In this document: piece by piece, positions 1-64,000 of the stretch
How the letters are laid out: each line of letters begins with the position of its first letter
Numbering within the stretch: the stretch's first letter is position 1
Assembly: GCF_029626035.1 (NCBI RefSeq)
Contig: NZ_JARUBE010000003.1
Span: 248,001 to 312,000 of the forward strand
DNA: 64,000 nt
Direction: 5' to 3'
From: Micromonospora sp. WMMD980
GTDB taxonomy: Bacteria; Actinomycetota; Actinomycetes; Mycobacteriales; Micromonosporaceae
Notes under the pieces: model-generated
What the model was told of the DNA's origin: nothing
The model's database searches: none
What the model saw: only the letters and a program-made list of their open reading frames with translations
Translations under genes and position numbers: made by a program

Positions 1-1
1 G

Positions 2-193
2 GCCGGCGTGATCATTTTCCTGGTCTGGCTCTGGCTGAGCAACATCGCCATCCTGCTCGGCGCGGAGTTCGACGCTGAGTTGGAGCGCAGTCGGGCGATC
101 GCCGCCGGGCTCCCCGAGGACAAGGAGCCCTACGTCGAGCTGCGCGACGACCGCAAGCTGCGCAAGAAGCGCAACGTACCCAGCCCTCGCTGA
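2..193 (+). CDS. YihY/BrkB family membrane protein, C-terminal end (5' partial)
   Basis: Open from the left edge to TGA at 191-193, so only the last 63 residues are present. A hydrophobic stretch is followed by LLGAEFDAELER, a signature I recognise from the last transmembrane helix of YihY/virulence factor BrkB proteins, then a charged cytoplasmic tail (KLRKKRNVPSPR) typical of actinobacterial members. These are inner-membrane proteins of uncertain function. A strong terminator follows directly, so it is not cotranscribed with the ROK gene downstream. The N-terminus lies outside the window. Confidence 0.8.
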   Translation, partial: AGVIIFLVWLWLSNIAILLGAEFDAELERSRAIAAGLPEDKEPYVELRDDRKLRKKRNVPSPR

Positions 194-200
194 CCCGACC

Positions 201-242
201 CGCGCCGCCCCGTCCGGAAACCCGGGCAGGGCGGCGCGTTTT
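201..242 (+). terminator. Rho-independent terminator after the YihY gene
   Basis: CGCGCCGCCC (201-210) pairs perfectly with GGGCGGCGCG (229-238) across an 18-nt loop, and TTTT follows at 239-242. It starts 8 nt after the stop codon and separates the YihY gene from the sugar locus. Confidence 0.85.
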
Positions 243-258
243 CATGATCCGGGACCTG

Positions 259-310
259 CTTTTGTTCGTATGGACAAAAGTTTCCATCAGATGTGCCGAA
301 GCTATGGACA
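259..310 (+). promoter_or_regulatory. Operator/promoter module P1 upstream of the ROK-ABC operon
   Basis: An inverted repeat CTTTTGT-N8-ACAAAAG (259-265/274-280) is followed, 17 nt after CAAAAG, by GAAGCTATGGACA (298-310). The same two elements with the same 17-nt spacing recur at 13970-14022 in front of the secreted dehydrogenase operon. TATGGACA also occurs twice here (269-276 and 303-310). A sequence-specific regulator binding both sites is inferred; the nearby ROK proteins are the obvious candidates. Confidence 0.6.
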
Positions 311-331
311 CGTGACCCGGAAGGCTCCTAC

Positions 332-349
332 TGTGTCGGACACGACACA
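332..349. promoter_or_regulatory. Inverted repeat in the leader of the ROK gene
   Basis: TGTGTCG (332-338) and CGACACA (343-349) form a perfect 7-bp inverted repeat around GACA. It lies 48 bp before the GTG start of the ROK gene, where an autoregulatory operator would be expected. No binding data are available here. Confidence 0.4.
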
Positions 350-396
350 TCGCCATTGCGTCGATGTGAACGACTTCGATGCGGAGGTGACTGCCG

Positions 397-1575
397 GTGC
401 GGACGGTCGACCCCCTGCACGTGCGGCTCCTGCGGCTGCTCCGGGACGAGGGCGCGGTCTCCCGCGCCGAGCTGGGTGACCGGCTCCAGATGCCCCGTCC
501 CCGGCTGCTCGCCGAGCTGGAGCGCCTGGTCGCGCTCGGCTACGTGGCCGAGGCCGGGCTGGCCGCCTCCCGAGGCGGGCGCCGCTCCACCCTGGTCGAG
601 TTGAGCCCGCACCTGCGCTTCGCCTCGGTGGACCTGGGCGCCAGCTCGATAGACGTCGAGGTGGTCGACGGCCGCCTGGAGCCGGTGACCGCCTACACCG
701 AACCGGCCGACATCCGCTCCGGCCCCAAGGTGACCCTGCAACGGGTCAACGACCTGCTGCACAAGGCCAAGGTCGACGGCGCGTACGAGCGGCTCGACGC
801 GGTCGGCATCGGCGTCCCCGGCCCGGTGAGCTTCCGTGACGGGGTGCCGGTCTCCCCGCCGATCATGCCGGGGTGGGACCGCTTCCCGGTCCGCGAGCTG
901 CTGACCCGCGAGCACGGCTGCCCGGCCGTGGTCGACAACGACGTCAACATCATGGCGATCGGCGAGCGGCACGGCGGCGTCGCCCACTCGGTCGACGACT
1001 TCCTGTTCATCAAGATCGGCACCGGCATCGGCTGCGGCATCTACCTGCACGGCGAGGTCTACCGGGGCACCGACGGCTGCGCCGGCGACATCGGCCACAT
1101 CCAGGTCGACCCGAACGGTCCGATGTGCTCCTGCGGCAACGTCGGTTGCCTGGAGGCGGTGTTCAGCGGCGCGGCGCTGGCCCGGGAGGCGACCGCCGCC
1201 GCGCGCGCCGAGGTGTCGCCGGCCCTGGTCGAGCGGCTCGCCGCCCGGGGCGCGGTCACCGCGCTGGACGTGGCGCAGGGCGCGATCGAGGGGGACGTCA
1301 CCTGCATCCAACTCATCCGCGACGGCGGCCGGCGGGTCGGCAGCGTCCTGGCCGGGCTGGTCAGCTTCACCAACCCGTCGATGATCGTGATCGGCGGCGG
1401 CCTGGCCCAGCTCGGCCACATCCTGCTCGCCGAGATCCGCAGCGTGGTCTACCGCCGCTCGCTGCCGCTGGCCACCGGCAACCTGCCGGTCGTCCTCTCC
1501 GAGCTGGGCCCACGCGCCGGCGTCGCCGGCGCGGCGGTGCTGGCCAGCGACGTCGCGTTCGGGGAAGCCGCATGA
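397..1575 (+). CDS. ROK family transcriptional regulator
   Basis: 392 residues. Residues 1-70 form a winged helix-turn-helix, followed by a linker with RGGRRS. The rest is a ROK sugar-kinase-like fold with VDNDVNIMAIGERH, KIGTGIGCGIY and the zinc-binding CSCGNVGCLE. ROK regulators sense a sugar or sugar phosphate and usually repress transport and catabolic genes. GTG 397 is chosen because GGAGGTGA (383-390) sits 6 nt upstream. It overlaps the ABC ATPase gene by ATGA, so regulator and transporter are cotranscribed. A clear paralog closes the locus at 20510-21694 (compare EIRSVVYRRSLPLATG with EIRGVVYRRSTPLATG). The ligand cannot be read from the sequence. Confidence 0.93.
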   Translation: MRTVDPLHVRLLRLLRDEGAVSRAELGDRLQMPRPRLLAELERLVALGYVAEAGLAASRGGRRSTLVELSPHLRFASVDLGASSIDVEVVDGRLEPVTAYTEPADIRSGPKVTLQRVNDLLHKAKVDGAYERLDAVGIGVPGPVSFRDGVPVSPPIMPGWDRFPVRELLTREHGCPAVVDNDVNIMAIGERHGGVAHSVDDFLFIKIGTGIGCGIYLHGEVYRGTDGCAGDIGHIQVDPNGPMCSCGNVGCLEAVFSGAALAREATAAARAEVSPALVERLAARGAVTALDVAQGAIEGDVTCIQLIRDGGRRVGSVLAGLVSFTNPSMIVIGGGLAQLGHILLAEIRSVVYRRSLPLATGNLPVVLSELGPRAGVAGAAVLASDVAFGEAA

Positions 1576-3191
1576 CCGAACGCACCGAGCGCAGCGAGGG
1601 CCGTGAGGGCATGCCCGGTCGGCACAGCATGAAGGGGGTGGAGGTGACCGGGAAGGAAACGCCCGCCGTCGCGGGCGAGGTGGTGCTGCGCCTCACCGAC
1701 GTGGTGAAGACGTTCCCCGGCGTACGCGCGCTGGACGGCGTGCAGCTTGAGGTGCGGGCCGGCGAGGTGCACTGCCTGCTCGGGCAGAACGGTGCCGGCA
1801 AGTCCACCCTGATCAAGGTGCTCGCCGGGGTGCACCGGCCGGATTCCGGCGAGGTGGTGTGGCGGGGCGAGCCGGCCGCGTTCGCCGACCCGCAGGCCGC
1901 CATGCGCGCCGGCATCGCCACCATCTACCAGGAACTCGACCTGGTCGACGACCTGTCGGTGGCGGAGAACGCGCTCCTCGGCCACGAGCCGCGCCGGCTC
2001 GGCTTCGTCCGGCGCGGGCTGATGGCCCGGCGTACCCGGCAGATCCTGGCCCGGCTCGGCCACCCGGAGATCCCGCCCGGGCGGCTGGTGCGGCACCTGC
2101 CGGCGGCCGGGAAGCAGATCGTCAGCATGGCCCGGGCGCTGTCCCACGAGGCCCGACTGATCATCATGGACGAGCCGAGCGCGGTGCTGGCCCACGACGA
2201 GGTGGGCAACCTGTTCCGGATCATCCGGGAACTCACCGCGCAGGGCATCGCGGTCATCTACATCTCGCACCGGATGGAGGAGATCCGTGAGATCGGCGAC
2301 CGGGTCACCGTACTCAAGGACGGCCGGACCACGGCGGCGAGCCTGCCGGCGCGCGACACCCCGACCCGCGACCTGGTCGCCCGGATGACCGGGCGGACCA
2401 TCGAGTACGTCTTCCCGCGGCGCCCGGCCGACGACGGCGCCGGCGCGGAGCTGCTGCGGGTGGACGGGCTGACCCGGCACGGCGAGTTCGCCGACGTGTC
2501 GCTCGGCGTGCGGGCCGGCGAGATCGTCGGCATCGCCGGGCTGGTCGGCTCCGGCCGCTCGGAGCTGCTGGAGACGATCTTCGGGGCCCGCCGGGCGCAC
2601 GCCGGGACGGTCCGGCTGGACGGGAAGGCGCTGCGCCCCGGCAGCGTGGGCGCGGCAGTGCGGGCCGGCATGGGCATGGCGCCGGAGGAGCGCAAGAGCC
2701 AGGCGTTGCTGCTCGGCGAGCCGATCTACCGCAACGTCACGCTCGCCACCTTCGGCCGGTACGCCCGCCTCGGCTTCACCGACGCCGGGCGGGAACTCAC
2801 CGAGGCGGACCGGGTCGCCGCGTCGCTGGAGCTGCGGCCGCGCGACGTGCGCCGGCCGGTGCGCACCCTCTCCGGCGGCAACCAGCAGAAGGTGGTGGTC
2901 GGCCGGTGGCTGCTCGGGGGCACCCGGCTGCTGCTGCTCGACGAGCCGACCCGGGGCGTGGACGTGGGCGCCCGGGCCGAGCTCTACCAGGTGATCCGCG
3001 ACCTGGCCGCCCGGGGCGTCGGGGTGCTGCTGGTCTCCAGCGAGGTGCCCGAGGTGCTCGGCCTGGCCGACCGGGTGCTGGTGATGCGGGAGGGCCGGGT
3101 GGTCCGGGAGGCCCCGGCCGGCGAACTCGACGAGAACACCGTGCTCGACCTCGTCATGGCGGGGTCCCTCATGGAAGGCGCACCGGCATGA
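1572..3191 (+). CDS. Sugar ABC transporter ATP-binding protein (RbsA/XylG type)
   Basis: 539 residues with two fused ATPase domains. The first has Walker A GQNGAGKST and a Walker B region IIMDEPSAVL; the second has the signature LSGGNQQK followed by LLLLDEPTRGVDVGARAE. The EERKSQ motif is typical of ribose/xylose/inositol importers. It energises uptake with the permease at 3188 and the binding protein at 4366. ATG 1572 overlaps the ROK stop; the first 25 or so residues (MTERTERSEGREG) are low-complexity, so ATG 1629 or GTG 1644 (after GGGGGTGGAG) could be the true start. The first signature motif is degenerate, as is usual in this family. Confidence 0.92.
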   Translation: MTERTERSEGREGMPGRHSMKGVEVTGKETPAVAGEVVLRLTDVVKTFPGVRALDGVQLEVRAGEVHCLLGQNGAGKSTLIKVLAGVHRPDSGEVVWRGEPAAFADPQAAMRAGIATIYQELDLVDDLSVAENALLGHEPRRLGFVRRGLMARRTRQILARLGHPEIPPGRLVRHLPAAGKQIVSMARALSHEARLIIMDEPSAVLAHDEVGNLFRIIRELTAQGIAVIYISHRMEEIREIGDRVTVLKDGRTTAASLPARDTPTRDLVARMTGRTIEYVFPRRPADDGAGAELLRVDGLTRHGEFADVSLGVRAGEIVGIAGLVGSGRSELLETIFGARRAHAGTVRLDGKALRPGSVGAAVRAGMGMAPEERKSQALLLGEPIYRNVTLATFGRYARLGFTDAGRELTEADRVAASLELRPRDVRRPVRTLSGGNQQKVVVGRWLLGGTRLLLLDEPTRGVDVGARAELYQVIRDLAARGVGVLLVSSEVPEVLGLADRVLVMREGRVVREAPAGELDENTVLDLVMAGSLMEGAPA

Positions 3192-4273
3192 GTGATACCG
3201 ATACCGCACTGCCCGCGCAGTCGCCGCCGGTGGACCGGGCGGAGACCGCCACGGCCGGCCCGGCGGCCCGGCTCTCCTGGTGGCGCGGCGACGGCGGGGA
3301 GGGCGCCAAGCGCAACCTCGGCCTGCTGGCCACGCTCGTGGTGCTGGTGGTCATCGGCGTCCTGACCCGTCCCGACCTCTACGGCGACCCGAACTGGGTG
3401 TGGGGCAACACGCTCACCATCCTCAAGCTCGCCTCGGTGGTCGGCGTGGTCACCGTCGGCATGACCTTCGTGATCATCGGCGGCGGCATCGACCTGTCGG
3501 TCGGCGCGATCGTGGCGCTGGCCGGCGTCTGGTGCACCACGGTCGCCACCCAGAGCTACGGCGCCGGCGGCATGATCTTCAGCGCGCTCACCGTCGGGCT
3601 GGCCGTCGGCGTGGTCAACGGGCTGCTCGTCTCGTACGGGCGACTGGTGCCGTTCATCGCCACCCTGGCCATGCTGGTCGCCGCCCGGGGGCTGGCCGCC
3701 GAGATCTCCGACAAGCAGACCCAGGTTTCCACCAGCTCGTTCATCAACGGCATCGCCACCACCAACGTGCTCGGCATCCCGCTGCTGGTCTACATCCTGG
3801 TCGCGGTGGTCGCGGCCGGTTGGGTGCTGCTCAACCGCACCACCTTCGGCCGTCGCACGGTGGCGGTCGGCGGCAACCCGGAGGCCGCCCGGCTCGCCGG
3901 CATCAACGTCCGCCGGCACACCGTGCTGCTCTACGCGCTGTCCGGCCTCTGCTGCGGCATCGCCGCGGTGATGCTGACCGCGCAGGCCACCTCCGCCCAG
4001 GCGGCGATGGCCAACCTCTACGAACTGGACGCGATCGCCGCCGCGATCATCGGCGGCACGCTGCTCAGCGGCGGGCGGGGCACCATCGTCGGCTCCCTGC
4101 TCGGCGTGATCATCTTCTCCACGATCACCAACCTGTTCGCCATCAACAACCTCTCCGCCGAGGCCCAGAACATGGTCAAGGGCGGCATCATCGTCGCCGC
4201 CGTCCTGGTCCAGCAGGTGCAGTTCCGCAGTCTGACCCAGTTCCTCGCCCGAAACCGGGCCACCACCGGCTGA
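3188..4273 (+). CDS. Sugar ABC transporter permease (RbsC type)
   Basis: 361 residues. After a soluble N-terminus of about 40 residues come roughly ten hydrophobic segments. Family landmarks are GGGIDLSVGAIVAL near the second helix, TTFGRRTVAVGGNPEAARLAGI in the cytoplasmic coupling loop and AAAIIGGTLLSGGRGT. It is the membrane channel for the importer and would form a homodimer with the fused ATPase. ATG 3188 overlaps the ATPase stop by 4 nt, which indicates translational coupling. Confidence 0.93.
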   Translation: MSDTDTALPAQSPPVDRAETATAGPAARLSWWRGDGGEGAKRNLGLLATLVVLVVIGVLTRPDLYGDPNWVWGNTLTILKLASVVGVVTVGMTFVIIGGGIDLSVGAIVALAGVWCTTVATQSYGAGGMIFSALTVGLAVGVVNGLLVSYGRLVPFIATLAMLVAARGLAAEISDKQTQVSTSSFINGIATTNVLGIPLLVYILVAVVAAGWVLLNRTTFGRRTVAVGGNPEAARLAGINVRRHTVLLYALSGLCCGIAAVMLTAQATSAQAAMANLYELDAIAAAIIGGTLLSGGRGTIVGSLLGVIIFSTITNLFAINNLSAEAQNMVKGGIIVAAVLVQQVQFRSLTQFLARNRATTG

Positions 4274-4365
4274 TCCCACCGCGCCACCAGGCCGCCGTCG
4301 ATCCGACGCCGGCCCGGCCCACCACACCCGAAACCACCCCCACCACCTCATCCCAGGAGGTCGTC

Positions 4366-5409
4366 ATGACAAGTGACCTGTCACGCCGCCGGTTGCTCCT
4401 CGGCGGGGCCGCAGTCTCCGCCGGGGTGCTGCTCGCCGGCTGCACGAGCAACGAGCAGTCCCCGACCGAGGCGCAGACCAAGGCCGCCGCGAACAACGCC
4501 AACACCGAGCCGGGCAAGAAGGTGACCATCGGCTTCTCCGCCCCGGCCGCCGACCACGGGTGGATCGCCGCCATCACCAACAACGCCAAGGCGCAGGCCG
4601 GGGCGTACGGCGACGTGGAGCTCAAGTCGGTGGAGGCCGGCGCGGACGCGGCGGCCCAGCGGGCGGCGCTGTCCACGCTGATCTCGCAGAAGCCGGACGT
4701 GATCGTGCTGCTGCCGCACGACGGCAAGGAACTCAACGCGTTCGGCCTGGAGGCGATGAAGGCCGGCATCCCGGTGGTCAACCTGGACCGGGCGTTCCCG
4801 GACGCGCGCGCCTACCGGCTCCAGATCAAGGGCGACAACTACGGCATGGGGGTGGCCGCCGCCACCTACATCGCCGAGCAGCTCAAGGCCAAGGGCGTGA
4901 GCAACGCGGTGATCGGCGAGATCCCCGGCATCGAGTCGCTGGAGCTGACCCAGGAACGTTCCAAGGGCTTCGCCGACACGCTCGCCTCGTACGGGCTGAA
5001 GGTGGCCAACCGGCGGCCCGCCGAGTTCACCGTGGACTCCGGCCAGCAGGCCGCCACCGGGCTGTTCCAGGCCCTGCCGAAGATCGACGCGGTCTGGAAC
5101 CACGACGACGACCAGGGCATCGGCGTGCTGGCCGCGGTCAACCAGGCCAACCGCAAGGAGTTCTTCATGGTCGGCGGCGCCGGCTCGAAGAAGGCCATGG
5201 AGGACATCGCGGCCGACAACACGGTGCTCAAGGCCACCGTCACCTACAGCCCGTCGATGGCCTCCTCGGCCATCTCCCTGGCCCGGCTGATCGGGCAGGG
5301 CAAGGGCATGTCCGATCTGGTGGAACTCCAGGTGCCGAAGGAGATCGTGCTCTCCTCCGAGACGATCACCAAGCAGAACTCGGGCGACTACCTGAAGCTC
5401 GGGTTCTGA
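4366..5409 (+). CDS. Sugar ABC transporter substrate-binding lipoprotein
   Basis: 347 residues. The N-terminus has a Tat-like RRRLLLGG followed by lipobox LAGC (Cys near residue 26), so it is probably an exported lipoprotein. The body is a periplasmic-binding-protein type 1 fold (VTIGFSAPAADHGWIAAI; DVIVLLPHDG; GIPVVNLDRAF; WNHDDDQGIGVL), the ribose/inositol/xylose-binding class. AGGAGG at 4355-4360 sits 5 nt before ATG 4366. The 92-bp gap after the permease holds no evident terminator. The substrate is not determinable; the linked dehydrogenase and inositol-type genes make a cyclitol or glycoside reasonable. Confidence 0.92.
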   Translation: MTSDLSRRRLLLGGAAVSAGVLLAGCTSNEQSPTEAQTKAAANNANTEPGKKVTIGFSAPAADHGWIAAITNNAKAQAGAYGDVELKSVEAGADAAAQRAALSTLISQKPDVIVLLPHDGKELNAFGLEAMKAGIPVVNLDRAFPDARAYRLQIKGDNYGMGVAAATYIAEQLKAKGVSNAVIGEIPGIESLELTQERSKGFADTLASYGLKVANRRPAEFTVDSGQQAATGLFQALPKIDAVWNHDDDQGIGVLAAVNQANRKEFFMVGGAGSKKAMEDIAADNTVLKATVTYSPSMASSAISLARLIGQGKGMSDLVELQVPKEIVLSSETITKQNSGDYLKLGF

Positions 5410-5429
5410 CACACGGGGGGAGACCCAGC

Positions 5430-6659
5430 TTGTCCAGTCACGACAGCATCCTGCGGGTCGGCATGGTCGGCTACGCGTTCATGGGCGCCGCGCACTCACA
5501 GGCGTGGCGCACCGTGAACCGGGTGTTCGACCTGCCGGCGAAGGTGCGGATGTCGCTCGTCTGCGGCCGGGACGAGCCGAAGGTGGCCGAGGCCGCCGAC
5601 CGGCTCGGCTGGGACGGGCACACCACCGACTGGCGCCGGCTCGTCGAGTCCGACGAGATCGACGTGGTCGACATCTGCACGCCGGGGGACAGCCACCGCG
5701 AGATCGCCCTCGCCGCGTTGGCCGCGGGCAAGCACGTGCTGTGCGAGAAGCCGCTGGCCAACACCGTCGCGGAGGCGCGGGAGATGACCGCCGCCGCCGC
5801 GCGGGCCCGGGAGTCCGGGGTCCGTGCGATGTGCGGCTTCAACTACCGGCGGGTGCCGGCGGTGGCCCTGATGCGGCAACTCGTCGCCGACGGGCGGCTC
5901 GGCGAGATCCGGCACGTCCGGGCGGTCTACCTCCAGGACTGGATCGTCGACCCGCAGTTCCCGCTGGTCTGGCGGTTGCAGAAGGACCGGGCGGGCTCCG
6001 GCGCGCTGGGCGACATCGGCGCGCACATCATCGACCTCACCCAGCACGTCACCGGGCAGTCGATCACCGGCGTCAGCGCGCTCACCGAGACGTTCGTGAA
6101 GCAGCGGCCGTTGCCGGCCGGGTCGAGCGGCCTGGCCGCGCAGGCCGGCGGCAACGGCCGGGGCACGGGCGAGGTCACCGTGGACGACGCGGCGGTCTTC
6201 GTGGCCCGGCTCGACGGCGGCGGGCTCGCCACCTACGAGGCGACCCGGTTCGCGACCGGCCGCAAGAACGCCCTGCGCGTCGAGATCAACGGCTCGCGTG
6301 GCAGCGTCGTGTTCGACCTGGAACGCCTCAACGAACTGGAGTTCCTGGACGCCACCCGACCCGCCGCCGAGCAGGGCTTCAACCGGATCCTGGTGACCGA
6401 GCCGGAGCACCCCTACCTGGACGCGTGGTGGCCGCCGGGCCACATCATCGGCTACGAGCACTCCTTCACCCACCAGATGCGCGACTTCGTCGAGGCGGTC
6501 GCCACCGGCGCCGACCCGAGGCCGTCGTTCGCCGACGCGTTGCAGGTGCAGTTGGTGCTGGACGCGGTGGCGCGGTCCGCCGCCGCCGCCGCGTGGGTCG
6601 AGGTGGAGAAGGAGGGGGCCCCGCTTAACGCCTCCGGTAGAGGAGGGGGCCCCGCTTAA
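5430..6659 (+). CDS. Gfo/Idh/MocA family oxidoreductase
   Basis: 409 residues. The N-terminal Rossmann domain (VGMVGYAFMGAAHSQAW) is followed by the family hallmark CEKPLANT at about residues 106-113, then the alpha/beta substrate domain with GDIGAHIIDL and CGFNYRR. Such enzymes oxidise sugars, cyclitols or glycosides with NAD(P), often at C3. TTG 5430 is used because GGGGGGAGA (5415-5423) precedes it; ATG 5463 is too far inside the fold. The last 15 or so residues (EGAPLNASGRGGGPA) and the TAA stop are supplied by an intergenic-type repeat (6611-6660), so the native C-terminus has been replaced or extended. Confidence 0.9.
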   Translation: MSSHDSILRVGMVGYAFMGAAHSQAWRTVNRVFDLPAKVRMSLVCGRDEPKVAEAADRLGWDGHTTDWRRLVESDEIDVVDICTPGDSHREIALAALAAGKHVLCEKPLANTVAEAREMTAAAARARESGVRAMCGFNYRRVPAVALMRQLVADGRLGEIRHVRAVYLQDWIVDPQFPLVWRLQKDRAGSGALGDIGAHIIDLTQHVTGQSITGVSALTETFVKQRPLPAGSSGLAAQAGGNGRGTGEVTVDDAAVFVARLDGGGLATYEATRFATGRKNALRVEINGSRGSVVFDLERLNELEFLDATRPAAEQGFNRILVTEPEHPYLDAWWPPGHIIGYEHSFTHQMRDFVEAVATGADPRPSFADALQVQLVLDAVARSAAAAAWVEVEKEGAPLNASGRGGGPA

Positions 6660-6660
6660 C
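6611..6660 (-). repeat. Two-unit GTTAAGCGGGGCCCC repeat, minus orientation
   Basis: On the minus strand two copies of GTTAAGCGGGGCCCCCTCC are separated by TCTACCGGAGGC. The same dimer layout, with a 12-nt spacer, occurs in the opposite orientation at 8750-8799. The repeat forms the end of the oxidoreductase gene, including its stop codon. GGGGCCCC is itself palindromic, so the unit can form a small hairpin. I recognise it as a dispersed short repeat of Micromonospora genomes; copy number here is two dimers. Confidence 0.75.
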
Positions 6661-6818
6661 AACCCGCCCACACCGTGCGGCGTGCGAGCGCCGCCGACAC
6701 CCTTCCGGCGCCGGCCGGCGAGGGCCCGCCACGGTTGCGCCCCGTGGCGGGGACGAGGCCGGCGTCGGGGGAGCGTGCCGCCGGGATCCTCCGGTCGGCA
6801 CGACCAGCACGGCCCTCC

Positions 6819-6851
6819 GGTGCGGCCGGACCGGGATTCCCCGGCCGCACC
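6819..6851 (+). promoter_or_regulatory. Stem-loop in the leader of the cyclase/ebo operon
   Basis: GGTGCGGCCGG (6819-6829) pairs perfectly with CCGGCCGCACC (6841-6851) across an 11-nt loop. No U-run follows, and the ribosome site GGGGAGG (6872-6878) starts about 20 nt downstream. It could be a processing site, an attenuator or a weak terminator for the upstream gene. The rest of 6661-6885 shows no supportable gene. Confidence 0.5.
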
Positions 6852-6885
6852 GGCGGGGCCGGCATCGACCTGGGGAGGTAACGCG

Positions 6886-8034
6886 ATGCGTACGGGTGTC
6901 TGGCTGGTGGGGGCGCGCGGCTCGGTCGCCACCACCAGCGTGGTCGGGGCGCTGGCCCTGCGGGCCGGGCTCACCCCGTCGACCGGGTGCGTGACCGAGC
7001 TGCCCGAGCTGCGCGGTCCGGCGCTGCCCGGCCTCGGCGACCTCGTCTTCGGCGGTCACGACGTGGCCGCCACCCCGCTGACCAAACGCGCCGAGGCGCT
7101 CGCCGCCGCCGGGGTGCTGCCCGGCCGGCTGGTCGACGCCGTCGCGCCGGAGCTGGCCGGTGTCGAGGCGGCGCTACGGCCCGCGCCGACCGAGGGCACT
7201 CCGGCGGACCGGATCGCCGCCGTGGTCGACGACCTGACCGCGTTCCGCCGACGGCACGACCTGGACCGGGTGGTGGTGGTCAACGTCGCCGCCACCGAGC
7301 CGGCGGCCGAACCGCACCCGGCCCACCACGACCTGGCCGCGCTGCGGGCCGCGCTGACCGGCCCCGCCGACGTGCTGCCGGCCAGCTCCCGGTACGCGTA
7401 CGCGGCGTTCACCGCCGGCTGCCCGTACGTCGACTTCACCCCGTCCACCGGCGCCCGACTGCCGGCGCTGGCCGCGCTGGCCGACGCGCGCGGGCTGCCG
7501 TACGCCGGGCACGACGGCAAGACCGGCGAGACGCTGCTCAAGTCGGTGCTCGCGCCGATGTTCGCGATGCGGCACCTGGCGGTGCGTTCCTGGTCCGGCA
7601 CGAACCTGCTCGGCGGCGGCGACGGCGCGACGCTCGCCGAGCCGGCCGCCAACGCCGCCAAGGTGGGCAGCAAGCAACGGGTGCTCGCCGAGACGCTCGG
7701 CTACCTGCCGCAGGGCAGTACCCGGATCGACTACGTCGAGGAGCTGGGCGACTTCAAGACCGCCTGGGACCTGGTCACCTTCGCCGGTTTCCTGGGCACC
7801 GGGATGCGGATGGAGTTCACCTGGCACGGCTGCGACTCGGCGTTGGCCGCCCCGCTGGTGCTCGACCTGGCCCGGCTCACCGCCGCCGCGCACGCCGCCG
7901 GCCGTCGGGGGCCCCTGGCCGAGCTGGCGTTCTTCTTCAAGGATCCGCTCGGTGCCACCGGCCACGGGCTCGGTGAGCAGTGGGCGGTGCTGCGCGACTT
8001 CGCCGCCGGCCTGCACGCCGGGGTGGACCGGTGA
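6886..8034 (+). CDS. Inositol-3-phosphate synthase-like sugar-phosphate cyclase
   Basis: 382 residues. The N-terminal NAD-binding region (GVWLVGARGSVATT) and the catalytic-core motifs GHDGKTGETLLKS, WSGTNLLGGGDG, DFKTAWD and FKDPLG match myo-inositol-1-phosphate synthases, which convert glucose 6-phosphate to inositol phosphate with bound NAD. The GHDGK and KDPLG lysines are the catalytic type. Start ATG 6886 has GGGGAGG 7 nt upstream. It opens a coupled run (GTGA overlap with the next gene) of ebo-type genes and sits where other ebo clusters carry the cyclase EboD. The product may be a cyclitol other than plain inositol; that is inference. Confidence 0.85.
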   Translation: MRTGVWLVGARGSVATTSVVGALALRAGLTPSTGCVTELPELRGPALPGLGDLVFGGHDVAATPLTKRAEALAAAGVLPGRLVDAVAPELAGVEAALRPAPTEGTPADRIAAVVDDLTAFRRRHDLDRVVVVNVAATEPAAEPHPAHHDLAALRAALTGPADVLPASSRYAYAAFTAGCPYVDFTPSTGARLPALAALADARGLPYAGHDGKTGETLLKSVLAPMFAMRHLAVRSWSGTNLLGGGDGATLAEPAANAAKVGSKQRVLAETLGYLPQGSTRIDYVEELGDFKTAWDLVTFAGFLGTGMRMEFTWHGCDSALAAPLVLDLARLTAAAHAAGRRGPLAELAFFFKDPLGATGHGLGEQWAVLRDFAAGLHAGVDR

Positions 8035-9038
8035 CCCGGCTGGCCGACCTGGCCGAGCTGGTGCGCGCGCCCGCCGCGCTGTCCGTGCCCGGCGACGTGC
8101 TGGCCGGGGCGGCGGCCGTCGGCGCGCTCGGCCGGCGTACCCCCGCCCTGGCCGCCGCGTCGGTGCTGCTCTACTGGGCCGGGATGGCCGCCAACGACTG
8201 GGCCGACCGGCGGCTCGACGCGGTCGAGCGTCCGCAGCGGCCGATCCCGTCCGGGCGGGTCCGCCCCGCCGTCGCGCTCGGCCTGGCCGGCGGCCTGACC
8301 GCCGCCGGCCTGGCCGTCGCCACCGCCGCCGGGGGCCGGCGCGCGGCGACCGTCGCGGTCGGTCTGGCCGCCACCATCTGGGGGTACGACCTGAGCGCGA
8401 AGAACACCGCCGCCGGTCCCGCCGTGATGGCCGCGTGCCGAGGGCTGGACGTGCTGCTCGGCGCAACCACGACCCCGGCGGCCCGGGGATGCGCCCCCGG
8501 CGGCGGCCGTTGGCCCGGCGGCGGATCGTCCGGCACGGGCTGCGGTCGGGGTGCCGGCGGATCGGGCGGGGGCGTCGGATCGGCGTTGTCGCGGGCGCTG
8601 CCGACGGCGCTGACCGTCGCGGCGCACACCTGGACGGTCACCGCGCTGTCCCGCCGCGAGGTGACCGGCGCGGCCGACCGTCGGCTGCCCGCCTTCACGC
8701 TCGCCGGCACCGCGCTGATCGCGCTCGCCGCCCCGCGCCGGCCGACCTTGTTAAGCGGGGCCCCCTCCTCTACCGAATGCGTTAAGAAGGGGCCCTTCCT
8801 TCGCCTGCCGGTGGTGCTCGCGGCCGGGTACGCCGTGCGCTACGGGCGGGCGCAGGTTCGGGTGCTCGTCGACCCGTCGCCGGCCCGGGTGCGCGCCGCG
8901 GTCGGCGCCGGCATCACCGGGCTGCCCGCGTTGCAGGGCGCGCTGACCGCGCGGGCCGGCGCGGGGCTGCTCGGCCTCGCGGTGGCCGCCGCCGCCCCGC
9001 TCGGCCGCCGCCTGGCCCGACTGATCTCCCCGACATGA
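8031..9038 (+). CDS. UbiA-like integral membrane protein (EboC / SCO3242 type)
   Basis: 335 residues, many in hydrophobic helices. The UbiA-type Asp-rich motif NDWADRRLD lies at about residues 56-64 and RPQRPIPSG follows, as in prenyltransferases that join an isoprenoid to an acceptor; a second Asp-rich site (WGYDLSAKN) is partial. GTG 8031 overlaps the cyclase stop and its own stop overlaps the next ATG. Two oddities: a Gly-rich stretch (about residues 150-180, GGGRWPGGGSSG) in a loop, and an in-frame dispersed repeat at 8750-8799 encoding LLSGAPSSTECVKKGPF. Both probably lie in loops. Membrane-bound EboC is thought to handle the ebo cargo; enzymatic activity is unproven. Confidence 0.82.
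   Translation: MTRLADLAELVRAPAALSVPGDVLAGAAAVGALGRRTPALAAASVLLYWAGMAANDWADRRLDAVERPQRPIPSGRVRPAVALGLAGGLTAAGLAVATAAGGRRAATVAVGLAATIWGYDLSAKNTAAGPAVMAACRGLDVLLGATTTPAARGCAPGGGRWPGGGSSGTGCGRGAGGSGGGVGSALSRALPTALTVAAHTWTVTALSRREVTGAADRRLPAFTLAGTALIALAAPRRPTLLSGAPSSTECVKKGPFLRLPVVLAAGYAVRYGRAQVRVLVDPSPARVRAAVGAGITGLPALQGALTARAGAGLLGLAVAAAAPLGRRLARLISPT
8750..8799 (+). repeat. Two-unit GTTAAG repeat inserted in frame in the eboC-like gene
   Basis: GTTAAGCGGGGCCCCCTCC, then the spacer TCTACCGAATGC, then GTTAAGAAGGGGCCCTTCC. This is the same dimer as at 6611-6660 but in opposite orientation and with a slightly different second unit. It is read through in frame and adds about 17 residues between two hydrophobic segments. 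The two dimers bracket the cyclase gene and most of this gene. Confidence 0.75.
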
Positions 9039-9925
9039 CCGCCGTGACGCCGGCCGCCGCGCCCCGCCGGCCCGCGCCCGCTCCGGGCCGGCTGCGATTC
9101 GGGTACGGCACCAACGGCTTCGCCAACCACCGCCTCGACGACGCGCTCGGGGTGCTCGCCGACCTCGGCTACGCGGGGGTCGCGCTCACCCTGGACCACG
9201 ACCACCTGGACCCGTTCGCGCCCGGGCTGGCCCGCCGGGTGGACGCCGTGCGCCGCCGGCTGGGCGCGCTGGGGCTGGCCGTGGTGGTCGAGACCGGGGC
9301 CCGCTACCTGCTCGACCCGTGGCACAAGCACGCCCCGACGCTGCTGCACGACGATCCGTCCCGCCGGATCGAACTCCTCCGCCGGGCCGTGCGGATCGGG
9401 GCGGACCTGGGCGCCGAGGCGGTCTCCTTCTGGGCCGGCGTCCGCCCGCCCGAGGTGCCGCCCCGGGTGGCGTGGGAGCGCCTGGTCGCCGGGTGCGCGA
9501 CGGTCTGCGCCGGGGCGGGCGGCGTGCCGCTGGGCTTCGAGCCGGAGCCGGGCATGCTGGTCGAGGACATCGCCGGCTGGCGGCGGCTGCGCGCGGCGCT
9601 CGGTGAACCGCCCGGTTTCGGCATCACCCTGGACATCGGGCACTGCCGCTGCCTGGAGCCGCTGCCGGTGCCCGAGTGCGTGACGGCGGTCGCCGACCAC
9701 CTGGTCAACGTGCAGATCGACGACATGCGCCGGGGCGTGCACGAGCACCTGGAGTTCGGCGCTGGCGAGATCGACTTCCCGCCGGTGCTGGCCGCCCTCG
9801 CCGACGCCGGCTACCCCGGCCTGGTGGCGGTGGAGCTGCCCCGACACTCGCACGCCGCCCCGACCGTCGCCGCCCGCTCGCTGGACTTCCTGCGCGTCGC
9901 CGCCCGGCGCGGCGAGGGGCGGTGA
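9035..9925 (+). CDS. Sugar phosphate isomerase/epimerase-like TIM barrel
   Basis: 296 residues, AP-endonuclease-2/xylose-isomerase-like barrel. Visible strands carry FGYGTNGFANHRLDDAL, VVVETGARYLLDP, GFEPEPGMLVEDI (metal-binding Glu residues), GITLDIGHCRCLEP and LVNVQIDDM...HEHLEFGAGEIDFP. These are the usual metal-ligand positions (E, D/H, H, E). It may isomerise, epimerise or cleave a keto-sugar. ATG 9035 overlaps the preceding stop by 4 nt. GFEPEPG.LVE is shared with the EboE gene at 11420, so the operon encodes two related barrels. No EboD-type gene is found beside it. Confidence 0.82.
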   Translation: MTAVTPAAAPRRPAPAPGRLRFGYGTNGFANHRLDDALGVLADLGYAGVALTLDHDHLDPFAPGLARRVDAVRRRLGALGLAVVVETGARYLLDPWHKHAPTLLHDDPSRRIELLRRAVRIGADLGAEAVSFWAGVRPPEVPPRVAWERLVAGCATVCAGAGGVPLGFEPEPGMLVEDIAGWRRLRAALGEPPGFGITLDIGHCRCLEPLPVPECVTAVADHLVNVQIDDMRRGVHEHLEFGAGEIDFPPVLAALADAGYPGLVAVELPRHSHAAPTVAARSLDFLRVAARRGEGR

Positions 9926-9961
9926 CCGACCACCTTCCACCACCGGCAGAGGGGAGACGGC

Positions 9962-10567
9962 ATGACACCCGACCGACTGCGCGCCGCGCTGCGGGGCGTA
10001 CCCGATCCGCAGTGGCTGGACGCGGCGCTGCGCCGCGTCGCGAGCGAACCCGCGGCGATCCCGCGCTACTTCGCCCCCGCCGCCCGGCGGTGCGGACGCG
10101 GGCCGGTGCCCGACCCGCCCGGCTGGACCGTCGACGAGGCCGCCCGGGCGCTGCTGCTGACCGCGCTGCCCGGCGGGCACGCCACCGCCGCCGAGACGCT
10201 CTACCGGGAGGGCGACGCCGCCGAGAAGCGGGCCGTGCTGCGGGCGCTGCCGCTGCTGCCGATCGGGGCGGAGTGCGTGCCGCTGCTGCACGACGCGATC
10301 CGCACCAACGACACCCGGCTGGTCGCCGCCGCGCTCGGCCCCTACGCCCGGCACCTGGAGCAGCCGGCCTGGCGGCAGGCGGTGCTGAAGTGCGTCTTCG
10401 CCGGCGTGCCGCTGGCCGTGGTGGACGGCCTGACCGAGCGGGCCGACGGCGAGCTGGCGCAGATGCTCGCCGCGTACACCGCCGAGCGGCACGCCGCCGG
10501 ACGGACCATGCCCGCCGACGCCACCGAGCTGCTCGACCGGCTCACCATCACCACCACGGAGGCGTGA
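9962..10567 (+). CDS. eboA: EboA domain protein
   Basis: 201 residues, all-alpha and soluble, without signal peptide. The sequence (WLDAALRRVASEP; RALPLLPIGAECVPLLHDA; VLKCVFAGVPL) matches what I know of EboA, the defining protein of the ebo/EDB cluster. Its biochemical role is unknown; in cyanobacteria the cluster is needed to move the scytonemin monomer to the periplasm. The repeated helical pattern resembles HEAT-like scaffolds. ATG 9962 follows GGGGAGACGG with good spacing, 36 nt after the barrel gene. Start and identity are both well supported by context. Confidence 0.82.
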   Translation: MTPDRLRAALRGVPDPQWLDAALRRVASEPAAIPRYFAPAARRCGRGPVPDPPGWTVDEAARALLLTALPGGHATAAETLYREGDAAEKRAVLRALPLLPIGAECVPLLHDAIRTNDTRLVAAALGPYARHLEQPAWRQAVLKCVFAGVPLAVVDGLTERADGELAQMLAAYTAERHAAGRTMPADATELLDRLTITTTEA

Positions 10568-10568
10568 C

Positions 10569-11420
10569 ATGCGCATCTTCGACCCGCACATCCACATGAC
10601 GTCGCGGACCACCGACGACTACGAGCGGATGGCCGCCGCCGGGGTGCGGGCGGTGGTCGAACCGGCGTTCTGGCTGGGCCAGCCGCGCACCAGCGTGCAG
10701 AGCTTCGTCGACTACTTCGACTCGCTGGTCGGCTGGGAGCCGTTCCGGGCCGGGCAGTTCGGTGTCCGGCACCACGCCACGGTGGCGCTGAACCCGAAGG
10801 AGGCCAACGACCCGCGCTGCCGCCCGGTGCTCGACGTGCTGCCCCGCTATCTGGACAAGGACGGCGTGGTGGCGGTCGGCGAGATCGGCTACGACGCGAT
10901 GACCCCGGCCGAGGACGCCGCGCTGGCCGGGCAGCTCGCGCTGGCCGTCGCGCACGACCTGCCCGCCCTGGTGCACACCCCGCACCGGGACAAGGCGCGC
11001 GGCGTCGAGCGCACCCTGGCGGTGGTCGCCGAGTCGGGCATCGCACCCGGGCGGGTGCTGATCGACCACCTCAACGAGGTGACCGTGGAGCTGGTCCGGG
11101 ACACCGGCTGCTGGCTCGGCTTCTCGATCTATCCGGAGACCAAGATGTCGCCGCCGCGGATGGTCGAGCTGCTGAAGGCGTACGGGACGGAGCGGATGCT
11201 GGTCAACTCGGCCGCCGACTGGGGGCGCTCCGACCCGCTGCTGACCCGGGCCACCGGGGAGGCGATGCTGGCCGCCGGGTTCGACGCCGACGACGTGGAC
11301 CGGGTGCTGTGGCGCAACCCGGTGGAGTTCTACGGCCAGTCCGGCCGGCTGGACCTCACCGACCTGGAGGACCCGGCCGCCACGTTCGCCGGCAACTCGA
11401 TCCTGCGTGGGGGCGCGTGA
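10569..11420 (+). CDS. eboB: TatD family metal-dependent hydrolase (EboB-like)
   Basis: 283 residues. N-terminal FDPHIHM gives the two first metal ligands; GEIGYD (catalytic/metal Glu), LVHTPH (His), LIDHLNE (His) and NSAADWG (terminal Asp) supply the others, so the amidohydrolase centre looks intact. TatD enzymes are nucleases or hydrolases, but EboB members with the cluster probably act on a small metabolite. The gene starts 1 nt after EboA stop and its TGA shares a base with the next ATG (TGATG), so the operon is tightly coupled. Confidence 0.82.
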   Translation: MRIFDPHIHMTSRTTDDYERMAAAGVRAVVEPAFWLGQPRTSVQSFVDYFDSLVGWEPFRAGQFGVRHHATVALNPKEANDPRCRPVLDVLPRYLDKDGVVAVGEIGYDAMTPAEDAALAGQLALAVAHDLPALVHTPHRDKARGVERTLAVVAESGIAPGRVLIDHLNEVTVELVRDTGCWLGFSIYPETKMSPPRMVELLKAYGTERMLVNSAADWGRSDPLLTRATGEAMLAAGFDADDVDRVLWRNPVEFYGQSGRLDLTDLEDPAATFAGNSILRGGA

Positions 11421-12595
11421 TGCGGCTGCGCCACGCCGACGGCACCACCGTCCACCTCGGCTACTGCACGAACGTCCACCCGGCGGAGGACCTGCCGGGC
11501 ATCCTCGCCCAGCTCGACACCTACGCGGTCGCGGTGCGCCGGCGACTCGACGCCGACCTGCTCGGGCTGGGGCTGTGGCTGGCCGCGCCGGTGGCCGCCG
11601 CGCTCGCCGCCGACCCGGCGGCCCGCCGCCGGCTGCGCCACGAGCTGACCGTACGCGGGTTGGAGGTGGTCACGCTCAACGGCTTCCCGTACGCGGCGTT
11701 CCAGGCGCCGGTGGTCAAGGGCGCGGTCTACCGGCCGGACTGGACCACGCCGGAGCGCCTCGCGTACACCCTGGACCTGGCCCGGGTGCTCGCCGACCTG
11801 CTGCCCGACGACGCGGCCCGGGGGTCGATCTCGACGCTGCCGCTGGCCTGGCGCACGCCGTGGGGCCCGGACCGGGCCGACACCGCCCGGCGTCGGCTCG
11901 ACGCGCTCGCCGCCGGGCTGGCCGCGGTGCGCCTCGACACCGGCCGGACGGTCCGGGTCGGGTTCGAGCCGGAGCCCGGCTGCCTGGTCGAGTCGACCGG
12001 GCAGGCCGCCACCGCCCTGTCCGGCGTGGACCCGGAGTGGCTCGGGATCTGCCTGGACCTGGCGCACCTGGCGTGCGCCTGGGAGGAGCCGGTCGAGGCG
12101 CTGGCCCGGCTGCGCGACGCCGGGCTGCCGGTGGTCAAGGTGCAGGTGTCGGCCGCCGTCGAGGCGCCCGACCCGGCCGGCGCGACCGAGGCGCTGCGCC
12201 GCTTCGTCGAGCCGAGGTTCCTGCACCAGACCCGGGCGGCCGGCTGTGCCGGCGCCGCCGACCCGGCCGACCCGGCGTGGGCGGCCGACGACCTGGAGGC
12301 GGCGCTGGACGCGCGGCTGCCGGGGGCGTGGCGGGTGCACTACCACGTGCCGCTGCACGCCCCGCCGGAGGAACCGTTGCGCTCGACCGTGCCGGTGCTG
12401 CGGGCCACCCTCGCCGCGCTGTACGCCGGACCGGCCGCCGGCTGCGACCACCTCGACGTGGAGACGTACACCTGGGGTGTGCTGCCGGAGGCGCGGCGGC
12501 CGCGCGGCGACGCGGAGCTGGCCGCCGGCATCGCCGCCGAACTGGCCTTCGCCCGCGACGAGCTGGGCGCTGTCGGGGTGGGGGTGTCCTCATGA
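11420..12595 (+). CDS. eboE: Metabolite traffic protein EboE
   Basis: 391 residues. The start (LGYCTNVHPAEDLPGILAQL) is the EboE hallmark; GFEPEPGCLVES and GICLDLAHLACAWEE give a TIM-barrel metal site of the sugar isomerase/epimerase type, and HYHVPLHAPPEEPL lies near the C-terminus. It is presumed cytoplasmic and acts on the unknown ebo cargo. It overlaps EboB by one base and the next gene by ATGA. Length and motif order agree with the family. Confidence 0.85.
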   Translation: MRLRHADGTTVHLGYCTNVHPAEDLPGILAQLDTYAVAVRRRLDADLLGLGLWLAAPVAAALAADPAARRRLRHELTVRGLEVVTLNGFPYAAFQAPVVKGAVYRPDWTTPERLAYTLDLARVLADLLPDDAARGSISTLPLAWRTPWGPDRADTARRRLDALAAGLAAVRLDTGRTVRVGFEPEPGCLVESTGQAATALSGVDPEWLGICLDLAHLACAWEEPVEALARLRDAGLPVVKVQVSAAVEAPDPAGATEALRRFVEPRFLHQTRAAGCAGAADPADPAWAADDLEAALDARLPGAWRVHYHVPLHAPPEEPLRSTVPVLRATLAALYAGPAAGCDHLDVETYTWGVLPEARRPRGDAELAAGIAAELAFARDELGAVGVGVSS

Positions 12596-13995
12596 GCCGG
12601 CGGCTGGTGGTGCTCGACGTGGTCGGGCTGACGCCGCGGCTGCTGGCGCACATGCCGCGGCTGCGCGCGGTGGCCGATGCCGGTTTCGCCGCCGAGCTGG
12701 GCACCGTGCTGCCGGCGGTGACCTGCTCGGCGCAGGCCACCTTCCTCACCGGCGAGCCGCCCGCCGGGCACGGCGTGGTGGGCAACGGCTGGTACTTCCG
12801 GGACCTCGGCGAGGTGCTGCTCTGGCGGCAGCACCACGCGCTCGTCGGCGGCGAGAAGGTGTGGCAGGCGGCCCGCCGCGTCGAGCCGGGCTACCGGGTG
12901 GCGAACGTCTGCTGGTGGTACGCGATGGGCGCGGACGTCGACTGGACGGTCACGCCGCGTCCGGTCTACCACGCCGACGGGCGCAAGGAGCCGGACTGCT
13001 GGACCGACCCGCCGGAGCTGCACGACACGCTCACCGACGCGCTCGGGGTGTTCCCGCTGTTCAGCTACTGGGGGCCGGGCGCGGGGCTGCCGTCCTCGGC
13101 GTGGATCAGCCGGGCCGCGCAGCGGATCCTCGCCGACCACGCCCCCGACCTGACCCTGGTCTACCTGCCGCACCTCGACTACGACCTGCAACGCTTCGGC
13201 CCGTCCGCGCCGCGGGCCGCCGTCGCGGCGGCGGAGCTGGACGCGGTGCTCGGGCCGCTGCTGGACGCGGCGCGCGAGCGCGACGCCACGGTGGTGGCGT
13301 TGTCGGAGTACGGCATCACCGACGTGTCCCGCCCGGTGGACGTCAACCGGATGCTGCGCGCCGAGGGGCTGCTGCGGGTGCACACCCAGGCCGGGATGGA
13401 ATACCTGGAACCGTGGACGTCGCGGGCCTTCGCGGTGGCCGACCACCAGGTCGCGCACGTCTACGTGCGGGACCCGGCGGACGTGCCGGCGGTGGCGAAG
13501 CTCTGCGCCGCGCTGCCCGGTGTGGCCGAGGTGCTGGACGCGGCCGGGCAGGCCGGGTACGGGCTGGACCACGCCCGCTCCGGTGAGCTGGTGCTGGTGG
13601 CCGAGCCGGACGCCTGGTTCACCTACTACTACTGGCTGGACGACGCGCGGGCGCCCGACTTCGCCCGGCTGGTCGAGATCCACCGCAAGCCGGGCTACGA
13701 CCCGGCCGAGCTGTTCTTCGACCCGGCCGCGCCGGGCGCGGCGAAGCGCCGGGCGGCGGTGGCGCTGGCCCGCAAGAAGCTCGGGATGCGCTACCTGATG
13801 AGCGTGGTGGGGCTGGACGCGGGCGCGCGGGCGGTGCGTGGTTCGCACGGGCGGCTGCCGGCCGACCCGGCGGACGGGCCGGTGCTGCTCTGTTCCGACC
13901 CGGCGGCGGCCCGGGAGCGGGTCGAGGCGACCGAGGTGAAGGCGCTGCTGCTCCACCTCGCCGGCCTAACTTTTGTCGATCCGCGTCAAAAGTAG
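12592..13995 (+). CDS. Nucleotide pyrophosphatase/phosphodiesterase-like protein (EboF-like)
   Basis: 467 residues, alkaline phosphatase superfamily. VLDVVGL provides the first Asp ligand, TCSAQATFLTG the nucleophile Thr, YLPHLDYDLQRFGP the Asp/His ligands, ALSEYGITDV a further acidic ligand and VRGSHG a late His. This matches NPP-type phosphodiesterases found in ebo clusters; the cargo may be phosphorylated or nucleotide-linked. No signal peptide is evident. ATG 12592 overlaps EboE. The last nine codons contain the inverted-repeat operator of the next operon, so the gene end is constrained by two functions. Confidence 0.8.
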   Translation: MSRRLVVLDVVGLTPRLLAHMPRLRAVADAGFAAELGTVLPAVTCSAQATFLTGEPPAGHGVVGNGWYFRDLGEVLLWRQHHALVGGEKVWQAARRVEPGYRVANVCWWYAMGADVDWTVTPRPVYHADGRKEPDCWTDPPELHDTLTDALGVFPLFSYWGPGAGLPSSAWISRAAQRILADHAPDLTLVYLPHLDYDLQRFGPSAPRAAVAAAELDAVLGPLLDAARERDATVVALSEYGITDVSRPVDVNRMLRAEGLLRVHTQAGMEYLEPWTSRAFAVADHQVAHVYVRDPADVPAVAKLCAALPGVAEVLDAAGQAGYGLDHARSGELVLVAEPDAWFTYYYWLDDARAPDFARLVEIHRKPGYDPAELFFDPAAPGAAKRRAAVALARKKLGMRYLMSVVGLDAGARAVRGSHGRLPADPADGPVLLCSDPAAARERVEATEVKALLLHLAGLTFVDPRQK

Positions 13996-14022
13996 CTTCC
14001 GATCGATCAGAAGCTATGGACA
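13969..14022 (+). promoter_or_regulatory. Operator/promoter module P2 for the secreted-enzyme operon
   Basis: ACTTTTG (13969-13975) and CAAAAGT (13987-13993) form a perfect inverted repeat with an 11-nt spacer, inside the last codons and stop of the preceding gene. AGCTTC (13994-13999) and GAAGCT (14010-14015) form a second inverted repeat. GAAGCTATGGACA (14010-14022) is identical to 298-310, and the 17-nt distance from CAAAAG is the same as in module P1. Co-regulation with the ROK-ABC operon is the inference. Confidence 0.6.
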
Positions 14023-14131
14023 TGCCGATCGAAAGGTTTTAATGTCGTGCCCAGCACCAGCTCCCCCCTTTCGGCATCCGGCGCGACGCGCGCCCGATCC
14101 TGGCTGCGCGCGTCAGGAAGGACTGCACGGC

Positions 14132-16969
14132 ATGTCCAGCCACCCCCACCACCCACCCGCCCGACGACGACTGGCCGCCGGCGCGGCGCTGCTGCTCGCC
14201 GCCACCGCCGGCACGGTCGCCCTGGCCGCGACGCCCGTCCCGGCGTCCGCCCACCCCATCCCGGCGAGCGACTTCCAGCAGGTCGAGCTGGCCCGCGGCG
14301 TCGCCGAGACCGGCGAGCCGATGTCGCTCGCGGTGCTGCCCGACCGCTCGGTCCTGCACACCGCCCGCAACGGCACACTGCGCCGCACCGACGCGGCCGG
14401 CGTCACCACGGTCGTCGGCACCCTCGCCGTCTACACCCACGACGAGGAGGGGTTGCAGGGCGTCGGCGTCGACCCCGGCTTCGCCGCCAACCGGCACATC
14501 TACCTCTACTACGCGCCGCCGCTCTCCACCCCGGCCGGGGACGCGCCGGCCACCGGCACCGACTTCTCCGCCTGGCAGGGCGTCAACCGGCTCTCCCGGT
14601 TCACGCTCAACGCCGACTTCACGCTCAACCAGGCGAGCAAGGTCGACGTGCTCGACGTGCCGGCCGACCGAGGACTCTGCTGCCACGTCGGCGGCGACAT
14701 CGACTTCGACGCGGCCGGCAACCTCTACCTCTCCACCGGCGACGACACCAACCCGTTCGACTCCGCCGGTTACGCCCCGATCGACGAGCGCGCCAACCGC
14801 AACCCCGGATACGACGCGCAGCGCAGCGCCGGCAACACCAACGACCTGCGCGGCAAGATCCTCCGGATCAAGGTCAACGCCAACGGCACCTACTCGATCC
14901 CCAGCGGCAACCTCTTCGCGCCCGGCACCGCGAAGACCCGCCCGGAGATCTACGCGATGGGCTTCCGCAACCCGTTCCGGATGAGCGTCGACAAGGCCAC
15001 CGGCATCGTCTACGTCGGCGACTACGGGCCGGACGCCGGGACCACCTCGGCGCGCGGCCCGTCCGGGCAGGTCGAGTTCGACCGGGTCACCGGGCCCGGC
15101 AACTACGGCTGGCCGTACTGCACCGGCACCAACACGGCCACCGAGACGTACGCCGAGTGGGACTTCGCCACCGGCACGGCCGGCGCGAAGTTCAACTGCA
15201 CCGGCGGGCCGACCAACAACTCGTTCCGCAACACCGGCCTGGCGACGCTGCCGGCCGCCAAGCCGGCCTGGATCCGCTACGGCGGCGACGCCGGCACCCC
15301 GAGCGAGTTCGGCGGCGGCTCCGAGTCGCCGATGGGCGGGCCGGTCTACCGCTACGACGCGGCCAACCCGTCCACCACCAAGTTCCCGCAGTCCTTCGAC
15401 GGGCAGTTCTTCGCCACCGAGTTCGGGCGCGGCTGGATCAAGCCGATCCACCTCAACGCCGACGGCTCGCCCGGCACCATCGACGCGTTTCCGTGGACCG
15501 GCAAGCAGGTGATGGACTCCGCGTTCGGCCCGGACGGCGCCTACTACGTGCTCGACTACGGCACCGGCTACTTCAACGGCGACGCCAACTCGGCGCTCTA
15601 CCGCTTCGACTACCTGGGCGGCGGCAACCGCGCCCCGGTGGCCCGGGCCGCCGCCGACCGGACCTCCGGCGCCGCGCCGCTGGCGGTGGCGTTCTCCTCG
15701 GCCGGCTCGTCCGACCCGGAGGGGGGCGCGCTCACCTACTCCTGGGCGTTCGGCGACGGCGGCACCTCCACCGCGGCCAACCCGTCGCACACCTACACCG
15801 CCAACGGCCGCTACACCGCCACGCTGACCGTCCGCGACCCGCAGGGCGCCACCGGCACCGCGAGCGTGGTGATCACCGTCGGCAACACCGCGCCGACAGT
15901 GGTCATCGAGACGCCCGGCAACGGCAAGCTCTTCTCCTTCGGCGACACGGTCCCGTTCCGGATCACCGTCACCGACCCGGAGGACGCCACCATCGACTGC
16001 ACCAAGGTCAAGATGACCTACGTGCTCGGCCACGACCAGCACGGCCACCAGATCACCTCGGCGACCGGCTGCACCGGCACGATAGCCATCCCGGTGGACG
16101 GCGAGCACGACGACGCGGCGAACATCTTCGCCATCTTCGACGCCGAGTACACCGACTCCGGCGGCCTCACCACCCACACCCAGCACACGCTCCAGCCCCG
16201 GCACCGGCAGGCCGAGCACTTCAAGACCTCGTCCGGGATCAACACGTTCGACAAGGGCACCGCCGAGGGCGGCAAGACCGTCGGCGACATCCACAACGGC
16301 GACTGGATCGCGTTCCAGCCGTACCTGCTCGCCGACGCCACCGGGTTCAGCGCCCGGGTCTCCTCGGCCGGCGCGGGCGGCACGCTCCAGGTGCGGGCCG
16401 GCTCGGCCACCGGCACCGTGCTCGGCTCGGCCACCGTCCCGGTCACCGGCGCCTGGGACTCGTTCACCACGGTCACCGGCGCCCTCACCAACCCGCCGGC
16501 CGGCACCACCACGCTCTACCTCACGTTCGCCGGCGGCACCGGGGCGCTCTACGACCTGGACGCGTTCACGTTCACCACCTCGGCCGTGCGGACCGGGCCG
16601 GTGAAGGGACTGGCCGGCAAGTGCCTCGACGTGCGCAACGCGGCGACCGCCGACGGCACCCAGATCCAGATCTACACCTGCAACGGCACCGCCGCGCAGA
16701 CGTGGACCGTGACGCCCAACTCGACAGTGCAGGCGTACGGCAAGTGCCTGGACGTGTCCGGCGGGGCGAGCGCGGACGGCACGAAGATCCAGCTCTGGAC
16801 GTGCAACGGCACCGGCGCGCAGAACTGGTCGGCGCAGGCCGACGGCACGGTGCGCAACCCGCAGTCCGGCAAGTGCCTCGACGTCAGCGGCAACAACTCC
16901 GCCGACAGCACGCCGGTGCACCTGTGGACCTGCACGGCCGCCGCCAACCAGAAGTGGACGCTGCCGTGA
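14132..16969 (+). CDS. Secreted PQQ-type glucose/sorbosone dehydrogenase with PKD, CBM6-like and ricin-type lectin domains
   Basis: 945 residues. Signal peptide at 1-40 ending near ASA-HP. Residues about 45-495 are a soluble glucose/sorbosone dehydrogenase beta-propeller (DEEGLQGVGVDPGFA, GDIDFDAAGNLYLSTGDD, GMGFRNPFRMSVDKATG-like, GNYGWPYC). A PKD domain follows at about 505-590 (SSDPEGGALTYSWAFGDG), then a beta-rich segment, a CBM6-like module near 695-820 and a ricin B lectin with repeated GKCLDV at about 825-945. It should oxidise sugars outside the cell while bound to polysaccharide. ATG 14132 has AGGAAGG 10 nt upstream. The lectin region is nearly identical to that of the next gene. Confidence 0.88.
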   Translation: MSSHPHHPPARRRLAAGAALLLAATAGTVALAATPVPASAHPIPASDFQQVELARGVAETGEPMSLAVLPDRSVLHTARNGTLRRTDAAGVTTVVGTLAVYTHDEEGLQGVGVDPGFAANRHIYLYYAPPLSTPAGDAPATGTDFSAWQGVNRLSRFTLNADFTLNQASKVDVLDVPADRGLCCHVGGDIDFDAAGNLYLSTGDDTNPFDSAGYAPIDERANRNPGYDAQRSAGNTNDLRGKILRIKVNANGTYSIPSGNLFAPGTAKTRPEIYAMGFRNPFRMSVDKATGIVYVGDYGPDAGTTSARGPSGQVEFDRVTGPGNYGWPYCTGTNTATETYAEWDFATGTAGAKFNCTGGPTNNSFRNTGLATLPAAKPAWIRYGGDAGTPSEFGGGSESPMGGPVYRYDAANPSTTKFPQSFDGQFFATEFGRGWIKPIHLNADGSPGTIDAFPWTGKQVMDSAFGPDGAYYVLDYGTGYFNGDANSALYRFDYLGGGNRAPVARAAADRTSGAAPLAVAFSSAGSSDPEGGALTYSWAFGDGGTSTAANPSHTYTANGRYTATLTVRDPQGATGTASVVITVGNTAPTVVIETPGNGKLFSFGDTVPFRITVTDPEDATIDCTKVKMTYVLGHDQHGHQITSATGCTGTIAIPVDGEHDDAANIFAIFDAEYTDSGGLTTHTQHTLQPRHRQAEHFKTSSGINTFDKGTAEGGKTVGDIHNGDWIAFQPYLLADATGFSARVSSAGAGGTLQVRAGSATGTVLGSATVPVTGAWDSFTTVTGALTNPPAGTTTLYLTFAGGTGALYDLDAFTFTTSAVRTGPVKGLAGKCLDVRNAATADGTQIQIYTCNGTAAQTWTVTPNSTVQAYGKCLDVSGGASADGTKIQLWTCNGTGAQNWSAQADGTVRNPQSGKCLDVSGNNSADSTPVHLWTCTAAANQKWTLP
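16610..16969 (+). repeat. Near-identical 360-bp ricin-lectin module, copy 1
   Basis: From CTGGCCGGCAAG to the stop codon this 360-bp segment aligns without gaps to 18730-19089. Blocks of 50-64 bp are identical, including synonymous positions, which points to recent duplication or gene conversion between the two secreted-enzyme genes. Confidence 0.8.
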
Positions 16970-16989
16970 GGTGGGAAGGAAGAACGACG

Positions 16990-19089
16990 ATGAGACTCCT
17001 CCGTATCGCGCTGGTGGCGATGACAGCCGTCGCCGCCACCAGCGCCGCCACCCCGGCGAGCGCCGCCGACGCCCCGTACGACGTGCTGGTCTTCTCGAAG
17101 ACCGTCGGCTTCCGGCACGACTCCATCGCGGTCGGCACGCAGACCGTCCGCGACCTCGGCGCGGCGAACAACTTCACCGTCACCGCCACCGAGGACGCCG
17201 CCCAGTTCACCACCGCCAACCTGGCCCGCTTCGAGGCGGTGATCTTCCTCAACACCACCGGCGACGTGCTGAACGCGACCCAGCAGACCGCGTTCGAGTC
17301 GTACATCGGCGCCGGCGGCGGATACGTGGGCGTGCACTCCGCCGCCGACACCGAGTACGACTGGCCGTTCTACGGCAACCTGGTCGGCGCCTGGTTCGCG
17401 TCCCACCCGGCGATCCAGCCGGCCACCGTCAAGGTGGAGGACCGGGCGCACGCGGCCACCGCGCACCTGCCACAACGCTGGAACCGCACCGACGAGTGGT
17501 ACGACTACCGCACCAACGCCCGCTCCACCGCACACGTGCTGGCGAGCCTCGACGAGTCTTCGTACAGCGGGGGTTCGATGGGTGGCGACCACCCGCACGC
17601 CTGGTGCAAGTCCTACGGCGGCGGCCGGTCCTTCTACACCGGCGGCGGGCACACCCAGGCGTCGTACGCCGAGCCCGCGTTCCGCGCCCACCTGCTCGGC
17701 GGCATCCGCTACGCCGCCGGGCGCACCAGGGCCGACTGCCGGCCGGAGACCGGCTACACCGCGCTCTACGACGGCGGCACCACCGGCTGGTCCCAGGCCG
17801 GGCCGGGCAGCTTCACCAACGCCGACGCCACGCTGACCTCGGTCGGCGGCATGGGCCTCTACTGGTACAGCGCGAAGCAGTTCACCAACTACTCGCTCAA
17901 GCTGGACTGGCGGCTCGCCGGCGACGACAACTCCGGCGTGTTCGTCGGCTTCCCGCCGTCGAGCGACCCGAACTCGGCCGTGAACAACGGCTACGAGGTG
18001 CAGATCGACCCCACCGACTCGGCGGACAAGACCACCGGGGCGATCTACGGGTTCAAGTCCGCCGACCTGGCCGCCCGGGACGCGGCGCTGAACCCGGCGG
18101 GGGAGTGGAACACCTACGAGATCCTGGTCGAGGGCGAACGGCTCCAGGTCTTCCTCAACGGCGTGCGGATCAACGACTTCACCAACACCGACCCGGTCCG
18201 GTCGCTCGCCGGGCACGTCGGCATCCAGAACCACGGCACCGGCGACGACGCGTCGTTCCGCAACATCCGGATCAAGGAACTGGGCGGCACCCCGCCGCCG
18301 AGCGGCAACACCACCGTGCAGGCCGAGTCGTTCAGCGCGGCCAGCGGCGTCAGCGCGTTCACCAAGGCCGGGGCCAACGGCGGGCAGACCCTGGGGTACG
18401 TCGACCCGGGCGACTGGGCCGCGTACCAGGGCCTGGACCTGACCGGGGTGACGTCGGTGCGGGCCCGGGTGGTCTCGGGCGGACCGGGCGGCACGATCCA
18501 GGTGCGCACGGGTTCGCCGACCGGCCCGGTGCTCGGCCAGGTGGCGGTGCCCAACACCGGCGGCTGGACCACGTTCGCCGACGTCACCACCGCGCTGAGC
18601 GGCGTGCCGTCGGGGATCCAGACGGTATACCTGACGTTCACCGGCAGCGGGTCCGGGCTCTTCGACGTGGACGACTTCACGCTGGTCCGTGGTGGTGGCG
18701 GCACCGGCGGGACCGGCCCGGTGCGGGGCCTGGCCGGCAAGTGCCTCGACGTGCGCAACGCGGCGACCGCCGACGGCACCCAGATCCAGCTCTACACCTG
18801 CAACTCGTCGACGGCGCAGACCTGGACGGTGACGCCGAACGGGCCGGTGAAGGCGCTCGGCAAGTGCCTGGACGTCTCCGGCGGGGCGAGCGCGGACGGC
18901 ACGAAGATCCAGCTCTGGACGTGCAACGGCACGGGTGCGCAGAACTGGTCGGCGCAGGCCGACGGCACGGTGCGCAACCCGCAGTCCGGCAAGTGCCTGG
19001 ACGTGTCCGGTAACAACTCCGCCGACGGCACGGCGGTGCACCTGTGGACCTGCACGGGCGCCGCCAACCAGCGCTGGACCCTGCCGTGA
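16990..19089 (+). CDS. Secreted ThuA - DUF1080 - CBM6 - ricin lectin fusion protein
   Basis: 699 residues. Signal peptide 1-27 (ends ASA-AD). Residues 30-245 are a ThuA glutamine-amidotransferase-like fold (DVLVFSKTVGFRHDSI; GGGYVGVHSAADTEYDW; GGDHPHAWC). Residues about 255-435 are DUF1080, the 3-keto-disaccharide-hydrolase jelly roll (NYSLKLDWRLAGDDNSGVFV; GEWNTYEI; GHVGIQNHG). A CBM6-like module (about 440-570) and a ricin B lectin (577-699) follow. ThuA and DUF1080 families act on 3-keto-glycosides, so the protein may cleave oxidised glycosides outside the cell. It lies 20 bp after the dehydrogenase gene, with GGAAGGAAG before ATG 16990. Confidence 0.88.
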   Translation: MRLLRIALVAMTAVAATSAATPASAADAPYDVLVFSKTVGFRHDSIAVGTQTVRDLGAANNFTVTATEDAAQFTTANLARFEAVIFLNTTGDVLNATQQTAFESYIGAGGGYVGVHSAADTEYDWPFYGNLVGAWFASHPAIQPATVKVEDRAHAATAHLPQRWNRTDEWYDYRTNARSTAHVLASLDESSYSGGSMGGDHPHAWCKSYGGGRSFYTGGGHTQASYAEPAFRAHLLGGIRYAAGRTRADCRPETGYTALYDGGTTGWSQAGPGSFTNADATLTSVGGMGLYWYSAKQFTNYSLKLDWRLAGDDNSGVFVGFPPSSDPNSAVNNGYEVQIDPTDSADKTTGAIYGFKSADLAARDAALNPAGEWNTYEILVEGERLQVFLNGVRINDFTNTDPVRSLAGHVGIQNHGTGDDASFRNIRIKELGGTPPPSGNTTVQAESFSAASGVSAFTKAGANGGQTLGYVDPGDWAAYQGLDLTGVTSVRARVVSGGPGGTIQVRTGSPTGPVLGQVAVPNTGGWTTFADVTTALSGVPSGIQTVYLTFTGSGSGLFDVDDFTLVRGGGGTGGTGPVRGLAGKCLDVRNAATADGTQIQLYTCNSSTAQTWTVTPNGPVKALGKCLDVSGGASADGTKIQLWTCNGTGAQNWSAQADGTVRNPQSGKCLDVSGNNSADGTAVHLWTCTGAANQRWTLP
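18730..19089 (+). repeat. Near-identical 360-bp ricin-lectin module, copy 2
   Basis: Same length and reading frame as copy 1 at 16610-16969. The differences cluster in a short central stretch (around 18802-18860); the remainder is almost unchanged. Confidence 0.8.
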
Positions 19090-19263
19090 GGTAGGCCATA
19101 GAGTGGGGACGGCGACCGCGAGGTGGCCGGTGGCCCGTCGGGAGGCGCAACCCGTCGGGCGCAGACGCTCCGGCGTCCACCGGTGCCGAGCCGTCGCCGT
19201 CCCCCGGTCACCCTCGCCCCGGTCCGCAACGGAATCCCCCCACCATGACAGGGGAGAAGGACA

Positions 19264-20271
19264 ATGGCGCGACCGATCACGCTCTTCACCGGCCAGTGGG
19301 CCGATCTTCCGTTCGACGAGGTCTGCCGGCTCGCCGCCGAGTGGGGGTACGACGGCCTGGAGATCGCCTGCTGGGGCGACCACTTCGAGGTCGACAAGGC
19401 GCTCGCCGACGACTCCTACGTCGAGCGCAGGCGGGAGACCCTGGCCAAGCACAACCTCCAGGTCTTCACGATCTCCAACCACCTGGTCGGGCAGGCGGTC
19501 TGCGACCACCCGATCGACGAGCGGCACCAGGACATCCTGCCCGCCCGGATCTGGGGCGACGGCGAGCCGGAGGGGGTGCGCCACCGGGCCGCCGAGGAGA
19601 TGAAGGACACCGCGCTGGCGGCGGCGAAGCTCGGCGTACGCACCGTGGTCGGCTTCACCGGGTCGTCGATCTGGCACACGCTGGCGATGTTCCCGCCGGT
19701 GCCGCCCGCCATGATCGAGCGCGGCTACCAGGACTTCGCCGACCGGTGGAACCCGATCCTGGACGTCTTCGACGAGGTGGGCGTGCGCTTCGCGCACGAG
19801 GTGCACCCCAGCGAGATCGCCTACGACTACTGGACCACGAAGCGCACGCTGGAGGCGATCGGCCACCGGGAGGCGTTCGGGCTCAACTGGGACCCGTCGC
19901 ACTTCGTCTGGCAGGAACTGGACCCGGTCAACTTCATCTTCGACTTCGCCGACCGGATCTACCACGTGGACTGCAAGGACGCGAAGGTCCGCACCGGCGA
20001 CGGCCGGCGCGGCCGGCTCTCCTCCCACCTGCCCTGGGCCGACCTGCGACGCGGCTGGGACTTCGTCTCCACCGGCCACGGCGACGTGCCGTGGGAGGAC
20101 TGCTTCCGGGCGTTGAACGCGATCGGCTACGCCGGCCCGATCTCGATCGAGTGGGAGGACGCCGGCATGGACCGCCTGGTCGGCGCGCCCGAGGCGCTCC
20201 AGTTCGTCCGCCGCCTGGCCTTCGACGCCCCGAGCGCGGCGTTCGACGCCGCCTTCAGCAGCCGCGACTGA
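19264..20271 (+). CDS. Sugar phosphate isomerase/epimerase
   Basis: 335 residues, TIM barrel of the AP-endonuclease-2/IolE-like family, cytoplasmic. Motifs: [35 protein letters not shown] at the start, [34 protein letters not shown] and [12 protein letters not shown], which give the expected Glu/Asp/His metal site. Homologs accompany Gfo/Idh/MocA enzymes in keto-sugar and inositol catabolism. GGGGAGAAGG lies just before ATG 19264. The 174-bp gap upstream has no obvious terminator, so it may be read from the secreted-enzyme operon. Confidence 0.88.
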
Positions 20272-20458
20272 CGCCTGCCCGTGCCGCTCCCTGCCCGGCG
20301 CCGATCGGGCTGATGTCGGTCGGCGGGCGGCGGTCGGCTGGCGTTGGTCGGTCTGACGCCGCTCGGGCGACACGGGTCTCCGGTGGTCGCCTGCAACCTT
20401 GATGGCGTAAACGGGTCACCAACCGACCGGCGTGGAGGGCGTCAACGTCCGGTTCAGC

Positions 20459-20494
20459 GCGGGTGCTGCCGGCGACGCGGGTGCTGCCGGCGGG
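20459..20494. repeat. Short tandem duplication between convergent genes
   Basis: GCGGGTGCTGCCGGCGAC (20459-20476) is repeated as GCGGGTGCTGCCGGCGGG (20477-20494). It lies in the 238-bp gap between the isomerase and the convergent ROK gene, in which I see no gene. Confidence 0.6.
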
Positions 20495-20509
20495 GCCCCT
20501 GCGGCGCGG

Positions 20510-21694
20510 TCAGCGGGTGGTGAAGACCTGGTCGCTGGTCAGGCGGGCCGCGCCGATCAGGGCGGCCTGGTCGTCCAGGTCGGACAGGACGATCGGCATG
20601 CTGCCGGTGGCCAGTGGCGTGGACCGCCGGTAGACCACGCCCCGGATCTCGGCGAGCAGGACCGGCCCGATGCCGGGCGCCGCGCCGCCGATGATGACGA
20701 TGGCCGGGTTGACGAAGCTGACCAGATTGACGAGCACCTGGCCGAGCCGGCGGGCGGCGTCGCGGACCAGCGTCTGCGCCGCCGGATCGCCCTCGGCCGC
20801 CGCCGTGGCCACGTCGGCGACGGTCAGCGCACCGGCCGCCGCGAGCCGGTCCGCCAGCGCCGTCGAGTGCCCGGCCCGCGCGGCCGTCGCCGCCTCCCGC
20901 ACCAGGGCGGCGTCGCCGCAGTACGCCTCGACGCAGCCGGTGTTGCCGCAGCCGCAGAGCGGCCCGTCCTCGGTGAGCTGGAGGTGCCCGATGTCGCCGG
21001 CCCCGCTGGCCGCGCCCCGGTAGAGCGAACCGCCGAGCACCAGCCCGCACCCGACGGCGTCGCCGAGCTTGACGTAGAGGAAGTCGTCGAACGGGCGGCC
21101 GGTGCCGGCGTGCCGCTCGCCGAGCGCCATGGCGTTCGCGTCGTTGTCGACGTGCACCGGGCAGCCCAGCTCGGCGGCGAGCGTGTCGCGTACCGGAAAC
21201 CGGTGCCAGCCGGGCAGCGCGGGCGGGGACACGGGGAAGCCGTCGCGGACCGCGACCGGTGCGGGCAGCGCCACGCCGACGCCGGTCAGCCGGGCCAGCC
21301 CGGCCTCGGCCCGCAGCTTGCCGAGCAGCTCGACCGCGCGGCCGACCACCGGCTCCGGACCGAGTCGCACGTCGACCGGCTCGTCGAGGCGGGCGAGCGG
21401 GTTCAGCTCACCGTCGGTGAGCGCGACCCGCAGCCGGCCGGCGCCGAGCGCGACCGCGCCGAAGCGCACCTGCGCGCCGATCCGCAGCAGCGACGAGCGG
21501 CGCCCGCCCCGGGACGCGGCCGGTCCGGCGGTCTCCACCAGGCCCAGCTCGGTCAAGCGGTCCGCCTCGGCGGCGAACCGGGCCCGGGGCAGCCCGAGGA
21601 CGTCCACCAGCTCCACCCGTGACCGGGGGCCGTCGTCGCGCAGCAGCCGCAGCAGCCGCGCCTGATCCTCGGTCTCCGGTCCGACCATCGCCAT
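20510..21694 (-). CDS. ROK family transcriptional regulator, second paralog
   Basis: 394 residues from ATG 21694; GTG 21706 is an alternative 4 codons upstream. The choice rests on GGGGAGGTGG on the minus strand 8 nt before the ATG. Winged HTH at the N-terminus (LLRLLRDDGPRSRVELVDVLGLPRARFAAEA), then a ROK domain with VDNDANAMALGERH, zinc motif CGCGNTGCVEAYC and IIIGG-type glycine loop (AIVIIGGAAPGIG). The protein parallels the ROK regulator at 397 almost from end to end, so a local duplication now brackets the locus. It probably senses a related sugar. Confidence 0.92.
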   Translation of the reverse strand: MAMVGPETEDQARLLRLLRDDGPRSRVELVDVLGLPRARFAAEADRLTELGLVETAGPAASRGGRRSSLLRIGAQVRFGAVALGAGRLRVALTDGELNPLARLDEPVDVRLGPEPVVGRAVELLGKLRAEAGLARLTGVGVALPAPVAVRDGFPVSPPALPGWHRFPVRDTLAAELGCPVHVDNDANAMALGERHAGTGRPFDDFLYVKLGDAVGCGLVLGGSLYRGAASGAGDIGHLQLTEDGPLCGCGNTGCVEAYCGDAALVREAATAARAGHSTALADRLAAAGALTVADVATAAAEGDPAAQTLVRDAARRLGQVLVNLVSFVNPAIVIIGGAAPGIGPVLLAEIRGVVYRRSTPLATGSMPIVLSDLDDQAALIGAARLTSDQVFTTR

Positions 21695-21730
21695 GTGATC
21701 GTCCACCTCCCCACCGGAGAATGTGCCACA

Positions 21731-21745
21731 CCGCCGTCACGGCGG
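21731..21745. promoter_or_regulatory. Palindrome upstream of the second ROK gene
   Basis: CCGCCGT-C-ACGGCGG is a perfect 7-bp inverted repeat centred 44 bp upstream of the ATG. Candidate autoregulatory operator; it does not resemble the CTTTTG/CAAAAG modules. Confidence 0.35.
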
Positions 21746-21772
21746 CGTGAACGCGTGGGGTGGGCACACGGG

Positions 21773-21806
21773 AGCGGGCCGGTCACCCGAGGGTGTCCGG
21801 CCCGCT
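21773..21806 (-). terminator. Hairpin terminator after the YtxH-like gene
   Basis: AGCGGGCCGG (21773-21782) pairs with CCGGCCCGCT (21797-21806), and the inner CACCC/GGGTG extends the stem after one T-T mismatch, leaving a 2-nt loop. It lies 11 bp beyond the stop of the minus-strand gene at 21818. No long T-run is present. Confidence 0.6.
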
Positions 21807-21817
21807 GTCCGCTGACG

Positions 21818-22201
21818 TCAGAGGGTGCTGCTGGTGCCGTTCGGCTTGGTGCTGGTGCCGGTGGTGGTCGAGCCGGTCGCGCTCGTACCGGTGGTGCCGG
21901 TCTTGCTGCCGACGGCCGCCGGCGTGCCGGCGAACGGCTTGTCGGCGTCGGTCAGCCCTGACTTGCTGCCGTTGCCGGTGGAGATCTTCTCGCCGAGCTT
22001 GCTCTGCCCGAGCTTGTCCTTGCCCTCGGAGTAGAGCCGGGTCGCCTGGGCCTGCGCGACGCCGGCCGCCTCCTGGACGGTCGGGTGGTCGAGCACCTTA
22101 CGCCCGCGGACCACCAGCTCCTCGTACTTCTCCCGGCCGGCACGGGCGCCCAGGACGAATCCCGCTGCCAGCCCGCCAAGAAACATGATCTTTCCGCGCA
22201 T
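21818..22201 (-). CDS. YtxH-like small membrane-anchored protein
   Basis: 127 residues. MRGKIMFLGGLAAGFVLGARAGREKYEEL is a single N-terminal membrane helix followed by the GARAGREKYEE signature seen in many actinobacterial YtxH-like proteins. The middle is a helical, possibly coiled-coil region (LDHPTVQEAAGVAQAQATRL), and the tail is a Ser/Thr/Gly-rich low-complexity stretch. The ATG at 22201 is preceded by GGAAGGAG on the minus strand. Function unknown; homologs are often stress-linked. Confidence 0.8.
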   Translation of the reverse strand: MRGKIMFLGGLAAGFVLGARAGREKYEELVVRGRKVLDHPTVQEAAGVAQAQATRLYSEGKDKLGQSKLGEKISTGNGSKSGLTDADKPFAGTPAAVGSKTGTTGTSATGSTTTGTSTKPNGTSSTL

Positions 22202-22395
22202 GGCGGCTCCTTCCGTACCTGAACTCTGTTGGTGGCTAACTACCCATCCTCCTCTCGGCTCATACCTCCCTGTGCCGAGATGACGATTTGTCCCGATTCT
22301 GGGGGGCCGGCAACCCACTGGCGCACCACCCCCCGATGTCCTGTATTCTTTTCCCCGTCGCACGGCACGGAGTGATCGAGCCGGGCGGTGCACGG

Positions 22396-22468
22396 TCCCC
22401 TGTAGCTCAATTGGCAGAGCAGCCGGCTGTTAACCGGCAGGTTATTGGTTCGAGTCCAATCGGGGGAG
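22396..22468 (+). tRNA. tRNA-Asn (GTT)
   Basis: TCCCCTG (22396-22402) pairs with CGGGGGA (22461-22467); the D-arm TAGCTCAATTGGCAGAGC, an anticodon stem around GTT (22429-22431) and the T-arm GGTTCGAGTCC are all present. 73 nt; CCA is not encoded. Confidence 0.95.
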
Positions 22469-22628
22469 CTTCGCTCCACCTCACGCCCGCCGGCCCCACC
22501 GGCGGGCGTTCCTCGCCGCCGGTCCCGCCCGATTTCCGCCCGCGACCGCCGTTTCGGACGGCAGGATGGTGCGGGTCGACTTAGACTCCCGCTGCGTCGA
22601 TTGATGCGTCGATTCGAGGGTGGTGGAG

Positions 22629-24764
22629 ATGGCCGCAGGACGCAGCCGCTGGACCGCGACGCTGATCGCGGTGGCGGTGGTGCTCGGCTGGCTGATCGTC
22701 GGCGGCGTCGCCGGCCCGTACGCCGGCAAGCTCGGTGACGTCGCCACCAACGACAACGCCTCCTTCCTCCCCGCCGACGCCGAGGCCACCCGCGCGCAGG
22801 ATCTCTCCGCCGGCTTCGTCGACCGGGAGACCACCCCGGCGCTCGTGGTCTACGAGCGCGCCGGCGGCATCACGCCCGCCGACCAGCAGCGGATCCAGGG
22901 CGACGCCGCCCGCTTCGCCCAGGTGCCAGGCGTGATCGGCCCGCTGCCCCCACCGATCGTCAGCCAGGACAAGCAGGCCGCCCAGATCATCGTGCCGATC
23001 GACAGCGCGGAGGGCGAACAGATCCGCAGCGTCGTCGACCAACTGCGCGGCATCGCCGGCCCGGACCGCGACGGGCTCAGCGTCGACGTGGCCGGCCCGG
23101 CCGGCCTGCTCGGCGACCTGATCGAGGTGTTCTCCGCCATCGACGGGCCGCTGCTGCTGGTCACCCTGGTCGTGGTGCTCGTCATCCTGCTGATCGTCTA
23201 CCGCAGCCCGGTGCTCTGGGTCTTCCCGCTGCTGGCCGCCGGGATGTCATACTCGCTGGCCGCCGTCGCCGTCTACCTGCTGGCCAAGCACGACGTGGTC
23301 AAGCTCAACGGGCAGGCCCAGGGCATCCTCACCGTGCTCGTCTTCGGCGCCGGCACCGACTACGCGCTGCTGCTCATCGCCCGCTACCGGGAGGAACTGC
23401 ACCGGCACGAGCGCCCCTGGCACGCCATGAGGGCGGCCTGGAAGGGCGCCGCCCCGGCCATCATCGCCTCCGGCGCCACCGTCATCGTCAGCCTGCTCTG
23501 CCTGCTGCTCTCCAGCCTCAACTCCAACCGCGCGCTCGGCCCGGTCAGCGCCGTCGGCATCGCCGCCACGCTGCTGGTGATGCTGACGTTCCTGCCCGCG
23601 CTGCTGGTGCTCGGTGGCCGGTGGGCTTTCTGGCCCCGGCGGCCCCGGCACGACGACGCCGACCCGCGCACCGAGCACGGCATCTGGGGGCGCATCGCCG
23701 GCTTCGTGGCGCGCCGCGCGCGTACCGTCTGGATCGTCACCGCGGTGGTGCTGGCCGCCCTCGCGATCGGGGTGACCCAGCTCGGCGCCACCACCCTCGG
23801 CCAGTCCCAGCTCTTCACCCAGCGCACCGACTCGGTGGCCGGCCAGGAGGTCATCGACAGGCACTTCCCGGCCGGCACCGGCAGCCCGGCCACCATCTTG
23901 ACCGCGCAGGCCACCGCCCAGCGGGTCGCCCAGGTGGCGCAGGGCGTCAAGGGCGTCTCCTCGGTGGCGCCGCTCGGCCAGCAGGGCCAGAACGCGCCGC
24001 CCGACCCCAACGTGCCGCCGAAGGTGGTCGACGGCCGGGTGCAGCTCAACGTCACGCTCGCCGACCCGCCCGACAGCAACGGCGCCGAACAGACCATCCG
24101 CGACCTGCGCGAGGCGGTGCACGCGGTGCCCGGCGCGGACGCCGTGGTCGGCGGCTTCACCGCCATCAACGTCGACACCGCCGACGCGTCCGTGCGCGAC
24201 CGCAACGTCATCATCCCGGTGGTGCTGCTGGTCATCGCGATCATCCTGGCGCTGCTGCTGCGCGCCCTGGTCGCCCCGGTGCTGCTGATCGCCACCGTGG
24301 TGCTGTCGTTCCTGGCCACGCTCGGCCTCTGCGCGCTGCTCTTCACGTACGTCTTCGACTTCCCCGGCGTCGACCAGTCCTTCCCGCTGTTCGCGTTCGT
24401 GTTCCTGGTCGCGCTCGGCATCGACTACAACATCTTCCTGATGAGCCGGGTCCGCGAGGAGTCGGTGCGCCGGGGCACCCGGGCCGGGGTGCTCGCCGGC
24501 CTGGCCGTCACCGGCGGCGTCATCACCTCCGCCGGCATCGTGCTCGCCGCCACGTTCTCCGCGCTCGCCGTCCTGCCGCTGGTGGTGCTGGTGGAGCTGG
24601 GCGTGGCGGTCGCCGCCGGAGTGCTGCTCGACACCATCGTGGTCCGTTCGCTGCTGGTGCCCGCGCTCGCGTACGACATCGGGCCCAAGGTGTGGTGGCC
24701 GAGCCGGCTGTCGAAGTCGCACCGCGACGGCGACCGCGCCGGAGCGGGGGCGGACGGTGCCTGA
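22629..24764 (+). CDS. MMPL family RND transporter
   Basis: 711 residues. First helix at the N-terminus, a large extracytoplasmic loop (about residues 40-165), a helix bundle with LVFGAGTDYALLLIARYREE, a second helix-loop and a second bundle with VALGIDYNIFLMSRVREE. These are the two repeats of an MMPL/RND exporter, and the two GTDY/GIDY motifs hold the proton-relay Asp. Probable lipid or drug export. ATG 22629 has GAGGG 8 nt upstream; GTG 22620 and 22623 are alternatives. It overlaps the next gene by 8 bp. Confidence 0.9.
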   Translation: MAAGRSRWTATLIAVAVVLGWLIVGGVAGPYAGKLGDVATNDNASFLPADAEATRAQDLSAGFVDRETTPALVVYERAGGITPADQQRIQGDAARFAQVPGVIGPLPPPIVSQDKQAAQIIVPIDSAEGEQIRSVVDQLRGIAGPDRDGLSVDVAGPAGLLGDLIEVFSAIDGPLLLVTLVVVLVILLIVYRSPVLWVFPLLAAGMSYSLAAVAVYLLAKHDVVKLNGQAQGILTVLVFGAGTDYALLLIARYREELHRHERPWHAMRAAWKGAAPAIIASGATVIVSLLCLLLSSLNSNRALGPVSAVGIAATLLVMLTFLPALLVLGGRWAFWPRRPRHDDADPRTEHGIWGRIAGFVARRARTVWIVTAVVLAALAIGVTQLGATTLGQSQLFTQRTDSVAGQEVIDRHFPAGTGSPATILTAQATAQRVAQVAQGVKGVSSVAPLGQQGQNAPPDPNVPPKVVDGRVQLNVTLADPPDSNGAEQTIRDLREAVHAVPGADAVVGGFTAINVDTADASVRDRNVIIPVVLLVIAIILALLLRALVAPVLLIATVVLSFLATLGLCALLFTYVFDFPGVDQSFPLFAFVFLVALGIDYNIFLMSRVREESVRRGTRAGVLAGLAVTGGVITSAGIVLAATFSALAVLPLVVLVELGVAVAAGVLLDTIVVRSLLVPALAYDIGPKVWWPSRLSKSHRDGDRAGAGADGA

Positions 24765-25989
24765 CACCGACGTGGTGATCGTCGGCGGCGGCCTGGCCGG
24801 GCTCGCCGCCGCCCGCCGGCTGCACCGCGCCGGCGTGCCGTGGCGGCTGCTGGAGGCCGGCGACCGGCTCGGCGGGCGGGTCGCCACCGACGAGGTCGAC
24901 GGATTCCTGCTGGACCGGGGCTTCCAGGTGCTCAACACCGCCTACCCCCGGCTCGGCGCGCTGCTCGACCTCGACACCCTCGACCTGGGCTGGTTCACCT
25001 CAGGCGTGCTGGTGCGCCGCGGCGACCGGCTGGCACGGCTGGTCAACCCGCTGCGCGAACCCACCGGAGCGCCCGGCGCGCTGACCGCCGGCGTCGGGTC
25101 GCTGCGCGACCGGCTGCGCCTGGCCGCGCTCGCCACCGCCTGCGCCACAGTGCCCGTCGGACGGCTGCTCAGCGCGCCGGAGACCAGCACCGAGACGGCG
25201 CTGCGCCGGGCCGGGCTCTCCGCCGCGATCACCGAGGAACTGCTCCGGCCGTTCCTGAGCGGCGTGCTGCTCGACCGCGAGCTGGCCACCTCAAGCCACG
25301 TGTTCGCGGTCATCCTGCGCTCGTTCGCCCGGGGCCGGATCGGCCTGCCCGCGCGGGGGATGGGCGCGCTGCCCCGGGCCGTCGCCGCGCCGCTGCCCGC
25401 CGAGCTGATCGCCCTGCGCACGCCGGTCACCGCTGTCGCGCCCGGCCGGGTCCGCACCGAGGCCGGCGAGATCACCTGCCGCGCCGTCGTGGTCGCCGCC
25501 GACCCGCCGGCGGCGGCCACGCTGCTGCCGACGATCGACCGGGTACGCATGCACGCCTACACCACCTACTACCACCGCACCGACTCGGCGCCGCTCGACG
25601 AGCCGATCCTGCTGCTCGACGGCGACCGGCGGGAACTGGTCGCCAACACGGTGGTGATCAGCAAGGCCGCGCCCACGTACGCGCCGGACGGCCAGCACCT
25701 GGTGGCCACCTCCGTGGTCGGCCCGCAGGCCCCGCCCGAGCCGGTGATCCGGCGCGAGCTGGACCGCCTCTACGGCCGCTCCACCGCCGACTGGACCCAC
25801 CTGACCACCGTCACGGTGCCGGACGCGCTGCCCGCCGCCCCGCCGCCGCAGGACCGGCTGCGCAAGCCGGTCGCGCTCGGCAACGGCCTGTTCGTGGCCG
25901 GCGACCACCGGGACAGCCCGTCGATCCAGGGCGCGCTCGCCAGCGGGTGGCGCACCGCCGGCGCGGTGCTGGACGAGCTTCGTTCCTGA
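24757..25989 (+). CDS. FAD-dependent amine-oxidase-like oxidoreductase
   Basis: 410 residues. VVIVGGGLAGLAAARRLHRAG plus LLEAGDRLGGR is the dinucleotide-binding fold of protoporphyrinogen oxidase/phytoene desaturase relatives, and a C-terminal FVAGDHRDSPSIQGALASG contacts FAD. Substrate unknown. GTG 24757 lies inside the MMPL gene, giving an 8-bp overlap that suggests coupled expression, so a lipid substrate exported by the transporter is possible but unproven. Confidence 0.87.
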   Translation: MPDTDVVIVGGGLAGLAAARRLHRAGVPWRLLEAGDRLGGRVATDEVDGFLLDRGFQVLNTAYPRLGALLDLDTLDLGWFTSGVLVRRGDRLARLVNPLREPTGAPGALTAGVGSLRDRLRLAALATACATVPVGRLLSAPETSTETALRRAGLSAAITEELLRPFLSGVLLDRELATSSHVFAVILRSFARGRIGLPARGMGALPRAVAAPLPAELIALRTPVTAVAPGRVRTEAGEITCRAVVVAADPPAAATLLPTIDRVRMHAYTTYYHRTDSAPLDEPILLLDGDRRELVANTVVISKAAPTYAPDGQHLVATSVVGPQAPPEPVIRRELDRLYGRSTADWTHLTTVTVPDALPAAPPPQDRLRKPVALGNGLFVAGDHRDSPSIQGALASGWRTAGAVLDELRS

Positions 25990-26121
25990 GCCTTTCCGGC
26001 GCGTGTCGGTCGGATGCCCGCTGTTATCCTCGCGTTGCCCACCGTGCTGTCGCGGCCGACGTCGCCGCCGGGTCGGTGGTGGCCGGGGATCGATCGGCAG
26101 GTTACGATCCGGCGCGGTGAC

Positions 26122-26198
26122 GGGGCGGTAGCTCAGCCGGTTAGAGCAGGGGACTCATAATCCCTCGGTCGCGGGTTCGAACCCCGCCCGCCCCACCA
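26122..26198 (+). tRNA. tRNA-Met (CAT), integration target
   Basis: GGGGCGG (26122-26128) pairs with CCGCCCC (26188-26194); anticodon loop CTCATAA with CAT, T-arm GGTTCGAACC, and an encoded CCA at 26196-26198. It is an elongator-type CAT tRNA; a lysidine-modified tRNA-Ile2 cannot be excluded from sequence alone. Its 3' 46 nt double as the left attachment site of the integrated element, so the element has kept the tRNA intact. Confidence 0.93.
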
Positions 26199-26199
26199 C
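26153..26199. repeat. attL: 47-bp direct repeat within tRNA-Met
   Basis: The 47 bp from the anticodon loop to just after CCA are identical to 35077-35123. The flanks differ (GG before here, TA there), which sets the ends exactly. The stop codon of the integrase begins on the last base of the repeat. Confidence 0.92.
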
Positions 26200-27791
26200 T
26201 AGGAAAAACGCTTGACCTGCTGCTTCTTGCTGGTTTTGCGATCCTTTCCATTGTTCGATGCCGATGGAGAGGGGTGTTGTGTGCCCGAGGTGAGCCCGGC
26301 GGGGCGCTTGGAGCGCTGGCGAGGCACCAGGCGGGCGGCTGCTTCGGCCGCCTCACGGGCCAGCTCCGGCAGGACCGAGGTGTAGGTGTCGGAGGTCAGC
26401 GAGATCGAGGAGTGGCCCAACATCTCTTGGACCACCTTCATTTCCGTGCCTGCCGCGAGAGCGATCGTGGCAGCGCCGTGCCGTAGATCGTGCAAGCGGA
26501 TCGGCGGCAGACCCGACCGGCGCACCAGCCGATCGAAGTAGTCCGACAGCCAGTCCGGCTCGACCCACGCGCCGGTCGGACGGGTGAACAGACGGCCGCT
26601 CTCCACCCACGCCGCACTCGCTTTCTCCCGGGCCTTCTGCTGCCGCTTGATGTGACGCTTCGTCACCTTCAAGCTGCCGGCGTCGAGAGCGACGATGCGG
26701 TTTCCGGCATCGCTCTTGGGCTCGCTCTCCTCGATCTCCCCACCGATCTCCACGAGCTGCGTGGCGACCGTCACGGTTCCGCCCTTGAGGTCCAGGTCTT
26801 CGGGCCGCAGGCCGCACGCCTCACCTCTGCGCAGCCCGCGCAACGCGATCAGGTGGAACAGCGCGTACAGCTCGTCATCCGCGATGAAGTCGAGGAACGC
26901 CCCCGTCTGCTCGGGGGTCCACACCATGACGGGCGACGGCCGCTCGCCGGTAGCACGCCACCGCGCAACACGCTCGTCTGTCCACACCAGGGCCTTCGGG
27001 CGGCGCACAGGGTCAAGCTCGACATGGGCCGCCGGGTTGAACGTGATCAGCTCCTGCGTGACCGCGTCGTTCAGAGCCGCCCTCAGCGTCGCCCGGATGT
27101 GCCGCCGCGTCGTCGGGCCGACCGTACGCCGAAACGGCGGCATCTCCGCAATGGCAGCACGAGCGGCACGACGCCTGTCACGACCCTTGAGCGCCTTCAG
27201 TTCGTCGAGTGCCGCACGCCGCAGAGCATTCGCCTCCTCAATCTCGATGTTTCGTTCAACGATTGCGTTGAACATCTCCGACAGGTGCGAAACACGCAGC
27301 CGGTCCAAGCGAACGTCCCCGATGTGCGGCTTGAGGTGTAGCCGGATATCCCGGCCGTACCGGTCGAGCGTATTACGGCGGATCTTTCGGCCAGCAATCC
27401 ACGTGTCGAGCCATTCCCCGACCGTTATGCGCGCCGTCAATGACTGACCGCTGCGGAACTTGCGGCGCGTCTCCTCCAAGTCCGGCAGCGGTTCCCGGTT
27501 GGACGCCGCCCGTTCGAACAGGTCTCCCATGCGCTGGCGGCCGTCGACGTCATCGGTGTCAGGAACGGCCAGCAGCGCGCGGACGCCATCCAGGTCCGCT
27601 TGAGCCTCCGTTGCCGACGCGTAGCCGGAGCGGCGGAACGTGCGGCGCTCACCGTCAGCGGTCGGCGGCAGCTCCTGGCGCATGCCCCAGGTGCCGTGAC
27701 GGCGCTGAGTGAGCTTGGGGCAGGATTGCCCGTACTGCTTGCCGGTCTGCGGATCGCGGCAAGCGCAGCGACGGAACACTGATCCTCGCAA
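26199..27791 (-). CDS. int: Tyrosine site-specific integrase
   Basis: 530 residues. The N-terminal Cys-rich motif (FRRCACRDP) and arm-binding region precede a SAM-like core-binding domain (residues 110-260) and a catalytic domain with RGLRRGEA (Arg I), LHDLRHGAATI (His-x-x-Arg), GHSS (His) and SDTYTS (nucleophile Tyr). All catalytic residues are present. It should recombine attP with the tRNA-Met attB. TTG 27791 is preferred because AGGAGG lies 4-5 nt upstream; GTG 27779 is the alternative. The gene ends on the attachment site, the typical layout for these elements. Confidence 0.93.
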   Translation of the reverse strand: MRGSVFRRCACRDPQTGKQYGQSCPKLTQRRHGTWGMRQELPPTADGERRTFRRSGYASATEAQADLDGVRALLAVPDTDDVDGRQRMGDLFERAASNREPLPDLEETRRKFRSGQSLTARITVGEWLDTWIAGRKIRRNTLDRYGRDIRLHLKPHIGDVRLDRLRVSHLSEMFNAIVERNIEIEEANALRRAALDELKALKGRDRRRAARAAIAEMPPFRRTVGPTTRRHIRATLRAALNDAVTQELITFNPAAHVELDPVRRPKALVWTDERVARWRATGERPSPVMVWTPEQTGAFLDFIADDELYALFHLIALRGLRRGEACGLRPEDLDLKGGTVTVATQLVEIGGEIEESEPKSDAGNRIVALDAGSLKVTKRHIKRQQKAREKASAAWVESGRLFTRPTGAWVEPDWLSDYFDRLVRRSGLPPIRLHDLRHGAATIALAAGTEMKVVQEMLGHSSISLTSDTYTSVLPELAREAAEAAARLVPRQRSKRPAGLTSGTQHPSPSASNNGKDRKTSKKQQVKRFS

Positions 27792-27807
27792 GACTCCTCC
27801 TAGAGGG

Positions 27808-27835
27808 GAAGTGGTATCTATGATGGTACCACTTC
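27808..27835. promoter_or_regulatory. Palindrome between divergent int and RHH genes
   Basis: GAAGTGGTA (27808-27816) and TACCACTTC (27827-27835) form a perfect 9-bp inverted repeat with a 10-nt spacer in the 70-bp divergent gap. Its right half with flank (TGATGGTACCACTTC) nearly recurs at about 30186-30199 (TGATGGTACGACTTC). It is a probable operator, perhaps for the ribbon-helix-helix protein encoded at 27862. Confidence 0.5.
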
Positions 27836-27861
27836 TGTCGATGATGAATTGAGGGCACGCT

Positions 27862-28080
27862 ATGCGACGACGCCGGGTAGTCGAGGCTGCTCAGGGCCTG
27901 CCGCCGATTCCCAACGACGAGAAGCGGGACCAGCAGGTCAAGATCAGGCTGACGCGCAGCGAAGTTGAGCAACTGATCGCGATGCGGCCCGACCTCACAC
28001 CGTCCGGCATTGTTGCCGTCATCGTTGACGATGTGCTGTCGGGCCGCTACACACCTGTTTGGGCGGCCAAAGTCAAGTGA
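27862..28080 (+). CDS. Small ribbon-helix-helix-like DNA-binding protein
   Basis: 72 residues. QVKIRLTRSEVEQLIAMRP matches the strand-helix start of ribbon-helix-helix/MobC-like proteins, and a second helix follows (TPSGIVAVIVDDVLSG). It is divergent from int across the 27808-27835 palindrome and converges on the excisionase gene with an 8-bp tail overlap. ATG 27862 has GAGGG about 9 nt upstream. It may regulate excision or act in mobilisation; function is inferred. Confidence 0.6.
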   Translation: MRRRRVVEAAQGLPPIPNDEKRDQQVKIRLTRSEVEQLIAMRPDLTPSGIVAVIVDDVLSGRYTPVWAAKVK

Positions 28081-28297
28081 CAGCTCGGACGCCGAGTAGT
28101 TCCAGGATCTCCGGCACCGGCACGACGTAGTTTCGTCCAACGCGCAGCACTCGAACGGGAAACTTCCCGCGCTTGGCGAGTGCGTACGCCTTGCTGCGGC
28201 CGATACCGAGAATCGCGCCGGCGGTTTCCACGTCCGTCGTGACGCCGAGAGCACGAATCGCTTCGATGGTCCAAGGGGTGCCAGTCGTGGCGGTCAT
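28073..28297 (-). CDS. xis: Excisionase-like helix-turn-helix protein
   Basis: 74 residues. A MerR-like HTH (VETAGAILGIGRSKAYALAKRGKFPVRVLRVGRNYVVPV) is the common form of Xis proteins in actinobacterial integrative elements. It lies upstream of int on the same strand, apart from the intervening RHH gene on the other strand. ATG 28297 has GGAG 7 nt upstream. It would bind att sites to bias recombination towards excision. Confidence 0.78.
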   Translation of the reverse strand: MTATTGTPWTIEAIRALGVTTDVETAGAILGIGRSKAYALAKRGKFPVRVLRVGRNYVVPVPEILELLGVRAVT

Positions 28298-28444
28298 GTT
28301 CGTCTCCAAGGGGTAGCAGGCGGACGCCACGCTCCACGCACGAGGCGTTGCGGCGTGACGGGTTCGAGGTAGGGCCGGCCCGGCGGAGCACCCACGGACG
28401 ACGGCCGAGAGGAGCGGGGAAGCGCTTGTCCGGGGAGTCCGGGC

Positions 28445-28600
28445 CAGATCCAGGAGGGCGGCCGTCCGCCAGGTAGCACCAAGGCCGCCAGGCGGGTTGC
28501 GTACGAGTTTCCCTACTTGGTCCAGACCCAGGAGGGCGGCCGTCCGCCAGGTAGCACCAAGGCCGCCAGGCGGGTTGCGTACGAGTTTCCCTACTTGGTC
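28445..28600. repeat. Two tandem copies of a 78-bp unit
   Basis: 28445-28522 and 28523-28600 match almost base for base (CAGGAGGGCGGCCGTCCGCC starts at 28451 and 28529). The unit is 26 codons long, so a reading frame would persist through it, but no convincing protein uses it. GGGCGGCCGTCCGCC within it is nearly palindromic. Possible roles: excisionase/integrase arm sites, an origin-type repeat, or a plain duplication. Confidence 0.75.
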
Positions 28601-29138
28601 AAGAAGCAGGATCGGCAAGGCCGATCCCGCGAGAGGGAGGAAGGGGAGGAGAGGGCGTGGGCGGGGTCGGGGGCTGCGGCCTGGCGGCCGGTCCCCCGCC
28701 CCGCCCCAGAGGGAAGCGAGGACGCACCACAGACGACCAGAGCACCACGCATGACGCCACCAGGCAGGGCCGACCCCGCCGCCGCGCTACGCCGACCCCG
28801 GCTCATCCGAGTGCACGACGGACAGCCGCCACGAGCCGACCGCCGCGAGCCCTACGGCGAGCACCGCCAGGACCACGCCGCCCGACTACCCGCCCCCGCC
28901 GATGCTGCCGGCATCACCGCGGCCGGCTTCGAGGTGCTGCCGCGCCGGCAAGCCGGCTTGCCCCCGAGTGTCGTGGCAGGGCACCGCGATGCCCGCCAGG
29001 ATCGAGCCCTTTCCTTCCGAAGGCGCACGACCGGCGTCGGTGATCTTCCCTCCTTCCCGGCTGATACCTCGCCGCGTGCACAGGAGCCTTCACCTACCAA
29101 GAAGGGACCGCGAATCGCGAAAAAGTGCCTTGATCAAC

Positions 29139-29159
29139 AAAAATCCTTCAAGATTTTTT
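29139..29159. terminator. A/T-rich bidirectional hairpin
   Basis: AAAAATC (29139-29145) pairs with GATTTTT (29152-29158) across a 6-nt loop, with T-rich ends on both strands. It stands out in this GC-rich DNA and ends 10 bp before the stop of the minus-strand gene at 29169, so it is a plausible terminator for it. Confidence 0.6.
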
Positions 29160-29168
29160 GCAGGCGCC

Positions 29169-29584
29169 TCATGAGACGGTCGGCCCGTCAGGGTCACCCG
29201 GTCGCCGACGGCGCATGAACCGATGCTCGGGTTCGTGGAGCAGCACGTCATCATCATTCGCGGGCAGAGGCACCCACACCTCATCCGGATCGGCCAGGAG
29301 CAAGGTTGCCGCCGGTTGAGCGCGGACCCAGGACAAGACCTCCTCCCGGCTGCCCTCCCGCGTAGCGATACCAACAGCCTCCGCGTGTCGCCAGCCTCGT
29401 CGAAGGGGTCCACCCACGTAGCGCTCCAGACCGTGTGACGCTCCCGTTCACCGGCCCCGCTCAGACTCACATAGATGGTGCCGTGGCCCGGACGAGGGAC
29501 GCCGATACGCTGCTCCGGTGCCGCCTCCGTCAGCTCGGGGTTCCAGTGGCGCTGCACTCTTCGAGGCTCACCCATGTCGGTCAC
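29169..29584 (-). pseudogene. Orphan gene with a probable frameshift
   Basis: From ATG 29584 (or 29575) one frame reads naturally to WSATWVDPFDEA; from there the sensible sequence continues in another frame (RHAEAVGIATREGSREEVL, then WVPLPANDDD) to TGA 29169. Restoring one T in GAGGCTGGCG near 29391-29397 would join them as DEAWRHAEA. No family is recognised. Sequencing error, decay or two separate genes remain possible; I favour one gene with a 1-nt loss. Confidence 0.45.
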
Positions 29585-29602
29585 GGTGGCCCCGTCGCCG
29601 CC

Positions 29603-30100
29603 TCATCGGCCGCTGTACAGCTCTGCGAGAGCCGCACGGATGGCCGGCACCGCCTCGGCGGGGTGGTGGTCGAGGGGTAGGTGCTTGATTGCCTCGTAGA
29701 CCGCTTCATCGATGTCTCTGACGGTGAGGTCGTCGGGTAGGCGTTGGAACCAGCGATAGCCAGCCGGCCGCTCCGGCAATCCCACATCGCGTAGGAACGA
29801 GTTCGCGGCCTCATCGATGATCTCTTGGTCATCGGCCGTGCGCGGCTCGAAGAACGTACGCTCTCCGGCGCGGTTGATGATCTTCACCTCCACTTGGTGT
29901 TGCCGGGTTTCAGGGAGCCGGGCCAGGGTGGAGGGGTCGGCGAGGTAGCCGAGCATGGCATCCCAGCCGGAAACGCTCAGCTCCCAGTACCTGCCATCAG
30001 GAGTGTGGATGGCGTGGCGGCGCTCGGTGATGTCCGGCGGTGAACCGGGAAACGGCGCGGCCGTGTCCCAGGCGTTCGGTGCGGCGCTGGTGTCGCCCAT
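29603..30100 (-). CDS. Hypothetical protein of the integrated element
   Basis: 165 residues from ATG 30100, with GAGGAG 3-4 nt upstream on the minus strand. Reads as a soluble, mixed alpha/beta protein (HTPDGRYWELSVSGWDAMLGY; QHQVEVKIINRAGERTFFEPR; DIDEAVYEAIKHLPLDHHPAE). No motif that I recognise; possibly co-transcribed with the broken gene at 29169-29584, 18 bp downstream. Codon use is less GC-extreme than the chromosome, consistent with transfer. Confidence 0.65.
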   Translation of the reverse strand: MGDTSAAPNAWDTAAPFPGSPPDITERRHAIHTPDGRYWELSVSGWDAMLGYLADPSTLARLPETRQHQVEVKIINRAGERTFFEPRTADDQEIIDEAANSFLRDVGLPERPAGYRWFQRLPDDLTVRDIDEAVYEAIKHLPLDHHPAEAVPAIRAALAELYSGR

Positions 30101-30350
30101 GCTGCTCCTCGGGGGCTTGCTACGGCACGGTCCCGGCCTCCCCGGGGAGAGGTCGGGACCGTGGTCACACATCCGCATTCACCTGTGATGGTACGACTTC
30201 GGACCGGACAGGATCAGAACTTGCAGGGGTCGGCGGTCGACCCGTAGCACTTGAAGCGCGCCGTCTCCAGCGGGGGCAGCGTGCGCACGGAGTAGCCGCC
30301 GGGGGTGAAGTCGGTGTTGAAGGCCGCGTAGTACGGCTTGGGGTTGACCA

Positions 30351-31707
30351 CAGGGCGTTCGCAAGGTAGCGAGATGACCGGATTGCCGGTTGTGGGGTAG
30401 CCACGCCGGTTCCGTCGGGTACGTAGGAGAGCGCGGCCTTCTGGTGATCATTCAGGTGTCTAGACTGGATGATCGAGAAGGACCGCGCTCGTGGAAGCAT
30501 CATCGTTGATCGGCGGGTTGTCCGCACGTCTGGGTGGTGTGTCGCCGCTGTCGGAGCGGGACACGCCGGGGTTGCTGCAGGTTCTTGCCGAGGTTCCGGA
30601 CCCGCGTGATGCCCGAGGTCGGATCTATTCGCTGCCGGGGCTGCTCGCGATGGCGATCGCGGCGGTGCTCTCGGGATCCAGCCGGGTCGTGGAGATCGTG
30701 GAGTGGGCTGCGGATCTGCCGGACGTGGTGTGGGATCGTCTCGGTGCGGTCCGCGACGCTTTGACCGGGGCCCGGCGGGTGCCTGATGACGGCACCCTGG
30801 GTCGGGTGCTGGCCGGTATCGACGCCGACGCGTTGGATGCCGCGGTGGGTCGCTGGCTGCTGGGCCGGGCCGGTCTGGCCGGGCGGGGCCGGCGGGTGAT
30901 CGCCGTTGACGGTAAGACGCTGCGTGGTAGCGGCCCGGCCGGGTCTCAGGTGCACCTGCTGGCCGCGTTGGACCAGGCCGAGCAGATCGTCCTGGCGCAG
31001 ATCGACGTCGATGGCAAGACGAATGAGATCAGCCGGTTCCAGCCGTTGCTCGACGGCCTGGACCTGGCCGGGACGGTCATCACGGCGGACGCGCTGCACA
31101 CCCAGCGCGAGCATGCCCGCTGGCTGGTCGAGGACAAGCATGCCGGTTACGTCTTCGTCGTCAAGCGCAATCAGCCACGGCTGTACCGGCAGGTCAAGGC
31201 CTTGCCCTGGGGGAAGATCCCCACCCTGGACGCCACCCGCGAGCGCGGGCACGGCCGCTACGACATCCGGCAGTTGCAGGCGGTCACCTGTCTGGGGCCG
31301 CTCGCGCTGGACTTCCCCCACGCGGCCCAGGCCCTGCGCATCCGGCGCCGCCGACACAACCCGCTCACCGGAGGTTGGTCCACCGTCACGGTGTACGCGA
31401 TCACCAGCCTGACCGCAGCCGCGGCCAGTCCCGCTGACCTGGCCAACTGGCTACGCGGACACTGGGCCATCGAGGTCCTTCACCACATTCGCGACACGAC
31501 CTACCGCGAGGACGCCGGCCGGCTACGCACCGGCAACGCGCCCCGCGCCCTGGCCACCCTCCGCAACACCGCGATCAGCATGCTCCGCCTCAGCGGCGCC
31601 ACCTCGATCGCACCAACCCTGCGCCGAAACAGCCGAGACCCACACCGATCCCTACAAATACTCGGACTCACCTAGAACGGACATACCTCAACCTTGCGAA
31701 CGCCCTG
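30351..31707 (+). mobile_element. ISAs1-family insertion sequence, 1357 bp
   Basis: Perfect 17-bp terminal inverted repeats CAGGGCGTTCGCAAGGT (30351-30367) and its complement (31691-31707). The 10-bp direct duplication GGGTTGACCA flanks it at 30341-30350 and 31708-31717. Length, duplication size and transposase fit the ISAs1 family. Perfect ends and duplication mean it is probably intact and young. Confidence 0.93.
30491..31675 (+). CDS. ISAs1-family DDE transposase
   Basis: 394 residues from GTG 30491. The N-terminal helical region (PDPRDARGRIYSLPGLLAMA) is typical of ISAs1. The catalytic triad is visible as VIAVDGKTLRG (first Asp), VITADALHTQREHA (second Asp) and HWAIEVLHHIRDTTYRED (Glu). 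Nothing is broken, so it could still be active. Little regulatory sequence surrounds it within the element. Confidence 0.92.
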   Translation: MEASSLIGGLSARLGGVSPLSERDTPGLLQVLAEVPDPRDARGRIYSLPGLLAMAIAAVLSGSSRVVEIVEWAADLPDVVWDRLGAVRDALTGARRVPDDGTLGRVLAGIDADALDAAVGRWLLGRAGLAGRGRRVIAVDGKTLRGSGPAGSQVHLLAALDQAEQIVLAQIDVDGKTNEISRFQPLLDGLDLAGTVITADALHTQREHARWLVEDKHAGYVFVVKRNQPRLYRQVKALPWGKIPTLDATRERGHGRYDIRQLQAVTCLGPLALDFPHAAQALRIRRRRHNPLTGGWSTVTVYAITSLTAAAASPADLANWLRGHWAIEVLHHIRDTTYREDAGRLRTGNAPRALATLRNTAISMLRLSGATSIAPTLRRNSRDPHRSLQILGLT

Positions 31708-32560
31708 GGGTTGACCAGGAAGTTGCCGTAGGTGAGGGGGCTGTTCCAGCGCCAATTCGTGCCACTGATCCGGCCCGGGTAGAGAGCGTGGTCGCCGCAG
31801 TCAGCGTCCGGCCAGTTGTCGATCACCTCGTAGCAGTTGATCCAGGAGTCGCTGAACGTCAACGACGGGCCGAGGTCCCAGATCAAGGAGACGGTCCACC
31901 GGCCGCGCCGACCTTGGAGGCTGTTGCGGATGATCACGTCGAAGCTGCCGATGACGCCGCTGCTGTTGCCGTAGACGGCGTTGCCCTTCGTTTCCCCGAT
32001 GAAGCGCGAGGGATCGATGATGCGGTGACAGGTGCCGCTGCTCTCGCACCAGGTGTCGTAGTCGTCCGCGAGAACCGACACCGCGTCGGGGGCCGGGACG
32101 GTCGTGGCGGCGACGGGCGTGAAGGTGGTGACGGGGGTGCCGTTGGCGTCGCGGCGGGTGCTGGCCAGGCCGGCGCTCGTGCAGACCCACTCCGGCGACT
32201 TCTGCTGCATGGCCAGCCCGGTGCACGGCGCGAGCACCTTCTGAGCGCCGTCGTAGGTGTTCTTCCCGCTCGCGCCGGCCACCGCCGGAGCTTCCACCGC
32301 CGTGACGCCGAGCACGACAGCGAGAAGGCCGGCGACGATTGCGCCGCCCCTTCTGAGACTACGGATGTTCACGCTTTCTCCTCTCACAAAAACTGCCGGT
32401 GAATGCGGTCGTGAGAATTCTTGCGACATGCAGAACGGTCAATCAATGATTTGTCGTTTTACTGACATCCATCAACATCGATAAATGTATGCAAGGCGGA
32501 ATTGCCGCACGGGCGAAATCGGACCCGGCGGTGAAATCGCGTTCAGCCTGTTTGGTTGGC

Positions 32561-32821
32561 CTAGCTTCGCTCCCTCTCTTGTAACTTCGGCCACCCCAAA
32601 AAGCGATCGAACAGCTCGTTCGCACTCGGCACGTCGGCGCGCAGCTTGGCGAGGTCGTCCGCCGCATCACCCAGCGTCCCGGCCAGGTACACGAACAGGC
32701 TCACCCTGTTCCGTTCGTACTCACTCAAGAGCGCAAGCTTCGCGTCCCCACACGGCCATGGATGGCCGCAGGCACGACACAGCCAGATCGGCCGAAGCGG
32801 CGTATGCGGCCGGCGCGTCAC
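32561..32821 (-). CDS. Small Cys-containing protein linked to an XRE regulator
   Basis: 86 residues from GTG 32821, which overlaps the stop of the preceding gene (GTGA). IWLCRACGHPWPCGDAKLALL holds three or four Cys/His in a possible zinc-knuckle, followed by a helix and FDRFLGWPK. I have seen such proteins as partners of actinomycete XRE regulators but know no assigned function. Third gene of a coupled trio. Confidence 0.65.
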   Translation of the reverse strand: MTRRPHTPLRPIWLCRACGHPWPCGDAKLALLSEYERNRVSLFVYLAGTLGDAADDLAKLRADVPSANELFDRFLGWPKLQERERS

Positions 32822-33231
32822 GACGACCACCCCGACTCCGCCAACAGCCGATGCAGCTCCCGACAGACACATCCAGGAGACGGCTGGGCGAGCAAGTAAC
32901 GAATCTGCGCTTCCTTCTTCTGCTCCCTCAGCCGACGCGCCAGAGCGTCCGTGCGGCCCCACGCGGCCAGCAACGCACCCTCGCACCCCAACGCCACGTC
33001 ACAGGCCATCCAGAACTCACGCGGCGCGATCTGGCGCCCTACCTCGACGTTGGCGATGCTGCTGCGCGACCGCCGCACCAGGAGCGCCAACCGCTCCTGT
33101 GTCACCCCCGCCGACCGCCGCGACTCCGCCAGAGCACGCCCCAACACCCGGCGTGAGTCCGCCACCACCTCTGGCGTGACCGCCTCCAGGCGCTGAGGAG
33201 CGGCGAGCGCGGCCACCACAGAAAGGGTCAC
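32818..33231 (-). CDS. XRE-family helix-turn-helix regulator
   Basis: 137 residues. ALAESRRSAGVTQERLALLVRRSRSSIANVEVGRQ is a complete XRE HTH near residues 33-67, followed by WMACDVALGCEGALLAAW. GTG 33231 overlaps the stop of the upstream gene and its own stop overlaps the downstream GTG. It probably regulates itself and its neighbours. The same HTH class reappears in the gene at 33813. Confidence 0.78.
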   Translation of the reverse strand: MTLSVVAALAAPQRLEAVTPEVVADSRRVLGRALAESRRSAGVTQERLALLVRRSRSSIANVEVGRQIAPREFWMACDVALGCEGALLAAWGRTDALARRLREQKKEAQIRYLLAQPSPGCVCRELHRLLAESGWSS

Positions 33232-33491
33232 CGCCGCCCGCCGCCCTCATGAGACAGGCGACCCGGCGGCCGAGCCGGCGCGTACTCCGCAGCGGTACGC
33301 GCCGGCACCGAGCCGGCCGTCTGCCCGTTCCTGGCTCTCCACACCAGCAGCGTTTCGCCAGCGCGACTGAGCCGAGCACAACTGCCGTCTGACTGGCACC
33401 GAGAGCACACGTTGCGGTGATGGAAGTCAACGACGAAGCCCGCCATCATCACGGCGAACGGGGGTTCGGGCAGCGGCGTTTCCACGTTCAC
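33228..33491 (-). CDS. Hypothetical small Cys protein, first gene of the XRE trio
   Basis: 87 residues from GTG 33491, with GTGGAGA 6 nt upstream; ATG 33506 is an alternative. FHHRNVCSRCQSDGSCARL holds three Cys and two His that could bind metal. The C-terminus is Pro/Arg-rich. Overlaps the XRE gene by 4 bp. Function unknown. Confidence 0.55.
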   Translation of the reverse strand: MNVETPLPEPPFAVMMAGFVVDFHHRNVCSRCQSDGSCARLSRAGETLLVWRARNGQTAGSVPARTAAEYAPARPPGRLSHEGGGRR

Positions 33492-33812
33492 CGCCGATCT
33501 CCACATGACCGGCGGCTGGCCTGATCAGCCCGCCACATGCCACCCCGCGTCAACAAGGGCCGATCATCTAGCAGCAAAGTGGGACCGTTCCAGCCGGGCG
33601 CTGAACGGACGCGGCCGACATGTAGGCCGCTACATTGCGCACGCGCCGAGCGCTCTGATACATCTCCGGGGTTCTGCTTGCGCCGAAACCACTTCCATCG
33701 AGGCACGTTCCTCTACCTCCCGTCGCGTCGGCCGTCTGGTCTCAGCCTGCAATCAACGGACTACGCTCGGAAGGAGGTCGATGCTTTCAGAGGCTTTCAA
33801 CAGGGGGACCCC
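33492..33812. other. Divergent control region between XRE gene groups
   Basis: 321 bp between the minus-strand trio and the plus-strand regulator. The reading frame of the latter is open through it, but the encoded segment is unlike a protein, so I treat it as noncoding. It is relatively AT-rich around 33640-33720 and should hold two promoters; I could not identify a repeated operator with certainty. Confidence 0.4.
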
Positions 33813-34880
33813 GTGGACGACCTTGGCGCGCAGTTGCGGCAGGCTCGTACCGAGGCCAGCGTGACGCTGGCCTCGGTGGCGGCCCGCTCGTGCTACTCGG
33901 CTTCGCACCTGAGCAACGTGGAGGCAGGACGGAGGGCCGCGACCCCTGACATCGTGCTCGCCTATGCGCGGGCGCTCGGGGAGGGTGACGTGAACCGCCG
34001 ACAAGTACTCGGACTGGCAGCCGGCGTCGTGGGTCCGGTCGTGGCTGGAGAACTCATCCGTGCTGGCTTCACCGCCGCACTTGATGGCCGAGGGGCCGAG
34101 GAAGACTGGCGCGAGCGGGTTGACCAGTACGGCCGGGACTACATGGCTGTAGGAGCGGCCGTTCTCCAAGTCAGACTTGCGAACGACCTCGTGATCCTTC
34201 AACAGCACCTCGACACGCCGCACATGTGGTCGCACGCCGCGCGAGCCCTGGTCACCTATGGGAAAACCACACCGAACCCGGCTGAAGCGATCCGTTGGTA
34301 CGACCTAGCGGCAACGGCGGCGGACCGGTCCGACGACCTTGGAGTCCGCGTATGGGTTCGAGGCAGGGCAGCTATCGCACTCGCCTACGAAGGTGCGGCG
34401 CTTCCAACGGCCCGGCGGTACGCCGACCAGGCCCTAGCCCTGTCCGACCGGCCCTCGCTCGGCCGCGTCCAAGCCCTCATGGCCGGCGCGCACGTCGCGG
34501 CGGGGCGCGGCGACCAGGCCGACGCGATTGCGCTTGACACCGAAGCGCGGCGCGTCTTCGATCACGTCGCGTCGCCGGACGGCGAGATCTCCGACACCGC
34601 CGTTCCGCCATGGCGTATGGCGACCTTCCGTAGCATGCTGTACGCCCGCTTGGGAATGCCGGAACCTGGAAGCGAGGCTCGAGAGGAGGCCGACCGGACA
34701 CGGCCGGCAGGGCTCCCGCGCTTCGCGACGCACATCGAGCTACATCGGGGGCTGACGATGGCAAAGGCCGGCGACAAGGCTGGCGGCGTCATGTACGCCC
34801 GGCGGGCTTGGGACGCGCTTCCGGCCGAGCGGCGGTCACAGAGCCTCGCGTTGATGCTGCGCGAGGTCGAGCGAGCCTGA
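33813..34880 (+). CDS. XRE regulator with TPR-like C-terminal region
   Basis: 355 residues from GTG 33813 (CAGGGGGA 5 nt upstream). HTH at residues 2-60 (LGAQLRQARTEASVTLASVAARSCYSASHLSNVEAGRR), then a long alpha-helical region of TPR-like pairs (AARALVTYGKTT; AEAIRWYDLAATAADRSDDLG; ARRYADQALALSDRP). This is a common architecture for actinomycete regulators. It is the last gene before attR and may control cargo genes of the element. Confidence 0.8.
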   Translation: MDDLGAQLRQARTEASVTLASVAARSCYSASHLSNVEAGRRAATPDIVLAYARALGEGDVNRRQVLGLAAGVVGPVVAGELIRAGFTAALDGRGAEEDWRERVDQYGRDYMAVGAAVLQVRLANDLVILQQHLDTPHMWSHAARALVTYGKTTPNPAEAIRWYDLAATAADRSDDLGVRVWVRGRAAIALAYEGAALPTARRYADQALALSDRPSLGRVQALMAGAHVAAGRGDQADAIALDTEARRVFDHVASPDGEISDTAVPPWRMATFRSMLYARLGMPEPGSEAREEADRTRPAGLPRFATHIELHRGLTMAKAGDKAGGVMYARRAWDALPAERRSQSLALMLREVERA

Positions 34881-35004
34881 CGGCGAGGCGGAGCTCACGG
34901 CGGCTGAGAGCACTCAGCCGGCCGGCGTGGGGGCCTGCCGTGAGCGCGGTGTGAGCCCGGACGCCTCCGGACTGATCGTCACGGGGCTAGTTGGGGAACC
35001 ACGG

Positions 35005-35040
35005 TGAGGGGTGCCCACCAGGACAGATAGGCACCCCTCA
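35005..35040. terminator. Perfect 11-bp stem-loop near attR
   Basis: TGAGGGGTGCC (35005-35015) pairs with GGCACCCCTCA (35030-35040) across a 14-nt loop. It lies between the last element gene and attR. No T-run, so a terminator or an integrase arm structure are both possible. The remainder of 34881-35076 shows nothing else. Confidence 0.5.
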
Positions 35041-35076
35041 ACACGTCTTCGGACTGGCGATCACGCGGGAAATCTA

Positions 35077-35123
35077 ACTCATAATCCCTCGGTCGCGGGT
35101 TCGAACCCCGCCCGCCCCACCAC
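35077..35123. repeat. attR: 47-bp direct repeat of the tRNA-Met 3' end
   Basis: Identical to 26153-26199; carries only the 3' part of the tRNA, with CCA, and so is not a functional tRNA. Right boundary of the element. Confidence 0.92.
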
Positions 35124-35179
35124 GCCGCTCCCCGCACGTGTTCCTTGGACATAAGGGCTGGTTGATACGCTGCGCGCCC

Positions 35180-35706
35180 ATGAAGAAGCATTGGGCAGCA
35201 GTTGCACTGGCCCTGTCCCTCGGGGCGCTTCTCACCGCCTGCGGCGATCCGTCCCAGGACGAGCAGGACGAGTACCTGCACACGATGGCTCAGCGTGGGG
35301 CCGAGTTGGGGGCCGCGCTGAAGAGCCGGTCGCCGTTCTCTGCGTCCATCTCACCCATCCCCGTGACGAGGACGGATACCTGGCATACCTCAGGCAGTAC
35401 GGCAACCGGCAGAGCGACGCGCCGCTGGAGGTGCTGCCACCGACCGCAGACCTGATCGCCGAGGGGGACGCGGCCTGCGACTGGCTCCGTGAGCAGCCGT
35501 ACGCCCTCTGGCGACAAGGCCCGCGGTACGGCGAGTTGGCGGTCTACCGGCGCTAACTCGATCAGGTCGGCGACCGTTCGCCGAGGTGGGGCGACGCGCT
35601 GCCGGACCTGGACCCGGTGGCGGGAGGCTCCTGGAACTATCTCTGCGCGGCAGACCGGGAGCTACGGGCACCCCGCCGCAATCCCTTCGCCCCCCAGCCG
35701 GACTGA
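35180..35706 (+). pseudogene. Small lipoprotein gene with frameshift and internal stop
   Basis: ATG 35180 starts a lipoprotein signal (MKKHWAAVALALSLGALLTACG; lipobox LTAC). The frame leaves the sensible sequence near 35355-35370, and DEDGYLAYLRQYGNRQS through ELAVYRR continues in another frame to TAA 35554-35556. The same frame then reads on naturally (DPVAGGSWNYLCAADREL, then RNPFAPQPD) to TGA 35704-35706, so the TAA may be a nonsense change within one gene. Two lesions in one gene argue for decay, or poor sequence. Function unknown. Confidence 0.6.
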
Positions 35707-35760
35707 CCGGCAAGCGCTCGCGCCGGCGGGCAGGACGATCCGCGTCCCGCACCGCGCAGG

Positions 35761-35797
35761 ACGCGCCCGGCCCGACGGGGTGTCGGGACGGGCGCGT
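35761..35797. terminator. Bidirectional hairpin between convergent genes
   Basis: ACGCGCCCG (35761-35769) pairs with CGGGCGCGT (35789-35797); CCCGAC/GTCGGG extends the stem inside with one mismatch. It lies between the broken lipoprotein gene and the convergent LPXTG gene. Confidence 0.65.
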
Positions 35798-35808
35798 CGG
35801 GCGGGGGG

Positions 35809-36525
35809 TCAGGCCACGAAGCGGGCCCGGCGCCGGCGGCCGATCACGAAGCCCACGCCGCCGAGGAGCAGGAGCGCACCGCCGATGCCGGCCACGGTCG
35901 CGGTGTCGGAACCGGTCACCGGCAACCCGCCACCCTCGCCGCCGGGAGCGCCCGGGCTGACGGAAGGAGCGGAGGTCGGTACGGCGGTCGTTGTGGCGCT
36001 CGGCGTGGCGGTGGGCTGCGACGTCGGGGTCGCGGTGGGCTGCGACTTGCAGTCCAGCTCCCGCGCCTCGTACACGCCGTTGTTCAGGTAGGCCAGGAGG
36101 ACGTCGATGGACCCGTCGTCGAGCGCCTTCTTCGCCGCGTCCTGCACGTTGGGGCCGGCGTTCGTCAAGGTCCGGTACGCCTCGACCCGCAGCGCCGCCA
36201 ACCAGGCGCCGCTCAAGTCCGCCTTGAGGAACGCGCGCAGTTCGTCAGCCGTGCCGTCGAGCCGCTCCTGAATGGCGTCCGGCAGGGCGGTCAACTGCTC
36301 ACGGTTCGCCTCGGCCAGGATCTGGTTGGCCAGCAGACGCACCTGGGTGGTGGTGGCGGTGTCCAGGTCGATGGTGACGAGTTCGCGGATGTCCTTGTAG
36401 ACCTTGCGCTCGACCGTCTGGCAGGCCGGGTCCAACCCGGGCGTCTGGGCCTGAGCCGCCGCCGGCGCGGCCGGAATCAGAAAGGCGAGCGCCACCAGGA
36501 CACCGGCCGCCAACTTTGATCGCAT
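35809..36525 (-). CDS. LPXTG-anchored surface protein with ALF-repeat-like region
   Basis: 238 residues. Signal peptide MRSKLAAGVLVALAFLIPAAPAAAQA, a helical region with ALF-type repeats (QDAAKKALDDGSIDVLLAYLNNG), a Pro/Thr/Ser-rich spacer, then LPVTG, a membrane helix and RRRRARFVA, the full class of sortase sorting signal (LPVTG = LPxTG). It would be linked to the cell wall. No sortase gene is seen in this window. ATG 36525 starts a well-formed signal peptide. Confidence 0.85.
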   Translation of the reverse strand: MRSKLAAGVLVALAFLIPAAPAAAQAQTPGLDPACQTVERKVYKDIRELVTIDLDTATTTQVRLLANQILAEANREQLTALPDAIQERLDGTADELRAFLKADLSGAWLAALRVEAYRTLTNAGPNVQDAAKKALDDGSIDVLLAYLNNGVYEARELDCKSQPTATPTSQPTATPSATTTAVPTSAPSVSPGAPGGEGGGLPVTGSDTATVAGIGGALLLLGGVGFVIGRRRRARFVA

Positions 36526-36624
36526 GTGGAAGGTCTTCCCCGTTGCAGGCAAAAAACAGGGAGATCCTAGCGGCAGCGGCCGGACCGCACTGCACCGCGA
36601 GATCGACCCTTGTGCGGCGTCCAC

Positions 36625-37157
36625 CTAGGAAGCGCCGGCCTCGCCGGAACTGCGCAGCGCACCGACGGCCACCAGCCCCGTCCCGGCGAGCGCGACTGCC
36701 ACCTCGACGGCCTCCGACACCCGAGGCAGGTCGTCCGTTCCCGCGCGCACCGCCACCGGCCGCGGGACGGCAGCGCCGCGACCCCGACCGCGAGACAGAG
36801 GACGCCGAGCGCCACGCCCAGCGCGGCGAGCCTCTCCCGGTCGATCTGTTCCCGCCAGTGCGCCGCCAGGGCCGCCCTCGCCAACCCCTGGCCGGTGGTC
36901 GGCCAGCCGGCATCGTCGGCCTGCTCCTGGTACCAGATCAGCCGGGTCGCCGTCGCCACGGCCCGTAGCCCGACGCCCGCGGCGACGGCCCACCTGACCC
37001 GGCGCACACCCGGGCTCGCCAGCACGTGGCCGACCAGTGCGAGCAGCATGACCAGACCGATCCGCAGCGACGCGGTCCGCATGGCGAGCAGCGCCGCCGC
37101 GACCGAGAGCAGGCCGGCCGCGACGGACGCGACGAGCAGACCGTACGGGAGACGCAT
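36625..37157 (-). pseudogene. Membrane protein gene with a frameshift near its 3' end
   Basis: From ATG 37157 (MRLPYGLLVASVAAGLLSV) the frame codes about four hydrophobic helices to VGVAALPSRG; the natural C-terminus (PVAVRAGTDDLPRVSEAVEV to SSGEAGAS) is in another frame ending at 36625. A 1-2 nt indel around 36765-36775 would explain it. The distance from start to stop is not a multiple of three. Family not recognised. Confidence 0.55.
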
Positions 37158-37225
37158 CGTCGAGGATCGTGGCACATGCGCAACCGGGGCTCCGCGCCGA
37201 CGGTCGATGCTGCATGCTGTCCGCC

Positions 37226-37807
37226 ATGGCGATCTACGACCCGAAGGCGGATCTGCGCGACTACCTGAGCGGGGCGCGCGAGGCGATGGTGTGGAAGCTC
37301 GACGGGCTGAGCGAGTACGACGCCCGGCGCCCGTTGACGGCCACCGGCACGAACCTGCTGGGCCTGGTCAAACACCTGGCCCGAGGCGAGTTCGGATACT
37401 TCGGTGAGACCTTCGGGCGTCCGAGCGACGCCGTTCCTCGGTGGCCGGAGGGCGAGGAGGCGTGGGAGGCCTGGGCGCTGCCGACGGAGTCGCGCGAGTC
37501 CATCGTCGACTTGTACCGGCAGGCCTGGGCACACGCGGACGCGACGATCGAGGCGTTGCCGCTGGACGCGGTCGGTCGGGTGCCGTGGTGGGGCGACGGC
37601 GGCGAGGTGACGCTGCATCAGGTCCTGGTTCACGTGACCGCCGAGACGCAGCGCCACGCCGGTCACGCCGACATCGTCCGGGAGCTGATCGACGGCACGG
37701 TCGGGCTGCTGCGTACGACGACGAACGTGCCGGCGGCGGACGCGGCGCACTGGGCCGCGCATCGCGACATGGTGGAGCGGCACGCGCGGGAGGCCGCCGG
37801 GCGGTGA
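37226..37807 (+). CDS. DinB family protein
   Basis: 193 residues. DinB/DUF664 four-helix metal-binding fold: GTNLLGLVKHLARGEFGYFG carries the first conserved His, and LHQVLVHVTAETQRHAGHADIVRELIDG the later His residues of the metal triad. Members act as thiol-dependent transferases or are of unknown role. ATG 37226 is preferred because the conserved part starts with YDPKADLRDYLSGAREAMVWKL. Its stop overlaps the next GTG. Confidence 0.85.
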   Translation: MAIYDPKADLRDYLSGAREAMVWKLDGLSEYDARRPLTATGTNLLGLVKHLARGEFGYFGETFGRPSDAVPRWPEGEEAWEAWALPTESRESIVDLYRQAWAHADATIEALPLDAVGRVPWWGDGGEVTLHQVLVHVTAETQRHAGHADIVRELIDGTVGLLRTTTNVPAADAAHWAAHRDMVERHAREAAGR

Positions 37808-38473
37808 GGCGTCCCGCGGACCTCGCTCACCGTCTCTCGCACGTGCGGTGGCTCGCCGGGGGCACCGGGTCGGGCAAGAGCACCCTGGCCCGGGCCCTGG
37901 CCGAGCAGCACGACGTGCTGGTCTACGACGGCGACCGCGCGGAGCGCGGCTACGTCGGCCGGTGCACCGCGGCGGAACAGCCGTACCTCTGGGCGTTGCT
38001 GCACGCCCCGGAGGCGCGGCGGTGGAACGGCCGCAGCGCGCAGGAGATCTACGAGTCGATGCCGAGCCTGCACGGCGAGACGTTCGGGTTCGTGGTGGAC
38101 GACCTGCTGGCGCTGCCCGCCGATCGTCCGGTCCTGGTCGACGACTTCCGTACCCTGCCCCGGGGAGGTCGCCCCGCTGCTGACGTGGCCGGAGCAGGCG
38201 GCGTTCCTCCTGCCGACGCCGGCGTTCCGGGACCGGGCGTTGCGTGCCCGGTTCGGCGACCCGGCCCGGGCCCGGGCGAACTGGGGAGACGGCGACCACG
38301 ACGAGGCGTTGGTCCTGCGGCTGGCGCGCGACGAACTGTGGGACGCCGAGATCCGCCGCCAGGCCGTCGCGTCGGGCCTGCCGGCGGTGACCGTCGACGG
38401 CTCGCGTGACGTGCGCGACCTCGCCGACGACCTCGCGGTCCGGTTCCGGTTGGCCGCCCGGCCACCTCGGTGA
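37804..38473 (+). pseudogene. P-loop kinase-like protein with a frameshift
   Basis: GTG 37804 overlaps the DinB stop. The Walker A motif GGTGSGKSTL (residues 19-28) is followed by LVYDGDRAERGYV. After VDDFRTLP near 38158-38165 the frame is lost; EVAPLLTWPEQAAFLLPTP continues in another frame to DDLAVRFRLA and TGA 38473. The change sits in CCCCGGGGAGG; dropping one G restores the protein. The family is an AAA/nucleotide-kinase-like group. The homopolymer makes a sequencing error a real alternative. Confidence 0.6.
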
Positions 38474-38604
38474 TGATCAGCAATCCGAAGCGAGTGACCC
38501 TCGCCGCGGTCGCGGCCGTCGTGCTGCTCCTGATCAGCGCCTACGCCGTCGCGTCGGCGGTAGGCGCGGGGCCGCTCCGGCTCCGGCGGGGCCGGGCCTG
38601 CCGT

Positions 38605-39006
38605 TCAGCGGATCAGGCCGGCCGGGGGCGGGGTGCGGCCCGTGCTGACGTGGGAGTAGTCGCGAGCCTCGGTCACCAGCCCCGCGCGGTCGAAGCGCAG
38701 CAGCGTGCAGCCGGAGATGGTGAGGGCCTGGCCGTTCGGGTAGGTCACGGCCCAGTACTCCACGGCCGCCGTGTCACCGTCGACCCGCGCCTCGTCGAAC
38801 CAGACCTCGGCGGGGCGGGTCTCCTCGTCGAAGCACTCCCGCAGATAGTCGCGCAGGCCGGCACGTCCACGGTAGGGCCGGAACATCGACGCCCAGTGCA
38901 CGCCGTCCTCGGCCAGCAGGCCGACGAGGCCGTCGGTGTCCTTCGCGGGCCATCCCTGGGCCCAGACGCTCGCCCACCGGTCGGCCGCGTCGCGTGTGTC
39001 CACCAT
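38605..39006 (-). CDS. SnoaL-like / nuclear transport factor 2 family protein
   Basis: 133 residues, small alpha+beta barrel (AADRWASVWAQGWPAKDTDGLVGLLAEDGVHW; FRPYRGRAGLRDYLRECF; EYWAVTYPNGQALTISGCTLLRFD). Such proteins bind or isomerise small ligands. ATG 39006 is preceded by GGAGAGGAGAC, a strong site. It is separate from neighbours; substrate unknown. Confidence 0.8.
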   Translation of the reverse strand: MVDTRDAADRWASVWAQGWPAKDTDGLVGLLAEDGVHWASMFRPYRGRAGLRDYLRECFDEETRPAEVWFDEARVDGDTAAVEYWAVTYPNGQALTISGCTLLRFDRAGLVTEARDYSHVSTGRTPPPAGLIR

Positions 39007-39103
39007 CCGTCTCCTCTCCTCGATGCTCGACGCACTTCTACCAACCGCCTCCGACAGCCGAGCTGACGGCGCCGGACCCGAGGACCGACCGGCGAGCCGG
39101 CCG

Positions 39104-39727
39104 TCACACCTCTCGGATGCTCGCGGTGCGCTGATGATGGCGCGGATCCTCGACCTCGTCGAGCAGCGCGATCGCGAAGTCCGGGTAGCTGATCCGGCTG
39201 GCCGGATCGCCGTGCGCGGCTGACCGGTAGCGGCCGGTGCGCGCCCTACCACGGTCGAAGTCACCGGCCGGTGCCACGTACGCCCAGTCGAGTGCGCAGG
39301 CCCGCAGCTCGGCCAGGCCGGCGGCGTGACCCAGGTGGAAGTCGCGGTACGCGTCCGGACATCCGGGCTCGTCCATCAGGGCGGCGCCGGACGGCCCGGG
39401 CAGGACCGACGCCAGGCCGACCACCACCAGCCGGCGTACGCCCGCCCGGGCCAGCCCGGTGGCCAGCGCGCGGGCCGCGGCGGTGAAGAAGTCGTGCGGC
39501 GGCGCGCTCAGGTCCACCGCCGCGCTGACGGCTGCGTCGTGCCCGCCGGCCGCCCGGGCGACGCTCTCCGCGTCGGTGACGTCGCCCGCCACCACCCGCG
39601 CGTCGAGCGGGTCGGGGTGGCGCGCCGGGTCGCGTACCACGGCGGTGACCTGGTGGCCGCGTCGCCGCGCCTCGCCGACGGCCGCTCGCCCGGCGCGACC
39701 GCCCGCGCCGAAGACCACGATGTTCAT
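39104..39727 (-). CDS. NAD(P)-binding SDR-like/NmrA-like reductase
   Basis: 207 residues. MNIVVFGAGGRAGRAAVGEARRRGH is the dinucleotide-binding GxxGxxG start; VVAGDVTDAESV and the later WAYVAPAGDFDRGRARTGRYR fit atypical short-chain dehydrogenases of the NmrA type. It diverges from the HxlR regulator at 39830 across 102 bp, a typical regulator-target pair. ATG 39727 is the obvious start. Confidence 0.85.
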   Translation of the reverse strand: MNIVVFGAGGRAGRAAVGEARRRGHQVTAVVRDPARHPDPLDARVVAGDVTDAESVARAAGGHDAAVSAAVDLSAPPHDFFTAAARALATGLARAGVRRLVVVGLASVLPGPSGAALMDEPGCPDAYRDFHLGHAAGLAELRACALDWAYVAPAGDFDRGRARTGRYRSAAHGDPASRISYPDFAIALLDEVEDPRHHQRTASIREV

Positions 39728-39829
39728 GTCGGAACGCCTCTCGCCAGGGCCGGAACTGTTACGCCCGGCCGGTTCGGCGACCGTATCGGCGGCGGCGGTT
39801 ACCGCCGGGATACCCGTATCGTGGATGGG

Positions 39830-40252
39830 ATGAGGCAGCCGTTGCCCGCCGACATGTTCGACGAGCTGTGCCCGTCGTCGCTCAACCCGATCCGGTTCGG
39901 CGACAAGTGGGCGGCGCTCGTCATCCGGTGCCTCGAAGGCGGCCCGCGCCGGTTCTCCGAGCTGCGGGTGCCGCTGCGCCGGGTCACCCCCAAGGTGCTC
40001 ACCCAGTCGCTGCGCGCCCTCGAACGGGACGGCCTGGTGACCCGCGCCGTCCACCCGGGACGGACGTCGCACGTCGAGTACGAGCTGACGCCGCTGGGCC
40101 GCAGCATGCTCGAACCAATCGCGGTGGCGTGCGCCTGGACCGAGCGGCACTGGGGCGAGTTGCTCGACGCCCGTGAGTCCTACGACAAGGCCGGGCCTAC
40201 GACGCCTCGGGCAACGCCGCGGTCACGTCAAGTTCGACCAGCTGCCCGGTGA
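39830..40252 (+). CDS. HxlR family transcriptional regulator
   Basis: 140 residues. Winged HTH with FGDKWAALVIRCLEGGPRRFSELRVPLRRVTPKVLTQSLRALERDGLVTR, the HxlR hallmark. ATG 39830 is in frame and gives the expected length plus about 20 extra C-terminal residues, which overlap the truncated RidA gene on the other strand by 56 bp. Probably controls the divergent reductase at 39104-39727. No palindrome was obvious in the 102-bp gap. Confidence 0.85.
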   Translation: MRQPLPADMFDELCPSSLNPIRFGDKWAALVIRCLEGGPRRFSELRVPLRRVTPKVLTQSLRALERDGLVTRAVHPGRTSHVEYELTPLGRSMLEPIAVACAWTERHWGELLDARESYDKAGPTTPRATPRSRQVRPAAR

Positions 40253-40457
40253 AATCGAGCTGGGCCACCCCGAGCAGGGTGCTGGCGGTCGTGAACGCGG
40301 CCGCGAGGGGCGAGGCCAGGAACCGCTGCCACACCTGGGCCAGCACGGCCTGGTCGGCGCTGACGACGTAGACGACGGTACGCACGACGTGCTCCGGGCC
40401 GGCGTCGACCGATCGGAGAGCGGCCAGCGTGTTCGCGGCGATAGGAAATAGCGGCAC
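40197..40457 (-). pseudogene. RidA family protein, N-terminally truncated
   Basis: The 86-residue open frame has the RidA C-terminal half (GPEHVVRTVVYVVSADQAVLAQVWQRF; QLVELDVTAALPEAS) but not the N-terminal strands that normally precede it (RidA is about 130 residues). The upstream frame does not supply them. The 3' part overlaps the HxlR gene. Remnant, or a nonfunctional duplicate. Confidence 0.6.
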
Positions 40458-40460
40458 GCG

Positions 40461-40895
40461 CTACATCCAGGGCGGTGTGTGCCGCCTCAGGTAGGCGCGG
40501 GCGCGGGGGAGCGGATCCGCCCAGTACTGGTGCGGCATCCGGCTGTGGTGCGCCGCACAGAACTCGGCCAGGTCGTCGGCGAGCGCGACGGCTTCCACCG
40601 GCCGGCTCTCGAAGTCGCGGTTGGCCGCCAGCAGGTCCGGCTCCGGGTGCCAGCCGGAATGGTCGAACGCCCACCCGGCCCAGGTCGCGTAGACGTGCCA
40701 GACCTGCGGGTCGTCGGCGAAGCGCAGCCCGGCGAGCCCGACCGGCCGGTCCGGGTAGGCGTCCCGGCACGTCCAGGCCAGGATGTGGCACGCACCCGCG
40801 GCGAAGAACGCCTGATCGTCGCGGTCCCACGCGACGCGCTGGTCGGACCGATCGAGAGGAGTGCGACGGAAGACCCCCGCCGCCACCGCCGTCAT
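40461..40895 (-). CDS. Hypothetical protein coupled to a SRPBCC protein
   Basis: 144 residues, soluble, alpha-rich (VFRRTPLDRSDQRVAWDRDDQAFFAAGACHILAW; FDHSGWHPEPDLL; MPHQYWADPLPRARAYL). No family recognised. ATG 40895 overlaps the stop of the preceding SRPBCC gene by 4 nt, so the two form an operon. Confidence 0.6.
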   Translation of the reverse strand: MTAVAAGVFRRTPLDRSDQRVAWDRDDQAFFAAGACHILAWTCRDAYPDRPVGLAGLRFADDPQVWHVYATWAGWAFDHSGWHPEPDLLAANRDFESRPVEAVALADDLAEFCAAHHSRMPHQYWADPLPRARAYLRRHTPPWM

Positions 40896-41359
40896 GCGCC
40901 GCGCTCGACGTACGCGGCGAGGTTGGCCAGCGAGGACGCGATGCCCTCCTCGTGGACGGCCTGGTCGATGCCGGGCGGCACGCCGGTCGCGGTGACCGTC
41001 ACCTCGGTGCCGGCGCCGGCCGCGGCGAGGTGCCAGGTCATCGTCATGGTGCCGGCGTACGCCGGGTCGTCGGCCTGGAACACCGCGGTCTGCACCACCC
41101 GCGCCGGCCGTACCAGGTCGGCGAACCCGACGTCGACGACGTCCGTCGTGTCTGACGTCTTGCCGGGGCTGTCGGTGGGGTCGAGATAGGTGAGGACCAT
41201 CCGGAACCCGCCGCCGGGCCGGGGATCCCACTGCTCGATCCGCCCGCGCATGCCCTGGGGCGGCAGCCACGCCTCGAGCGCGTCCCGGCGCAGGAGCGCG
41301 TCGTAGACCGCCGCCGGTGTCGAGGCGATGGTCCTGCTCGCCCGGTCGATTCTGCTCAC
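40892..41359 (-). CDS. SRPBCC (AHSA1/Bet v1-like) domain protein
   Basis: 155 residues from GTG 41359. AAVYDALLRRDALEAWLPPQGMRG is the first helix-strand of AHSA1-type SRPBCC proteins; WDPRPGGGFRMVLTY, MTMTWHLAAAGAGTEVTV and a final long helix follow, giving a hydrophobic ligand cavity. Usually partner of an ArsR regulator, but none is next to it here. Confidence 0.82.
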   Translation of the reverse strand: MSRIDRASRTIASTPAAVYDALLRRDALEAWLPPQGMRGRIEQWDPRPGGGFRMVLTYLDPTDSPGKTSDTTDVVDVGFADLVRPARVVQTAVFQADDPAYAGTMTMTWHLAAAGAGTEVTVTATGVPPGIDQAVHEEGIASSLANLAAYVERGA

Positions 41360-41398
41360 CGCCCGATCCTAGGGTCCGATCGGGTGGAGGATGGGTGG

Positions 41399-41983
41399 GT
41401 GCGGTTTCCACTCTCGACACCCCCGACGATTCCCGCCGGCACCCTCGCTGCCGGCCCGCAGCCGACGCTCGCCGCCGGCGACCTTGTCCTACGGCCCTGG
41501 CAGGACGGCGACGCGTCGACGTTCCTGGCGGCCTACCAGGATCCGGAGGTCCGACGCTGGCACACCCGCCGGCCCGCCTCGGAGGAGCAGGTCCGCGAGT
41601 GGTTCGCGTTCTACCGCCGGGCGTGGCGGCAGGAGACGGCGGCGAGCTGGGCGATGACGTACGGCGGCGGCGCCATGCTGGGACGCATGGTCCTGGGCGG
41701 CATGGACCTCGGTGACGGGGTGGCGGTGTGCGCGTACTGGGTGGTCCCGGCCGCTCGCGGCGCGGGCCTGGCCTCCCGGTCGTTGCGGGCGGTGAGCGAC
41801 TGGGCGCTGGGTGCGGCCGGCTTCCACCGCCTCGAACTCGACCACTCGACCCGCAACCACCCCTCCTGCCGGGTCGCGGTCAAGGCCGGCTTCCGTCCGG
41901 AGGGCACCAGACGCCGCGCCGCCGTGCACGCGGACGGGCCGCACGACATGCACCTGCACGCCCGGGTCCGCGGCGACGACTGA
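41399..41983 (+). CDS. GNAT family N-acetyltransferase
   Basis: 194 residues from GTG 41399 (GGAGG 8 nt upstream; GTG 41384 is an alternative). LVLRPWQDGDASTFLAAYQDPEVRRW is the usual GNAT opening, and VVPAARGAGLASRSLRAVSDWAL carries the acetyl-CoA pyrophosphate loop (R-G-A-G-L-A). This is the RimJ/RimL-like subtype that acts on small molecules or protein N-termini. Substrate unknown. Confidence 0.87.
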   Translation: MRFPLSTPPTIPAGTLAAGPQPTLAAGDLVLRPWQDGDASTFLAAYQDPEVRRWHTRRPASEEQVREWFAFYRRAWRQETAASWAMTYGGGAMLGRMVLGGMDLGDGVAVCAYWVVPAARGAGLASRSLRAVSDWALGAAGFHRLELDHSTRNHPSCRVAVKAGFRPEGTRRRAAVHADGPHDMHLHARVRGDD

Positions 41984-42056
41984 CATCCGGCCCGCGCCGG
42001 CCGTGCGCGACGCGGCCCGGGCTGCGGAACGCGGCCACCCGTGACACCGTGGCGGC

Positions 42057-42245
42057 ATGGACCGGCAGCGGGCGGCGTGGTCCCGCCGCACCAGGAAGCA
42101 GCGCGTCGTGGTGTTCGCCGGCATGGGGTTGGCGCTGGTCGGGCTCGTGTTGGCGGTGACGGTCGACGTGGCCCTCGGCGCCGCCGTCGTCTCGGTGGCG
42201 TCGCTGGTCGTCATCTTCACGTCCGTGTTCGCCCCGCCGCACTGA
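42057..42245 (+). CDS. Small two-helix membrane protein
   Basis: 62 residues. Basic N-terminus (MDRQRAAWSRRTRKQR), then two hydrophobic helices VVVFAGMGLALVGLVLAVTV and LGAAVVSVASLVVIFTSVF. No function known. Good ATG at 42057 and a stop at 42243-42245; typical of minor orphan membrane proteins. Confidence 0.6.
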   Translation: MDRQRAAWSRRTRKQRVVVFAGMGLALVGLVLAVTVDVALGAAVVSVASLVVIFTSVFAPPH

Positions 42246-42384
42246 ACCGCCGGCGCGGCGCCGGCCGCGACACTTCGGAACACGCCTCGAGACACCCACG
42301 GCGTCCGGTTGACGGGCGCGGCGGGGCATGGGTGGAACGTCGTGGGTGTCAGCGAGGGAGCGGGAGCGGGGGATGCCGGTGCGG

Positions 42385-42759
42385 TCAAACCTTGAGGATG
42401 TCGACGTCGTACTGCGCGATCGAGCCGTCGCGTGAAGCCAAGGTCATGTGCTCGGTGACCGCTTGGGCCACCAACATGCGGTCGAACGGGTCACGGTGAT
42501 GGGGTGGCAGCCGGCCGGCGCAGATCGCGTGGGCGTGGGTCACGGGTAGCTCGTGGAAGCCCATGTTCCGGATCCGTTCGGCGAGATCAGCCGGCCCGTC
42601 GAGCTTGCCCAAGCCTTGTTTGGTGGTGATCTCCCACAGGCTGACCGGGGACAGGAAGATGTCGGGGTCGTGGCGCAACCGGTCGAGGAATTCGGAGTCG
42701 AGCGTCGAGTCCCCGGCAATGGCCCAGAGCGCGACGTGGGTGTCCAGCAGGAGGCTCAT
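42385..42759 (-). CDS. PIN domain toxin (VapC-like)
   Basis: 124 residues. LLLDTHVALWAI (first acidic ligand) and a later DPFDRMLVAQA and MTLASRDGSIAQYDVDIL give the PIN ribonuclease site. It overlaps the antitoxin by ATGA. The PIN domain cleaves RNA when freed from its partner. Motifs match the subgroup paired with Phd antitoxins. Confidence 0.85.
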   Translation of the reverse strand: MSLLLDTHVALWAIAGDSTLDSEFLDRLRHDPDIFLSPVSLWEITTKQGLGKLDGPADLAERIRNMGFHELPVTHAHAICAGRLPPHHRDPFDRMLVAQAVTEHMTLASRDGSIAQYDVDILKV

Positions 42760-43007
42760 GCACCGACGCCGAAGTCAGCCGCGATCTCGGCGTTGGTCTC
42801 TGGTGAGTCCCAGTCGCCGGAGAGGTCGAGCTGCCCCGCGAGTGACCCGATGGCGGTGCGGTTGGTCCGTCGGACCAGGGGCACGACCTTCGCGACCGGC
42901 GTCCCCGCCCGGTCGATGATGATCTCCTCGCCGCGTTCCACCCGCTCGATGATCCGCGAGAGGTGGGTCTTGGCGTCGTGCATGTTGTAGTGCACCTCGG
43001 CAGACAT
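42756..43007 (-). CDS. Phd/YefM-type antitoxin
   Basis: 83 residues from ATG 43007 (AAGGGG upstream; GTG 43013 less likely). HYNMHDAKTHLSRIIERVERGEEIIIDRAGTPVAKVVPL is the full Phd/YefM DNA-binding N-terminus; the C-terminal tail should wrap the PIN toxin. First gene of the pair, so it autoregulates its own promoter. Confidence 0.87.
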   Translation of the reverse strand: MSAEVHYNMHDAKTHLSRIIERVERGEEIIIDRAGTPVAKVVPLVRRTNRTAIGSLAGQLDLSGDWDSPETNAEIAADFGVGA

Positions 43008-43154
43008 GAGCACCCCTTCGGTTAGCTAGGAGCTTAGTCCAGTTCGGCGGCGGCTGCCACGGGCACGCCGTATTCGGCCCTCGTACATCCCGCCGTGCGT
43101 TCGGCCGGTGGTGGTCGCGGGGCCGTGCCGAGGAGCGGCCGTGTGTGATGATCG

Positions 43155-43484
43155 GTGCCGGGAAGAACGCGGGAGGTCGGGTGCCCGCCCAGAGTGGCCA
43201 CCCGGCCGGACCCCGAGATCGACATCTACGACGCAGGCGGCTTGGTCCACAGCTTTCCCATCTGGGCGGGCCTGGCCAGGTGGAGTTCGGCCGGCGTGCC
43301 GAGCCGGCAGGACTGCATCGCCCTGCTGAACGGATACGCGACGATCGACTCCACCTATCGCAAGGGCAGCCGATACTGCGTGCACACGCGGGGGGAGGTC
43401 CACGTCGCGTTCGTCGAGTTCGTCTCGCCGATCGAGGGCGGCTGGAAGATCCGGGTGACCGTCTGGCCGGGCACCGCCGACTGA
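43155..43484 (+). CDS. Hypothetical small protein with two Cys residues
   Basis: 109 residues from GTG 43155; GTG 43194 is a possible later start. The segment from IDIYDAGGLVHSFPIW to SRYCVHTRGEVHVAFVEFV resembles C-terminal domains found on secreted or kinase-linked actinobacterial proteins, with Cys pairs that may bond. No signal peptide is seen, so it may be a fragment of a larger gene. Not assigned. Confidence 0.45.
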   Translation: MPGRTREVGCPPRVATRPDPEIDIYDAGGLVHSFPIWAGLARWSSAGVPSRQDCIALLNGYATIDSTYRKGSRYCVHTRGEVHVAFVEFVSPIEGGWKIRVTVWPGTAD

Positions 43485-43543
43485 CCTGCCCGCCACCGCC
43501 CCAGCCGCATGGCCTGCTGGTGCGCGGATGAGAGAGTGGCAGC

Positions 43544-46500
43544 GTGCGGGTGGGGATCCTCGGGCCGCTGGAGGTCCGCGACGGCGAGCGGCCCGTCGAC
43601 GTCGCCGGGGCGCGGCTGCGGGCGCTGCTGATCCGCCTCGCCCTCGACCCGGGCCAGCCGGTGAGCGTGTCGGCGCTGGCCGAGGCGCTCTGGGCGGACG
43701 CGCCGCCCGCCGACACCGTGAACGCCGTGCAGACGCTGGTGTCCCGGCTCCGCCGGGCGGTGCCCGGCCTGGGCGTCCGCAGCGGCCCGGCCGGTTACCG
43801 GCTCGACCTGGACCCGGACGACGTGGACGCCGAGCGGTTCACGCGGCTAACCCGGGACGGCCGGGAGGCGCTGCGGGACGGGGACGCGCCCCGGGCGCTG
43901 GCGACGCTGCGGGAAGCGCTGGCGCTGTGGCGTGGCCCGGCGCTGGCGGAGGTCGGCGACGCGCCCTACGCGGCGGCGGCGGTGGCGCGGCTGGCGGAGC
44001 TGCGGCTCACCGCGCAGGAGGACCGGATCGAGGCGGAGCTGCGGACCGGCCGCCCCGAGCTGCTGGTCGCCGAGCTGGACGAGTTGACCGCGGCGCACCC
44101 GCTGCGGGAGCGCCTGGCCGCGCTGCGCCTGCGGACGCTCGCCGCCGCCGGGCGACCCGCCGAGGCGCTGGCCGGGTACGAGCGGGTTCGGGCACGGCTC
44201 GCCGACGAACTGGGCGTGGACCCCTCGCCCGAGCTGCGGGCGGCACACCTGGCCCTGCTGCGGGGCGACGCGGCCCCGCCGCCGGTGGCCGCCGCGCCGC
44301 GCGGGAACCTACGCGCCGCGCTCACCACGTTCGTCGGGCGGGACGAGGACCTGAGCCGGCTCACCGGCCTGCTCGACGGCAACCGGCTGGTCACGCTGAT
44401 CGGGCCGGGCGGGGCCGGCAAGACCCGGCTGGCGAGCGCCGCGGCGGGACGGCTGGCCGGCGGCGTACCCGGCGGGGCCTGGCTGGTCGAGCTGGCGCCG
44501 ATCACCGATCCGGCCGACGTGCCGCGCGCCGTGCTCGACACGCTCGGCCGGCGGGACCGGCCGCGGGAACCGGCCCGGCCGACGGTGCGGGACACGCTCG
44601 GGCGGCTGGTCGACGCGATCGCCGCCGACGAGACGCTGATCGTGCTGGACAACTGCGAGCACGTGGTGGAGGCCGCTGCCCGACTCGCGGAGGAGCTGCT
44701 CGGCCGGTGCCCGGGGCTGATCGTGCTGGCCACGTCCCGCGAGCCGCTGGGCATCGTCGGCGAGGCGCTGGAACCCGTACCGCCGTTGCGGCTGCCACCG
44801 GCGGACGCGACGCCGGCCGACGCGTCGGCGTACCCGTCGGTGCAGTTGCTGCGCGACCGGGCCGGGGCCGTGCGGGCCGGGTTCGCGGTGACCGACGACA
44901 ACGTCGCCGACGTGGTGGAGATCTGCCGCCGGCTGGACGGTCTGCCGCTCGCCATCGAGCTGGCCGCGGCGCGGCTGCGGACGCTCTCGCCGCGGCAGGT
45001 CGCGGCCGGTCTGGACGACCGGTTCCGGCTGCTGACCGGCGGCAGCCGGACCGCGCTGCCCCGGCACCGGACGCTGCGGGCGGTGGTGGACTGGAGCTGG
45101 GGGCTGCTCACCGGCAACGAGCGCCGGCTGGCCGAGCGGCTCGCCGTGTTCCCCGCCTCGGTCACCGCCGAGTCGGCCGCCGGCGTCGCCGGGCCGGCCG
45201 CCGCCGCGCTGCTCGACGCGCTGGTCGACAAGTCGCTGCTTCAGGTGGTCGGCGACGGGCGGTTCCGGATGCTGGAGACCATCCGGGAGTACGGGCTGGA
45301 GCGGCTCGCCGCCACCGGGGTCGCCGCCGAGGCGCGCGCCGCGTACGCCGCGTACTTCCGGGACCTGGTGGCGACCGCGGAGCCGCACCTGCGCACCGCC
45401 GGCCAGTTGCCCTGGCTGCGGCTGCTGACGGCGGAGCGGGAGAACATCGTCGGTGCGCTGCACTTCGCCTGCGACGCCGGTGACGCGGACACCGCGCTGC
45501 GGATCGGCGCGGACCTGGCGCTGCCGCTGATCATCTGGGGCGACGACGGCGGGATCGGCGGTGACGTGCTGGCCCGCGCGCTGGCGTTGCCCGGGTCGGC
45601 GCCGGCGGCGGAGCGGGCCGTGGTGCTCGCCATCCGGGTGATCACGGAGATGTTCCACAGCGCCCGCGAACCGACGCCCGAGCGGGTCGCGGAGCTGACC
45701 GACGCGGTGCGGGCGGCGGAGGGTGCACGCCACCCGATCGTGGCGTTGCTCGAACCGGCTCTGTCGATCTTCACCGACGACACGGCGGCCGGCATCGAGG
45801 CCGTGGACCGGGCGCGCGGGCACCCCAACCCGTGGACCGACGGGACGTTGCTGGCGATGCGCGGCCAGATCAAGGAGAACGACGGCGACGCCGAGGGCAT
45901 GCTGCGCGACCTGACCGGCGCGGTCGAGGAGCTGCGCGCCGTCGGCGAGCGGTGGAGCCTGTCGATGGTCCTCAGCCAGTACGCCGACGCGCTGACCAAG
46001 CGCGGTGACTTCGCGGCGGCGACGGCGGCGCTTGAGGAGTCGGCGCGGCTGGTCCGCGAACTCGATCCGACCGCCGAGCCGAGTTTCCAACTGATCTGGC
46101 TGGCCGGCATCCAGGCCCGTGCCGGCGACATCGCCGGGGCCAAGGCGGAGCTGCGTCGGTTCGTCGCCGCCCGGGCGGCCGACCGGGACGGCCGGGACGC
46201 CGCGTTCGGGTTGATGATGCTCGGGGGCATCGCCCGGATCGAGGGCTCGCTCGACGAGGCGGCGGAGTGCTTCGCCGAGGCGATGCGCCGCCAGGAGCAG
46301 GCGCCGCTGGTCGCGCCGCAGTTCCGGGGGCTGCTTCAGGCCGCGATGGGGCACCTCGCGCTCGCCCGGGGCGACGTGCCGGAGGCACGGGTGTGCCTGA
46401 CCGAGGCCACCGACCGGGCCCTGGTCGCCCGGGACATGCCGGTGGTCGCGATCATCGCGGTCGGCTGGGTCGCGGTCGCCGAGGCGGAGGGCCGCTACGA

Positions 46501-46777
46501 GCGGGCCGCCGAGATGCTCGGCACCTCCGACTCGCTGCGCGGCTGGCCGGACCGGTCCGACGCGGACGCGCAGCGGCTCGCCGAGCGGCTGCGCGAGAAG
46601 TTGGGCGACGACGGTTACGCCGCCGCGTACGCCCGGGGGCACGGGCTGAGCCGGGCCGACGCCCTCGCGTCCGTGGGCGGCGACCCGGCTCGATGCGACC
46701 GGTCAGGCGCGACGCCGGTAGGCCCGGACGGCGAGCGGCGCGAAGACCGCGATGATCGCCACGGTCCAGAGGAGTGA
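43544..46777 (+). CDS. AfsR/SARP family regulator with NB-ARC and TPR-like domains
   Basis: 1077 residues from GTG 43544. An OmpR-like DNA-binding domain (1-95: LGPLEVRDGERPVDVAGARLRALLIRLAL) and a bacterial transcriptional activation domain (about 95-245) make the SARP unit. The P-loop LIGPGGAGKTRLA lies near residues 284-296, with LIVLDNCEHVVEAAARL as Walker B and LLPA-type motifs in the NB-ARC region, followed by helical TPR-like repeats. These activate antibiotic or developmental genes. The final 75 bp overlap the convergent ABC permease gene, so the natural end may be slightly earlier. Confidence 0.88.
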   Translation: MRVGILGPLEVRDGERPVDVAGARLRALLIRLALDPGQPVSVSALAEALWADAPPADTVNAVQTLVSRLRRAVPGLGVRSGPAGYRLDLDPDDVDAERFTRLTRDGREALRDGDAPRALATLREALALWRGPALAEVGDAPYAAAAVARLAELRLTAQEDRIEAELRTGRPELLVAELDELTAAHPLRERLAALRLRTLAAAGRPAEALAGYERVRARLADELGVDPSPELRAAHLALLRGDAAPPPVAAAPRGNLRAALTTFVGRDEDLSRLTGLLDGNRLVTLIGPGGAGKTRLASAAAGRLAGGVPGGAWLVELAPITDPADVPRAVLDTLGRRDRPREPARPTVRDTLGRLVDAIAADETLIVLDNCEHVVEAAARLAEELLGRCPGLIVLATSREPLGIVGEALEPVPPLRLPPADATPADASAYPSVQLLRDRAGAVRAGFAVTDDNVADVVEICRRLDGLPLAIELAAARLRTLSPRQVAAGLDDRFRLLTGGSRTALPRHRTLRAVVDWSWGLLTGNERRLAERLAVFPASVTAESAAGVAGPAAAALLDALVDKSLLQVVGDGRFRMLETIREYGLERLAATGVAAEARAAYAAYFRDLVATAEPHLRTAGQLPWLRLLTAERENIVGALHFACDAGDADTALRIGADLALPLIIWGDDGGIGGDVLARALALPGSAPAAERAVVLAIRVITEMFHSAREPTPERVAELTDAVRAAEGARHPIVALLEPALSIFTDDTAAGIEAVDRARGHPNPWTDGTLLAMRGQIKENDGDAEGMLRDLTGAVEELRAVGERWSLSMVLSQYADALTKRGDFAAATAALEESARLVRELDPTAEPSFQLIWLAGIQARAGDIAGAKAELRRFVAARAADRDGRDAAFGLMMLGGIARIEGSLDEAAECFAEAMRRQEQAPLVAPQFRGLLQAAMGHLALARGDVPEARVCLTEATDRALVARDMPVVAIIAVGWVAVAEAEGRYERAAEMLGTSDSLRGWPDRSDADAQRLAERLREKLGDDGYAAAYARGHGLSRADALASVGGDPARCDRSGATPVGPDGERREDRDDRHGPEE

Positions 46778-47527
46778 GCGGGTCACCGGCCCGGCGACCG
46801 GGCCGCCGATGACCAGTCCCCGGGCCGCCTCCATCACGTCGGCCACCGGGTTCACCCCGACCCACCACTGCAACCAGCCGGGCAGCGTGTCGGTCGGCAC
46901 CATCATGTTGGTGCCGAAGGTCAGCGGGAACAGCAGCAGGAACGCGGTGCCCTGGACGGCGCCCGGGCTGCGCATGAGCACGCCGAGCAGGACGCCGATC
47001 CAGCTCACCGCGAACGCGAACGCGATGGTCAGCAGGCAGGCCGCCAGCGTGGACAGCGGATCGGTGCCGATCCGGAAGCCGATGGCGTAGCCGAACGCGA
47101 ACAGCACCACGATGGAGACCACGAACCGGACCAGGTCGCCGACCACGGAGCCGACAAGCGGTGCGGAGCGGGCGATCGGCAGGCTGCGGAAGCGGTCGAA
47201 GACGCCCTTCTCCACGTCGGTGTTCAGGCTGACCCCGGTCGCGATGGACGCGAACAGCACGGTCTGCACCATGATCGCCGGGAGCAGGAACTCCAGGTAG
47301 GCGTGCTGCGAGCCGGAGATCGCGCCGCCCAGCAGGTAGACGAAGATGACCACGAAGACGATCGGCTGAAGCGTCACGTCCAGCAGTTGCTCCGGGGTGC
47401 GCAGCGTCTTGATCAGGCTCCGGCCGGCGAGCGACAGGCTGTGCCGGGCCAGCCCGAACGGGCGGCTGCCGGCCCGGGGCGCGCCGGTCCGGGGCGGCGT
47501 CGCCGCCGCGCGGATGGTCGTGGTCAT
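46703..47527 (-). CDS. ABC-2 type (DrrB-like) exporter permease
   Basis: 274 residues. After a cytoplasmic N-terminus of about 55 residues come six hydrophobic segments, with LPAIMVQTVLFASIATGVSLNTDVEKGVFDRFRSLPIAR and NPVADVMEAARGLVIG, hallmarks of the daunorubicin-resistance permease group. ATG 47527 overlaps the ATPase stop by 4 bp. Its own end overlaps the SARP gene by 75 bp on the opposite strand. Confidence 0.88.
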   Translation of the reverse strand: MTTTIRAAATPPRTGAPRAGSRPFGLARHSLSLAGRSLIKTLRTPEQLLDVTLQPIVFVVIFVYLLGGAISGSQHAYLEFLLPAIMVQTVLFASIATGVSLNTDVEKGVFDRFRSLPIARSAPLVGSVVGDLVRFVVSIVVLFAFGYAIGFRIGTDPLSTLAACLLTIAFAFAVSWIGVLLGVLMRSPGAVQGTAFLLLFPLTFGTNMMVPTDTLPGWLQWWVGVNPVADVMEAARGLVIGGPVAGPVTRSLLWTVAIIAVFAPLAVRAYRRRA

Positions 47528-48480
47528 GCCGCCACCTCCGTGGGCTCCTCGGCGCCGTGGCCGGTCAACGTGAAGAACACCTCGTCCAGGCTGGGCAGCC
47601 GCAGCGCCAACTCGACCACCCCGATGCCCGCCTCGTCGAGCCGGCGGACCACCGCGGTGAACGTCGCGTCGTTCTCCACCGGCACGGTCAGCAGGCCGGG
47701 TCGGGGCAGCTCGGGTTCGACGCCGGTGCCGGCGCGCAGGATGTCGGCGACCTCGCCGATCCGCTCCGGCTCGGTCGGCCGGACCACGATGGTCTGGCTG
47801 CCGGCGATCCGCTTCAGCTCGCCCGGCGTGCCGTGGGCGATCACCCGGCCGTGGTCGATCACCGAGATCTCGTCGGCGAGCGCGTCCGCCTCGTCCAGGT
47901 ACTGCGTGGTGAGCAGCACCGTCGAGCCGTCGTCGACGAGCGAGCGGACCACCCCCCACATCTCCTCGCGCTTCGCCGGGTCCAGGCCGGTCGTCGGCTC
48001 GTCCAGGTAGATCACGTCCGGCCGGCCGACCAGGCTGGCGGCCAGGTCCAGCCGGCGGCGCATGCCACCGGAGTACGTCTTGGCCGGGCGTCCGGCCGCC
48101 TCGGTCAGGTCGAACCAGGCGAGCAGCTCCGCCGCCCGGGCCCGCGCGTCGCGCCGGCTCAGGTCGAGCAGCCGGCCGATCAGCACCAGGTTCTGGGTGC
48201 CGGTCAGGTCCTCGTCGACCGAGGCGTACTGCCCGGTCAGCCCGATCAGCCGGCGCACCTGGCCGGCGTCGCGGACCACGTCGTGGCCACCGACGGTGGC
48301 GCGCCCGGAGTCCGGGCGCAGCAGGGTGGCGAGGATCCGCACCGCGGTGGTCTTGCCGGCGCCGTTCGGCCCCAGCACCCCCAGCACGGTCCCCCGTCGT
48401 GCGGCGAGGTCGATCCCGGCCAGCGCGGTCGTCGTACCGAACCGCTTGACCAGGCCCTCCGCCTCGAATGCGTAACTCAT
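47524..48480 (-). CDS. DrrA-type ABC exporter ATP-binding protein
   Basis: 318 residues. Walker A GPNGAGKTT, signature YSGGMRRRLDLA, Walker B VIYLDEPTTGLD and a C-terminal DrrA-family extension (LPRPGLLTVPVENDATF; LDEVFFTLTGH). With the permease it forms an antibiotic or lipid exporter. ATG 48480. The SARP regulator next to it makes control of export plausible. Confidence 0.9.
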   Translation of the reverse strand: MSYAFEAEGLVKRFGTTTALAGIDLAARRGTVLGVLGPNGAGKTTAVRILATLLRPDSGRATVGGHDVVRDAGQVRRLIGLTGQYASVDEDLTGTQNLVLIGRLLDLSRRDARARAAELLAWFDLTEAAGRPAKTYSGGMRRRLDLAASLVGRPDVIYLDEPTTGLDPAKREEMWGVVRSLVDDGSTVLLTTQYLDEADALADEISVIDHGRVIAHGTPGELKRIAGSQTIVVRPTEPERIGEVADILRAGTGVEPELPRPGLLTVPVENDATFTAVVRRLDEAGIGVVELALRLPSLDEVFFTLTGHGAEEPTEVAA

Positions 48481-48591
48481 GGCACCGACCTTGGCGGGGG
48501 CCGCTGGCAGCGGGCGCACACCGCGCTGACACCGGCGCACACACCGCGCCGACCTGCCGGGTGCCGCGCTCCGCTCGCCTAGGATGGCGGC

Positions 48592-49149
48592 ATGAGCGCT
48601 GAGGCCGTCGGCATGCACATGCCCGCCGTCGTGACGCTCGACGACGTGGCGACGATGAACGCCGCCGACGCGAACGGTCACCGCTACGAGACCAGCCCCG
48701 AGGGGGTCCTGTCGGTCATGCCGCCGCCCGACTCGGAGCACGCGATCATCGCGAGCCGCCTCTTCGCCTGGCTGATCATGGCCGGCTGGCCCGCCGAACA
48801 GGTGCTCCAAGCGGTCGGCGTACGCGTTCCCGGGCGCAACGGCGACGGCGGCCGGATCCCCGACCTGAGCGTATGGCGCAAGCCGCCCGGGCGTGGGGTC
48901 TGGTCGGCCGTGGCCGACCTCGTGCTGGCGGTCGAGATCGTCTCGCCCGGTTCGGAGGCGATGGACTCGGTGACCAAGGTCCGGGAGTACGCCTCGGCCG
49001 GCATCCCGCGCTACTGGGTGGTGGATCGCGACGGCGCGCAGACCGTGACGCTCCACGAGCTGACCGGCGACGGCCGGTACGCCGAACACGCCCGGATGCC
49101 GCTGGCCTGGCTGTTGCAGACCGCGCCCGGCGACCACCTCGACCGTTGA
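48592..49149 (+). CDS. Uma2 family (DUF820) restriction-endonuclease-fold protein
   Basis: 185 residues. GHRYETSPEGVLSVMPPPDSEHAIIASRLF, then GGRIPDLSVW and VLAVEIVSPGSEAMDSVTKVREYASAGIPRYWVVD give the Uma2 PD-(D/E)XK fold with D and E residues. The family is widespread in actinobacteria and its role is not clear. It is preceded by a short gap of 111 bp from the divergent exporter genes. Confidence 0.88.
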   Translation: MSAEAVGMHMPAVVTLDDVATMNAADANGHRYETSPEGVLSVMPPPDSEHAIIASRLFAWLIMAGWPAEQVLQAVGVRVPGRNGDGGRIPDLSVWRKPPGRGVWSAVADLVLAVEIVSPGSEAMDSVTKVREYASAGIPRYWVVDRDGAQTVTLHELTGDGRYAEHARMPLAWLLQTAPGDHLDR

Positions 49150-49150
49150 C

Positions 49151-49187
49151 GACGAGGGGCCCCGCCGAACCGGCAGGGCCCCTCGTC
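49151..49187. terminator. Bidirectional terminator between Uma2 and the betaine operon
   Basis: GACGAGGGGCCC (49151-49162) pairs perfectly with GGGCCCCTCGTC (49176-49187) across a 13-nt loop. It starts one base after the Uma2 stop and ends 13 bp before the stop of the convergent binding-protein gene. Confidence 0.82.
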
Positions 49188-49200
49188 AGCACCGGATCGC

Positions 49201-50088
49201 TCAGGCGAGCGTCTTGAGGTAGTCGGGGTTGGCCTTCAGCCACTCCTCGACGGCCTTCTCCTCGTCGCCCTTGTGCGTGGTGAACATCAGCTCCTCCAGC
49301 GAGGCGAGCTGGTCACCGTCCATCTTGAACTTCCTCAGCATGTCGGCGACCTCCGGGAAGTCCTTGCCGAAGCCCTGGCGGCCGAACGTGTTGATCTGCT
49401 CGGCCTGGCCCAGCGTGCCCTTCGGGTCGGCCAGGTCCTTCAGCTCGTACTTGGCGTAGGCCCAGTGCGGGTGCCAGAGCGTGACCACGATCGGCTTCTT
49501 GTTCGCGATGGCGCCGTCGAGCGCGGCCAGCATGGCCGGGGTGGAGGACGTCTTGAGCTTCATCGACCCCTCCAGCCCGTACTTCGGCAGCACCTGCTCC
49601 TGGGTGGCCTTGGTGAGGCCGGCACCCGGCTCGATGCCGACCATCTCGCCGCCGAACGTGCCGGCCTTGGCGGCCAGGTCCTCCAGCGAGTCGATGCCCT
49701 CGACGTACTTCGGCACCGCGATGCTGAGGCTGGCGTCGTCGTGCCAGACGCCCAGCTTCTCCAGCTTGTCGCCGTACTTCTCCAGGTAGGAGGCGTGGGT
49801 CAGCGGCAGCCAGCCGTCCAGGAACAGGTCGATGTCGCCGTTGGCGAGACCGCCGTAGACCAGGCCGGCCTCCAGGTTCTTCAGCTCGACCTGGTAGCCC
49901 TTGTCCGCAAGGATGTGCTGCCACAGGTGCGAGGCGGCGATCGCCTCGTCCCAGGCCATGTAGCCGATGGTGATCTTCTTGTCGCCGCCGGACGCGCCGT
50001 CCGAGGAGTCGCCGCAGGCGGTCGCGCCGCCGAGGGCCAGGGCGGCGGTAACCGCCAGCGCGAGGACGCGCTTCACTGTCGTGAACAC
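49201..50088 (-). CDS. Glycine betaine/proline ABC transporter substrate-binding lipoprotein
   Basis: 295 residues from GTG 50088 (GGAAAGGAAAC upstream). N-terminal signal with lipobox GATAC; QVELKNLEAGLVYGGLANGDIDLFLDGWLP and EMVGIEPGAGL, TLWHPHWAYAKY belong to the OpuAC-like binding domain, in which aromatic residues (W) form a cage for the quaternary ammonium. It is the last gene of an operon with permease and ATPase genes. Osmoprotectant import is the inferred role. Confidence 0.9.
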   Translation of the reverse strand: MFTTVKRVLALAVTAALALGGATACGDSSDGASGGDKKITIGYMAWDEAIAASHLWQHILADKGYQVELKNLEAGLVYGGLANGDIDLFLDGWLPLTHASYLEKYGDKLEKLGVWHDDASLSIAVPKYVEGIDSLEDLAAKAGTFGGEMVGIEPGAGLTKATQEQVLPKYGLEGSMKLKTSSTPAMLAALDGAIANKKPIVVTLWHPHWAYAKYELKDLADPKGTLGQAEQINTFGRQGFGKDFPEVADMLRKFKMDGDQLASLEELMFTTHKGDEEKAVEEWLKANPDYLKTLA

Positions 50089-50165
50089 AGAGTTTCCTTT
50101 CCTTGCGAGGTTGCCGGCGCTTGCGCGTACGCGGAAGCAGGGGTGCCGGCCGGACGGGCGACGGG

Positions 50166-51059
50166 TCAGGCAGCCTCCCGCGCGAGGCGTTGCGCCCGCG
50201 CGGAGGGGAACCGGTCGCCCAGTGAGTCGGTGAGCCGGTCGAGCACGACGGCGAGGACCACGACGGCGATCCCGCCCTCGAACCCGCTGCCCACCTCGAC
50301 CTGGGAGAGCGCGAAGATGATCACGTCGCCGAGGCCGCCGGCGCCGACCATGCCGGCGATGACCACCATGGACAGCGACAGCATGATCACCTGGTTGACG
50401 CCGGTCATGATGGTCGGCAGCGCCAGCGGCACCTTGGTGCGCAGCAGCACCATCCACGGTGGCGCGCCGAAGGACTCGGCGGCCTGGACGATCTCCTTGT
50501 CGACCTGGCGCAGGCCCAGCTCGGTCAGGCGGACGCCGGGCGGCATGCTGAACACCACGGTCGCCAGCACGCCCGGCACCGTGCCGATGCCGAAGAAGAA
50601 GAGCGCCGGGATCAGGTAGACGAACGCCGGCATCGTCTGCATGAAGTCCAGCACCGGCCGGGCCAGCGCGGAGGCCCGCCTGTTCTCGGCCACGAAGACG
50701 CCCACCGGGACCGCCAGCAGCAGGGCGAGCACGCTGGCCACGAGCACCTGCGCGAGCGTGCTCATGGTCTCCTCCCAGTAGGGCATGCCGGCCACCAGCA
50801 GGAGGCCGACCGCCGCGCCGAGGGCGAACTTCCAGCCACGCAGCCACCAGCCGAGCCCGGCCAGCACCGCTACGACGGCCACCGCCGGCACGCCGTTGAG
50901 CAGTTGTTCGAGCGGGCCGACCAGGGCCTCGACCCCGGCCGTGATCGCGTCGAAGACCGGCCCGAGGGTACGGGTGGCCCAGTCCACGGCGGACTCGACC
51001 CACTCGCCGAGCGGCACTCGGGGCAGCGCGGCGTCGAGCGGGAACTCGCGCAGGCTCAT
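50166..51059 (-). CDS. Glycine betaine/proline ABC transporter permease (ProW-like)
   Basis: 297 residues. Hydrophobic segments starting about residue 58, with the permease signature (DKEIVQAAESFGAPPWMVLLRTKVPLALPTIMTGVNQVIML) near residue 190. This is the EAA-type coupling loop (EAA-like AAESFGAPP) that docks onto the ATPase. ATG 51059 overlaps the ATPase gene stop by 4 nt; only a 77-bp gap separates it from the binding-protein gene. Confidence 0.92.
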   Translation of the reverse strand: MSLREFPLDAALPRVPLGEWVESAVDWATRTLGPVFDAITAGVEALVGPLEQLLNGVPAVAVVAVLAGLGWWLRGWKFALGAAVGLLLVAGMPYWEETMSTLAQVLVASVLALLLAVPVGVFVAENRRASALARPVLDFMQTMPAFVYLIPALFFFGIGTVPGVLATVVFSMPPGVRLTELGLRQVDKEIVQAAESFGAPPWMVLLRTKVPLALPTIMTGVNQVIMLSLSMVVIAGMVGAGGLGDVIIFALSQVEVGSGFEGGIAVVVLAVVLDRLTDSLGDRFPSARAQRLAREAA

Positions 51060-52315
51060 GCCGGTGTCTCCTCTGCGGTGACCAGTTCGATGTCGGTGGG
51101 CTCCGCCGGGTCCGGCTCGGCCGGCTCGTCGGGTGCGGCGCTGGCCAGCGCGCTGAGCAGCGTGATCCGGGGGATCACCCCGGCCAGCCGTCCCCGGTCG
51201 TCCAGCACGGCGACCGGGTGTCGGCTCTCCGCGCAGTCGGCGAAGAGGTCGGCGACCGAGGTGTCCTCGGTGACGGTGCGGACCTGGTCGGTCGAGACGT
51301 GGCCGTCGAGGCTGGTCCGGTTCTCGCGCAGCGCACGCAGCACCTCGTCCTCGGTGACCGTGCCGAGGAACCGCTTGCCCGGGCCGGTCACGTAGACCAC
51401 CGAGGTCTGCGTCTCCCGCAGCGCCTTCGCCGCGACCCGCGGCCCGGCGCTCACGTCGAGCACCTGGTGCGGCTTCTCCATCACCGAGGCGGCGGTGAGG
51501 ATGCGGGTGCGGTCCACGTCGGCCACGAACTGTGCCACGTACCCGTTGGCCGGGTCGGTGAGAATCTCCTCGGCGGTGCCGATCTGGACGATCCGACCGT
51601 CCCGCATCACCGCGATCCGGTCGCCGAGGCGCATCGCCTCGTTGAGGTCGTGGGTGATGAAGATGATCGTCTTGCCCAGCTCGGCCTGGAGTTCCAGGAG
51701 CTGGTCCTGGATCTCCCGCCGGATGAGCGGGTCGAGCGCCGAGAACGCCTCGTCCATGAGCAGGATGTCGGTGCCGGCGGCCAGCGCGCGCGCCAGGCCG
51801 ACCCGTTGCCGCATGCCGCCGGAGAGGTCGTGCGGGAGGTTGTCCGCCCACTCGGTGAGGCCGACCATGCGCAGGGCTTCCATCGCCCGCTCGCGTCGCT
51901 CCGCCTTGGGCAGGCCGGCGACCTCCAGCGCGTACCCGGCGTTCTCCGCCACCGTGCGGTGCGGCATGAGCGCGAAGTGCTGGAAGACCATGCTGATCTT
52001 GTCCCGGCGGAGCTTGCGCAGTGCGGCGGGCCGGAGCGAGGTCAGCTCCACCCCGTCCACCCGGACGCTGCCGGAGGTGGGACGGAGCAGGCCGTTGAGC
52101 ATCCGGATGAGGGTCGACTTCCCGGAGCCGGAAAGGCCCATCACGACGAAGATCTCGCCGGGGCGTACCTCGAAGGTCGCGTCGATGACGGCGGCGGTGG
52201 CCGGGAGCCCGGCCAGCGCCTCGGCGCGCGGCGCGCCGTCCGCCAGGCGTCTTACCGCTTCGTAAGCTCGATTCCCGAATATTTTGTAGAGCGACTGCAC
52301 TGCGAGCGCGGACAC
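51056..52315 (-). CDS. Glycine betaine/proline ABC transporter ATP-binding protein with CBS domains (ProV-like)
   Basis: 419 residues from GTG 52315 (GGAGAGGGG upstream). SLYKIFGNRA, Walker A GLSGSGKST, signature LSGGMRQRVGLARAL, Walker B ILLMDEAFSALDP, then a long C-terminal CBS pair (about residues 290-400) that in OpuA-type transporters senses ionic strength or c-di-AMP. It opens the operon. Typical OpuA/ProV length. Confidence 0.92.
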   Translation of the reverse strand: MSALAVQSLYKIFGNRAYEAVRRLADGAPRAEALAGLPATAAVIDATFEVRPGEIFVVMGLSGSGKSTLIRMLNGLLRPTSGSVRVDGVELTSLRPAALRKLRRDKISMVFQHFALMPHRTVAENAGYALEVAGLPKAERRERAMEALRMVGLTEWADNLPHDLSGGMRQRVGLARALAAGTDILLMDEAFSALDPLIRREIQDQLLELQAELGKTIIFITHDLNEAMRLGDRIAVMRDGRIVQIGTAEEILTDPANGYVAQFVADVDRTRILTAASVMEKPHQVLDVSAGPRVAAKALRETQTSVVYVTGPGKRFLGTVTEDEVLRALRENRTSLDGHVSTDQVRTVTEDTSVADLFADCAESRHPVAVLDDRGRLAGVIPRITLLSALASAAPDEPAEPDPAEPTDIELVTAEETPA

Positions 52316-52768
52316 GATCCCCTCTCCGACGCCCGTGGGGGCCGTCTTCGGTCTCGTCCGTCGAATCAACATCGGTCAGATTGGGTGGCTCACGAGGGCC
52401 GGCCGAGAAACCTACCGACGTCATCGCCGACATTCCAGCCGGGACTGCGGGGCGTGTGGACCTGCACACAAAAATTGACACCCGAATTCGGTCGACCGAT
52501 CCGTTCCGGTACGCGCGCGCCACGCCCGCGCAGAGAGCGTTTCCACTGGTCCGTGAGTTACGTCTGGGCGATTACGTGAGGTTGCGCGGTCCGTCGCGAA
52601 TATGAAGGCGCTGATAGCGAACCGTCATGCGTTCGTCATATCCGCCCGCGGCTTGCCGGTCGACTCCGCCGTCCCATTCCGAATCGGACGGGCCGGCCCG
52701 CGGGGCGATTCCCGTCGTAACGATTCCGGGAATGTGCGCCGCGGGCCGGGGCGGGGCATACTCGCCGG
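52316..52768. promoter_or_regulatory. 453-bp divergent control region of the betaine and heme-oxygenase genes
   Basis: No convincing gene; short frames here (52381-52605) are unlike proteins. It is less GC-rich than its surroundings and contains two overlapping palindromes, CCGAATTCGG (52482-52491) and CGGTCGACCG (52489-52498), beside TTGACA (52475-52480). These make an operator or promoter likely, with the osmotic operon on one side and the oxygenase gene on the other. No riboswitch fold was recognised. Confidence 0.4.
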
Positions 52769-53362
52769 ATGCCCGATCAGCCCCGCCGTCCGGCCGAGGT
52801 GTCGCCGATGCTGGCCGCGCTGCGGGACGGCACCCGTGACCACCACACCGCGGTGGAGCGCCGGCTGGATCTGCCCGACCGGATCCGCACCCGGGGCGAT
52901 CTCGCCGCCGTGCTGGTCGGGTTGCTCGCCGCCTGGGCGCCGGTGGAGCGGGACCTGGCCGGCGCGGACTGGTCCGGGCTTCCGCTCGCCCCCCGGATCG
53001 GTGAGGCCGCCGCGTTGCTGCGGACCGACCTCACCGCTCTCGGCGTCGCGGTCGACCGACCGGCCGACGCGTCGTCGGGCCTGGACCTCACCACCACCGC
53101 CCGGGCCGTCGGTGGCCGCTACGTCCTGCTGGGCAGCGCCCTGGGTGGCCGGGTGATCGCGCCGGAGGTGGAGCGTCGGCTGGGCCTGCGGGCGGGGGAG
53201 GCGACGGGCTTCTTCCGCCGGGCCGGCGGCGAGCCGGGCCGCGACTGGCGGACCTTCCGGGTCGCGGTGGCCGGGCGGGAGTGGTCCGCCGAAGAGCTGA
53301 CGGACGGCGTCGAGGCCGCCCGGTCGACGTTCGACCTGGTCGGCCGGGTGGCGGCGGGCTGA
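52769..53362 (+). CDS. Biliverdin-producing heme oxygenase-like protein
   Basis: 197 residues, all-helical. Near the N-terminus LRDGTRDHHTAVERRLDLPD carries the proximal-His region of bacterial (BphO-type) heme oxygenases, and YVLLGSALGGRVIAPEVERRL is the distal-helix glycine motif (GSALGG). It would open heme to biliverdin, CO and iron. It stands alone here; no iron-transport or phytochrome gene is adjacent. ATG 52769 is the natural start. Confidence 0.8.
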   Translation: MPDQPRRPAEVSPMLAALRDGTRDHHTAVERRLDLPDRIRTRGDLAAVLVGLLAAWAPVERDLAGADWSGLPLAPRIGEAAALLRTDLTALGVAVDRPADASSGLDLTTTARAVGGRYVLLGSALGGRVIAPEVERRLGLRAGEATGFFRRAGGEPGRDWRTFRVAVAGREWSAEELTDGVEAARSTFDLVGRVAAG

Positions 53363-53365
53363 CGG

Positions 53366-53944
53366 TCACGCCGGGCGGTCGGGGCCCAGCTCCCGGGCGA
53401 CGATCCGCAGCGCGCGGGTCAGCTCCCGCGCCGAGGGGGCGGCGTCCGGGTCGACCAGCCACTGCGCGGCCACGCCGCCGAGCAGCGCCTGGTGGAACGC
53501 GCCGAGCGTGAGTGCGGTGGTCTCGTCCGCGTCCGGGTCGAGCCGGTGGAACGCCTCGGCCAGGCCGAGGCGCGCCCGGCGGTTGGCGTCGGCGAACGCC
53601 ACGCGCAGCTCGGGGGAACGGTCCATCCGAGCGATCAGCTCGAACTGGACCGCCCAGAGCGGGCGCAACCGGGCGAACGATTCGATGATGCGTTCCCATG
53701 CCGCCTCGAACCGCCGCTCCGGGTCGCCGTCGTGGGCCAGGGCGCGGTCCAGTTCCTCGCCCCACTCCGCCATCGCCTCGACGAGCGCCTCGTCGAGCAG
53801 CGCCCGGGTGGTGCGGAAGTGGTAGCCGATGGCGGCCAGGCTGGTGCCGGCCGCGGCGGCGACGTCCCGGGCGGTGGTGGCGCCGTAGCCCTTCTCGATC
53901 AGGCAGCGCTTCGCGCCGGCGAGCAGGTCCTCCCGATTTCCCAT
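53366..53944 (-). CDS. TetR family transcriptional regulator
   Basis: 192 residues. HTH at residues 4-50 (LLAGAKRCLIEKGYGATTARDVAAAAGTSLAAIGYHFRTTRALLDEAL), then a ligand-binding helical domain (QLLGG-type QALLGGVAAQWLVDPDA). It is divergent from the FAD monooxygenase at 54017, with a 72-bp gap that holds an imperfect palindrome around CGTCTTG-CA-CAAACG. It probably represses that enzyme gene. Confidence 0.88.
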   Translation of the reverse strand: MGNREDLLAGAKRCLIEKGYGATTARDVAAAAGTSLAAIGYHFRTTRALLDEALVEAMAEWGEELDRALAHDGDPERRFEAAWERIIESFARLRPLWAVQFELIARMDRSPELRVAFADANRRARLGLAEAFHRLDPDADETTALTLGAFHQALLGGVAAQWLVDPDAAPSARELTRALRIVARELGPDRPA

Positions 53945-54016
53945 GCGGGCAGCGTACCCACGCCTTTGAACATCCGTCTTGCACAAACGTCTCACACGGC
54001 ACGTACCGTCATCGCC

Positions 54017-55195
54017 ATGACCGATGTACTGATCTCCGGCGCTGGTGTCGCCGGCTCCGCGCTCGTCTGGTGGCTGCGTCGCCACGGCTTCCGGCCGACC
54101 ATCGTCGAGCGGGCCCCGGCCCCCCGCGACGGCGGCTACAAGGTCGACGTGCGGGGCGCCGCCCTGACCGTGCTGGACCGGATGGGCCTCGCCGCGCCGG
54201 TGCGGGCCCGCGACACCGGGATGCGGCTGGCCCGCTTCCTCGACCGGAGCGGCCGGCAACTCGCCACGATGGACGCCGCGCTCTTCGGCGGCCGCTCGGC
54301 CGACGACGTGGAAATCATGCGCGGCGACCTGACCCGCATCCTGCGGACCGCCGCCGACGTGGAACACCGGTTCGGCGACTCGGTCACCGCGCTGCACGCC
54401 GACGCCGACGGGGTGGACGTGACGTTCGCGCGAGGCGACCACCGCCGCTTCGACCTGGTGATCGGTGCCGACGGACCGCACTCCGCGGTACGTCGGCTCG
54501 CGTTCGGCCCGGCGTCGGCGCACCTGCGTCCGCTCGGGCACCACATCGCCATCTGCACGGTGCCGGCAGCCCTGGGCGAGGAGCGGGTCGAGCTGCTGCA
54601 CCCGGAGCCCGGACGGACCGTCGGCGTCTACCGGACGGCGGGCGCGCCCGACGCCCGGGCGCTCTTCCTCTTCCGCTCGCCTGCCGACGTGCTTGGACGC
54701 CCTCATCCGGCCGTGTTGAGCGGAGCCTTCGCCGGTGCCGGCTGGCGGGTGCCCGAGCTGCTCGCCGCGGCGGCCGACGCGCCCGACCTCTACCTCGACG
54801 CGATGAGCCGGGTGCGGATGGAGAGTTGGTCGACCGGTCGGATCGGCCTGGTCGGCGACGCCGCGTACGCCGCGTCCCCGGCGTCCGGACAGGGCACCAG
54901 CCTGGGACTGGTCGGCGCGTACGTGCTGGCCGCCGCGCTGGCCGAGGCGGGCGGGCGGCCGGCGGCCGGGTTCGCCGCGTACGAACGCCGGATGCGGCCG
55001 TTCGTCGCGGCGAACCAGGCGCTGGCCGAGCGGAACCTCAAGGGCATGGTGCTCGGCTCGGCCGGGCAGATCCGGTTCCAGACCACGATGCTGCGGGTCC
55101 TGCCGCACCTGCCCGGCCGGGAGCGGATGATCAGCCGGGTGGCCGAGCCGATCCGCCGGGCGGCCACCGCGATCGCGCTGCCGGACGCCGCTTGA
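54017..55195 (+). CDS. FAD-dependent monooxygenase (PHBH-like)
   Basis: 392 residues. VLISGAGVAGSALVWWLRRHG is the FAD GxGxxG site, FDLVIGADGPHSAVR is the DG motif, and GLVGDAAYAASPASGQGTSLGL the second FAD motif of aromatic hydroxylases. The fold is complete. Probably hydroxylates a small aromatic or a xenobiotic; TetR control fits a role in resistance, as in tetracycline-inactivating relatives. ATG 54017. Confidence 0.9.
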   Translation: MTDVLISGAGVAGSALVWWLRRHGFRPTIVERAPAPRDGGYKVDVRGAALTVLDRMGLAAPVRARDTGMRLARFLDRSGRQLATMDAALFGGRSADDVEIMRGDLTRILRTAADVEHRFGDSVTALHADADGVDVTFARGDHRRFDLVIGADGPHSAVRRLAFGPASAHLRPLGHHIAICTVPAALGEERVELLHPEPGRTVGVYRTAGAPDARALFLFRSPADVLGRPHPAVLSGAFAGAGWRVPELLAAAADAPDLYLDAMSRVRMESWSTGRIGLVGDAAYAASPASGQGTSLGLVGAYVLAAALAEAGGRPAAGFAAYERRMRPFVAANQALAERNLKGMVLGSAGQIRFQTTMLRVLPHLPGRERMISRVAEPIRRAATAIALPDAA

Positions 55196-55198
55196 GCC

Positions 55199-55729
55199 TC
55201 AGTCGCGGTCCAGGCGTTCGGCGTACGCGTCACGCAGCTCCGCCCAACCGAACTCCTTCGCCTCGGCGCCACGGATCGGGCCGACCGGGTCGCCGTCGAG
55301 CAGGTGGCCGGCGACGTCCAGGCAGAGGTGCCAGCCGGCGGCCACCATCGGCGCCAGGTCGGGCCGGTCGATCCGGTGCCGCAGGGTCAGCGTGGTGCCG
55401 GCTCCGGTCGATGCCAGCTCCCAGCGGAGCAGACCGTCGCCCCAGGTGTACTCCAGCACGCTCGGCCGGTCGGCGCGGCGCACCGTGGCCGGCGCCGGAT
55501 CGGCCCGGTCGCCGTCGACCGTGCTGAGGATGGCCTCGCCGGGGTGGCCGAGATCGCGGTCGGCGAGGAACGGCGCCCACTCGGCGAGCTGCCCGGGGTC
55601 GGTCAGCGCGGCCCACACCTTCTCCGGCGGGTGCCGCAGCCTCCGGACGAGCACCAGGTCCCACCGGTCGTCGACCGGGACCCGGCCGACGTCGGCGAGC
55701 GGGCCGGGGCGGAAGTCGTCACGCTGCAT
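55199..55729 (-). CDS. SRPBCC (AHSA1) domain protein
   Basis: 176 residues from ATG 55729; AGGAG lies about 6 nt upstream within the end of the ArsR gene (GTG 55735, which overlaps its stop, is an alternative). HPPEKVWAALTDPGQLAEWAPFLADRDLG is the AHSA1 opening, and LEYTWGDGLLRWELASTGAGTTLTLRHRI completes the cavity strands. Works with the ArsR regulator as a common pair. Confidence 0.88.
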   Translation of the reverse strand: MQRDDFRPGPLADVGRVPVDDRWDLVLVRRLRHPPEKVWAALTDPGQLAEWAPFLADRDLGHPGEAILSTVDGDRADPAPATVRRADRPSVLEYTWGDGLLRWELASTGAGTTLTLRHRIDRPDLAPMVAAGWHLCLDVAGHLLDGDPVGPIRGAEAKEFGWAELRDAYAERLDRD

Positions 55730-55731
55730 CG

Positions 55732-56040
55732 TCACTCCTGACGGTCGAGATGGCGTTCCAGGGCGTCGAGGTGCTCGGTCCACATCAGTCGGTAGGGCCC
55801 GAGCCAGTCGTCCAGCGCCCGCAGCGGCCGGGTGTCCACCCGGTAGATCCGCCGCTGGGCCGCGGTGCGGCAGGTGACCAGGCCGGCCTCGCGCAGCACC
55901 CGGAGGTGCTTGGAGACGGCGGGTTGGCTCATGCCCAGCGCGTCCACCAGCTCGCCGACGCTGCTCTCGGCCCGGCGCAGCCGGTCGAGGATGTCGCGTC
56001 GGGCGGGCTCGGCCAGCACGGTGAAGGCGTCCACGGTCAC
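55732..56040 (-). CDS. ArsR family transcriptional regulator
   Basis: 102 residues from GTG 56040. Winged HTH with VLAEPARRDILDRLRRAESSVGELVDALGMSQPAVSKHLRVLREAGLVTCR. It lacks the Cys metal site (only one Cys), so it is of the SRPBCC-linked type rather than metal-sensing. The operator at 56063-56084 lies 23 bp upstream. It forms an operon with the SRPBCC gene. Confidence 0.9.
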   Translation of the reverse strand: MTVDAFTVLAEPARRDILDRLRRAESSVGELVDALGMSQPAVSKHLRVLREAGLVTCRTAAQRRIYRVDTRPLRALDDWLGPYRLMWTEHLDALERHLDRQE

Positions 56041-56062
56041 CCCGCCAATATGTCACCACGGT

Positions 56063-56084
56063 TATATGCCGGTCAAGGCATATA
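56063..56084. promoter_or_regulatory. ArsR-type operator
   Basis: TATATGCC (56063-56070) and GGCATATA (56077-56084) form a perfect 8-bp inverted repeat with a 6-nt spacer. It is a typical ArsR-family site and lies 23 bp before the GTG of arsR, in the divergent gap with the oxidoreductase. An A/T-rich palindrome in this GC-rich DNA is conspicuous. Confidence 0.75.
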
Positions 56085-56163
56085 GACTGGTTGGTGCTGT
56101 CCAGGCCGGTGCCACGGGGGTGGATCGCGCCGCACCTGGGTCGACCGCTCCTATGCTCGGGGC

Positions 56164-57093
56164 ATGGAACTGCGGATCTTCACCGAACCCCAGCAGGGCG
56201 CCAGCTACGACCAGTTGCTCACCGTGGCGCGTCGCGCGGAGGAGACCGGCTTCGCCGCGTTCTTCCGCTCCGACCACTACCTGAAGATGGGCTCGGTGGA
56301 CGGCGACCCCGGTCCGACCGACGCCTGGACCACGCTCGCCGGCCTGGCCCGTGACACCACCCGGATCCGGCTCGGCACGCTGATGAGCGCCGCCACCTTT
56401 CGCCTGCCCGGCCCGCTCGCCATCACCGTGGCGCAGGTCGACCAGATGAGCGGCGGCCGGGTCGAGCTGGGCATCGGCACCGGCTGGTACGCCGAGGAAC
56501 ACGCCGCCTACGGCATCCCGTTCCCGCCGCTGGGCGAGCGGTTCGACCGGCTGGAGGAGCAGCTCGCGATCATCACCGGGCTCTGGACCACCCCGGCCGG
56601 CGCCACCTTCGACTTCCCCGGCCGGCACTACCCGGTCAGCGACTCGCCGGCGCTGCCCAAACCGGTGCAGCGGCCCCACCCGCCGATCCTGCTCGGCGGC
56701 ATGGGCCCGAAGCGCACGCCGCGACTCGCCGCCCGGTACGCCGACGAGTTCAACCTGCCGTTCGCCTCGGTCGCCGACACGACGGCGCAGTTCCGGCGGG
56801 TGCGGGACGCCTGCGCCGAGATCGACCGGGACCCGTCCACCATGACCTGGTCCAACGCGCTGGTGCTCTGCTGCGGGCGCGACGACGCCGAGGTGGCCCG
56901 CCGCGCCGAGGCGATCGGCCGGGAGCCCGCCGAGCTGCGCGCCAACGGCGCCGCCGGCACGCCCGCCGAGGTGGTGGAGACGCTCGGCCGGTACGCCGAG
57001 GCCGGCGCCGACCGGGTCTACCTCCAGGTGCTCGACCTGGCCGACCTGGACCACCTGGAGCTGGTCGCCGCCGAGGTGATGCCGCAGCTCTGA
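56164..57093 (+). CDS. LLM class F420-dependent oxidoreductase
   Basis: 309 residues. The luciferase-like barrel shows FFRSDHYLKMGSVDGDPGPTDAWTTLAGLARDTTRIRLGTLMSAATFRLPGPLAITVAQVDQMSGGRVELGIGTGWYAEEH, the usual F420-binding class. Reduces or oxidises a small metabolite using F420. ATG 56164. The ArsR operator at 56063 may also control it, since it lies between the two genes. Confidence 0.9.
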   Translation: MELRIFTEPQQGASYDQLLTVARRAEETGFAAFFRSDHYLKMGSVDGDPGPTDAWTTLAGLARDTTRIRLGTLMSAATFRLPGPLAITVAQVDQMSGGRVELGIGTGWYAEEHAAYGIPFPPLGERFDRLEEQLAIITGLWTTPAGATFDFPGRHYPVSDSPALPKPVQRPHPPILLGGMGPKRTPRLAARYADEFNLPFASVADTTAQFRRVRDACAEIDRDPSTMTWSNALVLCCGRDDAEVARRAEAIGREPAELRANGAAGTPAEVVETLGRYAEAGADRVYLQVLDLADLDHLELVAAEVMPQL

Positions 57094-57189
57094 GCGGCGG
57101 GCCCCGCCGCCCCGGTGTCCGCCGCCCGCCGTTTCGACCAAACATCTGGTGACGGCCGCTACCGGATGTAGCGGTGCCGACGAGCCCGC

Positions 57190-57546
57190 CTACGCCCGCC
57201 GTACGGTGTCGAGTCGGCCGTCCCGGTCGCTGTCCAGGTACATCACGTCCGGGATGCCGTCGCCGTCGATGTCGACCTGCACCACGTCGGCCACGCCGTC
57301 GCCATCGAGGTCGGTCACCACCTCGACGGAACCGTCCAGGTGCCGGGTCACGATCGACCGGCCCGGCCCGTCGTGCGGCAGCGGCCCGTCGTGCGGCGCC
57401 TGCCCGTCGCGCGGCAGCGGTCCCGGGTGTGGCGCCGGTTCCGGTTCGGGTTCCGGCGCCGGCGTCGGCACCGGGGCGGTCAGATCGATCTCCTCCTCCG
57501 ACGGGTACACGTCACCGTGGAGGCTCGGGTCGCGGTAGCTGCTCAT
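57190..57546 (-). CDS. Hypothetical protein with Asp-rich calcium-binding-like repeats
   Basis: 118 residues from ATG 57546. A Pro/Glu-rich middle (PTPAPEPEPEPAPHPGP) leads to DLDGDGVADVVQVDIDGDG and LDSDRDGRLD, EF-hand-like loops as in FG-GAP or thrombospondin-type repeats. Extracellular calcium-binding is likely in such proteins, yet no signal peptide is seen here. Not assigned. Confidence 0.6.
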   Translation of the reverse strand: MSSYRDPSLHGDVYPSEEEIDLTAPVPTPAPEPEPEPAPHPGPLPRDGQAPHDGPLPHDGPGRSIVTRHLDGSVEVVTDLDGDGVADVVQVDIDGDGIPDVMYLDSDRDGRLDTVRRA

Positions 57547-57613
57547 CCCGCCAGGATTCCCGCTGCGACCCCGGAGCAACCCTGCCCGCACGCGATGGCG
57601 GATGATGCAGCGC

Positions 57614-58840
57614 ATGACCGACACCAACTGGGCCGGCAACGTCCGCTGGTCGGCCCGGACCCGGCACCGGCCGACCTCCCTGGACGAGCTGCGCCGGCTG
57701 GTCGCCGGGGCGGACCGGGTCCGGGCCGTCGGCACCGGTCACTCGTTCAACCGACTCGGCGACACCGCGGGCGCCCAGATCGCGCTCGCCGGGCTGCCAC
57801 CCACCGTCGCGCTCGACCCCGACCGGGGCACCGTCACGGTCGCCGCCGGCCTGCGCTACGGCGACCTGGCCACCACGCTCCAGGACCGGGGGTACGCGCT
57901 GGCGAACCTCGCCTCGCTGCCGCACATCTCGGTGGCCGGCTCGGTAGCCACCGCCACCCACGGCTCCGGCGTCGGCAACCGCAACCTGGCCGCCGCCGTG
58001 GCCGCGCTGGAACTGGTCACCGCCGACGGCGACCTGCTCACCGTCGACCGGGCCGACCCCAGGTTCGCCGGCCTGGTGGTCAACCTCGGCGCGCTGGGCG
58101 TGGTCACCCGGCTCACGCTCGACGTGGTCGAAACGTTCGAGGTGCGGCAGTACGTCCGGCTCGGGCTGCCCCGGGAAGCCCTGGCGGAGGCGCTCGGCGC
58201 CGCGTACAGCGTCAGCGTGTTCACCGGTTGGCGGTCGGAGCGCCTCGACCAGGTGTGGATCAAGCAGGACGCCGACCAGCCGCCGCCGGCCGCCGACTGG
58301 CTGGACACGGTGCCCGCCGAAACCCCGCAACACCCGGTGCCCGGCATGTCGCCGGAGCACTGCACCGCCCAGCTCGGCGAACCCGGGCCGTGGCACGAGC
58401 GGCTGCCGCACTTCCGGCTCGGCTTCACCCCCAGCAGCGGCGACGAACTCCAGTCCGAGTGGCACGTGCCCCGGGCCGACGCGGCGGCGGCGCTGGCCGC
58501 GCTCGACCCGGTGGCCGAGCGGATCGCCGCCGTGCTCCAGATCTGCGAGCTGCGTACGGTGGCCGCCGACGAGCTGTGGCTGAGCCCGAACTTCCGGCGG
58601 GACACGCTGGCGGTGCACTTCACCTGGATCGGCGACCCGGTGGCGGTAGCGCCGGTGCTGGCCGAGGTGGAGCGGCGGCTCGCCCCGTTCGCACCCCGCC
58701 CGCACTGGGGCAAGCTCTTCGACCGCGACCCGGCCGCCGCGTACCCCCGGCACGCCGACTTCGCCGCCCTGCTACGCGAGTTCGACCCGGCCGGGAAGTT
58801 CCGCACCGAGGAGCTGGACCGCTACTTCCCCCGCGACTGA
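57614..58840 (+). CDS. Alditol oxidase / FAD-linked oxidase (AldO-like)
   Basis: 408 residues from ATG 57614; ATG 57602 in the same frame is an alternative. MTDTNWAGNVRW matches the start of the Streptomyces alditol oxidase family. GTGHSFN carries the His that in that family binds FAD covalently. GSVATATHGSGVGN is the FAD loop, and RPHWGKLF and PAGKF are late active-site motifs. It oxidises sugar alcohols to aldoses with O2, producing H2O2. No sugar-alcohol transporter is adjacent. Confidence 0.9.
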   Translation: MTDTNWAGNVRWSARTRHRPTSLDELRRLVAGADRVRAVGTGHSFNRLGDTAGAQIALAGLPPTVALDPDRGTVTVAAGLRYGDLATTLQDRGYALANLASLPHISVAGSVATATHGSGVGNRNLAAAVAALELVTADGDLLTVDRADPRFAGLVVNLGALGVVTRLTLDVVETFEVRQYVRLGLPREALAEALGAAYSVSVFTGWRSERLDQVWIKQDADQPPPAADWLDTVPAETPQHPVPGMSPEHCTAQLGEPGPWHERLPHFRLGFTPSSGDELQSEWHVPRADAAAALAALDPVAERIAAVLQICELRTVAADELWLSPNFRRDTLAVHFTWIGDPVAVAPVLAEVERRLAPFAPRPHWGKLFDRDPAAAYPRHADFAALLREFDPAGKFRTEELDRYFPRD

Positions 58841-58856
58841 CGGTGCCGGGCGGCGG

Positions 58857-59996
58857 TCAGCGGCCGGCCGACGACTGCCGGCGCAGGCTGCCGCGCTGCA
58901 CCGCGCGGCTGATGTCGCTGGGGGAGACGATCCCCACCAGCCGGTCGTCTACCACCACCAGCGCCCGGCCGTCGGTGCACTCGTTGAGTCGGGGGAGCAG
59001 CTCGGTGAGCTGCTCGTCCGGGCGGGCCAGCACCAGCTCGTCGGCCCGGCAGGACACCTCGGCCAGGGTGGTCGACGGGCGGCGGTCCGCCGCGACGCCG
59101 CGTACCCGGTCGAGCGTGACCAGGCCGACCGGCCGGTCGTTCTCGGTCAGCGGCAACGCCGAGTGCCGGTACGCGAAGAGGTAGTGGTCGACGAACTCGG
59201 CCACGGTCAGGTCGCCGGACGCGGTCTGCGGCTGCGGCGTCATCACGTCACCGACCCGGATGCCGCGCAGCGCGTCGCCCATCCGGGCCTGCCGCTCCTC
59301 CTGCCCGGCGGCGCCGATCAGGAACCAGCCGATCAGCGCCAGCCAGAGCCCACCGAACCCGGCCCCGCTGAGGAACCGCCACAGCCCGAGGCCGATCAGC
59401 ACGATGCCCAGCACCCGGCCGGCGCCGGCCGCCACCACCGACGCCCGGGTCCGGTCGCCGGTGGCCTTCCACACCGCCGCGCGCAGCAGCCGCCCGCCGT
59501 CCAGCGGCGCCGCCGGGAGCACGTTGAAGAGCGCCAGCAGCACGTTGATGCCGGCCAGCCAGGACAGCGCGCCGAGCAGCAGGCCGTGCCCGCCGGCCAC
59601 CGCCACGGCCACGGCCACGGCGCCGAACACCACGCCGATGACCAGGCTGACCAGCGGCCCCACGCCGGCGATCCGCAGCTCGGCGCCCGGGTCCTTCGCC
59701 TCGCCCTTCAGCTCGGCGACGCCGCCGAAGAGCCAGAGCGTGATCCCCTCGACCTCGATGCCGTTGCGCTTGGCCACCACCGCGTGCGACACCTCGTGGG
59801 CGAGCAGGCCGAGGAAGAAGACCACCGCGGCGGCCAGGCCGGCCGCGACGTAGGCCAGCGCGGAGTGGCCGGGGTACGAGCGCGGGAACAGGCTCGCCGA
59901 CAGCGTCCAGGCGATCAGCACGAAGATGACCAGGACACTCCAGTTGACGCCGACGGGAACGCCGGCGATCCGGCCGAGCCGGAAACTCGCCCTCAT
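58857..59996 (-). CDS. Site-2 protease family zinc metalloprotease with CBS pair
   Basis: 379 residues. HEVSH (67-71) is the zinc-binding motif in a membrane helix; NVLPAAPLDGGR (about 160-171) is the second zinc ligand region. A C-terminal pair of CBS domains (about 245-370) is typical of this subgroup. It cleaves membrane substrates in regulated proteolysis. No anti-sigma factor gene is adjacent. ATG 59996. Confidence 0.92.
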   Translation of the reverse strand: MRASFRLGRIAGVPVGVNWSVLVIFVLIAWTLSASLFPRSYPGHSALAYVAAGLAAAVVFFLGLLAHEVSHAVVAKRNGIEVEGITLWLFGGVAELKGEAKDPGAELRIAGVGPLVSLVIGVVFGAVAVAVAVAGGHGLLLGALSWLAGINVLLALFNVLPAAPLDGGRLLRAAVWKATGDRTRASVVAAGAGRVLGIVLIGLGLWRFLSGAGFGGLWLALIGWFLIGAAGQEERQARMGDALRGIRVGDVMTPQPQTASGDLTVAEFVDHYLFAYRHSALPLTENDRPVGLVTLDRVRGVAADRRPSTTLAEVSCRADELVLARPDEQLTELLPRLNECTDGRALVVVDDRLVGIVSPSDISRAVQRGSLRRQSSAGR

Positions 59997-60057
59997 CGCT
60001 CCTCCATACCCAGCGCGCCGTCCCGGTAACGGAGTATGCGCCGGTTATGCTGAGAGT

Positions 60058-60342
60058 ATGACGCGACGCATCACGATCAGCCTGCCCGACGACGTCGCCG
60101 AGTACGTCGAGCGCTCGCACGGCACGACGTCCGGCTTCATCGCCGCTGTTTTGCGGCGGAAGATGCGGGCGGACGGGCTGCGGGCTCGCTGGGCCGAGCA
60201 CGGTTACGTGGTGACCGACGAGGACGTCGAGCGCGCACGCCGCCGGCTGGCGGAGCACCCGCCGATCACCGACGAGCAGCACGACCGGAACATGCAGTGG
60301 CTGCGCCAGTTCGGCGACGAGGGCGGGGTGGCCGCCGCGTGA
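60058..60342 (+). CDS. Ribbon-helix-helix antitoxin
   Basis: 94 residues. RRITISLPDDVAEYVERSHGTTSGFIAAVLRRKM is a ribbon-helix-helix DNA-binding start; the C-terminal tail (DEQHDRNMQWLRQFG) should bind the toxin. TATGCT at 60046-60051 lies only 6 nt before the ATG, and no ribosome site is seen, which indicates a leaderless transcript. It overlaps the PIN toxin gene by GTGA. Confidence 0.8.
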   Translation: MTRRITISLPDDVAEYVERSHGTTSGFIAAVLRRKMRADGLRARWAEHGYVVTDEDVERARRRLAEHPPITDEQHDRNMQWLRQFGDEGGVAAA

Positions 60343-60749
60343 ACGGGCTCGTCCTGGACACGTGCGCCCTGCTCGCGTACGCCTCGGGGGACAGCGTCGA
60401 GCCCGGTGCGCTGCTGACTCTCGCGCAGGAGGACCCGGAGCAGGAGGTGTGGATCCCGGCGCTCTGCCTGGGGCAGGCGCAGCTCCAGCTCGCCGGGACG
60501 CCGGCAACCGATCTGCTCGACCTGCTCCTGGACGCCGATCGGGACATCCGAATCGCGGTGTACGACGGTCCGACCAGCCGCCGGGTGGCCCGGATCGCCG
60601 CGAGCTGCAAGGTGCCTCTCGATGTGGCCCACGCCGTCGCCACCGCCGTCCTCTACCGCTGTCACCTGGTGACCCGGGACGCCCCGACAGCTGCCGCCGC
60701 GGCCCCACCCGATCTGGAGATCCTCGACATCGCCAACTCCTGGGAGTGA
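60339..60749 (+). CDS. PIN domain toxin
   Basis: 136 residues from GTG 60339. GLVLDTCALLAYASGD carries the first Asp of a PIN domain; CKVPLDVAHAVATAVLYRCHLVTRDAP the later acidic residues. The pair is distinct from the VapC/Phd pair at 42385-43007. It sits directly before the PglW-like gene, a usual place for defence islands to accumulate toxin-antitoxin modules. Confidence 0.8.
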   Translation: MNGLVLDTCALLAYASGDSVEPGALLTLAQEDPEQEVWIPALCLGQAQLQLAGTPATDLLDLLLDADRDIRIAVYDGPTSRRVARIAASCKVPLDVAHAVATAVLYRCHLVTRDAPTAAAAAPPDLEILDIANSWE

Positions 60750-60814
60750 GCGGCGGCCCGGTAAGGTTCCGGGGTTGAGCTTGACAGCGACGATCGGGCC
60801 AGAGGGGGCGGCGC

Positions 60815-63800
60815 ATGCGCGAGGACTCGCCGCGCTGGGAGCAGATCAACGCCAGCTCCTACACGTGGGAGCAGGACGGTCTGCGGGAGCTGGCCGGCTA
60901 CCTGCCGGACACCGAGCCCTACCACGTCTGGGCGAACGTCGAGTTCGTCGGCGCGGACGGCTCGATCAACGAGGTCGACGCCCTGGTGCTCACCCCGAGC
61001 GGCCTCTACGTGCTGGAGCTGAAGCACTGGCAGGGCGAGATCCGTGGGGACGGCACCCAGTGGGTGCGCCGCGCCCCCAACTCCCGGCTCATCCCGGAGG
61101 ACAACCCCTACATCTTGGCCAACCGGAAGGCCAAGCGGCTGGGCAGCCTGATCCGCCACTACGCCAAGCAGCAGGGACGGCAGGACGAGACGCCGTTCGT
61201 CGGCGCGGCGGTTTTCCTGCATGCCAGAGCGACGCGAGCGGAGTTGGACGCGATCGGCAGCCAGCACGTCTACGGCTTGGACGGTCATCCCGAGGCCAAC
61301 CTGGCGAGCCTGAAGACGTTCCTGCTCTCGCCGCCGCGTAACCCGGGCCACCTGGTGGATGAGGCTCGGGGTCGGCAGATCGTGGACCTGGTCCGCGGTG
61401 CCAAGATCCGACCGTCGGTGGCGGACCGCAAGATCGGCCAGTTGCTCCTGCACCCGAAGCCGTTCGCCGAAGGGCTGGGCTGGCAGGATTTCCTCGCCGG
61501 GCACACGCTGGACACATCGCTGGTGCGCCGGGTTCGGTTCTATCTCACCAGCCGGGCCGCCGAGCACGAGGTGCCGGCGATCCGCCGGGCGGCGGAGCGG
61601 GAGTTCCGGCTGCTCCAGGGGATCCACCATCCGGGCGTGGCCCGGGCGCACGACCTGGTCGACCACGCGTGGGGCCCGGCGGTCGTCTTCGACCACCAGC
61701 AGAACTGGGTACGCCTCGACCAGTGGCTGCTGCGGCGGGGGGACACCCTCACCCTGGCCCAGCGGCTGCATCTGGTGCAGGACCTCGCCGAGATCATCGA
61801 CTATGCCCATTCCCGTCGGCTGGCCCACCGGGCGCTCTCACCCCGGGCGGTCTACGTCGGAGACCCCGATGGGACGCGCCCGACGCTTGTGGTGACCGAC
61901 TGGCAGACCGGTGGGCGTCTCGCCGGCACGTCCCACCTCACCCGGCTCGGCCCGTCGAGCGATCCGGCCACCCTGGACCTGTTCTTCGACGACGAGGTCC
62001 GCCGCTACCAGGCGCCGGAGGCGGACCATGCGGCCCGGCTGCCCGGCCACCGGCTCGACGTGTTCTCGCTCGGCGCGCTCGCCTTCCGGATCTTCGCCGG
62101 GGCGGCGCCTGCCACCACGGCCGAGGATCTGGCCAACACGGTGCGGGACAGCGGGCTGCACCTGGACGCGGTGGTCGACGGGATGCCGTCCGAGCTGGTC
62201 AAGCTGGTCTACGACGCCACCCGCGGCGACCCGGGGCAACGGCTGCCCAGTGTGTCGCGGTTCCGGAGCGACCTGGAGAAGGTCTGGGACGAGCTGACCG
62301 CGCCGGAGCCCGAGCCGGTGACCGATCCGCTCGCCGCCCACCGGGGTGACCTGCTCGACGGCGGGCTGGAGGTGAAGGACCGCCTCGGCTCGGGGTCCAC
62401 CGCCGTCGCGCTGCTGGTCAGCCGCGCCGACGAGGGCCGTGACCTGGTCCTGAAGGTGGCCCGCGACGAGCAGCACGAGGAACGGCTGACCGCGGAGGCG
62501 CGTACCCTCGCCGGGCTCAAGCACCCCCAGGTGGCCGCGCTCGTCGACGGCCCGGTGCGGGTCGGTGGCCGGACCGCGCTGTTGATGGAGAGTGCCGGGC
62601 GGCGGACCCTTGCCGAGGAGCTGCGCGCCGGCCGGCTCGCGCTGGACCTGCTGGAGCGGTACGGCCGGGACCTGCTCGACATCGCCAACTATCTGGACGG
62701 GCAGGGCGTCTGGCACCGCGACCTGAAACCGGCCAACCTGGCGGCCCGGCCCCGGCCGAAGGACAAGCAGCCGCACCTGTGCGTCTTCGACTTCTCACTG
62801 TCGTCGGTCCCGGCCGACCAGCTCAGCGCCGGCACGGTCGGCTACCTCGACCCGTTCCTCGGGGCGCCGCGCCGGCTGCGGTACGACGCGGCGGCGGAGC
62901 GCTTCGCGGCGGCGGTGGTGCTCTACGAGATGGCGACCGGCACGCTGCCCCGGTGGGGCGACAACGCCAACCCGACGGCGGTGAGCGACGAGGTGACCCT
63001 GGACCCGTCGGCGTTCGACCCGGCGATCGCCGACCGGCTGGTGGAGTTCTTCCGCCGGGCGCTGGCCCGGGAGGCCACCGCCCGCTTCGACACGGTCGAC
63101 GAGATGACCGACGCCTGGCGGGCGATCTTCCAGCAGGTCCCGCAGCCGGCGGTGACGCCGGTCGGCCCGCAGCCGGCGATGGTGGGGCTGACCCGCGAGT
63201 CGCCGCTGGAGGTGACCGAGCTGACCGCGCGGGCCCGGTCGGCGTTGGAACGGCTCGGCATGCACACGGTCGGCGAGCTGCTGGACGCGGAGTTGTCGGA
63301 ACTCACCCGGGCGAAGGGCGTGCCGGACGCCACCCGTAAGGAGATCATCGCCCAGGCGCGGGCGCTGCGGGCGGTGCTGCCCGGCGGGAACGAGCCGTCC
63401 GACAGCGAGGCCCGCCCGGTGGCCCAGGGTGTCGAGGCGCTCTGCGCCACGCTGCTGCCGCCGAAGCAGTCCCGACATCACGGGATTCTGGCCGCGCTGC
63501 TCGGCCAGGCCCCCACCGAGGACGGCACGTTCCTGCACTGGCCGGTTGAGGGAGACGTGGCCCGCGCCACCGGGAAGAAGCAGCGGCAGGTCTTCGCGGC
63601 GTTGCGTAACCAGACGCCGCGATGGCTGGACGATCCGGCGCTGGCGGCGGTGCGCAACGAGATCGTGGCGCTTCTCGACGCCCGAGGCGCGGTGATGTCG
63701 GCCGAGGAGTTGGCGCGGGCGGTGATCGCCGCGCGCGGCTCCTACACCTCCGAGCCGAAGCGGCTGCCCCAGGCGATCGGCCTGGTCCGCGCCGCCGTCG

Positions 63801-64000
63801 AGGCCGAGCTCAGCACCGGTGGGAACGCCCGCGTGGCCACCTACCGCTTCCCCGGTTCGAGCATCGTCCTGGTCGGCCGGGAACCGGACGACCCGACCTC
63901 CGTCGTGACCGCCGACGATTTCCTCGGGTACGCGGTCAAGCTGGGCGACCGGGCCGCGGAGCTGACCGAGAGTGACCCGCTACCGACCCGGCAGCGTGCC
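60815..64000 (+). CDS. pglW: PglW-like protein: NERD, pseudokinase, Ser/Thr kinase and HhH domains (3' partial)
   Basis: Open for 1062 codons from ATG 60815 to the window edge. N-terminal NERD nuclease-like domain (EVDALVLTPSGLYVLELKHWQG, residues 45-75). A first kinase-like domain around residues 260-490 has HRALSPRAVYV in place of HRD and TDW in place of DFG, so it is a likely pseudokinase. The second kinase (about 510-760) has WHRDLKPANL (Asp 636) and DFS (659-661), then an HhH region near 800-860 (ALERLGMHTVGELLDAELSELTR). This order is that of PglW, the kinase of Pgl/BREX type 2 phage defence. Partner genes are outside the window. AGAGGGGGCGG upstream supports the start. Confidence 0.85.
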   Translation, partial: MREDSPRWEQINASSYTWEQDGLRELAGYLPDTEPYHVWANVEFVGADGSINEVDALVLTPSGLYVLELKHWQGEIRGDGTQWVRRAPNSRLIPEDNPYILANRKAKRLGSLIRHYAKQQGRQDETPFVGAAVFLHARATRAELDAIGSQHVYGLDGHPEANLASLKTFLLSPPRNPGHLVDEARGRQIVDLVRGAKIRPSVADRKIGQLLLHPKPFAEGLGWQDFLAGHTLDTSLVRRVRFYLTSRAAEHEVPAIRRAAEREFRLLQGIHHPGVARAHDLVDHAWGPAVVFDHQQNWVRLDQWLLRRGDTLTLAQRLHLVQDLAEIIDYAHSRRLAHRALSPRAVYVGDPDGTRPTLVVTDWQTGGRLAGTSHLTRLGPSSDPATLDLFFDDEVRRYQAPEADHAARLPGHRLDVFSLGALAFRIFAGAAPATTAEDLANTVRDSGLHLDAVVDGMPSELVKLVYDATRGDPGQRLPSVSRFRSDLEKVWDELTAPEPEPVTDPLAAHRGDLLDGGLEVKDRLGSGSTAVALLVSRADEGRDLVLKVARDEQHEERLTAEARTLAGLKHPQVAALVDGPVRVGGRTALLMESAGRRTLAEELRAGRLALDLLERYGRDLLDIANYLDGQGVWHRDLKPANLAARPRPKDKQPHLCVFDFSLSSVPADQLSAGTVGYLDPFLGAPRRLRYDAAAERFAAAVVLYEMATGTLPRWGDNANPTAVSDEVTLDPSAFDPAIADRLVEFFRRALAREATARFDTVDEMTDAWRAIFQQVPQPAVTPVGPQPAMVGLTRESPLEVTELTARARSALERLGMHTVGELLDAELSELTRAKGVPDATRKEIIAQARALRAVLPGGNEPSDSEARPVAQGVEALCATLLPPKQSRHHGILAALLGQAPTEDGTFLHWPVEGDVARATGKKQRQVFAALRNQTPRWLDDPALAAVRNEIVALLDARGAVMSAEELARAVIAARGSYTSEPKRLPQAIGLVRAAVEAELSTGGNARVATYRFPGSSIVLVGREPDDPTSVVTADDFLGYAVKLGDRAAELTESDPLPTRQRA

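Follow-up and report, generated by a model that had tools for sequence, protein, structure and literature searches.

The window, the whole 64,000-nucleotide stretch of Micromonospora sp. WMMD980 DNA that was analysed, contained an ebo module of seven plus-strand genes at positions 6886–13995, with EboA, EboB, an EboC-like protein, EboE and EboF and without EboD, the sugar-phosphate cyclase of classical ebo operons. In order, the genes encoded: an archaeal-type myo-inositol-phosphate synthase (MIPS) as the cyclase (NAD_binding_5 and Inos-1-P_synth domains; 6886–8034; PF07994 163 bits, PF01658 100 bits) in the EboD slot; an EboC-like UbiA prenyltransferase of the SCO3242 family (8031–9038); TIM1, a xylose-isomerase-like TIM barrel (9035–9925; PF01261 115 bits); an EboA-domain protein (9962–10567); EboB, a TatD-type hydrolase (10569–11420; PF01026 40 bits, cut-off 27); EboE (11417–12595, starting at GTG 11417 or ATG 11420); and EboF, with a type I phosphodiesterase/nucleotide-pyrophosphatase fold (12592–13995; PF01663 206 bits). 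Four of the six junctions overlapped by 4 bp each (MIPS/EboC, EboC/TIM1, EboB/EboE with the GTG start, and EboE/EboF), while TIM1 and EboA were separated by 36 bp and EboA and EboB by 1 bp.

An ebo gene set had been proposed here in a sequence-only reading, and the family scores bore this out. EboE scored 408 bits with NF035939 (cut-off 250), the EboA domain 164 bits with NF035938 (cut-off 50), and the UbiA protein 361 bits with NF045897, the SCO3242 family prenyltransferase model (cut-off 260). Two narrower assignments fell below their cut-offs: the EboA family NF035937 (86 bits, cut-off 320) and the EboC family NF035940 (113 bits, cut-off 250). The UbiA protein of the EboD-type locus of Ketogulonicigenium was below both prenyltransferase cut-offs as well (85 and 80 bits), indicating that NF035940 and NF045897 are both narrow models. 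A single copy each of EboE and of the EboA-domain protein was found in the window's genome. The window EboF appeared to be without several of the metal ligands usual in its superfamily. The gene order recurred over many actinobacterial families, so the module is not a chance assembly.

The core of the module was compared with seven EboD-type plasmid loci from other phyla. EboB and EboF had homologous counterparts in all seven, and identities were 41–58% for EboB, 27–38% for EboE and 43–56% for EboF. In alignments of 101, 101 and 98 rows, respectively, 87, 66 and 110 columns were identical in at least 97% of rows; fixed differences between actinobacterial and EboD-type proteins, judged against only six EboD-type rows, numbered zero, two and three. 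The conserved cores of EboB, EboE and EboF are common to both operon types.

The window cyclase was above the cut-offs of both PF07994 and PF01658, and its domains and catalytic residues are those of the MIPS family (EC 5.5.1.4). Its nearest solved relative was the Archaeoglobus fulgidus MIPS (1u1i, 247 bits), and on the tree it grouped in an ebo clade. Eight active-site positions were invariant in all 96 ebo-clade rows (86 distinct genes), and the window MIPS also conserved the three positions at which the solved mutants 3qvw, 3qvx and 3qw2 differ. At the position of A. fulgidus D259, every ebo-clade row, including the window MIPS encoded in its ebo operon, had Gly, and Asn stood there in all 19 of the other actinobacterial MIPS included in the comparison. 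This fixed Gly means that the ebo-clade enzymes may use a substrate other than glucose 6-phosphate. The housekeeping mycothiol/PI INO1 model TIGR03450 gave the window MIPS 22 bits (cut-off 638), and a separate INO1 in the genome scored 666 bits; with this second copy, the objection that the window MIPS could be the sole inositol synthase falls away. Another ebo-clade MIPS of the genome (L039) lay outside ebo and adjoined a DegT-type aminotransferase gene. In a second MIPS operon of the genome, the partners of MIPS were a paralogue of TIM1, a Gfo gene, a glycosyltransferase and a PIG-L deacetylase, so that kin of TIM1 occur in a further context that is likely to involve a cyclitol.

The survey of actinobacterial ebo loci and their cyclases that the sequence-only reading had called for covered 80 named loci, of which 10 were cut by contig ends and 70 were decidable, and a sampled set of 14 loci from 13 genomes. 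MIPS lay upstream of EboE in 57 of the 70 decidable named loci and in 12 of the 14 sampled loci, giving 69 MIPS loci and 15 MIPS-less loci; the MIPS-bearing form is the usual actinobacterial form of ebo. TIM1 was present in 68 of the 69 MIPS loci. Within the window's class, PF07994 MIPS occurred in nine of nine genomes with EboE and in none of 17 others. An EboD-class protein was found neither in the window's genome nor among 296 actinobacterial genomes searched with an EboD profile (up to six candidates scored per genome; best score 189.8 bits, compared with 481–575 bits for held-out true EboD proteins). Because EboD was not found, the module is classed as the MIPS subtype of ebo, a variant and not a classical ebo operon. 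Conversely, none of the seven EboD-type loci contained MIPS or TIM1 (TIM1 sought at E ≤ 1e-3), so that the exchange looks to be of EboD for MIPS plus TIM1. The earlier proposal that a MIPS-type cyclase stands in EboD's place therefore held, although its reading as one enzyme for one was incomplete. The combination extended to a second phylum: a plasmid of Gemmatirosa (Gemmatimonadota) carried MIPS, TIM1, EboC, EboF, EboB and EboE in a different gene order.

No MIPS was found upstream in 13 of the 70 decidable named loci and two of the 14 sampled loci. The genomes of the 13 named loci had MIPS beside other ebo genes elsewhere (10), in a sugar locus (two) or not at all (one). A PF07994 MIPS was thus carried elsewhere by 12 of the 13, and one genome with EboE (G307) had no PF07994 match. 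The exceptions to the pattern were Streptomyces loci that had no MIPS and a single MIPS locus, that of Herbidospora, in which TIM1, EboC and EboF were not found. In two further MIPS loci, tblastn found no EboC in one and neither EboC nor EboF in the other. A polyprenyl synthase gene was present in 26 of the 69 MIPS loci; most Micromonospora relatives had one after eboF, and the window and M. humi had none.

The module was flanked by plus-strand sugar genes. Upstream were: a ROK-family regulator (397–1575; PF00480 183 bits); a sugar importer with an ATPase of the AraG/RbsA class (1572–3191; AraG model 528 bits, below the cut-off of 689), a permease (3230–4273; PF02653 129 bits) and a sugar-binding protein (4393–5409; PF13407 132 bits); and a levoglucosan-dehydrogenase-like Gfo/Idh/MocA dehydrogenase (5430–6659). 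Downstream were: GSDH, a glucose/sorbosone dehydrogenase-type protein with PKD, CBM6 and ricin-B domains (14132–16969; PF07995 109 bits); a ThuA protein with a 3-keto-disaccharide hydrolase domain, CBM6 and ricin-B (16990–19089; PF06283 269 bits, PF06439 132 bits); and TIM2, a second xylose-isomerase-like TIM barrel (19264–20271; PF01261 149 bits). GSDH, which has a signal-like N-terminus, and the ThuA/PF06439 protein are both probably secreted. The importer and the dehydrogenase had been cited as pointing to inositol, and neither did so. An inositol-type assignment of the importer was not supported, as it fell in the AraG/AraH/ribose class and its binding protein reached only 71 bits with its best NCBIfam model; the dehydrogenase scored 371 bits with levoglucosan dehydrogenase NF052479 (itself below the cut-off of 650) against 121 bits with inositol 2-dehydrogenase IolG. 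The Gfo gene, the TIM barrels and the nearby PF06439 domain are like those of the levoglucosan/3-keto-glycoside pathway as it is described in PMC7676230 (LgdA and others), but gene by gene and not as a whole lgd-type operon. GSDH and ThuA/3-keto-glycoside genes recurred beside the ebo module, and the gene cluster of TIM2 was found near 30 of the 69 MIPS loci.

The window shares EboA, EboB, EboE, EboF and an EboC-kind UbiA protein, clustered and co-oriented, with the eboA–F operon as presented by Yurchenko et al. (2016; PMC5133447), but has MIPS and TIM1 where that operon has EboD; the word “inositol” does not occur in the main text of that paper. Klicki et al. (2018; PMC6282210) describe the same Ebo proteins in Nostoc punctiforme, where an EboD-type operon serves export of the scytonemin monomer, the only export role found for ebo in the cited literature. 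Partner genes may also be alike, with periplasmic ScyE in Nostoc punctiforme (PMC6282210) and GSDH in the window. A gene for a “ScyD/ScyE family protein” preceded MIPS on a plasmid of Streptomyces. ScyE, the ScyD/ScyE family protein and GSDH presumably share a beta-propeller fold.

The related gene order that the sequence-only reading had placed near SCO3242 of S. coelicolor also fitted. For the calcium-dependent antibiotic (CDA) cluster (SCO3210–SCO3249), PMC3610822 and PMC8981147 name SCO3242 a “putative transferase”, SCO3243 a “myo-inositol phosphate synthase” and SCO3237 a “phosphodiesterase”. NF045897 is named after SCO3242, and the window EboC matched that family at 361 bits, while the likeness to SCO3243 and SCO3237 is by gene names only. 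SCO3238–SCO3241 presumably match EboE, EboB, EboA and TIM1.

Our leading interpretation, held tentatively and at somewhat less than even probability, is that the module makes a prenylated inositol-type lipid, a lipid carrier or part of one, which serves a transport or maturation step. MIPS, with its catalytic residues in place, would convert glucose 6-phosphate to myo-inositol 1(3)-phosphate. TIM1, judging from its superfamily, may isomerise or epimerise the cyclitol or its keto form to resemble the EboD product. EboC would add an isoprenyl chain, in many relatives supplied by the adjoining polyprenyl diphosphate synthase. EboB, EboE and EboF would tailor the product and EboA would aid assembly. 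The resulting prenyl-cyclitol could be, or be part of, the lipid carrier on which a metabolite would cross the membrane in the proposal of Klicki et al. In favour of this interpretation are the cores of EboB, EboE and EboF common to both operon types, the mutual exclusion of EboD and MIPS plus TIM1, the unchanged active-site positions of MIPS and the polyprenyl synthase genes of many relatives. The cargo might itself be, or be joined to, a cyclitol, as the sequence-only reading suggested; alternatively, a lipid carrier rather than the cargo may contain the cyclitol, as its headgroup. Against this interpretation, the in vitro substrate that EboC homologues from Bacteroidota farnesylate is, according to PMC9235831, an aromatic acid (8-HQA) and no cyclitol, and the account of Klicki et al. 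(PMC6282210) records that no lipid-linked scytonemin monomer was seen. MIPS in two Streptomyces genomes lay in a sugar locus separate from the ebo genes, and the glycoside-oxidation neighbours are unaccounted for by a prenyl-cyclitol, which is a further point against it. The missing polyprenyl synthase gene of the window and M. humi, the fixed Gly of the ebo-clade MIPS, the three MIPS loci with incomplete gene sets and the reduced metal ligands of EboF also count against it.

A changed cyclase substrate was considered fairly unlikely: here the MIPS subfamily would cyclise, for example, sedoheptulose 7-phosphate to the C7 cyclitol of EboD, with the same final product in both operon types. The cores of EboB, EboE and EboF shared by both types are easiest to understand if their substrate is the same, the fixed Gly lies at an active-site loop position, and there is precedent in a MIPS relative with another substrate (6k96, a five-membered-cyclitol-phosphate synthase, which the window MIPS matches at 45 bits). 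However, at the eight other active-site positions checked, the ebo-clade enzymes do not differ from A. fulgidus MIPS, the aminocyclitol-like setting of L039 fits an ordinary inositol product, and TIM1 would be superfluous.

Also unlikely was a single system of glycoside or anhydrosugar oxidation, made up of MIPS and the flanking importer, Gfo 3-dehydrogenase, GSDH, ThuA/3-keto-disaccharide hydrolase and TIM isomerases, which ebo would serve, for example with a lipid or cofactor for oxidases, rather than a secondary metabolite. At least one of GSDH, ThuA, TIM2 and TIMtat was near 49 of the 69 MIPS loci and none of the 15 MIPS-less loci, and PF07995 lay within 12 kb of EboE in nine of 14 EboE genomes. 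Two further ebo loci without intact MIPS, outside the 15, had ThuA, TIM2, TIMtat and Gfo. Similar neighbours occurred beside modules of other phyla: Gfo, TIM2 and TIMtat homologues in Gemmatirosa and, at EboD-type modules, two Gfo genes and a TIM gene in Ketogulonicigenium, a PQQ-dependent dehydrogenase gene in Salipiger and a sugar importer in Azospirillum. The MIPS genes inside Streptomyces sugar loci fit as well. Yet 20 of the 69 MIPS loci had none of the four genes (some stretches being short), and one module lay between aromatic-polyketide tailoring genes and another beside a peptide synthetase gene, both with no such sugar genes within 10 kb. The cited ebo literature gives EboA–F no catabolic role.

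That MIPS is incidental, supplying myo-inositol generally or for one flanking product while actinobacterial ebo works without a cyclase, fits the MIPS-less loci and G307 but is very unlikely given the order kept over many families, the occurrence of these genes in another phylum, the exact co-occurrence within the class, the housekeeping INO1 and the MIPS elsewhere in 12 of 13 genomes.

That one ring-making enzyme has apparently been exchanged for an unrelated one, while the other proteins retain their conserved core, is independent evidence that the ebo product is built around a cyclitol. A broader and rather improbable extension of the prenyl-cyclitol interpretation is that ebo is a pathway that leads to a novel class of prenylated cyclitol lipids and can be entered either through EboD or through MIPS and TIM1 together, the actinobacterial ring being inositol-derived and the lipid a carrier or membrane cofactor for secreted oxidising enzymes of the GSDH/ScyE type and for antibiotics such as CDA. 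If so, glucose 6-phosphate would be the substrate of EboD too and its product an inosose-like C6 ring, in contrast to the published sedoheptulose 7-phosphate proposal. MIPS activity is routinely assayed, and MIPS offers a tractable enzyme for ebo chemistry, as inositol can be labelled and fed. The prenyl-cyclitol interpretation also gives a concrete hypothesis for the unexplained CDA cluster genes SCO3237, SCO3242 and SCO3243, and probably those between, which extends to further antibiotic-type clusters of Streptomyces that contain this module.

The ebo genes of the window lie in a run on the + strand that a codon-usage gene caller, trained on the ebo genes, read without a break through this high-GC DNA (source genome 6.83 Mb). 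The run began with a ROK regulator, a three-gene sugar importer, and a Gfo/Idh/MocA dehydrogenase (Gfo). It continued at 6886-13995 with the ebo module: an archaeal-type myo-inositol-phosphate synthase (MIPS), an EboC-like UbiA protein, a xylose-isomerase-like TIM barrel (TIM1), EboA, EboB, EboE, and EboF. It ended with a glucose/sorbosone dehydrogenase-type protein (GSDH), a ThuA/3-keto-disaccharide hydrolase protein (ThuA), and a second TIM barrel (TIM2; 19264-20271). From their N-termini and lectin/CBM domains, the GSDH and ThuA proteins are predicted to be secreted. These two adjacent large proteins (14132-19089) may share a target polysaccharide or glycan, since CBM6 and ricin-B domains are common to both C-termini. 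The importer and Gfo had been taken as speaking for an inositol cargo; the NCBIfam profile scores removed them as proof of it.

A GGGGCCCC-centred repeat, in which each unit was GTTAAG followed by GGGGCCCC, occurred as two units before the operon (6610-6662) and two inside eboC (8750-8805). The eboC copy was in frame in a variable-length loop, and an in-frame copy was also present in L041, the closest relative among the loci listed. The closest named locus among the best 80 of 591 was that of Micromonospora humi (EboE 95%).

EboE was found in 14 of 296 sampled actinobacterial genomes, 13 over cut-off; the 14 sampled loci came from 13 genomes, with the window's genome left out. A profile scan of named genomes gave 591 confirmed loci, of which the best 80 were compared; 10 cut by contig ends were dropped from the counts. 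The sequence-only reading had proposed listing the cyclase beside each actinobacterial EboE, and this listing placed MIPS upstream in 57 of the 70 decidable named loci (none in 13) and, in the order MIPS-C-TIM1-A-B-E-F, in 12 of the 14 sampled loci. The same gene order across actinobacterial loci disposed of the arrangement as a local oddity. Families with MIPS-type loci included Micromonosporaceae, Streptosporangiaceae, Thermomonosporaceae, Pseudonocardiaceae, Streptomycetaceae, and Jiangellaceae. Within the window's class, PF07994 MIPS occurred in 9 of 9 EboE genomes vs. 0 of 17 others (E <= 1e-3; same sample; shared ancestry ignored); the housekeeping type, INO1, scored about 20 bits with PF07994, below the model's cut-off. 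The MIPS type is the common actinobacterial form of ebo. Three of the 69 MIPS loci had an incomplete set by tblastn at the locus: L093 (EboC and EboF not found), L111 (EboC not found), and L066 of Herbidospora mongoliensis (MIPS, EboA, EboB, and EboE present; EboC, EboF, and TIM1 not found).

Among solved structures, the one closest to the window's MIPS was that of the A. fulgidus enzyme, at 247 bits; the score for M. tuberculosis INO1 was 24 bits. Residues changed in A. fulgidus mutant entries aligned with kept residues of the window's MIPS (numbering of K278, K367, and N255 derived from the alignment). Eight positions that we take to be active-site ones (D225, N255, L257, K274, K278, K306, D332, and K367, A. 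fulgidus numbering) were kept in 96 of 96 ebo-clade rows, which include 10 duplicates and represent 86 distinct genes. The D259 position was Gly in all 96 rows and Asn in the 19 other actinobacterial MIPS compared. In a tree built after removal of 13 duplicate loci and of 4 of 123 MIPS ORFs (<70% of profile covered), the actinobacterial ebo MIPS formed one clade (SH-aLRT 99) apart from the 19 others (100). A paralogue in the window's own genome, L002, fell inside this clade; the MIPS of a Gemmatirosa plasmid fell outside it, next to A. fulgidus, on a long branch whose placement is unsure. The sequence-only reading had counted it against itself if this MIPS were the sole copy, needed for ordinary inositol synthesis; the genome's true INO1 is a separate gene (L004; 666 bits, cut-off 638), so the window's MIPS is not the housekeeping enzyme. 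The window's genome has another ebo-clade MIPS at L039 (C3:1509500-1528500), where it adjoins genes for a DegT-type aminotransferase and a carrier domain as well as adenylation-like and PLP-decarboxylase-like genes (the last two labels assigned by us); this locus resembles an aminocyclitol-containing natural product cluster.

An EboD homologue elsewhere in the genome, in the same regulon, had likewise been named beforehand as evidence against the reading. When models were made from six EboD proteins and the seventh was scored, held-out EboD proteins reached 481-575 bits; the genome's two dehydroquinate-synthase-like proteins reached 121-142. The seven-protein profile gave some match in 272 of 296 actinobacterial genomes, as expected from AroB-like proteins, with a top score of 189.8 bits. 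No EboD-class protein was found with this profile in the window's genome or in the 296 (at most six candidates scored per genome), and on the genome searches and hold-out scores we reject an EboD hidden outside the window. Conversely, in the seven EboD-type loci, searched to a distance of about 9 kb from EboE at E <= 1e-3, neither MIPS nor TIM1 was found. These loci are a biased sample, seven of those listed and all from plasmid records: Ketogulonicigenium, Deinococcus, Mycetohabitans, Azospirillum, Roseivivax, Salipiger, and Aureibacter. The one non-actinobacterial case with MIPS, on the Gemmatirosa plasmid, had MIPS (47%) and, directly adjoining it, TIM1 (48%), along with EboC, F, B, and E, the gene order differing from the actinobacterial one. 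Because EboD was not found with the MIPS type, the pair was not found with EboD, and Gemmatirosa has the pair, EboD seems to have been exchanged for MIPS plus TIM1 (seven plus one non-actinobacterial loci, all plasmid), with L066 an exception to the pairing at locus level. The earlier claim that MIPS replaces EboD stood as to the slot and as to EboD not being found, but looked incomplete as a one-for-one swap, TIM1 seeming to be part of the exchange. EboA was not found by similarity in the Gemmatirosa locus (L121); a 108-aa ORF between EboB and EboE (L121 8542-8865) had no Pfam match and is a candidate for the EboG of Yurchenko et al.

In TIM1, Glu171, Asp200, His203, and Glu267 were unchanged in 12 of 12 aligned rows; we presume these to be the metal-site residues expected in its isomerase superfamily. 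The many matches of the TIM1 profile to epimerases and isomerases of sugar phosphates included IolI and IolE. The window's genome has a further MIPS operon (L038 and L191; C3:1126487-1135987) that holds a TIM1 paralogue (51%), with MIPS, HD-like, methyltransferase-like, Gfo, metallo-beta-lactamase-like, YcaO, group 1 glycosyltransferase, and PIG-L deacetylase genes (methyltransferase and beta-lactamase labels from sequence by eye). No ebo gene was found in this stretch by tblastn, and the operon appears to encode a route to a glycosylated inositol.

All 13 MIPS-less named loci among the best 80 of 591 were from Streptomyces. They might be read as proof that MIPS is dispensable, but 12 of the 13 genomes hold MIPS elsewhere. 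Nine had a second EboE locus with MIPS <=5 kb upstream; G310 had MIPS beside EboC, TIM1, and EboA pieces running into contig ends; and G299 and G305 had MIPS within a sugar locus of the order ROK-importer-Gfo-(TIM2)-MIPS-TIMtat-GSDH. In the latter two genomes the second ebo locus (L187 and L188) adjoined ThuA, TIM2, and Gfo and kept at most a 101-aa remnant of MIPS. Only in G307 was no MIPS found in the genome search. L187, L188, and L190 entered none of the locus counts (69 MIPS and 15 MIPS-less loci). The 15 include the degenerate locus L037 (G279), counted as MIPS-less among the 14 sampled loci, with EboE as two fragments in different frames, a split EboC, and no adjoining MIPS.

Eight of the 15 MIPS-less loci shared an upstream set of gamma-glutamyltransferase-like, inositol-monophosphatase-superfamily, and FAD oxidoreductase genes, and 9 of the 15 had a P450-like gene (gamma-glutamyltransferase and P450 names from sequence by eye; one FAD gene and one phosphatase profile-scanned). 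The phosphatase might appear to link these loci to inositol; it was not counted as such because the best NCBIfam match of the scanned member was the histidinol-phosphatase HisN, at 132 bits under a cut-off of 275. L072, L082, L085, L086, L094, L097, L099, L025, and L190 represent a second type of ebo locus in Streptomyces that lacks MIPS, with the gamma-glutamyltransferase-like, phosphatase, and FAD oxidoreductase genes before and often the P450-like gene after.

Glycoside-oxidation genes occurred near the 69 MIPS loci as follows: GSDH 39, TIM2 30, ThuA 26, TIMtat 21, and Gfo 20. GSDH, TIM2, ThuA, and TIMtat were found in 0 of the 15 MIPS-less loci; L187 and L188, outside the 15, carry ThuA, TIM2, and TIMtat. 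Of the 14 EboE genomes in the evenly drawn sample, 9 had a PF07995 gene <=12 kb from EboE vs. about 0.3 expected (matches x 24 kb / genome size; shared ancestry ignored). Twenty-six of the 69 MIPS loci, the window not among them, had a polyprenyl synthase gene (PF00348 in one member scanned). It preceded MIPS in one locus and followed eboF in the others, once on the opposite strand. Among Streptomyces plasmids, the module is flanked by aromatase/cyclase, FAD monooxygenase, and methyltransferase genes in L131, adjoins a gene for a peptide synthetase in L132, and follows a 'ScyD/ScyE family protein' in L125. On the sister plasmid L130, genes of the L131 kind are part of a type II polyketide cluster that includes ketosynthase genes; this cluster holds an EboE (9989-11167), with no further ebo gene found within 10 kb of it. 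The parts of PMC3610822 and PMC8981147 consulted place SCO3237, SCO3242, and SCO3243 within the calcium-dependent antibiotic (CDA) cluster.

Overall identity to EboD-type loci was moderate (EboB 41-58%, EboE 27-38%, EboF 43-56%). In EboB 87 columns, in EboE 66, and in EboF 110 were identical across 97% or more of the rows, and fixed differences between the actinobacterial and six EboD-type rows were confined to 0, 2, and 3 columns, respectively. These cores, common to both operon types, form the chief argument for a single downstream chemistry that both cyclases would feed. EboF kept its presumed nucleophile Thr44 and Asp196. It had Gln, Glu, and Tyr, in a weak alignment, where phosphonoacetate hydrolase has what we take to be metal ligands, so EboF should not simply be assumed to be active.

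Public plasmid annotation already names parts of the module singly. No paper describing a MIPS-type ebo operon was found in the portion of the open-licence literature consulted, and the excerpts of Beemelmanns and colleagues (PMC9235831) that show Saccharomonospora ebo loci lack the word 'inositol'. We rate the MIPS-type operon as new as a form, ebo itself being already known. Its anatomy, the mutual exclusion with EboD, the co-occurrence of MIPS with EboE, and the conservation of residues were observed directly; we infer every reaction. As far as the model of Klicki et al. (scytonemin export in Nostoc) can be followed from the parts of PMC6282210 consulted, the MIPS variant would fit it, with a prenylated inositol-type lipid as carrier; the headgroup would be inositol-derived.
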